Source of the DNA: a virus
Length of the DNA: 34,033 nucleotides
Strand: one strand, 5' to 3'
IMG/VR virus record: IMGVR_UViG_3300044695_003707
Location: 1-34,033 of that record
Made by a program: the position numbers and the translations under genes. The notes beneath the pieces were generated by a model, which searched no databases, had not been told where the DNA came from, and saw only the letters and a list, made by a program, of their open reading frames with translations. Positions 1 through 34,033 of this stretch are shown here, piece after piece; the stretch's first letter is position 1; every line of letters starts with the position of its first letter.

Positions 1-596
1 ATACAGTTCTTAGCAACCTCGCTAAGACGTTCATATGCTTCTAAGAAGCCGTTTGGTCCACGTTTGCCAGCAATATGGACATTGATCTTCATATCTTGGA
101 AGGTTTTGCCATATCCCATCCAACGTGTCATATCAGCGTGGTATTCAAATTCTAATATCGACCTATCGACAATTCCACTGTCGTCACTTGCCAACACGCA
201 AAACTGCCCAGGATGAAAAGACAAGCGAACGCCAGTATCACGAGCCAAGCGTCCAATTTCGGCAAAAGTCCGTTCCGCATACGCTTGAACATCTTCCATG
301 CGCCAAAAATAAATCCACTGCTCGTGAGTATATAGAGTGAGAATGTCGCTACTAATCCTAACCATTCGTAAGTGTTCATCTAACGTACCTACCTTTTGTA
401 CCAGTTTACGAGTTGCCTCAATATTTTGTTTCATTAATGACCAAAGCTTTGCTTCAGCTGTTTTCTGGGTTTGCCGATTAAGCCACGCTACGGTAGTAGT
501 ACCGGTATTATATTTCTTACAATCATCAGTTGCTTTAATACCGTCAACTTGTGATGGGTTATCGATCCATTTGCAAGCAAAACCTATTTTATTCAT
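1..596 (-). CDS. uvdE: UV damage endonuclease UvdE/UvsE, 3' end outside the window
   Basis: The minus-strand frame is open from an ATG at 596 to the window edge, so about 198 N-terminal residues are seen and the C-terminus is missing. It starts MNKIGFACKW and contains RLSFHPGQFCVLAS and a later segment beginning FEYHADMTRWMGYG and ending HIAGKRG. These match the TIM-barrel UV damage endonuclease family, whose His, Glu and Asp residues bind the metals. The enzyme nicks DNA 5' to UV photoproducts and starts their repair. A 75-aa ORF within 152-379 is only a shadow of this gene. No clear promoter is visible in the 40 nt upstream, and the gene probably follows the small membrane protein gene at 638-979. 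Confidence 0.9.
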   Translation of the reverse strand, partial: MNKIGFACKWIDNPSQVDGIKATDDCKKYNTGTTTVAWLNRQTQKTAEAKLWSLMKQNIEATRKLVQKVGTLDEHLRMVRISSDILTLYTHEQWIYFWRMEDVQAYAERTFAEIGRLARDTGVRLSFHPGQFCVLASDDSGIVDRSILEFEYHADMTRWMGYGKTFQDMKINVHIAGKRGPNGFLEAYERLSEVAKNC

Positions 597-637
597 GTTA
601 AATTTCAATAGTTAAAAATTACATAATATACTGATTA

Positions 638-979
638 CTAATCATTGTCAATAGACAATTCAGATAGTTGTTTTTTTAATGCTTTTATGTCATTTAATAA
701 GTCAGCTATGATCGCATATTCATTAGATTGATGTTCTAGTAGATGATATATTACTTTCATAGTCCAATACCACCAATTCATACATACAATAAGCATTAAT
801 GAAACAATAACCCACCAAATTGATTTTTCATGGAGTCCTGTTAACCAATCCCATCCAAAAATTAATAATACTACACAAACAAACACAACAGAACTGGCGA
901 CCAACCATCTGCGTCGTTGTAAATTTATTTTAATTATTTCTTGTGTATGTTTTTCAATAAGGATGGTGAATCGTATCAT
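638..979 (-). CDS. small membrane protein with two TM helices and a coiled-coil tail
   Basis: 113 aa, unrecognised family. A basic N-terminus (KINLQRRRW) is followed by two hydrophobic helices at about residues 26-47 and 55-75, with WWYWT at the end of the second. The charged C-terminus (LLNDIKALKKQLSELS) looks like a coiled coil. This predicts an inner-membrane protein with both ends in the cytoplasm. It lies between uvdE and a 396-aa phage protein on the same strand. Its function cannot be read from the sequence. Confidence 0.7.
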   Translation of the reverse strand: MIRFTILIEKHTQEIIKINLQRRRWLVASSVVFVCVVLLIFGWDWLTGLHEKSIWWVIVSLMLIVCMNWWYWTMKVIYHLLEHQSNEYAIIADLLNDIKALKKQLSELSIDND

Positions 980-1010
980 ATTAATATTTACCTATATGAT
1001 ACGATTAGTT

Positions 1011-2201
1011 TTAACCAACTTTTAATAGGATGATATCTTCATTGATTCTACCATTCAGTTTAGTGTCGGTAGCATTGATATCTTCAAGGAATTTTCTAAG
1101 AGCTATTTTTCCAGCTGATTTAAACTCTTTTAGCTTATCTTCTGGTTTTCTAATGGTTTTTTGAACACTTTTATGCTCATCATAACCAATAATGGTAGTT
1201 CCTTTAATACCAAGTGGCCCAGTCATATCATCTGCAATGTATTTTCCAAGCTTTCTTGTTTTGGTATTATAAGTCCATAATTCTTTTGAACCTAATATAT
1301 CAGTCGGATTGACTGATACTAGTTTTAATGGTTCGAATGTCTTCAAGAATTTCAGTTTTTCTACTATTTTATCTTTAGGAATAGCTTTTTTAGCTCTTGG
1401 TTTACGTAAAACCTTAGCTTCTTCCATTAACATAGTGCAAGCAGAGTCAATTTCCTTATAAAATGCCAATAAATTGTTTATTTGCTTCTTATTTCGATGC
1501 TTATACCCTTCTTTAAGGTCTTCATCCTTGCCTTCGATTACTTCTGATAGTTCTTTTAATCCGAATGAGTAATAATCTTTAATAACACGAGCATGAGCTG
1601 CTTTTACTTCTTTACCTTTTAATAAATTAAGAATCTTGAACTGCTTTGGGTCGAATTTTTCAGGGGTTTCCATCCAAACTTCGATTGCATCTTCAATTTC
1701 TTCAGTCATTTTAAAAGTTGCTTCTCGAACACGCTCCTGTATACTAACAACTGGTGTATTTGGTTTAGTATCTGCATCATCTTCTTGTTCGATGTCATTT
1801 TTACTATCATCAATTACTTTATTAATAGCATTAATTAGCCATTCTTTAGTATTTGTACCCTTATTAAAATCATCACGTTGTTCTGGCATACCACGGGATA
1901 AACAACTGGCAATTGCACCCATTGTTGTACTAACGCGCCAATCTTTGGATTTCTTAAAGTCTGTAATAACACTTTTTTCATAGCCGTTTTCAGTCATCCA
2001 GGTCAACACGGCTGGTTTCAGGTCTTTACCGCTGAATTGTATGTTATAATAATGCATGGCATTATGATAATGCTTCAAGAATTCAGTTGCAGATAATGAT
2101 TCAGTATCATCCCAACGTGGACTCCAATCTTTATTACGATTTTCACGTATAGTGACGCTAGTAATCTTAGCTTTTTTTGTTTTTTTAGCTATTTTTGCCA
2201 T
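1011..2201 (-). CDS. phage protein of unknown function, lysine-rich N-terminus
   Basis: 396 aa with no motif I recognise. The first 15 residues are very basic (MAKIAKKTKKAKIT). There is an acidic linker near residues 137-147 (NDIEQEDDADTK), and the rest is highly charged and predicted mostly helical. The basic tail suggests nucleic acid contact, which is inference only. The Cys-rich protein at 2213-2398 and the 280-aa protein at 2389-3231 lie directly upstream on the same strand, so the three probably share the promoter at 3261-3289. Confidence 0.75.
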   Translation of the reverse strand: MAKIAKKTKKAKITSVTIRENRNKDWSPRWDDTESLSATEFLKHYHNAMHYYNIQFSGKDLKPAVLTWMTENGYEKSVITDFKKSKDWRVSTTMGAIASCLSRGMPEQRDDFNKGTNTKEWLINAINKVIDDSKNDIEQEDDADTKPNTPVVSIQERVREATFKMTEEIEDAIEVWMETPEKFDPKQFKILNLLKGKEVKAAHARVIKDYYSFGLKELSEVIEGKDEDLKEGYKHRNKKQINNLLAFYKEIDSACTMLMEEAKVLRKPRAKKAIPKDKIVEKLKFLKTFEPLKLVSVNPTDILGSKELWTYNTKTRKLGKYIADDMTGPLGIKGTTIIGYDEHKSVQKTIRKPEDKLKEFKSAGKIALRKFLEDINATDTKLNGRINEDIILLKVG

Positions 2202-2212
2202 ATAAATTCCAT

Positions 2213-2398
2213 TTATGGTGTGGGATAGATTACTTGGCTAGGTTTTTCAGGTCTATCTGGACAATACAAGCAGTCTGGATCATTGCATTTTTCTTCTAAC
2301 CATTTATTACATAACTCACAGTAGTAAGCATCATGTCTTAGACAATAACTACGCTCACTACCACAAGTACAAAAGTTTTTAGACGGTTTTACGTCCAT
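2213..2398 (-). CDS. small Cys-rich zinc-binding protein
   Basis: 61 aa with CTCGS, CxLRHDAYYCELC and CNDPDCLYC clusters: nine cysteines plus histidine, enough for two zinc sites of zinc-ribbon type. It ends PSQVIYPTP. The start overlaps the end of the upstream gene by about 10 nt, which suggests translational coupling. Function unknown; such phage miniproteins often bind host proteins or nucleic acid (inference). Confidence 0.75.
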   Translation of the reverse strand: MDVKPSKNFCTCGSERSYCLRHDAYYCELCNKWLEEKCNDPDCLYCPDRPEKPSQVIYPTP

Positions 2399-3231
2399 AG
2401 TGATTTTCTAACCTTAGTTAATCTAATAAGCATATCTTCTTCTTCTTGTTCATATTGAGCTTCAATATCACTCAATCTTACATGAGTAGCAGAACGTTCT
2501 GCTCGTTCTTCAGGTGTTTCATCTTCATAGTCAAATAACGACATAATATCATCACTGCCATTTCTTTTTTTATTGCAGATTTCAGACCAACCACTTACAT
2601 CATATGGATCAGGACGATTTGGATACACTTCTTTCCACCATGTATACAATTCTTTAATTTCCATAGCAGCTAGTGCTTGAGGTGTTGGTTGTCCATATTC
2701 TGGATCATTTTTATCACACCATTCTTCATTAGTTAATTTTGAAGCCCAGTCTAAATAATCTAAACCAGCTTCCGGACAGCGCCAAGTTCTCCATCTAAAG
2801 AAATTAGTTCTCCACCAAGGAACGCAATACATATCACGTTTTTCTTTATCCCACATAACATTATGCCATGCTTGTTCAACCTCGACAAAATTTACAAGTT
2901 CATTGAACAAACATGGTAAGAAACGATAACCAACATCTTGCCAGTTTCCTGGCTTAATGTCATTAGGATGAGCAGTTAATGCATGGCTTTTGACCACCCA
3001 ACGATTATTGATGTAATAACGGAACGATTGGAACGTGTTATATGGCAGGTAAACAAAGTCCTGAAGTTTACCTAAACCGGTTTCTGCAATCCAATATCTA
3101 ACAGGATGTAGTTTCTTTGCTTCTTGTTTCCATAATCGCCATTCACGAGCAGTAGCGAATTCAGGTTTTTTACTACCTGAAATCCATTTTGCTATTTTCG
3201 AATTTGACCAATAAGTTGAGTGTTGTGCCAT
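2389..3231 (-). CDS. Trp-rich phage protein of unknown function
   Basis: 280 aa, exceptionally rich in Trp and Tyr (WWRTNFFRWRTWR near the middle, YTWWKEVYPNRPDPYD later). The C-terminus is acidic and probably coiled (YEDETPEERAERSA, EAQYEQEEEDM). I do not recognise a fold. The gene starts 30 nt downstream of a consensus sigma70 promoter at 3261-3289, with AAAGAGG as ribosome binding site, and is the first gene of the leftward unit 3231 to 1011. Confidence 0.75.
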   Translation of the reverse strand: MAQHSTYWSNSKIAKWISGSKKPEFATAREWRLWKQEAKKLHPVRYWIAETGLGKLQDFVYLPYNTFQSFRYYINNRWVVKSHALTAHPNDIKPGNWQDVGYRFLPCLFNELVNFVEVEQAWHNVMWDKEKRDMYCVPWWRTNFFRWRTWRCPEAGLDYLDWASKLTNEEWCDKNDPEYGQPTPQALAAMEIKELYTWWKEVYPNRPDPYDVSGWSEICNKKRNGSDDIMSLFDYEDETPEERAERSATHVRLSDIEAQYEQEEEDMLIRLTKVRKSLWT

Positions 3232-3260
3232 ATATGCCTCTTTATTTTACTAAAAAAACT

Positions 3261-3289
3261 ATTATACATAATTGGAAAGTATTTGTCAA
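3261..3289 (-). promoter_or_regulatory. sigma70-type promoter
   Basis: On the minus strand TTGACA (3289-3284) and TATAAT (3266-3261) are separated by 17 nt, a perfect consensus. It fires into the gene at 3231-2389. It lies back to back with the late promoter of the endonuclease gene at 3366. Confidence 0.85.
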
Positions 3290-3297
3290 TAATAAAT

Positions 3298-3365
3298 GAT
3301 AAATAAGACTGTAGTTCGCGGAACGCCAATTCCCAACTACTTTAATACTAAACAGGAGTATCAAC
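3298..3365 (+). promoter_or_regulatory. late promoter and double-hairpin leader of the GIY-YIG gene
   Basis: GATAAATA at 3298-3305 matches the T4 late promoter; GTAGTT begins 5 nt later, where a T4-type late transcript would start. Hairpin 1 (3311-3340) is GTAGTT/AACTAC with an internal CGC opposite C and an upper stem GGAA/TTCC. Hairpin 2 is ATACT-AAACAGG-AGTAT, which places the AGGAG ribosome binding site in its loop and 3' strand. The same architecture with compensated changes precedes the endonuclease genes at 7061 and 19540. Confidence 0.8.
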
Positions 3366-4202
3366 ATGAATATTTATCAATCAATACCAGCATATGTGTA
3401 TAAAATCACTTGCAATCCAACTGGGCAATTTTACTACGGATACCGTGAAAGAAATATAACGAATCATAAATACCCACACGAGGACCTATGGGTTGAATAT
3501 TTTACAAGTAGCAAGTTAATCAGCGACTTATTAAGCCAATATGGAAAGGATAAATTCACTACTGAAATTATTTTTACTAGTACGAATAGATTGGATGCAT
3601 ATTGGATGGAACAATCCTATATTCAACAGCATTGGACCAACGCATTATTATTAAACAAACATTTTATCGACCCAGTATCTAAACGCAAGGCATTTAGAGC
3701 AACAAAGGAAACTGCTGCAAAAGCAACATTAACTAAACGTTTACGGGGTACGGATAAACTTGGTGGTGCAAAAACACTAGAAACTTTGAAAAATTCCGGG
3801 AAATTACGTGATAGAGCATTGAAGTCTGCCTCAACAAAACGAAAGAATGGTACCGATAAATTATCAGTGGAAAAGTCTATAAAAACCAGAAAAGCTAACG
3901 GTAATGATAAAATCGGAACTGAAAAAATGGTTAGAACTAGAATTGAAACTGGTTCATATATCACTGGTGCTGCCAAAACAGCGGAATTAAGAAGGATTAG
4001 AGGAACCGATAAAATCGGAGCTGCAAAATCCGCTGATAAAAATAGTCATTTCTGGGAAGTTATAAATCCAGAAGGGATGTCATCAGTAATTAAAAATTTA
4101 AGTAAGTTCTGCCGCGATAACGATCTGCACGTAGCTGCCATGTGTAGAATAACAATATCTGGTAGATGCCATAAAGGATGGAAATGTAATAGAATACAAT
4201 GA
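3366..4202 (+). CDS. GIY-YIG homing endonuclease with C-terminal repeats
   Basis: 278 aa. The N-terminus AYVYKITCNPTGQFYYGYR is a GIY-YIG nuclease motif (VYK and YYG forms), with an Arg 11 residues after the YYG and a Glu near residue 85. Residues about 120-225 carry roughly five imperfect repeats of the type RGTDKLGxxK, which probably bind DNA in steps. The C-terminus (NLSKFCRDNDL, GWKC) matches the domain found at the end of many phage endonucleases. It stands opposite to its neighbours, has its own late promoter and terminator, and is likely free-standing mobile DNA. Confidence 0.85.
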   Translation: MNIYQSIPAYVYKITCNPTGQFYYGYRERNITNHKYPHEDLWVEYFTSSKLISDLLSQYGKDKFTTEIIFTSTNRLDAYWMEQSYIQQHWTNALLLNKHFIDPVSKRKAFRATKETAAKATLTKRLRGTDKLGGAKTLETLKNSGKLRDRALKSASTKRKNGTDKLSVEKSIKTRKANGNDKIGTEKMVRTRIETGSYITGAAKTAELRRIRGTDKIGAAKSADKNSHFWEVINPEGMSSVIKNLSKFCRDNDLHVAAMCRITISGRCHKGWKCNRIQ

Positions 4203-4204
4203 AA

Positions 4205-4233
4205 ATAGGGGGTTCTAAAACCCCCTATTTTAT
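4205..4233. terminator. bidirectional terminator between convergent genes
   Basis: A stem AATAGGGGG...CCCCCTATT with an 8-nt loop is flanked by A-rich and T-rich runs on either side. It sits between the converging endonuclease gene (ends 4202) and the MazG-like gene (ends 4236) and can terminate in both directions. Confidence 0.8.
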
Positions 4234-4235
4234 TA

Positions 4236-4775
4236 TCATCTAACTAAAAATGGTTTTAGGTTTGGTGGAGACCAGGAAATTGGTTTTAAAACTTTTCCAT
4301 CTTCTCTTTTTAATACTTTACCTGTATCCGGGTCAATTTTACTCATATTAGACCGGATAACTTCATTCCATGCACCTTCTACGTCAACCCCTGCTGATAA
4401 CAGTGCACCAACCCCAACTACTATCATATCTAAAATTGCATCAGTGACTTCTACTAGGTCATTATTACTCTCCGCCACACTCAATTCATTAAATTCTTCT
4501 CTAATGAGGTTCAAGTATAGATTATACTGTGCTTCATTGAATTTGTCAACTGTTTGGTCTGATGCGACCATAAATGTTTCTTGATCTTTAAAAATACTCA
4601 TTTTAATTTCCTTATTATTATTTTCTTGTAATCGTTCTTTAATAGAAGTATATGCAGTAATCATACCCATATGTACTTGTATACTAGCTACGTTATCGCT
4701 AGTATTGCATATATTTACAAGAGATGCAATCTCTTGATCACAAAAATCGATGCATCCTTGTATTTTATCATTCAT
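4236..4775 (-). CDS. MazG-like nucleotide pyrophosphohydrolase, frame extended upstream
   Basis: The C-terminal 121 aa (internal ATG at 4601) contain REEFNEL, then EVTDAILDMI, then RSNMSKI and REDGKVLKP, the usual layout of phage MazG/HisE-type helical NTP pyrophosphohydrolases with metal-binding Glu and Asp residues. Such enzymes clean nucleotide pools or act on alarmones. The frame stays open upstream to an ATG at 4775, adding 58 residues (MNDKIQGCIDFCDQ) of unknown nature. Both starts are preceded by the same AATAAGGAAATTAAAATG, so the upstream gene appears to have lost its stop and reads through the spacer as ENNNKEIKM. Two products, 179 and 121 aa, are possible. Confidence 0.75.
   Translation of the reverse strand: MNDKIQGCIDFCDQEIASLVNICNTSDNVASIQVHMGMITAYTSIKERLQENNNKEIKMSIFKDQETFMVASDQTVDKFNEAQYNLYLNLIREEFNELSVAESNNDLVEVTDAILDMIVVGVGALLSAGVDVEGAWNEVIRSNMSKIDPDTGKVLKREDGKVLKPISWSPPNLKPFLVR
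4602..4620 (-). promoter_or_regulatory. internal ribosome binding site of the MazG-like domain
   Basis: AAGGAAAT lies just upstream of the ATG at 4601 inside an open frame. The sequence from AATAAGG to ATG is identical to that before the ATG at 4775, so the spacer looks duplicated. Confidence 0.6.
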
Positions 4776-4785
4776 TTTAATTTCC

Positions 4786-5142
4786 TTATTGTTGTTTCTC
4801 TTCATTAAACCAACGTAGTATAAACCACGTGGCATCTTCTGGTCGTTCAAACATCCATTGTTCACGATAGCCGTTAAAATTACCTTTTAAATTTTCTGAA
4901 CACCATGTTTTAATCACGTGTTCATTTAATGTCCTAGCTATTGGATATGGAAGTTTTATTTGTGTCCAATCTGGGAAAGCTGTTTTAAATACCTCCCAAA
5001 AGATTTCTCTATCCATTTCTTCTTGAATTTCTTTTGCAAGAGTTTCAGACATCAAATCTTGTACTGGATCAATAGTCCAAGAAGCTTTTAATTTTCTAGG
5101 TGTAGCGTTTATTGTTTTTGTTGTCATTTGAATTGTAGACAT
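4786..5142 (-). CDS. small phage protein with a capsid-like RKLKASWT segment
   Basis: 118 aa. The segment PRKLKASWTIDPVQDLMSE followed by LAKEIQEEMDREIF resembles a stretch of T4-type major capsid proteins (RKLKA.WT...QDL...EI..EI.REI). The C-terminal half (NEHVIKTWCSENLKG, then EDATWFILRWFNE) belongs to no family I know. It may be a small capsid-associated or decoy protein, but this is inference from a short match. It overlaps an upstream extension of the next gene and sits 16 nt from the L7/L12-like gene. Confidence 0.65.
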   Translation of the reverse strand: MSTIQMTTKTINATPRKLKASWTIDPVQDLMSETLAKEIQEEMDREIFWEVFKTAFPDWTQIKLPYPIARTLNEHVIKTWCSENLKGNFNGYREQWMFERPEDATWFILRWFNEEKQQ

Positions 5143-5158
5143 CCTTGTCCTTAAATAC

Positions 5159-5554
5159 TTATTCTACTTTACCACCAAGTTCTCTTAACTTTTTAATAAA
5201 GTCCCTTCGGGTTCGATAATCGGATATAATAACAGTGCTTATGGTATATTCTGAATTATCAATTGCATCTTTCGAGTCTCTGAGACTATATCCAGTATAC
5301 TCTCGAACTAGTTTGATAGCTGAAATAACAGAACCATTAGTTCGAATATTCCCTATACTAAATTTCACTTCAGAAGCAGAAGAACCTTCGATCATTTTAA
5401 AAAATACTCGACCTTTTACTTCTTCACCAAGTGCAACATTCATTGCTTCCCAAACTTCCATTGCTTTATCAGCACCGTAATGTTTGGTTAAACTTCTAAC
5501 AAATATTACACCATCATTTACAACTTCTTCTAATGTATCGTTCATATTTTTCAC
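5159..5554 (-). CDS. ribosomal protein L7/L12 C-terminal-domain protein
   Basis: 131 aa. The last 55 residues match the bL12 C-terminal domain: SAIKLVREYTGYSLRDSKDA corresponds to KI.VIK.VRE.TGLGLKEAKD, and RRDFIKKLRELGGKVE to the final helix and strand. In ribosomes this domain recruits translation GTPases. The N-terminal half does not look like the L12 dimerisation domain, so this is a separate carrier of the GTPase-binding face. A GTG at 5554 overlaps the TGA of the upstream gene (GTGA); ATG at 5545 is the alternative start. bL12-like proteins are known in some phages. Confidence 0.75.
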   Translation of the reverse strand: MKNMNDTLEEVVNDGVIFVRSLTKHYGADKAMEVWEAMNVALGEEVKGRVFFKMIEGSSASEVKFSIGNIRTNGSVISAIKLVREYTGYSLRDSKDAIDNSEYTISTVIISDYRTRRDFIKKLRELGGKVE

Positions 5555-5814
5555 AGTGGATTACTTTTTAATACTATTAATGTAAATTCAACCGGATCAA
5601 CTTCTACTGTAAGACAATCTCCCCAGCGATGTTTTATAAAACGCACTTCATCACCATCTTGTCTCCAAATTCTCGTAGAGTTCAATACCAGTTTAAAGTA
5701 GTGATCAACCACAACAGTATCATTAGATGATACTGGAACATTGTACCTGGCAATATATTTTGACCCATAAATTTCAATTGCGGAATCTGCAATTTCATAA
5801 TAAACATTAGTCAT
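5551..5814 (-). CDS. small beta-rich phage protein, unknown
   Basis: 87 aa from the ATG at 5814 (MTNVYYEIADSAIEIYGSKY), chosen because it overlaps the TGA of the upstream gene as ATGA. Alternating hydrophobic residues suggest a beta-sandwich, with WGDCLTVEVDPVEFTLIVLK at the end. No catalytic motif is visible. It is part of a run of coupled small genes from 6415 to 5159. Confidence 0.7.
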   Translation of the reverse strand: MTNVYYEIADSAIEIYGSKYIARYNVPVSSNDTVVVDHYFKLVLNSTRIWRQDGDEVRFIKHRWGDCLTVEVDPVEFTLIVLKSNPL

Positions 5815-5966
5815 CGTTGATGTTGGATTAATGGGGGTTGATTTTCTTTTAAATACCAATCAAATTCTGATCTACAATCTGAACAGCATTTTTTATTCAT
5901 TGATCTAAAATGAAGTAATGCCCCATTACATTTAGGGCATCGTTCTAATGGTTCAGAATGGTTCAT
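5811..5966 (-). CDS. zinc-ribbon miniprotein
   Basis: 51 aa: MNHSEPLERCPKCNGALL, then KKCCSDCRSEFDWYLKEN. The CPKC and CCSDC pairs form a single zinc ribbon. Its ATG overlaps the TGA of the gene upstream and its own TGA overlaps the next ATG, so it is coupled on both sides, which supports it as real. Function unknown. Confidence 0.75.
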   Translation of the reverse strand: MNHSEPLERCPKCNGALLHFRSMNKKCCSDCRSEFDWYLKENQPPLIQHQR

Positions 5967-6121
5967 TGTGGATCTACTTTATTAAGTTCTACTACTGTGG
6001 TTTCTGTTACCGGTGTTGGTTGTTTGTCTAAGCTGGTTTTTACATATGCTAGTACCAATACCATTGTCGTAACCGAAAGTATAACAAAAAATGATACCAA
6101 AACATTTCTAAAAATTTCCAT
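5963..6121 (-). CDS. single-pass membrane miniprotein
   Basis: 52 aa. One hydrophobic helix at residues 6-28 (NVLVSFFVILSVTTMVLVLA) is followed by a polar tail with QPTPVTETTVVE. The TGA overlaps the ATG of the zinc-ribbon gene. It could be a small inner-membrane or spanin-like protein, but there is no cysteine lipobox. Confidence 0.7.
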   Translation of the reverse strand: MEIFRNVLVSFFVILSVTTMVLVLAYVKTSLDKQPTPVTETTVVELNKVDPQ

Positions 6122-6124
6122 TGT

Positions 6125-6415
6125 TTAGTCCTCTTCGTTGTTATCATGGGTTTCGTTTACTTCTTTAACTGTAGATTCTATCCACAACATAGCTCGTAAA
6201 AAGCCTTCTGCCTCAACCGTGTTAATAGTTAAGCCGTCTGCTTTAATACTTTCGTAAAAGTCTTTGGCGCGTTTAACTTCCCACTCAATTGTTTCAGTTA
6301 AGTGTTCGTACTTTTCTTGGGCTATTCTATTTGGTTTTGAACGGTTATTTGCTTCGCGTTCGATTAAGCATTTAATCGTGTCTACAATTGTTTGGTCAAG
6401 ATCTTCGGTAGCCAT
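6125..6415 (-). CDS. helical acidic phage protein, unknown
   Basis: 96 aa, predicted all helical: MATEDLDQTIVDTIKCLIER at the start and KEVNETHDNNEED at the acidic end. First gene after the sigma70 promoter at 6443-6471, in a leader that contains TTTTAACACAC. It precedes the coupled miniprotein genes. Confidence 0.7.
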   Translation of the reverse strand: MATEDLDQTIVDTIKCLIEREANNRSKPNRIAQEKYEHLTETIEWEVKRAKDFYESIKADGLTINTVEAEGFLRAMLWIESTVKEVNETHDNNEED

Positions 6416-6442
6416 ATGTTTCTCTTAGTGTGTTAAAATTGT

Positions 6443-6471
6443 ATTATATCAAGTTGTTTAATAGATGTCAA
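6443..6471 (-). promoter_or_regulatory. sigma70-type promoter
   Basis: TTGACA (6471-6466), 17 nt, TATAAT (6448-6443) on the minus strand. The -35 box overlaps the stop codon of the 64-aa gene upstream. It drives the cluster 6415 to 5159 and probably beyond. Confidence 0.85.
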
Positions 6472-6662
6472 GCAGATAATATCGATAAAAATCTGCAATT
6501 GGTATTCATTTCTGATGGGAACCATGTTTTTCCAGAATCCAATGATCTGCATAGATTATTATCTATAAGTTTGAACCGTATATATGAAAATTCATCATTT
6601 CTACCTAATGTTTCCCCCGCTAACAATGCTTCGTATACTTCTCTATCGTTAATAAATGACAT
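6468..6662 (-). CDS. small phage protein, unknown
   Basis: 64 aa: MSFINDREVYEALLAGETLG, then SLDSGKTWFPSEM. The INDREVYEALLAGE segment is typical of small phage proteins that carry one domain of this type in series; its function is unknown to me. A clear ACAGGA ribosome binding site precedes the ATG. Driven by the promoter at 6691-6718. Confidence 0.75.
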   Translation of the reverse strand: MSFINDREVYEALLAGETLGRNDEFSYIRFKLIDNNLCRSLDSGKTWFPSEMNTNCRFLSILSA

Positions 6663-6690
6663 AGTGTTCCTGTGTGTTAAGTTTTAATAT

Positions 6691-6718
6691 ATTATAGCAA
6701 GTATTGTAGATTTGTCAA
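6691..6718 (-). promoter_or_regulatory. sigma70-type promoter
   Basis: TTGACA (6718-6713), 16 nt, TATAAT (6696-6691) on the minus strand. The leader contains CTTAACACAC before the ribosome binding site of the 64-aa gene. The -35 box overlaps the stop codon of the upstream 44-aa gene. Confidence 0.85.
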
Positions 6719-6849
6719 GAGTTTTTAAAGAATTGTTTGAAGACACCTTCTAATGCATCGTGTAATTCATCGTCTAGTTTTTTAAATTCATCTTCGGATA
6801 ATTCTAAAGTGAATGGTAGTGTAATTGTTGACACAACTTTTTTTACCAT
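6715..6849 (-). CDS. acidic 44-aa miniprotein
   Basis: MVKKVVSTITLPFTLELSED at the start, then FKKLDDELHDALEGVFKQFF. An amphipathic beta strand is followed by an acidic helix. It overlaps the 3' half of the 45-aa ORF at 6788-6925 in another frame. The composition looks coding, but it is short. Confidence 0.6.
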   Translation of the reverse strand: MVKKVVSTITLPFTLELSEDEFKKLDDELHDALEGVFKQFFKNS

Positions 6850-6925
6850 GTGTTTCAAATTTGTAATTTGCACCAGGAGTTTGGCATTTTGTTTTTGTTT
6901 CGATTAAATTAATTAAATCTCTCAT
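6788..6925 (-). CDS. 45-aa ORF overlapping the next gene
   Basis: Starts MRDLINLIETKTKCQTPGA after an AAGGAA ribosome binding site. Its last 20 codons overlap the 44-aa gene in a different frame. Function unknown. One of the two overlapping ORFs may be non-coding in part; the good ribosome binding site supports this start. Confidence 0.5.
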   Translation of the reverse strand: MRDLINLIETKTKCQTPGANYKFETHGKKSCVNNYTTIHFRIIRR

Positions 6926-6994
6926 TGTAGTTCCTTATTAACTACAATATTTATTGTTTACAACAGTTAAGCGTTGTGATATAATCAATTAACG

Positions 6995-7060
6995 GATAAA
7001 TAAAGATGTAGTTCGCGGATGGCCGTCCCAACTACTCTAACATTAACAAGGAATGTCAGC
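6995..7060 (+). promoter_or_regulatory. late promoter and double-hairpin leader of the second GIY-YIG gene
   Basis: GATAAATA at 6995-7002, then exactly 5 nt, then hairpin 1 at 7008-7035: GTAGTT/AACTAC outside, CGC opposite C, upper stem GGAT/GTCC with a GGCC loop. Hairpin 2 is ACATT-AACAAGG-AATGT with the ribosome binding site in the loop. The stems differ in sequence from those at 3311 and 19485 but stay paired. The reading frame could be extended to an ATG at 7019, but that lies inside hairpin 1 and has no ribosome binding site. Confidence 0.8.
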
Positions 7061-7816
7061 ATGAATATTTATACAATCTATACAGCCACTAATAAAATAA
7101 ATGGAAAAAACTATATTGGGTTTGATTCAAAATGGCCTAAAAGAAAATACGAACATCATTATAATAGCACAGTTGGCTCATCAAATCAAGTATTCTATAA
7201 TGCAATACGGAAATACGGATGGGATAATTTTGAATGGAACATAATTTATCAATCACATGATGCAGAACATACATTAACAGTAATGGAAAATCATTTCATA
7301 AATGAATATCGTAGCTATATTCATTTTGAAAATAGTAATGGATATAACATGACATTGGGTGGAGAAGGAATAGTTGGTCATATACATACCCTGGAAACCA
7401 GAAATAACATTAGTAATGCATTATTAGGAAAAACAAAAGGAAAACCAAAACCGCCTAGATCAGCTGAACACTGTGCAAATATAAGTAAATCTAAACGTGG
7501 AAATTGTTATGGTATACAGAATAAAGGACAAATACCTTGGAATAAGGGGAAATCTGGAGTATATTCAGATGAACAACTACAAAATTTAAGAAACCATGCG
7601 ATAGGACGTGATAAGGGGAAAGGCTGGTATAATGATGGTATTAAAGAATATTTTATATTTCCTCATCAAACATTTGATACCTATATAAAAGGAAGAATAA
7701 AAAGGTCTAGAAATATGAAACCTATTATTTGTCCTCATTGTGGTATATCCGGTAGTGGTGGGAATATGACTAGATACCATTTTGATAATTGTAAAGATAA
7801 TAAAAAGGGGACATAA
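7061..7816 (+). CDS. GIY-YIG homing endonuclease with NUMOD3 motifs
   Basis: 251 aa. IYTIYTATNKINGKNYIGFD is the GIY-YIG core, followed by KRKYEHHYNS and the Glu of VMENHFINEY. Two NUMOD3-like DNA-binding motifs follow (RNNISNALLGKTKGKP and HCANISKSKRGN), then IPWNKGKSG, and the C-terminus holds CPHCGIS, a zinc-finger pair. It stands alone in plus orientation right after pmoC (convergent) with its own late promoter and terminator, as expected of a free-standing homing endonuclease. Confidence 0.88.
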   Translation: MNIYTIYTATNKINGKNYIGFDSKWPKRKYEHHYNSTVGSSNQVFYNAIRKYGWDNFEWNIIYQSHDAEHTLTVMENHFINEYRSYIHFENSNGYNMTLGGEGIVGHIHTLETRNNISNALLGKTKGKPKPPRSAEHCANISKSKRGNCYGIQNKGQIPWNKGKSGVYSDEQLQNLRNHAIGRDKGKGWYNDGIKEYFIFPHQTFDTYIKGRIKRSRNMKPIICPHCGISGSGGNMTRYHFDNCKDNKKGT

Positions 7817-7826
7817 AGTCCCCTTT
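7804..7826. terminator. bidirectional terminator between GIY-YIG gene and pmoC
   Basis: AAAGGGGAC-ATAAA-GTCCCCTTT, a 9-bp stem with A-rich and T-rich sides, between the converging gene ends at 7816 and 7845. Confidence 0.8.
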
Positions 7827-7844
7827 CTTCTAGCATATACTGAT

Positions 7845-8606
7845 TTATGCTAAATCGTTTTTCAATAATTTAGCAATGGCTTGTACTTCTGTATTTACTA
7901 CACCCATTACTGCAAGTGCGGCCCATCCAAAGAATACGAACCCATAATGTAAAGGTGCAACAAATAATTCCTCCATAAACCAGAATGTGTGACCCCATTC
8001 GTTCAAGCCAACGTTTGGCAAGATCATGAAAGGACCGATAACCGCGATCAAATACATCAAATGTAAACCTTCTTGGTATGTAGGCAATCTTGTTTTTGCA
8101 TACATGAAAGAAGCTGTACCAGTGATGATATAGATTGGGTATGACAAGTAGAACTCGATGATGTGACTTGGAGTAAAGTCAGTATCACGAACGATAGTTT
8201 GGTGCCATGTACCGTCTTGCTCTGTGAAGTAAGAAGCACCCCAATAGATAGCCCATCCATAACAGACTAGCCAGGTCCAGTGAGTGAAGTGGCGGTGTAA
8301 TTCTTCTCTTGGAGCCAATGATTGGCCGGACATCATAGCACGATCTCTTGTTTTCCAAATGTATCCATTGATACCAGCAAATAATAATACCTCAGCTACG
8401 ATTTCAATGTACAACATGTTCATCCAGTATTTCTCAAATTCAGGTGCAAACGAGTCAAGACCAGCTGACCAGCCATAAACACCTTCGTACCAACGAATGA
8501 ATGAATAGAATACCAAATAGAGCATCATACCAGCCCATAGGTTTACTTTATTTAACAACGGTGCAGCAGATGCATCGCTTTTTACGTTTTCAGATATAGC
8601 AGCCAT
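7845..8606 (-). CDS. pmoC: particulate methane monooxygenase subunit C (PmoC)
   Basis: 253 aa, full length for PmoC. Five to six membrane helices are visible. D131, H135 and H148 lie in DGTWH...DFTPSH, with the D-x3-H-x12-H spacing of the conserved PmoC metal site. RLPTYQEGLHLMYLIAVIGP and NEWGHTFWFMEE are also typical of PmoC rather than the paralogous AmoC of nitrifiers, though the two are hard to separate by eye. PmoC is part of the membrane complex that oxidises methane to methanol. No pmoA or pmoB lies here, so the product probably enters host complexes. The gene has a consensus promoter, a structured leader and the strongest ribosome binding site nearby (AGGAGG), implying high expression. 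Confidence 0.95.
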   Translation of the reverse strand: MAAISENVKSDASAAPLLNKVNLWAGMMLYLVFYSFIRWYEGVYGWSAGLDSFAPEFEKYWMNMLYIEIVAEVLLFAGINGYIWKTRDRAMMSGQSLAPREELHRHFTHWTWLVCYGWAIYWGASYFTEQDGTWHQTIVRDTDFTPSHIIEFYLSYPIYIITGTASFMYAKTRLPTYQEGLHLMYLIAVIGPFMILPNVGLNEWGHTFWFMEELFVAPLHYGFVFFGWAALAVMGVVNTEVQAIAKLLKNDLA

Positions 8607-8613
8607 TTTATAC

Positions 8614-8705
8614 CTCCTAATAGGTTTTATTGACTTTTAAATTCGGTTTAACGCCCGTTAAACCAGCTCGCGGGAGATAGAGCTACAACAACTGTTTAGT
8701 AGTTG
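8614..8705 (-). promoter_or_regulatory. structured 5' leader of pmoC
   Basis: About 100 nt between promoter and start. A hairpin GGTTTAAC-GGGC-GTTAAACC (8 bp), a second stem AGCTC...GAGCT and a third CAACT...AGTTG can form. It ends in TAGGAGG placed 6 nt before the ATG. The stems could stabilise the mRNA or control translation; no known riboswitch is recognised. Confidence 0.65.
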
Positions 8706-8713
8706 ATGTAAAT

Positions 8714-8742
8714 ATTATATATCAGTGTGTCATGTTTGTCAA
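8714..8742 (-). promoter_or_regulatory. consensus sigma70 promoter of pmoC
   Basis: TTGACA (8742-8737), 17 nt, TATAAT (8719-8714) on the minus strand. A perfect host-type promoter implies early or constant expression of pmoC. Confidence 0.9.
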
Positions 8743-8770
8743 TTATTATTTATAATTACCTAGTAAAAAA

Positions 8771-10084
8771 CTAAAGTTTTTCACCTGGTGTGAAACCTCT
8801 AAAACATTTGAATCTTGGAAACCGTAAGCTATAGGTACCGTCTCTGTTTTTAGTTATTGCATCAGCACGGATTTCAGCCAATTCACCAACAATTGTGCTA
8901 CGGGACTGCCATATATCAAATCGAAGCTGGTCACTGAAACCACTACCAATGTTAACCAAGATTTCTCTGCCATCGTCGATGCCTTTACATACCAGCGCAC
9001 CTGTGACTCCTTCATACTTACCTGTTCCTTCTTCAACGCTTACTATTCGTAAAGTTACTTCGATAAATGGTTTAAGTTTTAACCAAGCAACTGATCTATC
9101 ACAGACATATGGTGCGTTGGGATCTTTTATTAGCATCCCTTCATATCCACCATCAATTGCCGTTTGATTGATTTCAAGATATCTGTTATAGCCATCAGTT
9201 GTGTCCAAATCAACTAATTCTTGTTTTACCACTCTCACATTAAGCAGTTGTAGGAAAATCTTATCTTCAAACCAAGATTTCAGATTATTTGAACGTTGAT
9301 GTTGTGAAACTTTGTATGAACCTTTTTCAAAATCTGCTAATGGAATCATATCAAATAGATAAAGGATTGCATCATTAGTTGATACATTTTCCTTACGATT
9401 TACCTGAGTCATCAGATCTTGGAATGATGAACTCATAATTTCCCCATCAAACACAGTGGGTTCTGTAAGAGTTTTAGCTACAAATGAAAATTGTTGTTTA
9501 ACTTGTTCAAAATTTAATAACTCTTTACCATTACGGCTATACTGGTCAACCCGACCACTCGGATAGACCACAGTAAGAATCCTAACTCCATCGAGTTTAA
9601 CTTCCAGTAGTTTTTTCCCGGATACCTTAGATTCGTGGTTAGCACTATCATGGGCAAGCTGGCAACTGAAAACAGGAATAGCATAATCAGCATGTTTCTT
9701 TACTACTTTATTAATAGTTTTTACACTAGTACCACATCGTAGGTCTTTAATCAAGATTCTACGATACCAATTATTCCACTGTTCTTTAGTGGATTTGGCC
9801 ATTAACTCTTTTATGGTGTCTCTAGCAAGATTGCCAGTACATGAACGATCAATAAAAGTAGAAACATGGTTAAAAAAATCATCCCAAGCAAGTCCAGGTC
9901 CGTCTTCATCGGTTTTCTCCTCGATTTGTTTAAGGCCAAATGTAGTGGTAGCACTAAGAGCCAACTTGCATCCTTCAAAGAAAGTATCATTGTTGGAAGT
10001 TAGCTCTTCTTTAATGATACGTTCTTTTACCAATCGGCTATTGTCTGATTCTAATCGGTTAATTACCGTCCATGGGTGTCTCAT
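8771..10084 (-). CDS. ATP-dependent DNA ligase
   Basis: 437 aa. The adenylated lysine lies in EVKLDGVRI (K163 of KxDG), followed by FDGEIMS, EGMLIKDP and WLKLKP, the nucleotidyltransferase motifs in the right order. The last 100 residues form the OB-fold domain (CKGIDDGREILVNIGSGFSD). Length and order fit T4 gp30-type phage ligases, which seal nicks during replication and repair. The small membrane protein gene ends 2 nt upstream, so the two are coupled. Confidence 0.93.
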   Translation of the reverse strand: MRHPWTVINRLESDNSRLVKERIIKEELTSNNDTFFEGCKLALSATTTFGLKQIEEKTDEDGPGLAWDDFFNHVSTFIDRSCTGNLARDTIKELMAKSTKEQWNNWYRRILIKDLRCGTSVKTINKVVKKHADYAIPVFSCQLAHDSANHESKVSGKKLLEVKLDGVRILTVVYPSGRVDQYSRNGKELLNFEQVKQQFSFVAKTLTEPTVFDGEIMSSSFQDLMTQVNRKENVSTNDAILYLFDMIPLADFEKGSYKVSQHQRSNNLKSWFEDKIFLQLLNVRVVKQELVDLDTTDGYNRYLEINQTAIDGGYEGMLIKDPNAPYVCDRSVAWLKLKPFIEVTLRIVSVEEGTGKYEGVTGALVCKGIDDGREILVNIGSGFSDQLRFDIWQSRSTIVGELAEIRADAITKNRDGTYSLRFPRFKCFRGFTPGEKL

Positions 10085-10085
10085 A

Positions 10086-10244
10086 TTAATCCCTCGATTC
10101 GCCTAACACTAATAAAAAGATAGCAGCAAGTGGAGGTGATACAATTGCACTGATCAAGAACCACCAGAAAAAACTTCTGTTTCTATTTGAAGCACCATAT
10201 GCTACTACAAAACAAAATATAAGCCAAATTAATCCAAAAAACAT
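10086..10244 (-). CDS. two-helix membrane miniprotein
   Basis: 52 aa: MFFGLIWLIFCFVVAYGASN, a polar turn with NRNRS, then a second helix FFWWFLISAIVSPPLAAIFL. Ends GESRD. It sits between clpP and the ligase gene with almost no spacing. It could affect the membrane (holin-like size), but nothing proves this. Confidence 0.7.
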   Translation of the reverse strand: MFFGLIWLIFCFVVAYGASNRNRSFFWWFLISAIVSPPLAAIFLLVLGESRD

Positions 10245-10246
10245 TG

Positions 10247-10867
10247 TTATACCCTCTTTGTAATAATTTCATCACACAAACCGTATTCAACTGCTTCTTG
10301 TGCAGATAAGAATGTGTCAAATTTCATTGTTTCAAACAATTCTTCATATGTCTTACCTGCGGTATTGTGATGTACATACAATTCTGTTAGTCTTTGATTT
10401 AAATACTTCGATTCGTTAAAATGTCTAGTGGCATCTTCGAATTGTAAATCTTGAACATGTACTGAACCTCTAGTACCAGGTGTGCCTGAGCTAACACGAT
10501 GGATCATTGTACGTGACTGAGGTAATGCAAATCGTTTACCTGGAGCACCGGCTTGTGCTAAGAATGAACCCATCGAACATGCTTGACCAATAATAATAGT
10601 CGATACATCCGGTTTAATGAATTGCATTGTATCGTAAATAGCTAGTCCAGCGGAAACACTACCACCTGGACTATTGATATAGAATTGAATATCGTCATTT
10701 CCTTGACTTTCTAGGAATAAGAATTGAGCAACAAGGATACTTGCTGAATGTTCATTCACATCTGTATCTAGCATTACGATACGATCTTTTAGTAAACGAC
10801 TGTAAATGTCATATGAACGTTCGCCACGTGCTTCTTGTTCTACGACCATAGGGATTAATGACGGCAT
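10247..10867 (-). CDS. clpP: ATP-dependent Clp protease proteolytic subunit
   Basis: 206 aa, full length. Catalytic Ser98 lies in [14 protein letters not shown], His123 in TMIHRVSSG, and the Asp in [33 protein letters not shown] is the oxyanion-loop region. As a subunit it needs a host ClpX or ClpA partner unless the phage supplies one elsewhere. It may redirect host proteolysis or process phage proteins. Own promoter at 10898-10926 and a CGAGGAAAT ribosome binding site. Confidence 0.95.
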
Positions 10868-10897
10868 TTTATTTCCTCGTGTGTTAAAATTATGTGT

Positions 10898-10926
10898 ATT
10901 ATATTATATTAGTTGCACATTGTCAA
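10898..10926 (-). promoter_or_regulatory. sigma70-type promoter of clpP
   Basis: TTGACA (10926-10921), 17 nt, TATAAT (10903-10898) on the minus strand; a second TATAAT is 5 nt upstream. The leader carries TTTTAACACAC. Confidence 0.85.
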
Positions 10927-10928
10927 CT

Positions 10929-11111
10929 TTATTTGTGATCGTCGTCTTCTTTTTTTTCTAATTCTTGGTATTTCTCTAATTTAGCTTCAAGACATATAAT
11001 CGTGTCTTCAAGCTGTTCAATGTGATTTGCAACCTGTTTAAAAAACTCTGATGAATTCTCAGCAGTCATTCTTAGCATATCACTTACTTTTTGTGGGGCT
11101 TCTTGTGTCAT
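10929..11111 (-). CDS. coiled-coil miniprotein
   Basis: 60 aa. Residues 20-55 form a heptad pattern (FFKQVANHIEQLEDTIICLE, then KLEKYQELEKKEDDD). Probably a dimer. It lies 1 nt after the phosphoesterase gene. Function unknown. Confidence 0.7.
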   Translation of the reverse strand: MTQEAPQKVSDMLRMTAENSSEFFKQVANHIEQLEDTIICLEAKLEKYQELEKKEDDDHK

Positions 11112-11112
11112 G

Positions 11113-11952
11113 TTAAATCTCGATAATTAAATTTGGGTTCCAGCCAGTATTTTCACTGTATCTATCACTTTCATATCCTCGTGGATTACATACTAACCGG
11201 GTAGTTCCTATTTTATAATCTAATACCTCATGGGTATGTCCAAAAGTCCAAAGAACAATTTTTGGATTATCGATTATAAACTTAGATAAATCACTATGAT
11301 ACCCACCGTTCATTTCATATTGATCTGCATATTTGTCTACTATACTTAGATAGCTAGGTGAATGATGAGTTACTACTACTATTTTTTTATCAGAAGGTGC
11401 ATTTTCAACCATCATTTCGATATAATCCATGCTTTTATGATGTCTATCGATGGTGTCAGCCATCTGCAACTTTCTATAGCCTTTATGATCATTCTTTATA
11501 AGAGCATAATCATTCATCATGAAAGGAAGTTGATACATTGTTAGTGGATCACCCTTATGTGCATCTGTCCATAATGTTGCTCCAATGAACATTACATCAT
11601 CAATAATAATAGATGAATTTTCTAAAAAATGTACATTTGGATATAGTGAGCATTCTTCTTTCAAGTAATCTAATCCTGCATGAAATTTACCTTGGTAGAA
11701 TTCATGATTACCAGCAACATATATCACATCTTTAAAAGTATCTGAACATGATTGTAAGAATTTTCTAAATTCAAGAGCGGTTTCATATCTAGTTGAATTA
11801 TTTGCATGTCCATTAAAATCTGCAGGGTAATCATGTAAATATTCTGACATCAATATGTCGCCAGATAGAATTAAAACATCTGCTTGTTGGCTATTAGTCA
11901 ATGTAATCGGACTAAATTCCATATGTAAATCACTAACTACTGTTATTTTCAT
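11113..11952 (-). CDS. calcineurin-like metallophosphoesterase
   Basis: 279 aa. The metal-binding motifs are complete: VSDLHMEF (DxH), LSGDI (GD), AGNHEFY (GNHE), VVTHHSPS and FGHTHEV (GHxH). The family hydrolyses phosphomono- or diesters; the substrate cannot be told, and T4-type phages use such enzymes on nucleic acids or nucleotides. It follows the IF-1 gene by 2 nt in a leftward operon. Confidence 0.9.
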   Translation of the reverse strand: MKITVVSDLHMEFSPITLTNSQQADVLILSGDILMSEYLHDYPADFNGHANNSTRYETALEFRKFLQSCSDTFKDVIYVAGNHEFYQGKFHAGLDYLKEECSLYPNVHFLENSSIIIDDVMFIGATLWTDAHKGDPLTMYQLPFMMNDYALIKNDHKGYRKLQMADTIDRHHKSMDYIEMMVENAPSDKKIVVVTHHSPSYLSIVDKYADQYEMNGGYHSDLSKFIIDNPKIVLWTFGHTHEVLDYKIGTTRLVCNPRGYESDRYSENTGWNPNLIIEI

Positions 11953-11954
11953 TT

Positions 11955-12173
11955 TTATAACCTGTAAATTACTCTTCCCTTGTTAAGATCGTATGGGCTA
12001 ACCTCGATCTTTACTTTATCCCCTTGGATAACCCTGATTTTATGTTGTTTAAGTTTTCCACCCAAATAACATACCAAAACATGTTCGGTATTTTCTACCT
12101 GTACTTTAAACATATTACCAGGTAATACATCATTGACCATACCGGTCATTTCTATCATATCTTCTTTACTCAT
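11955..12173 (-). CDS. infA: translation initiation factor IF-1
   Basis: 72 aa, exactly the bacterial length. MSKEDMIEMTGMVNDVLPGN is followed by MFKVQVENTEHVL, then IRVIQGDKVKIEVSPYDLNK, with the OB-fold arrangement and the GDKV and SPYDL..GRI motifs of bacterial IF-1. IF-1 occupies the ribosomal A site and helps IF-2 and IF-3 choose initiator tRNA. In a phage that also carries two initiator-type tRNAs this points to control of initiation. Its start overlaps the AbrB-type gene by 8 nt. Confidence 0.93.
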   Translation of the reverse strand: MSKEDMIEMTGMVNDVLPGNMFKVQVENTEHVLVCYLGGKLKQHKIRVIQGDKVKIEVSPYDLNKGRVIYRL

Positions 12174-12336
12174 TCTTTCGGATTATTAATCCTTCATTCT
12201 CCACTTTAATTGTTAAGGTATCACCTGGTTGCCAACCCATTTCTGCACGAATTTCTTCTGGTATGTTCATTAAAACATTATCAGAATCACCTGGTATTTC
12301 TTCAAATATATCTTCTACGCTATAAGTAGTTGTCAT
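12166..12336 (-). CDS. AbrB/MazE-type swapped-hairpin DNA-binding protein
   Basis: 56 aa: NVLMNIPEEIRAEMGWQPGD then TLTIKVENEGLIIRK, the pattern of AbrB/SpoVT domains (IP.eiR..lg...Gd.l.i...). Such domains act as transition-state regulators or antitoxins. No toxin gene is adjacent: downstream is IF-1 (8-nt overlap), upstream a 177-aa protein. It is more likely a small regulator of this operon (inference). Confidence 0.75.
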   Translation of the reverse strand: MTTTYSVEDIFEEIPGDSDNVLMNIPEEIRAEMGWQPGDTLTIKVENEGLIIRKNE

Positions 12337-12850
12337 CTTTATTAGGTATTACTACCCATCCTATTTTCTTTAAGTCTGCTTTAATTTCATCAGTAACAAA
12401 ACCTTCGCCAACAAATCCTTCTCTGTCTCCATCTTTATCACCGATACCAGTACAATACCAATCGATATAGTCACCTTCTTCTTTGATATCTGCTATTATA
12501 CCACCAGCATATCGCCAACTACAAGACCAATATTCTTCCTTTAGTATATCCCAGGTATTTTCTGGTTGTATAAATTGATTATTACATAGTGCAGCGTATA
12601 AGTTTTGAGCATAATTTTCTGATTCTTTAACCTTTGCTATAACCCAAGCAGTTGAACGCAGATCATATTCCATGTTATTTTTTTGCCAGACTGGATCTTG
12701 TTCTCTATCTTTTTTTTGTTGATCAAAATTAAGTAAGCTACTAAAATAATCATCATTTTCTGGATTGATACCTTCTTGTTCCAATGATTTTAGTCTGCAT
12801 TCTTTACGAAATGAACCACGTTCTAGGCTACTGTTTAGTTTTTTATTCAT
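12320..12850 (-). CDS. phage protein of unknown function
   Basis: About 176 aa from the ATG at 12850 (MNKKLNSSLERGSFRKECRL). The frame is open to an ATG at 12904, but that overlaps the upstream gene by 41 nt, so the shorter form is preferred; the ribosome binding site AAGGAG is unusually far away. The C-terminal half (DILKEEYWSCSWRYAGGIIA, DYIDWYCTGI, GEGFVTDEI) looks like a conserved globular phage domain. The gene overlaps the AbrB-type gene by 17 nt. Confidence 0.65.
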   Translation of the reverse strand: MNKKLNSSLERGSFRKECRLKSLEQEGINPENDDYFSSLLNFDQQKKDREQDPVWQKNNMEYDLRSTAWVIAKVKESENYAQNLYAALCNNQFIQPENTWDILKEEYWSCSWRYAGGIIADIKEEGDYIDWYCTGIGDKDGDREGFVGEGFVTDEIKADLKKIGWVVIPNKDDNYL

Positions 12851-12863
12851 GATGGTGTACTTA

Positions 12864-13193
12864 TCATTTATGGTATTCTCCTTGAAAACAATGTCGAACT
12901 TCATGGCCTACTGTTAGCATGTTGGTATTTTTGGATGTATATATGACACAGCTGTCTTGAAATATATAATTGTGTTGCCACTGAGAACATGCAAGGACTT
13001 TATATGGAAATGGCTTTCCAACTGCTTGGATTCTTAACTTATCACAAGTTGCTTGGATATTATCCGAGGTTTTCCATTCTATTTTGCTTGAAGTAGTAAA
13101 ATTGTTATTAGTTGAAAACTTTGCATATGGATCATCATAGTCAGCCGCGTGTACTGACGATGACAGTAATAGTAAAATTAGTAATTGTTTCAT
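12864..13193 (-). CDS. secreted HExxH protein, possible small metalloprotease
   Basis: 109 aa. MKQLLILLLLSSSVHAADYD is a clear signal peptide, cleaved after HA. The mature protein has three cysteines that could pair and ends with TVGHEVRHCFQGEYHK; HEVRH is an HExxH zinc-site motif. This suggests a periplasmic zinc protein or protease. Transcribed from the promoter at 13307-13334 through a leader containing a tRNA-like remnant. Confidence 0.65.
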   Translation of the reverse strand: MKQLLILLLLSSSVHAADYDDPYAKFSTNNNFTTSSKIEWKTSDNIQATCDKLRIQAVGKPFPYKVLACSQWQHNYIFQDSCVIYTSKNTNMLTVGHEVRHCFQGEYHK

Positions 13194-13207
13194 TTATTCT
13201 CAAGTGT

Positions 13208-13300
13208 GTGTGTAAAATGGGCTAAACGGGAGGATTTGAATCACCAAGGGTTATCCAGTGCCTATAATTGAGTAGAGGTATAACACCAATTAAGTCTATG
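13208..13300 (-). pseudogene. tRNA-like remnant in a leader
   Basis: The minus strand after the promoter at 13307 carries a GGTGATTCAAATCCTCC segment like a T arm with mismatches and, upstream, TTAATTGGTGTTATACC like a D arm. No acceptor stem or clear anticodon arm can be paired. Either a decayed tRNA or chance; low confidence. Confidence 0.3.
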
Positions 13301-13306
13301 TGGTAC

Positions 13307-13334
13307 ATTATATATGATTTTATGATGATGTCAA
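13307..13334 (-). promoter_or_regulatory. sigma70-type promoter
   Basis: TTGACA (13334-13329), 16 nt, TATAAT (13312-13307) on the minus strand, directly downstream of the tail gene and its stem-loop. It drives the secreted HExxH gene and the operon to clpP or part of it. Confidence 0.85.
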
Positions 13335-13346
13335 GATTTTTAGGTG

Positions 13347-13367
13347 ACCCCATCTTATCGATGGGGT
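13347..13367 (-). terminator. stem-loop at the end of the tail-fibre gene
   Basis: ACCCCATC-5 nt-GATGGGGT, an 8-bp stem 9 nt after the stop of the tail gene. There is no T-run on the minus strand, so it may protect the mRNA end or be a weak terminator; on the plus strand TTTATATGTTT follows. Confidence 0.55.
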
Positions 13368-13375
13368 TTATATGT

Positions 13376-14593
13376 TTAAGGGCCGGTAAATGCAACCCAG
13401 TCAGTTCCATTGTATCCATAGAAATGATTACTTGTACTATTAAATATTATCCATCCCTTTTCTGGGTTAGCTGGAAATGAACCAGTTGAGTATGATGTTG
13501 CTTTGATTACCGGTGCATTAAACACCCCTTTACTATCAAACGTAAATTCGTTATAATTTTCAGTATTATTTCCCGTCATTACCGTTATAGTAGTTGATGG
13601 GTGTATAGTACTCATCACCGCGTCACTATCTAATTGAGAAATTATACCTGAAGTAGTAACATAAATGGAGTCTTCAGTTTCTTTATATGCATTAAATAAC
13701 AAAGACCCTATGATATCATTGGGTGATAACGCACTAGGTGAATTAATATCACCATTTGCTGATAATAACGATATATTAGGTGAGTTAACTATATCAGTAC
13801 CTCTTGTTATTCCAAGTACTGTTAACATGTCAATTGCACCTGAATTTATAGTCAACCCATCTGAAAATATGTTAGATTCATTTAACGTAATCGAGCTAGT
13901 ACCAATACTAGTAGAAACTATTGTACCAGTTATGTCTATATTTCCAGTACCTGAAATAGATTTTGTATTTAAATCTAAATTAGAACCCAATTTACCATTC
14001 AAGGTAGTTGCAGTAATATTACCATTGATAATAATATTACCAGTACCTGAAATAGATTTTGTATTTAAATCTAAATTAGAACCCAATTTACCATTCAAGG
14101 TATTTGCAGTAATATTACCATTGATATTAATATTACCAGTTCCAGTTAAATTGTGTGAATTTAACGATAAATCACCACCTAATGATGGGCTTGGGTCATC
14201 TACTAATTCTTCTATACCACCGGCTCCCAATGATACAGTTGCAAGTATTTTATTAAGGGTGTCATCATATGTAAATGATATATTACTATGACCAACATTA
14301 TGGGTTAATAATGATGCTGAGGCATCCTGTGCTCTATCAGTGGTAAAATATAGGTTGGTTCCTTCTGTAATATTAGATGTTGATAAATTTGTACCACTAA
14401 TATCGAGTTGTTGGGTTGAATCATTCCATGAAAGGCCAGCTCCCACAGTTGTCTTTAATACGTTTACACCACCAACTGTTACACCATCTCCCACAAATAG
14501 TTTTTTACTATCCGTAGTATATGCAATTTCACCAAGATCAAAGGTAGTTGTTTGACGTTGTGATTCTGTTCCTCTTCTAATTCGTAGCGACAT
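13376..14593 (-). CDS. tail-fibre or tail-spike-like structural protein
   Basis: 405 aa. The N-terminus MSLRIRRGTESQRQTTTFDL then GEIAYTTDSKKLFVGDGVTV is the usual N-terminal domain of phage tail fibre and host-interaction proteins (RRGT...GE..YTTDTKKLYVGDG). The middle is repetitive beta structure (GNINING, SLGGDLSLNSHNLTG). Two perfect-length 32-aa repeats lie in the middle. The C-terminus NPEKGWIIFNSTSNHFYGYN then GTDWVAFTGP resembles a receptor-side cap domain. A T4-type late promoter at 14638 fits a late virion gene. Confidence 0.85.
   Translation of the reverse strand: MSLRIRRGTESQRQTTTFDLGEIAYTTDSKKLFVGDGVTVGGVNVLKTTVGAGLSWNDSTQQLDISGTNLSTSNITEGTNLYFTTDRAQDASASLLTHNVGHSNISFTYDDTLNKILATVSLGAGGIEELVDDPSPSLGGDLSLNSHNLTGTGNININGNITANTLNGKLGSNLDLNTKSISGTGNIIINGNITATTLNGKLGSNLDLNTKSISGTGNIDITGTIVSTSIGTSSITLNESNIFSDGLTINSGAIDMLTVLGITRGTDIVNSPNISLLSANGDINSPSALSPNDIIGSLLFNAYKETEDSIYVTTSGIISQLDSDAVMSTIHPSTTITVMTGNNTENYNEFTFDSKGVFNAPVIKATSYSTGSFPANPEKGWIIFNSTSNHFYGYNGTDWVAFTGP
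13945..14136 (-). repeat. tandem 96-bp repeat in the tail gene
   Basis: Units 13945-14040 and 14041-14136 are nearly identical and encode 32-aa repeats containing GSNLDLNTKSISGTGNI. Differences are a few single bases. The repeat is in frame and can lengthen or shorten the fibre shaft by recombination. Confidence 0.85.
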
Positions 14594-14637
14594 GTGCTAT
14601 CTCCATATTTCTGTGATCTTAATAGATCTGTATAGTG

Positions 14638-14645
14638 TATTTATA
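14638..14645 (-). promoter_or_regulatory. T4-type late promoter of the tail gene
   Basis: TATAAATA exactly, 45 nt upstream of the tail-gene start on the minus strand; the ribosome binding site GGAGAT follows. No -35 box is needed for this class in T4. Confidence 0.75.
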
Positions 14646-14666
14646 AAAAATAGGAGATATATATAA

Positions 14667-14696
14667 ACAAAAAAAATAGGACCCGAAGGTCCTATT
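14667..14696 (-). terminator. rho-independent terminator after RNA ligase gene
   Basis: AATAGGACC-TTCG-GGTCCTATT followed by a T-run on the minus strand, 2 nt after the stop codon. The UUCG tetraloop is very stable. Near-symmetric flanks may allow function in both directions. Confidence 0.9.
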
Positions 14697-14697
14697 T

Positions 14698-15591
14698 TTA
14701 TTTTTCTAGAAAATTTCTAACCCATTGTAACCTATCTTGTTCATCTAATGCAGTAAATTCATCGATATTGGCCTGAATATGGGCAATAAGTGGATAATAC
14801 TCCTCATCAACTTTTTCTTTTACATTAGATGCCAACAATTTAGTGGTATTTGGGTTACGTGCTACAAATTTTTTCACCAAGTAATATGGTGATTTTATTT
14901 TAGCACTAATTCCATCACTTGTATAAAACACAAACCCTTCATGTTTTACACATTTTACGATTTTTAACAGTGTTCCAACAGTTAGTTGATGGAATTTTAC
15001 TTCGTGGCATTGAAACTGTTTTGATAACAAATACAATTCACCAGGTTCAACCATTATTTTACTGTTCCAGTAATTTTCACGATAACCCAAAAGGTGCATA
15101 CCAACTTCTTCTGGTATGATATGTGGATCATTTGGATGCACACATTCAAACATAAAGGTAAATCCCTTCCAGTTTTTACAAACTTCACGGTACACTTCAC
15201 GATCTATCAATTCCAATGCCATTTTTACATAGTCAGAATCAGTTGACCCAGTAGTTGATACCAAGATATCATCATTGTACCAAGTTATAGCAACCATAAA
15301 GCCATTAACTTTACGAAATGCTGATACTATGACAGAATCATCTAAAATTGGAGCACGTTTTTCGATACCATAGTTATAAATCTTAGTAAATGGACGTGAA
15401 ACAATGTTGTAATCGTCATCAACCAATGTTCCACGACATTCTTCTAAATATTCATTCCATAAGTTGTCATAAAAGACTTTTTTCTTGTATTTCAATACAT
15501 AAACTCCTGGATATGATGTTTCTTTACGTGAAACCAAATTTGGATTGTTTTCTACAAAGTGTTTTATATCTTGGTTAACTAAAAAAGTCAT
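14698..15591 (-). CDS. T4 Rnl1-type RNA ligase
   Basis: 297 aa from the ATG at 15591, which overlaps the stop of the upstream gene as TAATG; a GTG 9 nt earlier is less likely. EECRGTLVDD precedes the nucleotidyl lysine in RKVNGFM (K94), then FMFECVHP, HEGFVFY and AKIKSPYYL follow: motifs I, III, IV and V of covalent nucleotidyltransferases, closest to T4 RNA ligase 1. In T4 this enzyme rejoins tRNAs cut by anticodon nucleases. Here it may act on the unusual tRNA-like RNAs at 21003-33970 (inference). No polynucleotide kinase/phosphatase lies in the window. Confidence 0.88.
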   Translation of the reverse strand: MTFLVNQDIKHFVENNPNLVSRKETSYPGVYVLKYKKKVFYDNLWNEYLEECRGTLVDDDYNIVSRPFTKIYNYGIEKRAPILDDSVIVSAFRKVNGFMVAITWYNDDILVSTTGSTDSDYVKMALELIDREVYREVCKNWKGFTFMFECVHPNDPHIIPEEVGMHLLGYRENYWNSKIMVEPGELYLLSKQFQCHEVKFHQLTVGTLLKIVKCVKHEGFVFYTSDGISAKIKSPYYLVKKFVARNPNTTKLLASNVKEKVDEEYYPLIAHIQANIDEFTALDEQDRLQWVRNFLEK

Positions 15592-16142
15592 TATTTCCAC
15601 CCATGTAATCTAATTTCACCGGTTAATGCATCTTTTACGATATCATCTAATAATGATACCACGTTTCCAGTTGCATCGAACCCAACATCACGAACTCTAC
15701 AATGAGTCAATCCGCTAGGATTACCATGTAGATGACCGTGCAACATCACTGACCCCCTATGACATTGATTCCATTCTGAAATTGGATAATGCATCATACA
15801 AATTTTATGACCATTATGATTAATTTCAAGATATTTGTGAATAGCCTCAAAGCAATTACGAAATTCAGCATTTTCAACTAATTTATTATCATGGTTTCCT
15901 TCAATAAGGATTTTACGACCATTCAATCGTTGAATATATGCTGTTGCTTTTGATGGTTTACAGAATGCAACATCACCAAGGATATAAATTAAGTCATCTG
16001 GTGATACATTTTCATTCCATATCCTAACCATTTCTTCATTCATATGATTTGCATCATTGAATTTTCTGGTGTCAGGGTTAAATTTCAAAATATTAGCGTG
16101 ATCAAAATGTAGTCAAAGGTCTGACGTTATAAAAACTTTCAT
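15591..16142 (-). pseudogene. metallophosphoesterase with an in-frame UGA near its start
   Basis: The main open part (165 aa after the stop) has ILGDVAF, EGNHDNK, MMHYPIS and MLHGHLHGNP, motifs of a calcineurin-like phosphoesterase. With the strong ribosome binding site AAGGAGG the ATG at 16142 gives MKVFITSDL, then UGA (16115-16113), then LHFDHANILKFNPD in the same frame. The family motif is SDLHFDH (DxH), so 6 extra nt separate two Leu codons: CTT TGA CTA. Skipping them would restore the motif exactly. Either the gene is broken, the ribosome hops, or a lower-activity form starts inside. The HNH gene upstream overlaps its ATG by 1 nt. Confidence 0.7.
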
Positions 16143-16435
16143 CAGACTACCTCCTTACTCATTACGAGTGATAAACAATGTTGATGTTCTACCCAAATAC
16201 CATTAAATTGGGTAATCTTTTTATATAATGTGTGTATTATACTTTGTTTTTCTTCATCTGTCAACTTTCTATCATTAAATCCCTTCGATATATTTTTGGA
16301 ATGTGAGATAAATTGTAAATTTACTGGATGGCGTAAAAGTTGGTATGGTATATTGAATTCAAATCCAAGTTTTCTTGGTACGATATGATCTCGAACCCAT
16401 CCCTTTGTGTTTTTATTACTAAATATACCAAACAT
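16142..16435 (-). CDS. HNH endonuclease, short form, inserted in the phosphoesterase gene
   Basis: 97 aa. VRDHIVPRKLGFEFNIPYQL then NLQFISHSKNISKG has the DHxxP...N...H...N..K pattern of an HNH finger. The part upstream of the first His is shorter than usual. It lies between a 20-codon remnant of the phosphoesterase N-terminus (16481-16419) and the rebuilt N-terminus (16142), so it is an insertion. No good ribosome binding site is seen. Its stop overlaps the next ATG (TGATG). Confidence 0.7.
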   Translation of the reverse strand: MFGIFSNKNTKGWVRDHIVPRKLGFEFNIPYQLLRHPVNLQFISHSKNISKGFNDRKLTDEEKQSIIHTLYKKITQFNGIWVEHQHCLSLVMSKEVV

Positions 16436-16481
16436 TTTTAAATTTGATTAAGTGTAGATCGGATGTTATCCATGTATTCAT
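16419..16481 (-). pseudogene. original N-terminus of the split phosphoesterase
   Basis: ATG at 16481 overlaps the TGA of the upstream gene (ATGA) and encodes MNTWITSDLHL, matching MKVFITSDL/LHFDH of the downstream copy, then runs into IKFKNVWYI and stops. The coupling to the upstream gene suggests this was the original start, before the HNH gene entered after codon 10. Confidence 0.65.
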
Positions 16482-16705
16482 TGTTTTAAGTCTCGTATTC
16501 GGTCCATAGCGAAGATATAAACATGTTTAAATTCATCACCAGTAGGGCAGGTTGTTGTTAAATCTGCTAAATTATTACATATATCTGAACATTCGTCAAT
16601 AGTTTTATTTCGGAGTTCATTTATTAACGTAGCTAACTCTTGTTTGTTGAAAACATAGCCATGTTCTCGTTCATAAAACGAATCCAAGTTATTCAATATG
16701 CTCAT
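16478..16705 (-). CDS. small helical phage protein, unknown
   Basis: 75 aa, MSILNNLDSFYEREHGYVFN, helical, four cysteines. It overlaps the upstream gene by 17 nt and its TGA overlaps the ATG of the phosphoesterase remnant. Function unknown. Confidence 0.7.
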   Translation of the reverse strand: MSILNNLDSFYEREHGYVFNKQELATLINELRNKTIDECSDICNNLADLTTTCPTGDEFKHVYIFAMDRIRDLKQ

Positions 16706-16943
16706 AATTACTCCATTTATTGATAAATTTATCGTGTTTTTCTTTAGTCATAAAATGTAATGTATCGACACCTGATTTATAACAATAATATGGATTTAGC
16801 ATACCATCGTGCTTCTGTAATTCAGAGTACATATGACTTACATATGTAGAATAATCATTGGTTGATGCCATTAGATAAGCTTCAAAGTTTCTCCAATAAG
16901 CTGGTTTACTTGTATCTGTAAATTCTGTTTTATAACCTTGCAT
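16689..16943 (-). CDS. small phage protein, unknown
   Basis: 84 aa, MQGYKTEFTDTSKPAYWRNF, rich in Tyr and His. First gene after the promoter at 16975-17003. No motif recognised. Confidence 0.7.
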   Translation of the reverse strand: MQGYKTEFTDTSKPAYWRNFEAYLMASTNDYSTYVSHMYSELQKHDGMLNPYYCYKSGVDTLHFMTKEKHDKFINKWSNYEHIE

Positions 16944-16974
16944 AATATCACTACCATCGATGTATTAAAATTGA

Positions 16975-17003
16975 ATTATACATCATTAAGATGGTAATGT
17001 CAA
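16975..17003 (-). promoter_or_regulatory. sigma70-type promoter
   Basis: TTGACA (17003-16998), 17 nt, TATAAT (16980-16975) on the minus strand. The leader starts TTTTAATACATC, a variant of the TTTTAACACAC seen at other promoters. Confidence 0.85.
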
Positions 17004-17019
17004 TAAATAGTTTGGATAA

Positions 17020-17292
17020 CTACTCACTGTTTTTAATTTTATCAAACAGTTCTTGTTGTTCTTTTTTATATCTACGATACTGGCATTCTAACGTTTTGTA
17101 TACAATGAAATATAAAAACATACCAATTCCATATATAACAACAAATATTGCCAATGGGAAAGCATACTCATTAGGTAAGAAAGCTAATGACCATCCTATA
17201 ACCAGTACGATTATTGATAAAACTGTAATCCAGTTGGTATCTTTAAACAACCATTGTATAAAATACCATAGTTCTTTAATTTTGTGTTTCAT
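17020..17292 (-). CDS. two-helix membrane protein
   Basis: 90 aa from the ATG at 17292, which overlaps the TGA of the YqeY-like gene (ATGA); a TTG 12 nt upstream is less likely. MKHKIKELWYFIQWLF leads into TM1 (WITVLSIIVLVIGWSLAFL) and TM2 (PLAIFVVIYGIGMFLYFIVY), then a basic coiled tail (RRYKKEQQELFDKIKN). Function unknown. Confidence 0.75.
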   Translation of the reverse strand: MKHKIKELWYFIQWLFKDTNWITVLSIIVLVIGWSLAFLPNEYAFPLAIFVVIYGIGMFLYFIVYKTLECQYRRYKKEQQELFDKIKNSE

Positions 17293-17729
17293 TCTATTGC
17301 CCAAGATAAAATAAGGTTATCAACAACAGTAGCGGCTAATTTACCATCGTATTGCCCTGCATATTGTGCTTTTAATGCCTTTATTGCAGCTGGCTTACCA
17401 CCTTCTTGAACATGTGGAATAATAAATGCTTCAATTTCTGCAGCAGTTAATTGTTTTGGCATGTAAACTTCAAGAATGCCTTTTTCAGTTTGATATAATG
17501 AAATATCAATACCTTTAGCAGTACCAACCGTAATACATTTGTCTAAATTCTTATCGAATTTCTTAATAACTGCAGAAACTTCGGCATCAGTTGATTCGCG
17601 TTTCCCATCATTCAACCCAACATTGGCAGCTTCGCTATATAAAGTAGTTAATAGAGAAATTGCAGTTTTTGCAGTACCTTCTTTTCGTAAGGCAAATAAA
17701 TCAGTTTTAATTTTAGCTAGTAATGTCAT
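17289..17729 (-). CDS. YqeY/GatB-C-terminal-like protein
   Basis: 146 aa. MTLLAKIKTDLFALRKEGTA, then TLYSEAANVGLNDG, and MPKQLTAAEIEAFIIPHVQE with KALKAQYAGQYDGK fit the YqeY family, which shares its fold with the tRNA-binding tail domain of the amidotransferase subunit GatB. This may bind tRNA, which would suit a tRNA-rich phage, but the biochemical role of YqeY is unclear. Ribosome binding site AGAAGG. Confidence 0.85.
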   Translation of the reverse strand: MTLLAKIKTDLFALRKEGTAKTAISLLTTLYSEAANVGLNDGKRESTDAEVSAVIKKFDKNLDKCITVGTAKGIDISLYQTEKGILEVYMPKQLTAAEIEAFIIPHVQEGGKPAAIKALKAQYAGQYDGKLAATVVDNLILSWAIE

Positions 17730-17919
17730 TGTTTTTACCTTCTCTGTGTGTGTTGATCCAATTTACAGCTTCTTCAGCCAATGATGAATCTAGATTCGCG
17801 CCGACTATTACATCGGAAATAATATTACCAATTTCTATTAAATCAGGTTGGTATAATCCACAACCATTTTCTAATAAAACCTCGTTAATTTTGTCAAGTG
17901 TTTGTTCTATATATGTCAT
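17713..17919 (-). CDS. small acidic phage protein, unknown
   Basis: 68 aa from the ATG at 17919 (MTYIEQTLDKINEVLLENGC), preferred over a frame extension to 18021 that runs through the terminator and the Ro60-like gene. No good ribosome binding site; a late-promoter-like TATAAATA lies 2 nt upstream. It overlaps the YqeY gene by 17 nt. Confidence 0.6.
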   Translation of the reverse strand: MTYIEQTLDKINEVLLENGCGLYQPDLIEIGNIISDVIVGANLDSSLAEEAVNWINTHREGKNNDITS

Positions 17920-17921
17920 GA

Positions 17922-17929
17922 TATTTATA
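17922..17929 (-). promoter_or_regulatory. T4-type late promoter
   Basis: TATAAATA on the minus strand between the Ro60-like gene terminator and the small ORF. Transcripts would start inside the small ORF, so it more likely serves the YqeY gene. Confidence 0.5.
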
Positions 17930-17932
17930 ATG

Positions 17933-17953
17933 AAAAAGGGGGCCGAAGCCCCC
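17933..17953 (-). terminator. rho-independent terminator of the Ro60-like gene
   Basis: GGGGGC-TTCG-GCCCCC followed by TTTTTC on the minus strand, 7 nt after the stop codon. A textbook terminator. Confidence 0.92.
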
Positions 17954-17959
17954 AGATTG

Positions 17960-19372
17960 TTAAACAGCGTATCTAGGAACCATAATTGTTTTAAGACAGA
18001 TACCTTCTGGTGTGAAGTCACTCATGTCTGCTGCAAGCAATGCTTTAACAATAGCTGGGCTGAAGCCAGAAACCATAGCTGCACCTGATTTGTCAGATTT
18101 AACTGGTACATTGTCAGATGAATTAATGTTCCAGAACACAATTTGTGGAACAGTGTAACCTGCTGCCGCATATTTGCGTTCAATCATTTGAATTGCACTA
18201 TCATCGTAATGGCTGCAGCAATTAAATTGCATGTCGCTCATTATCAACAACATTTCTGGCATTTCAGCTTGTGGAACATCAAACTTAGTTGCTACATCTA
18301 AAATTAAATCAAATGCAGCGTGTAAGTTGGTACTCATACCCCATGCAGATTTAACCATTTGAGTTGCTTTTTCTACAACGTTGCCTCGTAAAGTCAACAA
18401 TTCTGGTTTTTCATTAAACGTGATAAAAGTATCTTTAAATTTACCAGTGTTTTTATCAGCTAAGTATAAACCTAGTGATACTGCAACATCCATGCAAGTT
18501 ACCTCTGATTTAGAAGTATGCCCACCTGCACGACAGGACATTGAGCCACTAACATCAACCAATGGTAAGATATTAGCATCACCAACAAAGTTTGGTAAAG
18601 CATCCCATTGTGCAACGATATGATCTTTTTCAGTTCTATCGAATCCATAGCTACCGACACCTTTAAGAACATCGTATGGGAATACTGCACCAGCATTTAC
18701 TTTCACACCAGCTTCACCTTTTACCAAAGCTTGAACATATTCGGCAAACTTTGGAGTATGGCGGTTAAATGCTTTTTTATAGCGCGAACTTGCCAATGAT
18801 GGTACATGATTGAAGTTGATATTATCCCAATCATTCGCACACATTTGAGTTTCAACAACGGAAGTTAAAGAAACTAAAGTTTTACGGTATTGTTTTGGAC
18901 TCCAACCTAAAAATTTACGGAATTCAACTGCAACTGGACCTTTACGAGGTGTCCATTTAGCAGCTAAACCGTTGCCATCAGTCAACGCATTTTTCAACAT
19001 TGTGAAAGCTTCAGTTTTCATTTCTTGAGTTTTGAACACAAAAATGTCATCCCAACGGCCCAATTCAGGTACTTTAGATAATAATACTTTTGCAGCATCG
19101 ATATCAACAGTTTCTAAATGAGCTAAAATGTCTCTGAAAACTTTACGTTCGCCAGAACCGCCACGAGCATCACGTGCCCATAATGCAATACGCATTGCCA
19201 AGTCTTTATCTTCAACATATGCTGCTGTAAAAGCAGGAATAATGTCTTTACCACGGCTTGCGCCTACATTGTAGAAAAAAGAAACAACATTGTTTCCTGT
19301 GTTCTTTAATGCCTTCATCCCGTTAGATGTTCTAGATTCCTGGTTATTTACTGCTTCTATAAATGTTGTCAT
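17960..19372 (-). CDS. Ro60-like RNA-binding protein (DUF2828: helical repeats plus vWA domain)
   Basis: 470 aa. Residues 1-260 are helical with conserved MKALKNTGN, RIALWARDARGGSGERKVFR, VPELGRWDD, QMCANDWDNINFNHVPS. Residues 266-470 form a von Willebrand A domain with the metal site DVSGSMS (273-279), WGMSTN and SDMQF. I assign it to DUF2828; the same helical-repeat plus vWA build is that of Ro60/TROVE proteins, which hold misfolded RNAs and Y RNAs. Homology to Ro60 is inference. Its own leader carries a stem like those of the CSR RNAs. Own promoter and terminator make it a single-gene unit. Half of its 5' region is duplicated at 20333-20525. Confidence 0.82.
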   Translation of the reverse strand: MTTFIEAVNNQESRTSNGMKALKNTGNNVVSFFYNVGASRGKDIIPAFTAAYVEDKDLAMRIALWARDARGGSGERKVFRDILAHLETVDIDAAKVLLSKVPELGRWDDIFVFKTQEMKTEAFTMLKNALTDGNGLAAKWTPRKGPVAVEFRKFLGWSPKQYRKTLVSLTSVVETQMCANDWDNINFNHVPSLASSRYKKAFNRHTPKFAEYVQALVKGEAGVKVNAGAVFPYDVLKGVGSYGFDRTEKDHIVAQWDALPNFVGDANILPLVDVSGSMSCRAGGHTSKSEVTCMDVAVSLGLYLADKNTGKFKDTFITFNEKPELLTLRGNVVEKATQMVKSAWGMSTNLHAAFDLILDVATKFDVPQAEMPEMLLIMSDMQFNCCSHYDDSAIQMIERKYAAAGYTVPQIVFWNINSSDNVPVKSDKSGAAMVSGFSPAIVKALLAADMSDFTPEGICLKTIMVPRYAV

Positions 19373-19389
19373 TGTATTTTTCCTATATC

Positions 19390-19426
19390 AGGTTAGTTTG
19401 TGTTTATTGTTTGCTGTAACTAATTT
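19390..19426 (-). promoter_or_regulatory. CSR1: short CAGCA stem in the leader of the Ro60-like gene
   Basis: Minus strand TTAGTT-ACAGCAAAC...-AACTAA-CCTG at the very start of the transcript, just after the -10 box. It has the CAGCA and CCTG marks of the CSR family but lacks the AGG on the 5' strand and carries no tRNA part. It could be a binding site for the protein itself (inference). Confidence 0.6.
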
Positions 19427-19434
19427 ACGTATGC

Positions 19435-19463
19435 ATTATATTACATTTCAACAGTTGTGTCAA
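19435..19463 (-). promoter_or_regulatory. sigma70-type promoter of the Ro60-like gene
   Basis: TTGACA (19463-19458), 17 nt, TATAAT (19440-19435) on the minus strand. Confidence 0.87.
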
Positions 19464-19471
19464 GACATTTT

Positions 19472-19539
19472 AATAAATATTTGTGTAGTTCGCGATACGG
19501 GAATATCCAACTACTCTATAACTAACTGGAGTTACAGCA
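19472..19539 (+). promoter_or_regulatory. late promoter and double-hairpin leader of the HNH gene
   Basis: AATAAATA at 19472-19479, 5 nt, then hairpin 1 (19485-19514): GTAGTT/AACTAC, CGC opposite C, upper stem GATA/TATC. Hairpin 2 is TAACT-AACTGG-AGTTA, holding the ribosome binding site. Same plan as at 3298 and 6995, although this gene encodes a different nuclease family. Confidence 0.8.
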
Positions 19540-20319
19540 ATGTATTTACACAACAAATATACCATATGGTATAATTCTATTATTTCACGAGCATTGACTC
19601 GATCATTAGATAAATCTTGTTATTTTGAAAAACATCATATTGTTCCGCGTTGTTTAGGAGGAACAAATGATAAAAATAATATCGTAAAATTAACTGCCAG
19701 AGAGCATTTTATCTGTCATTTACTGTTAGTAAGAATGGTAGACGATCGTGTGGCTAAATCAAAACTTTCATATGCTGTGTGGCAAGTTACAAAACGGTAT
19801 ACGGTTTCATCGAAAATGTATGAAATGCTTCGAATTCAACTTTCGGCTAATACAAAAGGCATTCCAAAAAGCGAAGCACATAAAGAAGCGTTAAGAAAAC
19901 CAAAATCTAATACAGCAAATATGAAAGGTGGCCCCGGTGCTGTAAAAGGAAGAAAAATATCAGAGAAAGGGTTAGAAAATATTCGAGCTGCTGCTAAACG
20001 TAGAGATCTGTCTGGAAATAAAAATCCGTTTTATGGAAAAGCGCATACTGAAGAAATGAAACAGCATTATCGTAATTTATTTACAGGACAAAAATTATCT
20101 GACGAACATCGTCAAAAAATTAGTCAAGGGCTTAAAGGAAAATCTACTTGGAATAAAGGAATACCTGCATCAATAGAACACAGAAATAATGTAAGTAAAA
20201 GTTTGATTGGAGATATTTACATTACAGATGGTATTAATAATAAACGTATTAAACCAGTTGAATTTATAAACTACGACCAAACTGTATGGAGACGAGGAAA
20301 AGTTCGAAAAAATATTTAA
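19540..20319 (+). CDS. HNH homing endonuclease with NUMOD3 motifs
   Basis: 259 aa. KHHIVPRCLGGTNDKNNIVK then LTAREHFICHLL is an HNH nuclease core. NUMOD3-like motifs follow (KGLENIRAAAKRR, FYGKAHTEEMKQHY, LSDEHRQKISQGLKGK) and WNKGIPAS. Plus orientation among minus genes, with its own late promoter. It separates the Ro60-like gene from a second copy of that gene's promoter, leader and first codons. Confidence 0.88.
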   Translation: MYLHNKYTIWYNSIISRALTRSLDKSCYFEKHHIVPRCLGGTNDKNNIVKLTAREHFICHLLLVRMVDDRVAKSKLSYAVWQVTKRYTVSSKMYEMLRIQLSANTKGIPKSEAHKEALRKPKSNTANMKGGPGAVKGRKISEKGLENIRAAAKRRDLSGNKNPFYGKAHTEEMKQHYRNLFTGQKLSDEHRQKISQGLKGKSTWNKGIPASIEHRNNVSKSLIGDIYITDGINNKRIKPVEFINYDQTVWRRGKVRKNI

Positions 20320-20332
20320 TAAGGTTTTGGAA

Positions 20333-20431
20333 TTAACAATACCGTTGCTGCCAATCTATCATATCGATGATATGATCCTGCAACGGGTTTTCTCCGTACC
20401 ATTTTTCCAACGCTTCTACGAATGTAGTCAT
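20333..20431 (-). CDS. 32-aa ORF with a duplicated Ro60-like gene start
   Basis: MTTFVEALEKWYGENPLQDH then IIDMIDWQQRYC. The first seven codons (MTTFVEA) match the Ro60-like start (MTTFIEA), and the leader, CSR stem and promoter upstream match too; the rest is unrelated. A good AGGAGA ribosome binding site suggests it is translated. It may be a small gene in its own right or a fragment left by endonuclease insertion. An 8-bp hairpin ATCATATC...GATATGAT lies in its coding region. Confidence 0.55.
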   Translation of the reverse strand: MTTFVEALEKWYGENPLQDHIIDMIDWQQRYC

Positions 20432-20449
20432 TGTGTTATCTCCTATGTC

Positions 20450-20487
20450 AGGTTAGTGTGTTAATTTTGTTTGCTGTTTACTAAACT
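20450..20487 (-). promoter_or_regulatory. CSR2: short CAGCA stem in the leader of the 32-aa ORF
   Basis: AGTTTAGT-AAACAGCAAAC...-ACTAACCT, paired with one mismatch, ends CCTG. Near copy of CSR1, with TTAACACAC inside the loop. Confidence 0.6.
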
Positions 20488-20497
20488 ATAAGTGTAT

Positions 20498-20525
20498 ATT
20501 ATAGCAGATTTAACTTGTTTGTCAA
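20498..20525 (-). promoter_or_regulatory. sigma70-type promoter
   Basis: TTGACA (20525-20520), 16 nt, TATAAT (20503-20498). It overlaps the end of the gene at 20499 and drives the 32-aa ORF. Confidence 0.85.
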
Positions 20526-20798
20526 GTTTTTTATTGAAATTGCAACCATGTCTTTAATATATTCATTGTAATCATCTGGGTGAACATATTCATCACGACC
20601 ATTAACAGTCATTCCGTATCGATAATCATCCAACGGAAATACGCATGTTTCTTGAGGTTCATGTGCATACGTTGCTGTAGAATTTCTGAGGACTGCCCCT
20701 AATTCATATTCATCATCCATATTCAATCTCAATATAAATATCATTTCATATGGTCTCTTAGGTCTTACTACTGCGAATTCAGTATATTGTGGGATCAT
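20499..20798 (-). CDS. small phage protein, unknown
   Basis: 99 aa from the ATG at 20798 (MIPQYTEFAVVRPKRPYEMI), which overlaps the upstream TGA as ATGA. Mixed alpha/beta, with ETCVFPLDDYRYGM and HPDDYNEYIKDM. No known domain. Confidence 0.7.
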   Translation of the reverse strand: MIPQYTEFAVVRPKRPYEMIFILRLNMDDEYELGAVLRNSTATYAHEPQETCVFPLDDYRYGMTVNGRDEYVHPDDYNEYIKDMVAISIKNLTNKLNLL

Positions 20799-20983
20799 AA
20801 ATTTAATAAAAACCAAGTTGCATGTGAGTCATCGTTAAAAGTTATTTGATACACATCATTAATTTTAGATTTATTACCTTTATATACTTCTTTAACATAA
20901 GAATATGAAGAAACATAACCAGCCTCAAATGATTTATCAATCAACAAAGAATTTTGGTCAAGTGTAATCGTAATAGTTTTCAT
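20795..20983 (-). CDS. small beta-rich phage protein, unknown
   Basis: 62 aa from the ATG at 20983 (MKTITITLDQNSLLIDKSFE); a longer frame to 21049 would start inside CSR3. It is the first coding gene after the promoter at 21447 and the three structured RNAs CSR5, CSR4 and CSR3. Confidence 0.65.
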   Translation of the reverse strand: MKTITITLDQNSLLIDKSFEAGYVSSYSYVKEVYKGNKSKINDVYQITFNDDSHATWFLLNL

Positions 20984-21002
20984 AGTAATTATCAAGTTAA
21001 AC

Positions 21003-21217
21003 AGGATGGCCGGAAGGATGTATTTTATTTTCTGGTTGTCATCTACCACTTGGGGACTTGATCCACAACCCTATCTGATTTAGTCTAATCAGCAAACATT
21101 CATTTTCTAATGGCAATATCTATCTTTCGCGTTAGAAGCTATCTAGATTTCTTCTAGAAATATCCGATTGATGTAAACATCACCGGAGAATAGGTTGTAA
21201 TATGCAGAAACCATCCT
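21003..21217 (-). ncRNA. CSR3: long CAGCA-stem RNA with permuted tRNA-like elbow
   Basis: Closing stem AGGATGG/CCATCCT, motif TTCTGCA in place of CAGCA, 3' end CCTG. Near the 3' end the stem GGTTGT/ACAACC closes a T-arm-like hairpin (loop ATCAAGT) and a D-arm-like AGTGGTAGATG in permuted order, without an acceptor stem. The 5' two thirds (about 110 nt) holds extra hairpins, including TGATG-TTTA-CATCA and TCTAG...CTAGA. At 215 nt it is the longest member, close in size to bacterial Y RNAs. Confidence 0.55.
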
Positions 21218-21227
21218 AAAAAGTAAC

Positions 21228-21333
21228 AGGCTAGTGTTTGTTGAAGGTTTATACTGGCTCTTCCTTCCAGTTCGACTAGCAGTATGTTCGCCAGTCCATC
21301 CATTATGAAAAATTGGAGTGCTGTATCTAGCCT
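21228..21333 (-). ncRNA. CSR4: CAGCA-stem RNA with Glu-type loop and closed 7-bp stem
   Basis: Closing stem AGGCTAG/CTAGCCT, ATACAGCA inside, CCTG end. CCAAT-TTTTCAT-AATGG is an anticodon-arm-like hairpin (one mismatch) with TTC in the anticodon place. GACTGGC...GCTAGTC is a 7-bp stem with a 9-nt loop, in the place of the closed acceptor, and CTGG-AAGGAAGAG-CCAG is D-arm-like. No T arm. Confidence 0.6.
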
Positions 21334-21341
21334 AAATATTA

Positions 21342-21435
21342 GCGGAATAGATTATGCCATATGTTTTACTTCTAATAGCAAAGAAGTGTTTCTGAAGCGG
21401 GTATTAGCCGCGAAATTGTTGCTGTATCTATTCCT
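21342..21435 (-). ncRNA. CSR5: promoter-proximal CAGCA-stem RNA
   Basis: Long closing stem AGGAATAGAT/ATCTATTCC, ATACAGCA inside; the 3' side ends CCGC instead of CCTG. Hairpins GCGG-CTAATAC-CCGC and ACTTCT...AGAAGT follow; TAATA of the first loop is complementary to TATTA of the second, so they could kiss. First RNA after the promoter at 21447. Confidence 0.6.
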
Positions 21436-21446
21436 AATCTTTATAT

Positions 21447-21475
21447 ATTATATAGTAATTTTATTTCTTTGTCAA
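21447..21475 (-). promoter_or_regulatory. sigma70-type promoter of CSR5-CSR4-CSR3
   Basis: TTGACA (21475-21470), 17 nt, TATAAT (21452-21447) on the minus strand. Transcription begins a few nt before CSR5, so three structured RNAs precede the first coding gene at 20983. Confidence 0.87.
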
Positions 21476-21484
21476 TAACTTTTT

Positions 21485-21548
21485 GATAAATAGTTATGGT
21501 AATCAAAAATATTGGAAGTATTTTGAAACCTAGTCTAGAGTATCTAGG
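21485..21548 (+). promoter_or_regulatory. late-promoter-like box and hairpin before the fourth endonuclease gene
   Basis: GATAAATA at 21485-21492, then a hairpin CCTAG...CTAGG at 21529-21548 some 40 nt before the ATG. It lacks the GTAGTT/AACTAC leader of the other three genes. AGAGGAAAC is the ribosome binding site. Confidence 0.55.
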
Positions 21549-21586
21549 CTGTCCCATAATACATTATTTATACTAGAGGAAACACT

Positions 21587-22393
21587 ATGGCAACATTTTG
21601 TTCTTGCATCATATGCAAAAAAGAACTATCTATCAAGGGATTTCATTCCCATTTTATTCGTTTACATACTATTGATGGTAATATAGCTACCAAACAGTAT
21701 GCAGCATTATCGGTTAACAAAGTTAAACAAAACACGATTATAAAAAATAATACAGCCAGGATTAACTATGCAAATGATCCAACACATTGTAAAGAATGTG
21801 ATTGTTGTTTGCCATATAACAAACGATTTAATAATTTCTGCAACAGTTCGTGCTCTGCAAAATATAATAATCTAAAAAAAGATTATAATAAATTTAAACC
21901 AGGTCCTAAAAAAGTTATCACCGTTAAATCGAAACAACGTAAGGTAAAAGAAAAAAAAGTTATCGAAAATCAATTTACTAAAATATATCTTTGTAAATGT
22001 AAAATTTCCAATAAAGTTTGGTTCTCTCCAACTATTAAAACTATTCATCCATCTATAACTGATACCAGAAAACAATATGCATATCAATGCAGATTTACAT
22101 TTAGTATTTCTAAATATCCTCAGTGGTTTAACTATTCATCAAAGTTAATATTAACGTATGGGTGGTATAGTGCAGCAAATAAAGGGAATAATTTGTCTGG
22201 GTGTTCTAGAGATCATTTATTATCAGTATATGACGGTTTTATCAATAATATTGATCCAATACTTATAAGTCATCCCGCTAATTGTGAAATAGTACCACAT
22301 AAATTAAACCAATCTAAACATAAAAAATCTAAAATCTCACTCGATGAATTATTACTGAGGATAGAATTATTTGATAAGATGCATGAGAGCTGA
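21587..22393 (+). CDS. putative zinc-finger homing endonuclease
   Basis: 268 aa. Two zinc modules in the N-terminal part: CSCIICKKELSIKGFHSHFI with a later His, and CKECDCCLPYNKRFNNFC with CNSSC. A basic linker (KPGPKKVITVKSKQRKVKEK) follows. The C-terminal SRDHLLSVYDGFINNIDP then ISHPANCEIVPHKLNQSKHK has the spaced His and Asn of a degenerate HNH-type site. Plus orientation, AT-rich, no relatives nearby. Its stop codon lies within the 3' end of the tRNA-Cys gene on the other strand. Confidence 0.75.
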   Translation: MATFCSCIICKKELSIKGFHSHFIRLHTIDGNIATKQYAALSVNKVKQNTIIKNNTARINYANDPTHCKECDCCLPYNKRFNNFCNSSCSAKYNNLKKDYNKFKPGPKKVITVKSKQRKVKEKKVIENQFTKIYLCKCKISNKVWFSPTIKTIHPSITDTRKQYAYQCRFTFSISKYPQWFNYSSKLILTYGWYSAANKGNNLSGCSRDHLLSVYDGFINNIDPILISHPANCEIVPHKLNQSKHKKSKISLDELLLRIELFDKMHES

Positions 22394-22459
22394 ACAGGAG
22401 AATCGAACTCCTCTAACATGATTTTGCAGACCATTCCATTACCACTCTGGCAGTTCAGC
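22389..22459 (-). tRNA. tRNA-Cys(GCA) with extended acceptor stem
   Basis: GCTGAAC/GTTCAGC acceptor, loop CTGCAAA, T arm GGAG-TTCGATT-CTCC. There is no encoded CCA. The acceptor stem continues perfectly outward for 11 more bp (GATGCATGAGA with its complement at 22460-22470), giving an 18-bp stem. The 3' side of that stem is the end of the endonuclease gene on the plus strand. Confidence 0.85.
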
Positions 22460-22483
22460 TCTCATGCATCTCTTGTTTTATAC

Positions 22484-22568
22484 AGGTTAGCCATCTTCTT
22501 AGGGCTTTTCATGTCCCTGAACCGATGTCCGTTCTTAAGTGAAAAGTTTTGGATGCTGTAGCTAACCT
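22484..22568 (-). ncRNA. CSR6: CAGCA-stem RNA with possible pseudoknot
   Basis: Closing stem AGGTTAGC/GCTAACCT, TACAGCA, CCTG end. Inside, CTTTTCA/TGAAAAG forms a 7-bp stem enclosing GAAC-8 nt-GTTC, and AGGG in the enclosed part can pair with CCCT beyond it, making a pseudoknot. No clear T or D arm. It lies between groES and tRNA-Cys. Confidence 0.55.
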
Positions 22569-22575
22569 TAAATCT

Positions 22576-22863
22576 TTATTCTAAAATACCGAAGATTTCA
22601 GGTTCTCTTAGAACAATACATTCGATATCTTCAATTTTTACTTCAACACCTGCACCTTTTGGAAAGATAACAGTGTCGCCAACTTTTACAGTCATTTCAC
22701 GTACAATTCCATTATCTAGTTGCTTACCTTCACCAACTGCAATAACTTCACCTTCTGAAGTTTTTATACTTTTATCTTCTGGAATTACAATACCAAAAGA
22801 ATTAGTATTAATTACTTCTTTTTTCTTAACTACTACGCGATCATCTAATACGTGTGCTTTCAT
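22576..22863 (-). CDS. groES: co-chaperonin GroES (Cpn10)
   Basis: 95 aa, normal Cpn10 length. MKAHVLDDRVVVKKKEVINT holds the mobile-loop start (loop NTNSFGIVIPEDK), followed by EGEVIAVGEG, VKVGDTVIFPKGAGVEVK and ECIVLRE, all standard GroES motifs. It would cap host GroEL; T4 uses the unrelated gp31 to fold its capsid protein, so a capsid-folding role is likely (inference). It is 1 nt from the parvulin gene. Confidence 0.93.
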   Translation of the reverse strand: MKAHVLDDRVVVKKKEVINTNSFGIVIPEDKSIKTSEGEVIAVGEGKQLDNGIVREMTVKVGDTVIFPKGAGVEVKIEDIECIVLREPEIFGILE

Positions 22864-22864
22864 A

Positions 22865-23137
22865 TTAGGCAGTTCTATTAATTAGATGATAACCAAATTG
22901 TGTTTGCACTGGGTCACTTAGGCCGCCAACTGGCAATCCAAATGATACATCTTCAAATGGTTGAACCATCTGTCCACGACCAAATGAACCTAAACTTCCA
23001 CCATTCTGTCCACTTGGACATTTCGAGTGTTGTTGTGCTAACACACCAAAATCTGCACCTTCACTAATCTGTGTTGCCAATGACTGTGCTTCTTCTAAAG
23101 TTCCTACTAAAATATGTCTTGCTGATACTTGTGTCAT
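22865..23137 (-). CDS. parvulin-type peptidyl-prolyl isomerase
   Basis: 90 aa, a single parvulin domain: VSARHILVGTLEEAQSLATQ, then GADFGVLAQQHSKCPSGQNG and GSLGSFGRGQMVQPFEDVSF, ending TQFGYHLINRT. The ARHIL, FGRGQMV.PFE and GYHLI motifs are those of cytoplasmic PpiC. It speeds cis-trans proline isomerisation and pairs with GroES in a folding module. Confidence 0.93.
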   Translation of the reverse strand: MTQVSARHILVGTLEEAQSLATQISEGADFGVLAQQHSKCPSGQNGGSLGSFGRGQMVQPFEDVSFGLPVGGLSDPVQTQFGYHLINRTA

Positions 23138-23163
23138 AAATTCCTTTATTATTGAATTAAAAC

Positions 23164-23273
23164 AGGATACGTGTTTTTAGCCTGGCGCTCTCCCAACTGA
23201 GCTACATTTCTATTGAAATGGTAGGACTTGAACCTACGACATCTAGGGTATATAAACTTGCTGAATGTATCCT
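23164..23273 (-). ncRNA. CSR7: permuted tRNA-like RNA with closed acceptor
   Basis: AGGATAC/GTATCCT, ATTCAGCA, CCTG end. Inside in order: a T arm GTAGG-TTCAAGT-CCTAC, an acceptor-type stem CATTTC-AATA-GAAATG closed by four bases, then a D arm (AGCTCAGTTGGGAGAGC). CCAGG after the D arm can pair with CCTAG before the T arm (one mismatch), so the closing stem sits where the anticodon loop would be. Confidence 0.7.
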
Positions 23274-23284
23274 AAAAAATTAGC

Positions 23285-23382
23285 AGGGTCACTGTATTAT
23301 ACTGGCATACAACCATTATACTTCTAGACGGAATCGAACCGTTCCACCAGTTTGGCTTAATATAAAATGCTGAACTGACCCT
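23285..23382 (-). ncRNA. CSR8: permuted Gly-like tRNA RNA without acceptor stem
   Basis: AGGGTCA/TGACCCT, GTTCAGCA, CCTG end. GCCAA-ACTGG precedes the T arm (ACGG-TTCGATT-CCGT) and CCAGT follows the D arm (GTAT-AATGGT-TGTAT), so ACTGG/CCAGT is a perfect anticodon stem with GCC (Gly) on its 3' side. The acceptor is reduced to about 2 bp. Confidence 0.65.
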
Positions 23383-23387
23383 AAATT

Positions 23388-23462
23388 TGGAAGCGGGAGT
23401 TGGATTTGAACCAACGACCTCTGGGTTATGAGCCCAGCCATCTACCACTGATATACCCCGCG
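23388..23462 (-). tRNA. initiator-type tRNA-Met(CAU)
   Basis: Begins CGCGGGG with a C1-U72 mismatch and has three G-C pairs closing the anticodon loop (TGGG-CTCATAA-CCCA), both hallmarks of tRNA-fMet. T arm GTTGG-TTCAAAT-CCAAC; CCA encoded. First of two such genes. Confidence 0.9.
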
Positions 23463-23474
23463 ATAATTCTTGTT

Positions 23475-23544
23475 ATAACTGATACTATCGTAGATTTATA
23501 TGTGATCTATGATCGCTATTATTATATGTAATAGCATCAGTTAT
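23475..23544 (-). ncRNA. structured RNA between promoter and initiator tRNA
   Basis: A 9-bp closing stem ATAACTGAT/ATCAGTTAT encloses hairpins GCTATTA-7 nt-TAATAGC and TAGAT-9 nt-ATCTA, with GATC-ATA-GATC between. About 70 nt, tRNA-sized, but without T-loop or CCA. Function unknown. Confidence 0.6.
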
Positions 23545-23551
23545 TTTTAGT

Positions 23552-23580
23552 AGTATACTTGATAATATTATAGTTGTCAA
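23552..23580 (-). promoter_or_regulatory. sigma70-type promoter
   Basis: TTGACA (23580-23575), 17 nt, TATACT (23557-23552). It drives the structured RNA, the initiator tRNA and CSR8/CSR7, and perhaps the parvulin and groES genes. Confidence 0.8.
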
Positions 23581-23591
23581 GTATTTAAAAC

Positions 23592-23643
23592 AGGCTCATT
23601 TTTTCTTGTTTGCAATAAGATTATGATATGCTGAATTGAGCCT
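23592..23643 (-). ncRNA. CSR9: minimal CAGCA-stem RNA with Cys anticodon loop
   Basis: AGGCTCA/TGAGCCT, ATTCAGCA, CCTG end. TCTTA-TTGCAAA-CAAGA has a 7-nt loop with T33, GCA (Cys) and AA at 37-38; the last stem pair is A-C. No other tRNA part. Confidence 0.65.
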
Positions 23644-23649
23644 AAAATT

Positions 23650-23726
23650 TGGAGCGGTATACCGGGCTCGAACCGGTCTTATTCTAACTTGGAAGGATAG
23701 TGCCATACCTACTAGGCGAATACCGC
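23650..23726 (-). tRNA. tRNA-Gly(UCC)
   Basis: GCGGTAT/ATACCGC acceptor, loop CTTCCAA, T arm ACCGG-TTCGAGC-CCGGT, CCA encoded. The anticodon stem has one T-T mismatch. Confidence 0.88.
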
Positions 23727-23736
23727 AATGTTTAAC

Positions 23737-23789
23737 AGGATACGTTTTATTTCACCAATTGAAAGTTTTGTATTTGCTGAATGTATCCT
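23737..23789 (-). ncRNA. CSR10: minimal CAGCA-stem RNA
   Basis: AGGATAC/GTATCCT, ATTCAGCA, CCTG end. Inner hairpin TTTCA-ATTGG-TGAAA; if the last two pairs open, a 7-nt loop is possible, but without T33. Anticodon identity is unclear. Confidence 0.55.
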
Positions 23790-23795
23790 AAAACT

Positions 23796-23871
<76 letters not shown>

Positions 23872-23879
23872 ATTATTCT

Positions 23880-24020
23880 TTAAACTTTGTGTTTAGTGCC
23901 ACACACTGTACAAGTGGCGTTAACTTTTTTGAAATCAAGGTTCATTACTCGCATACCTTTTCCGTATGTTTTGTCTTGAAATTCATGATTACAATTGCAT
24001 TTCTTTACTTCTACAGCCAT
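23880..24020 (-). CDS. 46-aa zinc-ribbon protein
   Basis: MAVEVKKCNCNHEFQDKTYG then NATCTVCGTKHKV. CNC and CTVC form one zinc site. TAATG overlap with the upstream basic protein gene. Resembles small phage zinc ribbons of unknown role. Confidence 0.72.
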   Translation of the reverse strand: MAVEVKKCNCNHEFQDKTYGKGMRVMNLDFKKVNATCTVCGTKHKV

Positions 24021-24199
24021 TAGGCACCTCTTTTAATAAGAATGTTAATACGATTTTGATATTTACGTTTATCACGTGGTCTAACAGTTTTTTCAACTAG
24101 TTCTTGTAATTTAGCTAAACTAAAATTACCAATTCTAACTCTACCATTTTTAGTTTGATTAGGGTTAGCTTTTCTGTTTCCTTTACTAATAGTTGCCAT
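24020..24199 (-). CDS. 59-aa very basic protein
   Basis: MATISKGNRKANPNQTKNGR, VRIGNFSLAKLQELVEKT, VRPRDKRKYQNRINILIKRG. About a quarter Lys/Arg, like a small ribosomal or nucleic-acid-binding protein. Directly after the promoter at 24211-24239 with an AAGGA ribosome binding site. Confidence 0.72.
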   Translation of the reverse strand: MATISKGNRKANPNQTKNGRVRIGNFSLAKLQELVEKTVRPRDKRKYQNRINILIKRGA

Positions 24200-24210
24200 T
24201 TGATGTCCTT

Positions 24211-24239
24211 ATTATACTATTATTTATTATTGTTGTCAA
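24211..24239 (-). promoter_or_regulatory. sigma70-type promoter
   Basis: TTGACA (24239-24234), 17 nt, TATAAT (24216-24211). It drives the basic and zinc-ribbon protein genes and probably tRNA-Thr and its followers. Confidence 0.85.
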
Positions 24240-24259
24240 TATCTTTTTTAAAGAAGATT

Positions 24260-24583
24260 TTATAATCCGAGTATCTTTCGTTTTTGTTCTGAAGCAATGA
24301 ATAATGGAATACTATCAATAGTTTTAACATATTCTACATCATATAATGCATGTTTACAAACCTCTAGCAAGTCTTCCGGTTTACAGTAAAGTTGTACAGT
24401 ATGATATCTATTATAATCTTCTTCAAGAAGATCATCTGCCTTAGTTTGTTTCATATCAATAATACAATCAATGTCAGATAATCTGTCAATTGTGTCAGTA
24501 TCTAAATTAGTATACAGAAAAGTAATTTCATCGTTTTTTTCAATTTGTTCATTGAATATATGTTCTAATTCCGTTATATGCAT
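24260..24583 (-). CDS. small phage protein, unknown
   Basis: 107 aa from the ATG at 24583 (MHITELEHIFNEQIEKNDEI), chosen because GAGGG lies 5 nt upstream; an ATG at 24610 has no such site. Acidic alpha/beta protein with repeated hydrophobic strands (DEITFLYTNLD, HTVQLYCKPEDLLEV). Unknown. Confidence 0.68.
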   Translation of the reverse strand: MHITELEHIFNEQIEKNDEITFLYTNLDTDTIDRLSDIDCIIDMKQTKADDLLEEDYNRYHTVQLYCKPEDLLEVCKHALYDVEYVKTIDSIPLFIASEQKRKILGL

Positions 24584-24590
24584 CTTACCC

Positions 24591-24899
24591 TCATTCTTTA
24601 TTGTTGTCAAGTGTTTTTATATTTTCTTCGATAAATTTAATTGCTTCATCGACTGGTAATTCACCTACTTCCACATGAAATACATTTCTGTCTTGTGCAT
24701 GAGCACCATGTGAATTAAATGCTACTGTTGGCAATTCTTTATCAAATTTAGATACCAATCTTTCATCATTATATGTATCTAACACTTCTTCAACAACTTC
24801 CTTTTTCTTACTGAAAATTGCATCCCAATTATCACGATATGCATTGGATGTGCATTTAGTCTGGATTATATCACCAGTTACATCATTTCTTGTTGCCAT
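24591..24899 (-). CDS. small phage protein, unknown
   Basis: 102 aa, MATRNDVTGDIIQTKCTSNA; a YRDNWDAIFSKKK segment is typical of a phage family of unknown function. Ends 7 nt before the next start. Ribosome binding site AAAGGA. Confidence 0.7.
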   Translation of the reverse strand: MATRNDVTGDIIQTKCTSNAYRDNWDAIFSKKKEVVEEVLDTYNDERLVSKFDKELPTVAFNSHGAHAQDRNVFHVEVGELPVDEAIKFIEENIKTLDNNKE

Positions 24900-24909
24900 T
24901 GTATATCCT

Positions 24910-25089
24910 TTACATTTTTGTTGCCAATATAGTTTTGGCTAATTCTTTTGTTGCGATTAAATCATTCTGACTAAATGAACTTTTAATCTTTTCTGAAAAT
25001 TCAATTCTTTCTTCTATTGTCATTAATCTATAAATTATTTTTATCAATTCATAATCAAATTCAGTTGGTTCTTCTAAATTTTCAAACAT
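24910..25089 (-). CDS. 59-aa helical protein
   Basis: MFENLEEPTEFDYELIKIIY, RLMTIEERIEFSEKIKSSFS. All helical, acidic then basic. Leader contains TTTTAACACAC downstream of tRNA-Ala. Unknown. Confidence 0.65.
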   Translation of the reverse strand: MFENLEEPTEFDYELIKIIYRLMTIEERIEFSEKIKSSFSQNDLIATKELAKTILATKM

Positions 25090-25120
25090 AATAATTATCT
25101 AGTCAGTGTGTTAAAATTGG

Positions 25121-25192
25121 TGGAGCTATCCGGGTTCAAACCGGAGACTATGCCTTGCAAGGGCATTGTGTTATCAACTATACCATAGCCCC
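25121..25192 (-). tRNA. tRNA-Ala(UGC)
   Basis: GGGGCTA/TAGCTCC acceptor, anticodon arm ATGCC-CTTGCAA-GGCAT, T arm TCCGG-TTTGAAC-CCGGA, CCA encoded. Confidence 0.92.
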
Positions 25193-25201
25193 AATTTAAA
25201 T

Positions 25202-25230
25202 ATTATATCAGTTATTCTACATTGTGTCAA
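25202..25230 (-). promoter_or_regulatory. sigma70-type promoter of tRNA-Ala
   Basis: TTGACA (25230-25225), 17 nt, TATAAT (25207-25202), about 10 nt before the tRNA. Confidence 0.85.
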
Positions 25231-25256
25231 GAAAACTGATAAAAATTGATTTAAAA

Positions 25257-25345
25257 AGTATCTGCTCCATCTCCTGGAATCGAACCAGGCTCGAACGGTT
25301 TAACAGACCGACCGCACACCTTGTGCGTTAAATGGAGCAGATACT
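25257..25345 (-). tRNA. tRNA-Asn(GUU)-like RNA with extended acceptor stem
   Basis: A 14-bp perfect stem AGTATCTGCTCCAT replaces the 7-bp acceptor. Anticodon arm CGGT-CTGTTAA-ACCG gives GUU; T arm CCTGG-TTCGATT-CCAGG, then two extra bases. The D arm is a plain hairpin (CGCAC-AAG-GTGTGCG). No CCA. Confidence 0.75.
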
Positions 25346-25481
25346 TCTTGGATTTATTCGTTTTGTAGTTTAGTATCAAGAGTGAGTTGTACCAAGATAC
25401 CGATCATTCAAAATATTGTTATACAATATCTAAATCTCGCACCGCATGTTATTGTAAACTATCTTTTATTTATATTTTATC
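25346..25481. other. gap with hairpins, no gene seen
   Basis: No ORF or complete tRNA. ATATTGT-TAT-ACAATAT is a short hairpin near 25420. TCTTGG in the gap can pair with CCAAGA next to the Asn-tRNA stem, which might compete with it. Nothing else recognised. Confidence 0.5.
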
Positions 25482-25542
25482 AGGATGCCTTTAACATTTT
25501 CAATTTTTCAGATTGACGTTTAAAGTTTGCTGAATGCATCCT
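25482..25542 (-). ncRNA. CSR11: minimal CAGCA-stem RNA with Phe anticodon arm
   Basis: AGGATGC/GCATCCT, ATTCAGCA, CCTG end. TCAAT-CTGAAAA-ATTGA is a perfect 5-bp, 7-nt anticodon arm with T33 and GAA (Phe). CTTTAA and TTAAAG form a stem beneath it. No canonical tRNA-Phe occurs in the window. Confidence 0.7.
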
Positions 25543-25552
25543 AAAACTTTAC

Positions 25553-25637
25553 AGGATCTTTTTGGTGGATTTGAACCACCTAACTTACGATTACGAGTCG
25601 TTTGTATTTTCCAAAGGAAAGTTGCTGTAAAGATCCT
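25553..25637 (-). ncRNA. CSR12: CAGCA-stem RNA with Thr anticodon arm and T arm
   Basis: AGGATCT/AGATCCT, TTACAGCA, CCTG end. ACGA-CTCGTAA-TCGT (CGU, Thr) is followed by a normal T arm GGTGG-TTCAAAT-CCACC, then directly by the closing stem. Acceptor and D arm are absent, or the closing stem acts as acceptor. 10 nt from CSR11. Confidence 0.7.
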
Positions 25638-25643
25638 AAATTT

Positions 25644-25732
25644 TGGCGGAAGATGTGAGATTCGAACTCACGCAACCCTTTCGAGGTTGACGGTTTAGCA
25701 AACCGCTCCATTAACCACTCTGGCAACCTTCC
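25644..25732 (-). tRNA. tRNA-Ser(GCU)
   Basis: GGAAGGT acceptor, loop TTGCTAA, long variable arm (CAACC...GGTTG), T arm GTGAG-TTCGAAT-CTCAC, CCA encoded. Confidence 0.93.
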
Positions 25733-25740
25733 TATATTCA

Positions 25741-25825
25741 TGGTAGCCGAGGGCGGAGTCGAACCGCCACGCCCGAAAGCAAGGGATTTTAAATCCCTCA
25801 TGTACTACCAATTTCATCACTCGGC
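25741..25825 (-). tRNA. tRNA-Leu(UAA)
   Basis: GCCGAGT acceptor, AGGGA-TTTAAAA-TCCCT, long variable arm, T arm GGCGG-TTCGACT-CCGCC, CCA encoded. Confidence 0.93.
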
Positions 25826-25842
25826 CATTAATCATTTTTAGC

Positions 25843-25920
25843 AGGTTAGTTGCTTACCTAAAGCTAATCACGTATAGCGACCGGAATCGAACCGACTGTT
25901 TATTTTGCTGTAGCTAACCT
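25843..25920 (-). ncRNA. CSR13: permuted tRNA elbow RNA
   Basis: AGGTTAG/CTAACCT, CTACAGCA, CCTG end. T arm TCGG-TTCGATT-CCGG, 4-bp closed acceptor TCGC-TATAC-GTGA, then D arm GCTT-TAGGT-AAGC, which adjoins the closing stem. No anticodon arm: the closing stem takes its place. Confidence 0.68.
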
Positions 25921-25927
25921 AAAAACT

Positions 25928-26002
25928 TGGAGGCAGCGGGATGATTCGAACATCCGTCCTTTGGGTTATGAGCCCAACAATCTACCACTGATATACGCTG
26001 CG
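25928..26002 (-). tRNA. second initiator-type tRNA-Met(CAU)
   Basis: Starts CGCAGCG with a C1-C72 mismatch; TTGGG-CTCATAA-CCCAA keeps the three G-C pairs of tRNA-fMet. T arm GGATG-TTCGAAT-CATCC, CCA encoded. Acceptor sequence differs from the first copy. Confidence 0.88.
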
Positions 26003-26018
26003 TTAATTCTTTGTGTAT

Positions 26019-26046
26019 ATTATACACGATTTTTTAATCTTGTCAA
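26019..26046 (-). promoter_or_regulatory. sigma70-type promoter of the second initiator tRNA
   Basis: TTGACA (26046-26041), 16 nt, TATAAT (26024-26019). Confidence 0.85.
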
Positions 26047-26059
26047 GATTAATTTTAAC

Positions 26060-26180
26060 AGGATCCTTTTTTACGTTGCTTTACCAGACTAAGCTAATCC
26101 CAGGTAGTTTTTCGGGGATGTTGGATTCGAACCAACGATCTGCGGCTCCCAATGCAATTATTGAATGCTGAACGGATCCT
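26060..26180 (-). ncRNA. CSR14: permuted Pro-like tRNA RNA
   Basis: AGGATCC/GGATCCT, GTTCAGCA, CCTG end. In order: ATTGGGA (a Pro UGG-type loop, weakly stemmed), T arm GTTGG-TTCGAAT-CCAAC, closed acceptor ATCCC-12 nt-GGGAT, TA, D arm GCTTAGTCTGGTAAAGC. A nearly complete tRNA in permuted order. Confidence 0.7.
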
Positions 26181-26225
26181 AAAACTTTTAAAATTGTTAA
26201 AGAGCTTATTAACTAATATGTGTAC

Positions 26226-26253
26226 ATTATACATTAATTAAATTATATGTCAA
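26226..26253 (-). promoter_or_regulatory. sigma70-type promoter of CSR14
   Basis: TTGACA (26253-26248), 16 nt, TATAAT (26231-26226); the -35 box overlaps the end of the dioxygenase gene. Confidence 0.85.
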
Positions 26254-26693
26254 GTATAATTTGCTTCCCATCCATCTTTTTCAGTAAAAAATCTTACTGC
26301 CTTGATATTTGGATATTCACCAGCATCGAACCAATGTTTTACATTAGCAGGAACACTGATTAAATCATTTGGTCCCACATCAAGTTCATAAACAGTATCA
26401 GATACATTAAAAAAGAACCTTGCAGTACCATGAGTAAATAAACGCATTTCATAATCAGTATGATAATGCTCTTTTTTAAACTGCTCTCTTAATGATTGAT
26501 AGTTGTTAGTTGATCTATCCAATACAATAGTATCATTGTAAGGAACATCATAATCATATTTTATTTGTTCTATAATGTTCTCATCGGTTGGAACATGGAC
26601 ATATAATACATTAATATTATCTAATTGTCTAGCAATTTCTTCATATTCCATGTAAGTAGTAAAATCTTCTGTGTTATCATAAATTTTTAACAT
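26250..26693 (-). CDS. acireductone dioxygenase
   Basis: 147 aa from the ATG at 26693; the frame continues upstream only through tRNA-Trp. EHYHTDYEMRLFTHGTARFF holds the metal ligands H-x-H and E, and VPANVKHWFDAGEYP the fourth His; KAVRFFTEKDGW closes the cupin. About 30 residues shorter than usual at the N-terminus. The enzyme oxidises acireductone in methionine salvage. It is unusual in a phage. Weak ribosome binding site, leader with a GCACTA/TAGTGC hairpin. Confidence 0.88.
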   Translation of the reverse strand: MLKIYDNTEDFTTYMEYEEIARQLDNINVLYVHVPTDENIIEQIKYDYDVPYNDTIVLDRSTNNYQSLREQFKKEHYHTDYEMRLFTHGTARFFFNVSDTVYELDVGPNDLISVPANVKHWFDAGEYPNIKAVRFFTEKDGWEANYT

Positions 26694-26732
26694 AATACTA
26701 CTTATCTTTTGCACTATAATAGTGCTAAAATT

Positions 26733-26806
26733 TGGCAGCGCGGGAGGGATTTGAACCCCCAAGAATGGTTTTGGAGACCATCATGATACCATTTCATCAC
26801 CGGGCT
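26733..26806 (-). tRNA. tRNA-Trp(CCA)
   Basis: AGCCCGG/CCGCGCT acceptor with one C-C mismatch, ATGGT-CTCCAAA-ACCAT, T arm GGGGG-TTCAAAT-CCCTC, CCA encoded. Confidence 0.88.
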
Positions 26807-26816
26807 AAAAAATAAA

Positions 26817-26940
26817 TTCCAGGATAGTTTAATCTCTATGAAACCTCTATCTTCCTATTGAAAGTTATCTGGAACGGGCTAACTCACTCTTGTTTATTTT
26901 AATAGGTTAAGAGCTTAACCGCCACAAAGGGCTCCTATTG
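26817..26940 (-). ncRNA. two structured elements between tRNA-Ser and tRNA-Trp
   Basis: Upstream: AATAGG...CCTATT enclosing a perfect GGTTAAG-CT-CTTAACC hairpin (26901-26940). Downstream: TTCCAGATA...TATCCTGGAA with a bulged C (26817-26874). AGCCC occurs in both and at the start of tRNA-Trp. They lack the CAGCA motif; perhaps distant relatives of the CSR RNAs. Confidence 0.45.
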
Positions 26941-26942
26941 TT

Positions 26943-27034
26943 TGGCGGAAGCGGTGAGATTCGAACTCACGGAAGGTATTAACCTTCGTCTGATTTCAAG
27001 TCAGGTGCATTAAACCATGCTCTGCCACACTTCC
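26943..27034 (-). tRNA. tRNA-Ser(UGA)
   Basis: GGAAGTG/CGCTTCC acceptor, loop CTTGAAA, long variable arm (GAAGGTTAATACCTTC), T arm GTGAG-TTCGAAT-CTCAC, CCA encoded. Its 5' half is also the end of the HNH reading frame, whose TGA stop is the anticodon. Confidence 0.93.
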
Positions 27035-27376
27035 TTTTTTCTTTTTAATATTTCTAGATTTGTAAGTATCTAACTGTGAATCACAATTACTACATACAAA
27101 ACGTAAATTTTCAATTCTATTATCGTTAGACACGCCATTTATATGGTCAAGAATTAATGGCATAGGTTTACCTTGCCATTCAGGACCAATGTCACAGCAT
27201 TGACATCTATATGCTATCATATTATTCTTGATAATTCTATTTTTTAAATTATGACGAGCGTATGTTGAATTTTCTATAAAAACATCTTCGTCTTTTAAGC
27301 GAATAGAATCTAGATATTGAGTTGATCCAGTTTCTTTACCTTTGTTCCAAGGTGTGCATCCTTTTTTTGCTGGCAT
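26996..27376 (-). CDS. HNH homing endonuclease ending inside tRNA-Ser
   Basis: 126 aa from the ATG at 27376 (GGAG ribosome binding site), not the in-frame ATG at 27418. MPAKKGCTPWNKGKETGSTQ is a NUMOD-type start; CQCCDIGP...LILDHINGVSNDNRIEN and LRFVCSNCDSQLDTYKSRN form the HNH core with zinc cysteines. The last 13 codons (GSVAEHGLMHLT) are encoded by the 5' half of tRNA-Ser, and the stop equals its anticodon. A partial tRNA lies upstream, so the gene is an insertion that rebuilt the tRNA. Confidence 0.85.
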   Translation of the reverse strand: MPAKKGCTPWNKGKETGSTQYLDSIRLKDEDVFIENSTYARHNLKNRIIKNNMIAYRCQCCDIGPEWQGKPMPLILDHINGVSNDNRIENLRFVCSNCDSQLDTYKSRNIKKKKGSVAEHGLMHLT

Positions 27377-27405
27377 AGTGGTCTCCAAAATAAACTTTAT
27401 ATGTT

Positions 27406-27413
27406 TATTTATA
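27406..27413 (-). promoter_or_regulatory. T4-type late promoter of the HNH gene
   Basis: TATAAATA exactly, 1 nt after the hairpin of the partial tRNA and 30 nt before the ATG. Confidence 0.75.
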
Positions 27414-27414
27414 T

Positions 27415-27463
27415 GCATTAGTTTGAAATACTAATGCAATAGGCCATGCTCTGCCACACTTCC
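27415..27463 (-). pseudogene. 5' half of a tRNA (Ser-like start, Glu-type anticodon loop)
   Basis: GGAAGTGTGGCAGAGCATGG matches the first 20 nt of tRNA-Ser(UGA). The anticodon arm TTAGT-ATTTCAA-ACTAA carries TTC (Glu). T arm and acceptor 3' side are missing; the late promoter of the HNH gene follows. Confidence 0.7.
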
Positions 27464-27471
27464 ATAATTTG

Positions 27472-27494
27472 GAGGCAGGTCATAGACCTGCCTC
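27472..27494. other. 10-bp perfect hairpin
   Basis: GAGGCAGGTC-TAT-GACCTGCCTC between tRNA-Leu and the partial tRNA, without T-run. Possibly an RNA processing signal or a transcription pause. Confidence 0.6.
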
Positions 27495-27500
27495 AATGAT

Positions 27501-27577
27501 TGGTACCCTCTCTCAGATTCGAACTGAGACTATACGGTATCTAAAACCGTCTCCTCTACCAAATTGGGATAAGAGGG
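27501..27577 (-). tRNA. tRNA with UAG anticodon (Leu by codon, short variable loop)
   Basis: CCCTCTT/AGAGGG acceptor, ACGGT-TTTAGAT-ACCGT, T arm CTCAG-TTCGAAT-CTGAG, CCA encoded. UAG reads Leu CUA. Leu tRNAs normally have a long variable arm; this one is short, so charging identity is uncertain. Confidence 0.8.
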
Positions 27578-27584
27578 CAATATT

Positions 27585-27836
27585 CTATTTATCTGTTAAA
27601 TCTACTGCTAATAATAAAAAAGTTAGCATCTTTTCATCTTTCAATCCAATCCAGTATGGTCCAGTAGATTGGCTTGCTCTATAATGATGCCAAATGCCGA
27701 CATTTATACCATATTTTTCTTGTAATGTATATCTACATTCTTGTGCGCCTTTGGACCATGTGCTATTGAATCGTAATGCTACAACATATCCATAGTGGTA
27801 TAGATGATGTGTTTTATTCAGTTTAACAACTTTCAT
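27585..27836 (-). CDS. small phage protein, unknown
   Basis: 83 aa from the ATG at 27836 (MKVVKLNKTHHLYHYGYVVA); the longer frame reads through tRNA-Thr. GAQECRYTLQEKYG and WHHYRASQSTGPYWIGLKDE suggest a compact alpha/beta domain. Weak ribosome binding site. Confidence 0.62.
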   Translation of the reverse strand: MKVVKLNKTHHLYHYGYVVALRFNSTWSKGAQECRYTLQEKYGINVGIWHHYRASQSTGPYWIGLKDEKMLTFLLLAVDLTDK

Positions 27837-27851
27837 ATTATTAATATATTC

Positions 27852-27928
27852 TGGAGCTAATAATCGGGATCGAACCGATGACCTCCACTTTACCAAAGTG
27901 GTGCTCTACCTACTGAGCTATATCAGCT
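27852..27928 (-). tRNA. tRNA-Thr(GGU)
   Basis: AGCTGAT/ATTAGCT acceptor, D arm GCTCAGTAGGTAGAGC, CCACT-TTGGTAA-AGTGG, T arm ATCGG-TTCGATC-CCGAT, CCA encoded. Confidence 0.93.
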
Positions 27929-27936
27929 ATTTTAAT

Positions 27937-28015
27937 TGGCACCCTTGGAAGGACTCGAACCTCCGACAATCCCACGTTCGTAGCGTGGTGCTCTAATCCA
28001 CTGAGCTACAAGGGC
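27937..28015 (-). tRNA. tRNA-Arg(ACG)
   Basis: GCCCTTG/CAAGGGT acceptor, CCACG-CTACGAA-CGTGG, T arm GGAGG-TTCGAGT-CCTTC, CCA encoded. Confidence 0.93.
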
Positions 28016-28023
28016 AGTAAAAA

Positions 28024-28176
28024 TTTGTTCCTCAATAGTTGCTCTGCTATGCCTGAGAAGGCTTTACGGATCCAGCAGTGTCTACACTATTATATAATGG
28101 CTATTGTTAAGTAGGTGTCTCGGATACTAAGTTTCTGAGCCGCAATGTTTCAGAAACTGTTCCTACAAGGAACAAA
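28024..28176 (-). ncRNA. 153-nt structured RNA with closed ends
   Basis: TTTGTTCCT and AGGAACAAA pair over 9 bp at the ends. Inside are AGTTTCTGA-11 nt-TCAGAAACT, CTGCT...AGCAG enclosing GCCT-TCTC-AGGC, and GTGT...ACAC. GTTCC-TTGTA-GGAAC is an alternative local hairpin. No ORF; not a tRNA. It lies between the PTH2 gene and tRNA-Arg. Confidence 0.6.
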
Positions 28177-28178
28177 AC

Positions 28179-28643
28179 TTATAATAACTTTAAATGACCA
28201 GTTATTGGGTCAATATTTTCTGGATAATCTGGTCCAAGTGCTAAACAAGTATAAGTTGGTACTCCACCGAATTCAGTTAATCCTGCATCTTTAATTAATT
28301 TTACATTTACACCATTATCAATGGCTTTTTGGTAAATGTCAAGCAATTCTTCTTCACTATCAACTGAAACACAAACTTTGGTAAATCTACCTTCTAACCA
28401 TTCTTTAAGAGGTTGTTTATTTAATTGGATTACAGCACAATTTCCTAACTGAGATTCATATTTGTGATAACCATCGTTATAATCGATAGATGCATCTAAA
28501 TATATCTCGCTGTAGTTAAGAATAGCGCCTAATGATGCGTGTGCTAATTGCGCCGCCATTTTCCCAGATCTAACTTTTTGTCCTTGGGTATTTCTTAAAT
28601 CATTCCTCCACACGAGCACTTGTTTTGGTTCATTATTAGCCAT
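28179..28643 (-). CDS. peptidyl-tRNA hydrolase, PTH2 type
   Basis: 154 aa from the ATG at 28643; upstream frame lies in CSR15. QVLVWRNDLRNTQGQKVRSG then KMAAQLAHASLGAIL, NCAVIQLNKQPLKEWL, VKLIKDAGLTEFGGVPTYTC and LALGPD follow the PTH2 layout with the catalytic Lys, Gln and Asp region. PTH2 is mainly archaeal and eukaryotic but occurs in phages. It frees tRNAs from stalled peptidyl-tRNA, useful with a large tRNA set. Confidence 0.9.
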   Translation of the reverse strand: MANNEPKQVLVWRNDLRNTQGQKVRSGKMAAQLAHASLGAILNYSEIYLDASIDYNDGYHKYESQLGNCAVIQLNKQPLKEWLEGRFTKVCVSVDSEEELLDIYQKAIDNGVNVKLIKDAGLTEFGGVPTYTCLALGPDYPENIDPITGHLKLL

Positions 28644-28664
28644 ATTTTTTTTTCTCTTTTTATC

Positions 28665-28778
28665 AGGATCTGCTTTTTTACGGTTTCCTACTATTAGAAG
28701 AACTCTTAACATTTAAGAGTGCAGGATTTGCACCTACATTCCCGGCCTGGAATGCTAAATGTATGCTGTATAGATCCT
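28665..28778 (-). ncRNA. CSR15: near-complete permuted tRNA-like RNA
   Basis: AGGATCT/AGATCCT, ATACAGCA, CCTG end. Order: hairpin CATTCC-AGGCCG-GGAATG in the anticodon-arm place, T arm GTAGG-TGCAAAT-CCTGC, closed acceptor ACTCTTAA-ATG-TTAAGAGT, D-arm-like TTCT...AGGA. All parts present, anticodon unclear. It lies between the lipoprotein and PTH2 genes. Confidence 0.68.
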
Positions 28779-28787
28779 AAATTTGTT

Positions 28788-29060
28788 TTACTTCAACTGC
28801 GATTTTTTAAACAAACGATCCAACTTAGTGTTGATATCTTTGCAGTATTGTTCAGCCATTAATGCAGCTTTCACTGCAGCATCAGTTTTAACATTTAATA
28901 CAGTCACTGCTTTGTTGGTGTCAGCCAACTCAGAAACTAATGTTTTCTGGTTTGATTCGATCACATCGATTTCACTTTGTAATTTAGCGATATCAGAGTT
29001 TGTAGCACAACCAGTTAACCCAATTAATGCAACTGTAAATAAAATACCTAATTTTCTCAT
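28788..29060 (-). CDS. Lpp-like outer-membrane lipoprotein
   Basis: 90 aa. MRKLGILFTVALIGLTGCAT is a lipoprotein signal with lipobox LTGC. The mature part is a long helix with heptads (IAKLQSEIDVIESNQKTLVS, KTDAAVKAALMAEQYC) and a Lys-rich end (KLDRLFKKSQLK), much like the murein lipoproteins Lpp/OprI. It may tie or modify the host outer membrane, or block receptors (superinfection exclusion), both inference. Confidence 0.82.
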   Translation of the reverse strand: MRKLGILFTVALIGLTGCATNSDIAKLQSEIDVIESNQKTLVSELADTNKAVTVLNVKTDAAVKAALMAEQYCKDINTKLDRLFKKSQLK

Positions 29061-29087
29061 GTTATACCTTTGTTAATTAAAAATTGC

Positions 29088-29178
29088 AGGATGATATGTT
29101 CTTGGCGGAGCCGAGGGATTCGAACCCCCTATAGATACCTACTTATCGGCTTCGGGATTACAGTGCTGTAATCATCCT
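29088..29178 (-). ncRNA. CSR16: CAGCA-stem RNA holding a minimal tRNA with CCA
   Basis: AGGATGAT/ATCATCCT, TTACAGCA, CCTG end. Inside is, in normal order, CGAAGCC, D-like GATA-AGTAGG-TATC, T arm GGGGG-TTCGAAT-CCCTC, GGCTCCG and CCA: a tRNA without anticodon arm (29103-29154). CTGTAAT upstream contains GTA (Tyr). GATTACAG-CA-CTGTAATC forms a rival hairpin that breaks the closing stem. Confidence 0.68.
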
Positions 29179-29189
29179 ATGTTAAACAA

Positions 29190-29603
29190 TTAAGATAATC
29201 GTTCTTTTTCTGATTCCATAAAGCGTGTTCGTTTTACAAGTGATAAAACGAATTCTGACTCAGCGATTGATTTGGAATCAAGGTCAATTCGCAAGTTCAA
29301 GAAGTAAGAAACATCATTATGAACCAGTTTAATGGAACTATAGTCTGTTACTTCCGCAGTGAATGATTTTGGAATTTGAATTACAATATCCAATACACGT
29401 TCAAAGTGTTTATCCGCATCAACAAAGTATTGTTCAACAAATGTTTTTAAGTGATGTGGTGTATTTCTTAATGTTTCGGATTTATAGTTTCTATAATTTC
29501 CGACTGAAACTGTTACCGCTTCAATAAGGTCAGTACCAGTGTATCTAGGATACTCAGGGATTAAGTTGTAAGGTTTTTTTACTTCTTGTTCAATTACTAG
29601 CAT
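29190..29603 (-). CDS. phage protein of unknown function
   Basis: 137 aa from the ATG at 29603 (MLVIEQEVKKPYNLIPEYPR); longer frame runs into the gap next to tRNA-Gln. VRTVSVGNYRNYKSETLRNT-type segment, then FVEQYFVDADKHFERVLDIV and acidic end. No motif recognised. Confidence 0.68.
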   Translation of the reverse strand: MLVIEQEVKKPYNLIPEYPRYTGTDLIEAVTVSVGNYRNYKSETLRNTPHHLKTFVEQYFVDADKHFERVLDIVIQIPKSFTAEVTDYSSIKLVHNDVSYFLNLRIDLDSKSIAESEFVLSLVKRTRFMESEKERLS

Positions 29604-29631
29604 TATATCATTCCGATAATAGTTAAAAAAT

Positions 29632-29705
29632 TGGCAGGGATACACGGATTCGAACCATGGATGACTGGATCAAAACCAGTTGTGTTACCACTACACCATA
29701 TCCCA
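29632..29705 (-). tRNA. tRNA-Gln(UUG)
   Basis: TGGGATA/TATCCCT acceptor, CTGGT-TTTGATC-CAG region with anticodon TTG, T arm CATGG-TTCGAAT-CCGTG, CCA encoded. D arm short as usual for Gln. Confidence 0.92.
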
Positions 29706-29716
29706 ATTGTTATTAC

Positions 29717-29834
29717 AGGTTAGCATTTTAAGTTTTCCCAATTAAACTACATTAAGTGACCAACCCTAACGCTGGGATTCGAACCCAGAACTTTCTTTTA
29801 CAATAAGATTTAATAAAATTGCTGAAACTAACCT
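29717..29834 (-). ncRNA. CSR17: complete circularly permuted tRNA-Thr(UGU)
   Basis: AGGTTAG/CTAACCT, TTTCAGCA, CCTG end. Order inside: anticodon arm TCTT-ATTGTAA-AAGA (UGU), T arm CTGGG-TTCGAAT-CCCAG, acceptor 3' strand CGTTAGG, 8-nt loop GTTGGTCA, acceptor 5' strand CTTAATG (7 pairs, two G-U), TA, D arm GTTT-AATTGGGA-AAAC. Every cloverleaf part is there, cut between D arm and anticodon arm. A normal tRNA-Thr(UGU) exists at 23796. Confidence 0.78.
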
Positions 29835-29872
29835 ATTGGTCGTATTCGCTGGTGACTACCCTCGAATATTCT

Positions 29873-30133
29873 TTAAATTATTTCTATAAAGTCTTCTATC
29901 ATACTTTTTGCTTTCTTGTATGATTTTTCATTCCACAATATGTCAGAATTATTTGGAGCATGTCCAGGATTTCCACCTAAATGACTGGTACTTATCAAGT
30001 ACTCTCCTGCATCAGGATAAAAATAATTTATAAATGCTTGCCCATACCTATAGGTTGGAACTTTTACTAACATCCATGTAAAATGAGCGTTAAATTCTTC
30101 ATACTGTTGTGTTGTTATTGAAAATTCAGTCAT
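29873..30133 (-). CDS. small phage protein, unknown
   Basis: 86 aa, MTEFSITTQQYEEFNAHFTW, then YPDAGEYLISTSHLGG, and an acidic helical end. First gene after the promoter at 30238 and CSR18. No motif recognised. Confidence 0.68.
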   Translation of the reverse strand: MTEFSITTQQYEEFNAHFTWMLVKVPTYRYGQAFINYFYPDAGEYLISTSHLGGNPGHAPNNSDILWNEKSYKKAKSMIEDFIEII

Positions 30134-30155
30134 GTTATATTTAAGTTAAGATTAC

Positions 30156-30218
30156 AGGATACACATTTTTACGGGTTTGATTAGCTGTCAAATGTATTAT
30201 TGTTGCTGTAGGTATCCT
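30156..30218 (-). ncRNA. CSR18: minimal CAGCA-stem RNA with Ser-type loop
   Basis: AGGATAC/GTATCCT, CTACAGCA, CCTG end. TTTGA-CAGCTAA-TCAAA is a 5-bp stem with a 7-nt loop and GCT (Ser) in the anticodon place, but A instead of T at 33. Confidence 0.62.
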
Positions 30219-30237
30219 AAAACTGTTTATGCTATGT

Positions 30238-30265
30238 ATTATACAGCATTTTAAATCATTGTCAA
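30238..30265 (-). promoter_or_regulatory. sigma70-type promoter with CSR18 at the transcript start
   Basis: TTGACA (30265-30260), 16 nt, TATAAT (30243-30238). From the -10 box to the CSR stem the sequence (AAACAGTTTTAGG) is shared with the promoter at 33165. Confidence 0.85.
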
Positions 30266-30269
30266 TGTT

Positions 30270-30815
30270 TTAGTTAAAAACAATTGCCAATGTAAAACGG
30301 TGTTGTGGACCAATAATTGATTGTGGTCTAATTGCATGTGGAATATTTGCATCGAAAACAATTAATCTTCCAGGCGTATACGGTGAAGTGAATTGTACTT
30401 CTTTATTATCTTCTGTATAAAATTGAGTTTCACCGTGCCAGCCATCTTGCCAATCTAAATTTACATAATACAATAATACTTTTTTTTGATTATGTATGTG
30501 TGTAAAATTCACATCACTAGGGGTTGAGCAATTGACAACTGATTGATACATAGTCAGACCATCTATCATTTCACTTACAACCGTATTTTCAATATATTTC
30601 ATAATACCAATATTATCAATATCTTGTTGAGAAAATACAGAATGAAAAAAATAATCATTAGCTTTTTTATCAGGTTGATTTGTATCAGACCATCCAATTC
30701 TGAATAAGGAGTTTCTACAAAAATCATATGCCTTACTCCTAAAATCCATTGGAAATAATCCATCAAATACTTCTATTTTTTTATCATTTTCTAATGATAA
30801 TGAACGATGCTTCAT
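30270..30815 (-). CDS. 2-oxoglutarate/Fe(II)-type oxygenase
   Basis: 181 aa. NFTHIHNQKKVLLYYVNLDW, WHGETQFYTED, PGRLIVFDANIPHAIRPQ and HRFTLAIVF follow the double-stranded beta-helix of prolyl-4-hydroxylase-like enzymes: first His at 106 or 108, distal His in PHAIRP, and the Arg that binds 2-oxoglutarate. The usual HxD reads HIH, so the Asp is replaced by His. Substrate unknown. Such genes are frequent in large phages. Confidence 0.82.
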   Translation of the reverse strand: MKHRSLSLENDKKIEVFDGLFPMDFRSKAYDFCRNSLFRIGWSDTNQPDKKANDYFFHSVFSQQDIDNIGIMKYIENTVVSEMIDGLTMYQSVVNCSTPSDVNFTHIHNQKKVLLYYVNLDWQDGWHGETQFYTEDNKEVQFTSPYTPGRLIVFDANIPHAIRPQSIIGPQHRFTLAIVFN

Positions 30816-30858
30816 TTTAATTCCTTATCTAGTATATCTACGTTGTCAATATTTAATT

Positions 30859-30945
30859 TGGGGGATGATGTTGGACTTTAACCAAATCTTTAAACTCTTC
30901 GTCTAATATGTTCATTACTATGTAATTGTTACAATACACATCTCA
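30859..30945 (-). pseudogene. degenerate tRNA with CCA end
   Basis: T arm TTGG-TTAAAGT-CCAA and a 3' end CCCCA are visible, with GATGT/ACATC as part of an acceptor stem; the outer pairs fail and no anticodon arm is convincing. Probably a decayed tRNA or a distant structured relative. Confidence 0.4.
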
Positions 30946-30952
30946 TAAAAAT

Positions 30953-31027
30953 TGGAGCGGGTAATGAGATTCGAACTCACGACATCTTGCTTGGCAAGCA
31001 AGAGCTCTACCACTGAGCTATACCCGC
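30953..31027 (-). tRNA. tRNA-Gly(GCC)
   Basis: GCGGGTA/TACCCGC acceptor, CTTGC-TTGCCAA-GCAAG, T arm GTGAG-TTCGAAT-CTCAT, CCA encoded. Confidence 0.94.
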
Positions 31028-31059
31028 TTAAAATATTAAGGTTGCCCAGCTCTAGAGTT

Positions 31060-31136
<77 letters not shown>

Positions 31137-31142
31137 ATAATT

Positions 31143-31307
31143 CTATTTAAACGGAGTTTTTTCACAGGCTAATGCATGATGATATGCTATTTTCATAGCC
31201 TCATATTTTTCCGTTGCTTCGCTTAATTGTTGCTGTAATTTTAGCATATCTTGTTCTACATAGTCAAGATTTCTTTTAACGATATCCGATGTTCTTTTAC
31301 CTGCCAT
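31143..31307 (-). CDS. 54-aa coiled-coil protein
   Basis: MAGKRTSDIVKRNLDYVEQD then MLKLQQQLSEATEKYEAMKI, a heptad-rich helix. GAGG lies 5 nt before the ATG. Begins 2 nt after the stop region of the next gene, so probably coupled. Unknown function. Confidence 0.7.
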   Translation of the reverse strand: MAGKRTSDIVKRNLDYVEQDMLKLQQQLSEATEKYEAMKIAYHHALACEKTPFK

Positions 31308-31309
31308 AC

Positions 31310-31684
31310 TTACCTCGCAAATCTTTTAGATTTTAACAATGACGATAATTCTTGTTCAAATGAAAAAGGTTTATTATCTTCTGGTCTATCGTAAATATAA
31401 TCTGGAACAATGATACCGATACAAGTTAGTGCATTGTCTAAACTAGGTTCATTAAAAGTTGCCCAAGGCAAGTTATTCGAAGAATGTTTAAATAACCACA
31501 ATAAACCATGCATTTGTTCACTAGTACCGCCATTCAACACATACATTGTTTTATGGTTCTCTGCCCAAACTGTAAGTATTTCATTACCAGGGAAATTATT
31601 GTTGATTTCCTGTAAGCAATGTGCAGCTTGAATTCCATGTTGTATGGAACTTAGGTACATATTTGTTATAAAGTATCCTCTCAT
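31310..31684 (-). CDS. PTH2-like protein
   Basis: 124 aa from the ATG at 31684 (MRGYFITNMYLSSIQHGIQA); the frame upstream is tRNA-Met. SSIQHGIQAAHCLQEI resembles the K.AAQ.AHA helix of PTH2, and LPWATFNEPSLDNALTCIGI its EPD...T..A.GP end. The catalytic Lys is not evident, so it may be an inactive or altered relative of the enzyme at 28179. Moderate confidence. Confidence 0.6.
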   Translation of the reverse strand: MRGYFITNMYLSSIQHGIQAAHCLQEINNNFPGNEILTVWAENHKTMYVLNGGTSEQMHGLLWLFKHSSNNLPWATFNEPSLDNALTCIGIIVPDYIYDRPEDNKPFSFEQELSSLLKSKRFAR

Positions 31685-31701
31685 ATATTCCTCTGTGTGT
31701 T

Positions 31702-31776
31702 TGGAGGTAACGGGTAGATTTGAACTACCGACCAACTCCGTATGAAGGAGCTGCACTACCACTGTGCTACGTTACC
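31702..31776 (-). tRNA. elongator-type tRNA-Met(CAU)
   Basis: GGTAACG/CGTTACC with a normal G1-C72 pair, loop TTCATAC, T arm GGTAG-TTCAAAT-CTACC, CCA encoded. Without the initiator marks; could also be Ile(CAU) read after C34 modification. Confidence 0.88.
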
Positions 31777-31794
31777 ATTATATAAACTAATTAG

Positions 31795-31869
31795 GGGTGA
31801 CCGATGGGACTTGAACCCATAAAAACCTGAATCACAATCAGGGTCGTCTACCAATTCCGACACGGCCAC
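31795..31869 (-). tRNA. tRNA-His(GUG) with extended acceptor stem
   Basis: GTGGCCG/CGGTCAC acceptor, CCTGA-TTGTGAT-TCAGG, T arm ATGGG-TTCAAGT-CCCAT. CTAATTAG flanks pair outside the acceptor (31787-31878), and no CCA is encoded. Confidence 0.87.
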
Positions 31870-31892
31870 ACCTAATTAGTCTAATCTTATAT

Positions 31893-31999
31893 TAAACTAC
31901 ACTACGGAAGGATTCGAACCTTCGGTTGCCGTCGCATTCAACACACCAGTGTACCGTTACGAATCGAACGTATCTTACCACCATTTATAGTGTAGTTTA
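31893..31999 (-). ncRNA. tRNA-like RNA with 12-bp closing stem and two T-type loops
   Basis: TAAACTACACTA/TAGTGTAGTTTA closes about 83 nt that hold TACG-TTCGATT-CGTA near the 5' side and GAAGG-TTCGAAT-CCTTC near the 3' side, plus ACAC/GTGT and GTTG/CAAC hairpins between. No clear anticodon arm, no CCA. Confidence 0.6.
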
Positions 32000-32016
32000 T
32001 TATAAAATCATATAGT

Positions 32017-32125
32017 AAAGTGCATTAAACAAGGGAAAACGAATGTTATACATCCTCCTGTCTCCTGCCCTCAAGCTCAACACCCTCCTGGCCAGTGATG
32101 TCAAGGTGACTGATTAATGCACTTT
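32017..32125 (-). ncRNA. G-rich RNA with repeated Shine-Dalgarno sequences in a 12-bp stem
   Basis: AAAGTGCATTAA/TTAATGCACTTT closes about 85 nt that contain CCAGGAGGGTG, GGCAGGAGAC and ACAGGAGGATG. AGGAGG twice and AGGAG once match the anti-Shine-Dalgarno end of 16S rRNA. The composition is strikingly G-rich in an AT-rich genome. No start-linked ORF of useful length follows. Confidence 0.6.
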
Positions 32126-32135
32126 AATATAAAAT

Positions 32136-32242
32136 CATATAATAAAGCATACTACACGGAATTGAACCGTCTTCATTCAAGCCCGGAGCTCAAACTGTGA
32201 TCCACACAACGCTGATCAGACGCTAATATGCTTTATTATATG
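32136..32242 (-). tRNA. tRNA-Arg(CCG)-like RNA with 16-bp extended stem
   Basis: CATATAATAAAGCATA and its complement form 16 bp. Inside in normal order: D-type hairpin TGATC...GATCA, anticodon arm TTGAG-CTCCGGG-CTTGA (CCG), T arm ACGG-TTCAATT-CCGT. No CCA. An alternative is another decoy-type tRNA. Confidence 0.6.
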
Positions 32243-32246
32243 ATTG

Positions 32247-32879
32247 TTAATTCCATTTCATGAAATTTATTAATTCCTGTATTTTTTCTTTTTTAGATTC
32301 ATCTGATAATTTTTTAAATTCGGCCCATCTTATTCTAATGCCAGTCCATCCCAGGTCAGATAAAATTTGAGTTCTAATATTATCGTGTGCAACGATACGT
32401 GTGTCAACGTAATGCTGTTCCCCGTCTATTTCCAAGTATAGTTTTTCTTGTATATTTGCAAAATCAACTATATATCTGTTAATATTATGCTGAAATTTTT
32501 TATTTACAATATGGACAAAACATTCTAAAAAGTATTGTTCAGGATATGAAATTTTGGACGAATGATTTAAAACATATGGTATTTTATCTGGGTTTAATTC
32601 TAAATATTTTTTTCGATGTTCAGAAATCTTCTGTTTTGTTTCTTCGCTATGTTTTCTACCTGTACTAATTATTGACATCTTTTTTCGATGTTCATCGGAG
32701 ATAATATATTCAATTCCAGTTTCTTTTGCTTTTATATATTGATTTTTACCTTTCTTTCCCAACATACCATATGATGGTTTAACTATAATACCATTTGGAT
32801 TACTTTTACATCTTATTTCATGTTGTGTTAATGAATTTTTATTTTTACATTCTCTACCGCAATATTTGCACTTTAACAT
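32247..32879 (-). CDS. Vsr-like homing endonuclease with NUMOD3 and zinc finger
   Basis: 210 aa from the ATG at 32879 (GGAG site). CKYCGRECKNKNSLTQHEIR is a CCHC/CCHH finger; SDEHRKKMSIISTGRKHSEE then TKQKISEHRKK are NUMOD3-type repeats. The C-terminus RYIVDFANIQEKLYLEIDGE then QHYVDTRIVAHDNIRTQILS and LGWTGIRIRW has the D...E.DG..H core of very-short-patch-repair-like (DUF559/EDxHD) homing endonucleases. GATAAATA at 32907-32900 is a late promoter. Confidence 0.85.
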   Translation of the reverse strand: MLKCKYCGRECKNKNSLTQHEIRCKSNPNGIIVKPSYGMLGKKGKNQYIKAKETGIEYIISDEHRKKMSIISTGRKHSEETKQKISEHRKKYLELNPDKIPYVLNHSSKISYPEQYFLECFVHIVNKKFQHNINRYIVDFANIQEKLYLEIDGEQHYVDTRIVAHDNIRTQILSDLGWTGIRIRWAEFKKLSDESKKEKIQELINFMKWN

Positions 32880-32899
32880 GTATATCTCCAATACTATTT

Positions 32900-32907
32900 T
32901 ATTTATC
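32900..32907 (-). promoter_or_regulatory. T4-type late promoter of the Vsr-like gene
   Basis: GATAAATA on the minus strand, 20 nt before the ATG, without the double-hairpin leader. Confidence 0.65.
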
Positions 32908-32939
32908 AATTAAAGTCAAGTGCTTTAACATATTAGTAT

Positions 32940-33016
32940 TGGTGTGGGTGAATGGATTCGAACCATCGACCTAGAATTTAAAAGATTCTTGCTACTACCT
33001 ACTGAGCTACACCCAC
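32940..33016 (-). tRNA. tRNA-Lys(UUU)
   Basis: GTGGGTG/CACCCAC acceptor, AGAAT-CTTTTAA-ATTCT, T arm GATGG-TTCGAAT-CCATT, CCA encoded. Confidence 0.94.
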
Positions 33017-33060
33017 CAAATTTTCTTGCCTTCTTTTTCTGTTTTTGTCTTTCGTTTCAT
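33007..33060 (-). CDS. 17-aa Lys-rich minigene before tRNA-Lys
   Basis: ATG at 33060 with AGGAAAT upstream encodes MKRKTKTEKEGKKIWWV and stops (TAG) inside the first bases of tRNA-Lys. Six of 17 residues are Lys. It lies between CSR19 (Lys loop) and tRNA-Lys. It could sense charged tRNA-Lys like a leader peptide, or be chance. Confidence 0.45.
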   Translation of the reverse strand: MKRKTKTEKEGKKIWWV

Positions 33061-33084
33061 AATTATTTCCTATGTTGTTATAAC

Positions 33085-33145
33085 AGGATACGTTTTTACT
33101 AGTTGAATTAAAAGTTCAGTGTAAATTGTTTGCTGAATGTATCCT
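33085..33145 (-). ncRNA. CSR19: minimal CAGCA-stem RNA with Lys anticodon loop
   Basis: AGGATAC/GTATCCT, ATTCAGCA, CCTG end. TGAA-CTTTTAA-TTCA carries the loop of tRNA-Lys(UUU), identical to the loop of the real tRNA-Lys at 32940. First RNA after the promoter at 33165. Confidence 0.68.
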
Positions 33146-33164
33146 AAAACTGTTTATGCTGTTA

Positions 33165-33192
33165 ATTATACAGCATTTTTATACGTTGTCAA
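33165..33192 (-). promoter_or_regulatory. sigma70-type promoter of CSR19 and tRNA-Lys
   Basis: TTGACA (33192-33187), 16 nt, TATAAT (33170-33165), overlapping the end of the upstream gene. Confidence 0.87.
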
Positions 33193-33505
33193 TTATTTTA
33201 TCTGGATATTGTGCATCACGGCGTTCAATTTCAGCATATGGACTGTAGCCAGGCTGTAATTCCGTGATATTAGTAAATCCATTGGTTTCTGTAATCAAAC
33301 TATCATTAGAATCGATAGAACCACGATATTTACTACCATAACTACCTTCTAATTTACCAGTACTCGGATTAAGATCACCCCATTTAGTGTGATTACCACC
33401 GATAACTTCAATATAGTAGGTTTTACCAGTTCGGTATGAATAAACAACATGTCTACCGGTATCTTCAGTTTTTGTAAAAAATTTCTTTCGGGTTCCTTCG
33501 TCCAT
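33179..33505 (-). CDS. phage protein of unknown function
   Basis: 108 aa from the ATG at 33505 (AAGGAA site); upstream frame is tRNA-Val. DEGTRKKFFTKTEDTGRHVV, SYRTGKTYYIEVIGGNHTKW, a compact beta-rich protein; GGNHTKWGDLNPSTGKLEG is its most conserved-looking part. Function unknown. Confidence 0.7.
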   Translation of the reverse strand: MDEGTRKKFFTKTEDTGRHVVYSYRTGKTYYIEVIGGNHTKWGDLNPSTGKLEGSYGSKYRGSIDSNDSLITETNGFTNITELQPGYSPYAEIERRDAQYPDKIIDNV

Positions 33506-33523
33506 AATAGTTTCCTTTGTGTT

Positions 33524-33597
33524 TGGTGCCTCCTGATGGAATCGAACCACCGCAACCAGTGTGTAAGACTAGTGTTCTCCCATTAAACTAAGGAGGC
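33524..33597 (-). tRNA. tRNA-Val(UAC)
   Basis: GCCTCCT/AGGAGGC acceptor, CTAGT-CTTACAC-ACTGG, T arm CGGTGG-TTCGATT-CCATC, CCA encoded. Confidence 0.92.
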
Positions 33598-33618
33598 TAA
33601 AATTGTTGATTAGACAGA

Positions 33619-33888
33619 TTATTCTTCAAGAACTTGTTGTTCCCATTTACTTTTTAAATAGATCTTTTTACCATGCAACCAATATTCTTCTTCTGTGAAA
33701 TTAGTAATAACAGCAGGGCCGTGTTCATTATGATATTTCCCATCTTGGCAATAACAAGTTCTGCTGCCATCATATCTAATAATTGCTGGACCATCGGTGT
33801 TATGCGATCTTCCATTTTTCATAAAAACTATTGTTGTATCAGATACGCTAATAGTGAGTTCAGGATTGTCTGGGTTAATATATTCCAT
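33619..33888 (-). CDS. MORN-like GPA-repeat protein
   Basis: 89 aa from the ATG at 33888 (a TTG 9 nt earlier is possible). NGRSHNTDGPAIIRYDGS and DGKYHNEHGPAVI, then YWLHGKKIYLK, are repeats of the G-x-x-H-x-x-x-GPA type common in phage proteins of unknown role. First gene after CSR20. Confidence 0.72.
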   Translation of the reverse strand: MEYINPDNPELTISVSDTTIVFMKNGRSHNTDGPAIIRYDGSRTCYCQDGKYHNEHGPAVITNFTEEEYWLHGKKIYLKSKWEQQVLEE

Positions 33889-33917
33889 AATTACCAAGTT
33901 GTAAAGTTAAAATAAAC

Positions 33918-33970
33918 AGGATACGCTTTTTCATTTTTCAAGAATGTTTTTTAATTGCTGCATGTATCCT
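33918..33970 (-). ncRNA. CSR20: minimal CAGCA-stem RNA with Ser anticodon loop
   Basis: AGGATAC/GTATCCT, ATGCAGCA, CCTG end. CATT-CTTGAAA-AATG carries the loop of tRNA-Ser(UGA), identical to that of the real tRNA-Ser at 26943. It starts about 12 nt after the -10 box. Confidence 0.66.
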
Positions 33971-33982
33971 AAAACTGTGTAA

Positions 33983-34011
33983 ATTATAACGTATTATTTG
34001 AACATTTGCAA
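33983..34011 (-). promoter_or_regulatory. sigma70-type promoter of CSR20
   Basis: TTGCAA (34011-34006), 17 nt, TATAAT (33988-33983). Confidence 0.75.
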
Positions 34012-34033
34012 GATATTTTTCATAGCATCTGTA
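33994..34033 (-). CDS. C-terminal end of a gene cut by the window edge
   Basis: The last 12 codons TDAMKNILQMFK and a TAA stop are readable. Too short for assignment; the promoter of CSR20 overlaps it. Confidence 0.4.
   Translation of the reverse strand, partial: TDAMKNILQMFK

Follow-up and report, generated by a model that had tools for sequence, protein, structure and literature searches.

The protein encoded by a small minus-strand gene in this phage DNA (the window, meaning the whole stretch of 34,033 nt that was analysed) joins a C-terminal domain (CTD) homologous to that of ribosomal protein bL12, and predicted to share its fold, to a helical N-terminal domain of about 57 residues that is not recognised by sequence as the bL12 anchor, with a distant link still conceivable. 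It belongs to an already described kind, the phage bL12-domain proteins, and judging from the profile and pattern matches its two-domain architecture is a recurring phage family and not a one-off fusion. The explanation we favour is a translation-factor-binding phage protein, made early and acting as an adaptor or competitor off the bL10 stalk, and we regard the chances of this as evenly balanced. The gene and its parts are as follows.

5159-5554, minus strand: whole open reading frame, 131 aa from a GTG at 5554; reading frame kept in relatives
5384-5545, minus strand: N-terminal helical domain, residues 4-57; helices in the AlphaFold2 model, strongly conserved in the family
5162-5374, minus strand: bL12 C-terminal domain, residues 61-131; Pfam PF00542, predicted fold, and hhalign with host bL12
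5255-5329, minus strand: CTD helices 4 and 5, residues 76-100, putative translation-factor-binding face; conservation by column

The gene lies in a run of minus-strand genes, and its true start is probably the ATG at 5545, for a product of 128 aa, because the relative L003 has no in-frame GTG at the upstream position and the ATG is common to the relatives. The window, a virus record of 34 kb, is a fragment of a tRNA-rich pmoC-phage, with 21 tRNA genes (22387-33597, minus strand) and a complete gene for methane monooxygenase subunit C (pmoC; 7845-8606, minus strand, 409.9 bits), which is also carried by L003 at 94%. The window PmoC reaches 91% identity with those of Methylococcales and related genomes, which makes a methanotroph of the Gammaproteobacteria the probable host. 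PMC7674155 describes large pmoC-phages from fresh water, whose GC content is 32-44% and which carry as many as 29 tRNAs; the word L12 is absent from the main text of that paper.

The CTD assignment was proposed in a sequence-only reading of this DNA, and it is borne out by several comparisons. Residues 77-131 match the Pfam Ribosomal_L12 family (PF00542) with an E-value of 6.8e-6, and as the score of 26.7 bits is just above the cut-off of 25.9, the assignment was checked by further methods. All nine members of alignment A2 match Ribosomal_L12 at E<=1, and the relative L131 scores 44 bits; the cut-off itself is passed by just two of seven close records. Among 18 records, which took in seven phages chosen for another gene (none of these matched), ten match at E<=0.1 and seven pass the cut-off, with no match in the family record G016. 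The A2 profile searched against the PDB gives 16 matches, 15 of them to bL12 chains (best E 8.4e-7), and profile-profile comparison (hhalign) with methanotroph bL12 gives a probability of 96.3% (E 1.5e-9) spanning the CTD only; a bL12 match was absent from one of six methanotroph genomes. The AlphaFold2 model of the window protein (pLDDT 86.1, pTM 0.60) has the helix-strand layout of bL12 on which the sequence-only reading had been staked, with strand 61-66, helices 76-87 and 91-100, strand 106-110, helix 113-125 and a short final strand at 129-130. In the PDB, bL12 structures or ribosome models fill the top seven rows of the Foldseek search, with no E-value under 0.001, and VIA-align gives Z scores of 8-9 to bL12 CTDs, nearly equalled by ClpS, which shares the fold. 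Because the fold is common to both, bL12 and ClpS are told apart by sequence: the model is 20-27% identical to bacterial bL12 chains and 4-12% identical to ClpS chains.

A profile search finds 17 IMG/VR loci encoding the two-domain protein, and all 14 contigs found by a pattern in the N-terminal domain also encode the CTD. Both domains are present in XYS97666.1 of the Sinorhizobium jumbo phage Phosso (469 kb), annotated as hypothetical, which was found by the N-terminal profile at E 7.5e-26 (with a profile that includes the Phosso row itself) and reached independently by tblastn from the locus L133 at E 1e-4. The Phosso protein differs from the window protein in its length of 173 aa, an insertion in the CTD and the retention of K65. 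The BFVD protein A0A6J7WGF4, of an uncultured Caudovirales phage, is near the window protein in length (132 aa) and matches it over 131 aligned columns with 31% identity (Foldseek E 2.4e-10); it is named 'Ribosomal protein L7/L12, C-terminal', with no function given, and is probably a family member already deposited under the L12 CTD name. It is from the 14 contigs, the 17 loci, Phosso and this 132-aa protein that we conclude that the family recurs.

The N-terminal profile matched no genome among 398 from the host phylum, a set without any genome known to match, which weakly supports a restriction of the domain to phages. A tblastn search of the phage collection with the N-terminal part of the window protein alone found nothing. 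Weak matches in N4-like phages of Salmonella and in a faecal contig involve the CTD motif, which in the faecal contig stands in an unrelated reading frame. Richness in tRNA genes was dropped as a mark of the family, since seven of seven phages without an N-terminal profile match have 5 to 37 tRNAs, while two family contigs (both fragments) have 0 and 1, and tRNA content is thus no pointer to the gene. We note that one phage contig with the family gene and 27 tRNAs (G014) also has a tmRNA-like gene predicted by ARAGORN (L178:12844-13399). In the alignments, the near-identical loci L001, L002, L004, L006 and L008 were omitted from A2, A3 and A5, and L009 was included in A1 and thereafter omitted; L134, which contains an undetermined residue, was omitted from A5 and from the 12-row table used below, and L138 (Phosso) was included in that table and omitted from the alignments used for structure prediction.

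The sequence-only reading had also described the N-terminal half as unlike the L12 ribosome anchor, and the sequence comparisons agree: it has no Pfam match and, scanned alone, no PHROG match, and hhalign with host bL12 N-termini gives a probability of 1.1%. Foldseek with the N-terminal domain alone finds no PDB match at E under 2. The full AlphaFold2 model places three helices here (residues 4-26, 28-42 and 44-56), in disagreement with a second prediction that has two. There is no counterpart to the Ala-rich stretch that host bL12 proteins carry at the hinge site, and about four residues separate the last N-terminal helix, ending at 56, from the first CTD strand at 61 in the AlphaFold2 model. 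Both halves evolve with dN/dS below 1 in the near clade (0.10-0.18 for the N-terminal domain and 0.22-0.69 for the CTD), with the N-terminal value lower in all six pairs, and on these ratios the N-terminal domain is the more strongly constrained of the two within that clade.

These features bear on a competing explanation that we consider unlikely, in which the helical domain derives from a bL12 N-terminus, has diverged far from it, dimerises on host bL10 and puts the phage CTD on host ribosomes as a replacement stalk. Weak full-length alignments to bL12 keep this explanation in consideration. NCBIfam TIGR00855 aligns residues 7-131 to positions 9-123 of the full-length L12 model, with a score of 23.7 bits that is far under the equivalog cut-off of 84.4. 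The top Foldseek match in the PDB is the full-length Thermotoga maritima L12 (136 columns, E 1.4e-3), VIA aligns 111 residues of the same protein with an rmsd of 7.4, and when the N-terminal domain is modelled alone, 43 residues can be aligned with the N-terminal part of that protein (Z 2.1). Phage and host proteins both have an acidic N-terminal half, and a Salmonella phage bL12 protein has been detected in ribosome fractions (PMC6375957), but the same source states that ribosomes with the tagged phage bL12 could not be purified. Also against a replacement stalk are the hhalign result with host bL12 N-termini and the lack of an Ala-rich hinge, which matters to bL12 activity: as reported in PMC4592705, when the bL12 linker is shortened the activity in translation resembles that of ribosomes depleted of L12. 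The stronger constraint on the N-terminal half, its dissimilarity to the anchor, the missing hinge and this linker-shortening result together incline us towards an action off the bL10 stalk.

The residues that would contact translation factors are largely kept. The bL12 factor-binding positions, which we take to be 65, 66, 69, 70, 73, 80, 82 and 84 (E. coli numbering throughout), were compared in 12 family rows, and K70, L80 and K84 are present in all of them. I69 and R73 are each kept in 11 of the 12 (R73 is H in L007), and position 82 is E in seven, D in four and A in one. The exception is K65, which is constant in five of five host bL12 proteins and kept in one of the 12 family rows (Phosso). 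The sequence-only reading that the GTPase-recruiting face of bL12 is present thus stands for positions 69, 70, 73, 80 and 84, which are identical in the window protein, with conservative changes at 66 and 82, and fails at 65, which is V. Mean conservation is 0.82 at face positions and 0.46 in the remainder of the CTD (1e-4 in 20,000 random draws, a test that rests on the above list of positions and the 12 family rows), and the CTD was not itself selected for, because most rows were found by patterns within the N-terminal domain only. In these rows, then, the factor-binding face is the best-conserved part of the family CTD, K65 excepted, and this conservation speaks for the binding of translational GTPases; folding alone may call for part of the motif. 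The sequence-only reading went on to suggest recruitment of EF-Tu, EF-G or IF-2 to modified ribosomes or away from them; the protein may act in either direction, and we saw no sign of modified ribosomes. A literature search for K65 or Arg73 together with L12 found no paper. PMC6753160 describes binding of IF2, EF-Tu, EF-G and RF3 by the bL12 CTD through a conserved positive site on helices 4 and 5, to which the translational GTPases offer a complementary negative surface. The net charge of the CTD is +1 to +7 in all 12 phage rows and -2 to -3 in all five host rows, and the retained face and net positive charge are in keeping with a factor-binding domain, and perhaps with a strong competitor.

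It is doubtful, in our judgement, that the L12-like fold is here a general-purpose protein-protein module whose partner, such as another phage protein, has no role in translation. This would fit the loss of K65, the faster evolution of the CTD relative to the N-terminal half, the varied architectures of phage bL12 domains (PMC6375957), and the recurrence of the motif in an unrelated reading frame of the faecal contig; against it, conservation within the CTD is highest at the positions of the factor-binding face. A ClpS-like adaptor for a phage-encoded Clp protease is very improbable, for although ClpS chains reach Z scores of 7-8.4 against the model and the window has a Clp protease gene (10247-10867, minus strand, 205 bits), Pfam gives no ClpS match at E up to 10, the identities given above are lower for ClpS than for bacterial bL12, and the helix motif is bL12-like.

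Under the favoured explanation, a factor-binding protein acting off the stalk, the CTD face would bind at least one of the host's translational GTPases (EF-Tu, EF-G, IF2, RF3) and the helical domain would oligomerise the protein or tie it to a partner other than the bL10 stalk. Produced early from host sigma-70 promoters, the protein might then either compete with the host stalk for factors or pass them to phage-directed translation. We counted in favour of this explanation the CTD homology and fold, the conservation of the face, the charge, the co-occurrence of the domains, the dN/dS values below 1, the absence of a hinge, the N-terminal half unlike the anchor, the promoters and the neighbouring genes, and against it the loss of K65, the changes at 73 and 82, a possible role of the motif in folding alone, the faster-evolving CTD, the tRNA-rich phages without the family and the terminator-like sites described below. 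A broader and more speculative proposal, which we think improbable, is that large phages share an early, off-ribosome factor catcher, a charge-reversed bL12 CTD on a phage-specific helical domain, that draws EF-Tu, EF-G or IF2 off host stalks or concentrates phage-tRNA ternary complexes. If the domain does bind translational GTPases, phages would have taken the factor-recruiting part of the ribosome without the rest of it, and a 128-aa protein with a clear mutation test would offer a handle on the redirection of translation by large phages; if it does not, the bL12 CTD would be a general module and phage annotations of 'ribosomal protein L7/L12' would mislead.

Mizuno et al. (2019, PMC6375957) have already described phage proteins whose bL12 domains sit in foreign architectures, and L7/L12 has been noted in huge phages (PMC7162821). 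The window protein resembles those in its bL12 CTD, which is often in a non-ribosomal architecture there, and in its retained factor-contact residues, and departs from the available descriptions in its helical N-terminal domain, lost K65 and charge reversal. Compared with the bL12 proteins of Methylococcales, E. coli and T. maritima, it has a similar CTD sequence and fold and keeps most of the factor-binding face, and it differs in its N-terminal half, hinge, K65 and CTD net charge. A literature search, on the portions of text that it covered, returned no paper on this family of helical N-terminal domains, on the absence of the hinge, on the K65 loss or on the charge reversal.

The window contains 18 perfect sigma-70 sites (TTGACA-N15-18-TATAAT), all on the minus strand, with 0.12 expected, which is a remarkably regular series of promoters of host type, and two of these lie upstream of the gene.

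6443-6471, minus strand: promoter-like site with a perfect match to the sigma-70 consensus (12/12 bases), 0.9 kb upstream of the gene; TG before the second hexamer, conserved in L003
6691-6718, minus strand: promoter-like site with a perfect match to the sigma-70 consensus (12/12 bases), 1.2 kb upstream of the gene; conserved in L003

The corresponding upstream stretch has two perfect sites in each of L003 and L008 and one in L005, and in L134 such a site precedes the gene by 58 bases; no perfect site was found upstream in L132, L136 and L137, within the DNA examined. Early expression by the host polymerase is a reasonable inference from these sites, and the two terminator-like sites that lie between the window promoters and the gene argue against a simple operon.

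The gene order in L131 is Clp protease, DNA ligase, the L12-domain gene, a MazG-like gene and a homologue of the 2389-3231 open reading frame, and the window retains this order with extra genes inserted. Translation-related genes in the window include a PTH2 peptidyl-tRNA hydrolase (28179-28712), a YqeY-like gene (17289-17729) and an RNA ligase (14698-15600). The 396-aa product of the open reading frame at 1011-2201 (minus strand) belongs to an uncharacterised phage family (phrog_11903) with homologues in 42 phage records. Its residues 200-242 include an L12-like stretch that scores 14.1 bits, below the cut-off of 25.9, and recurs in four of seven close records. This was considered as a second L12 domain and dropped as a chance or lineage-bound resemblance, because PF00542 finds no match in seven named phages with homologues of this gene. 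Adjoining the L12-domain gene is a 118-aa open reading frame (4786-5142, minus strand) that matches Pfam Gp23 (29.8 bits, cut-off 24.4); it resembles a stretch of about 60 residues in the major capsid protein of T4-type phages and is far too short for a capsid protein. Finally, a GIY-YIG (SegE-like) endonuclease is encoded at 3366-4202 on the plus strand, and its protein is 100% identical to that of L005 whereas neighbouring proteins are 74% and 96% identical, which points to recent horizontal spread of a homing gene.
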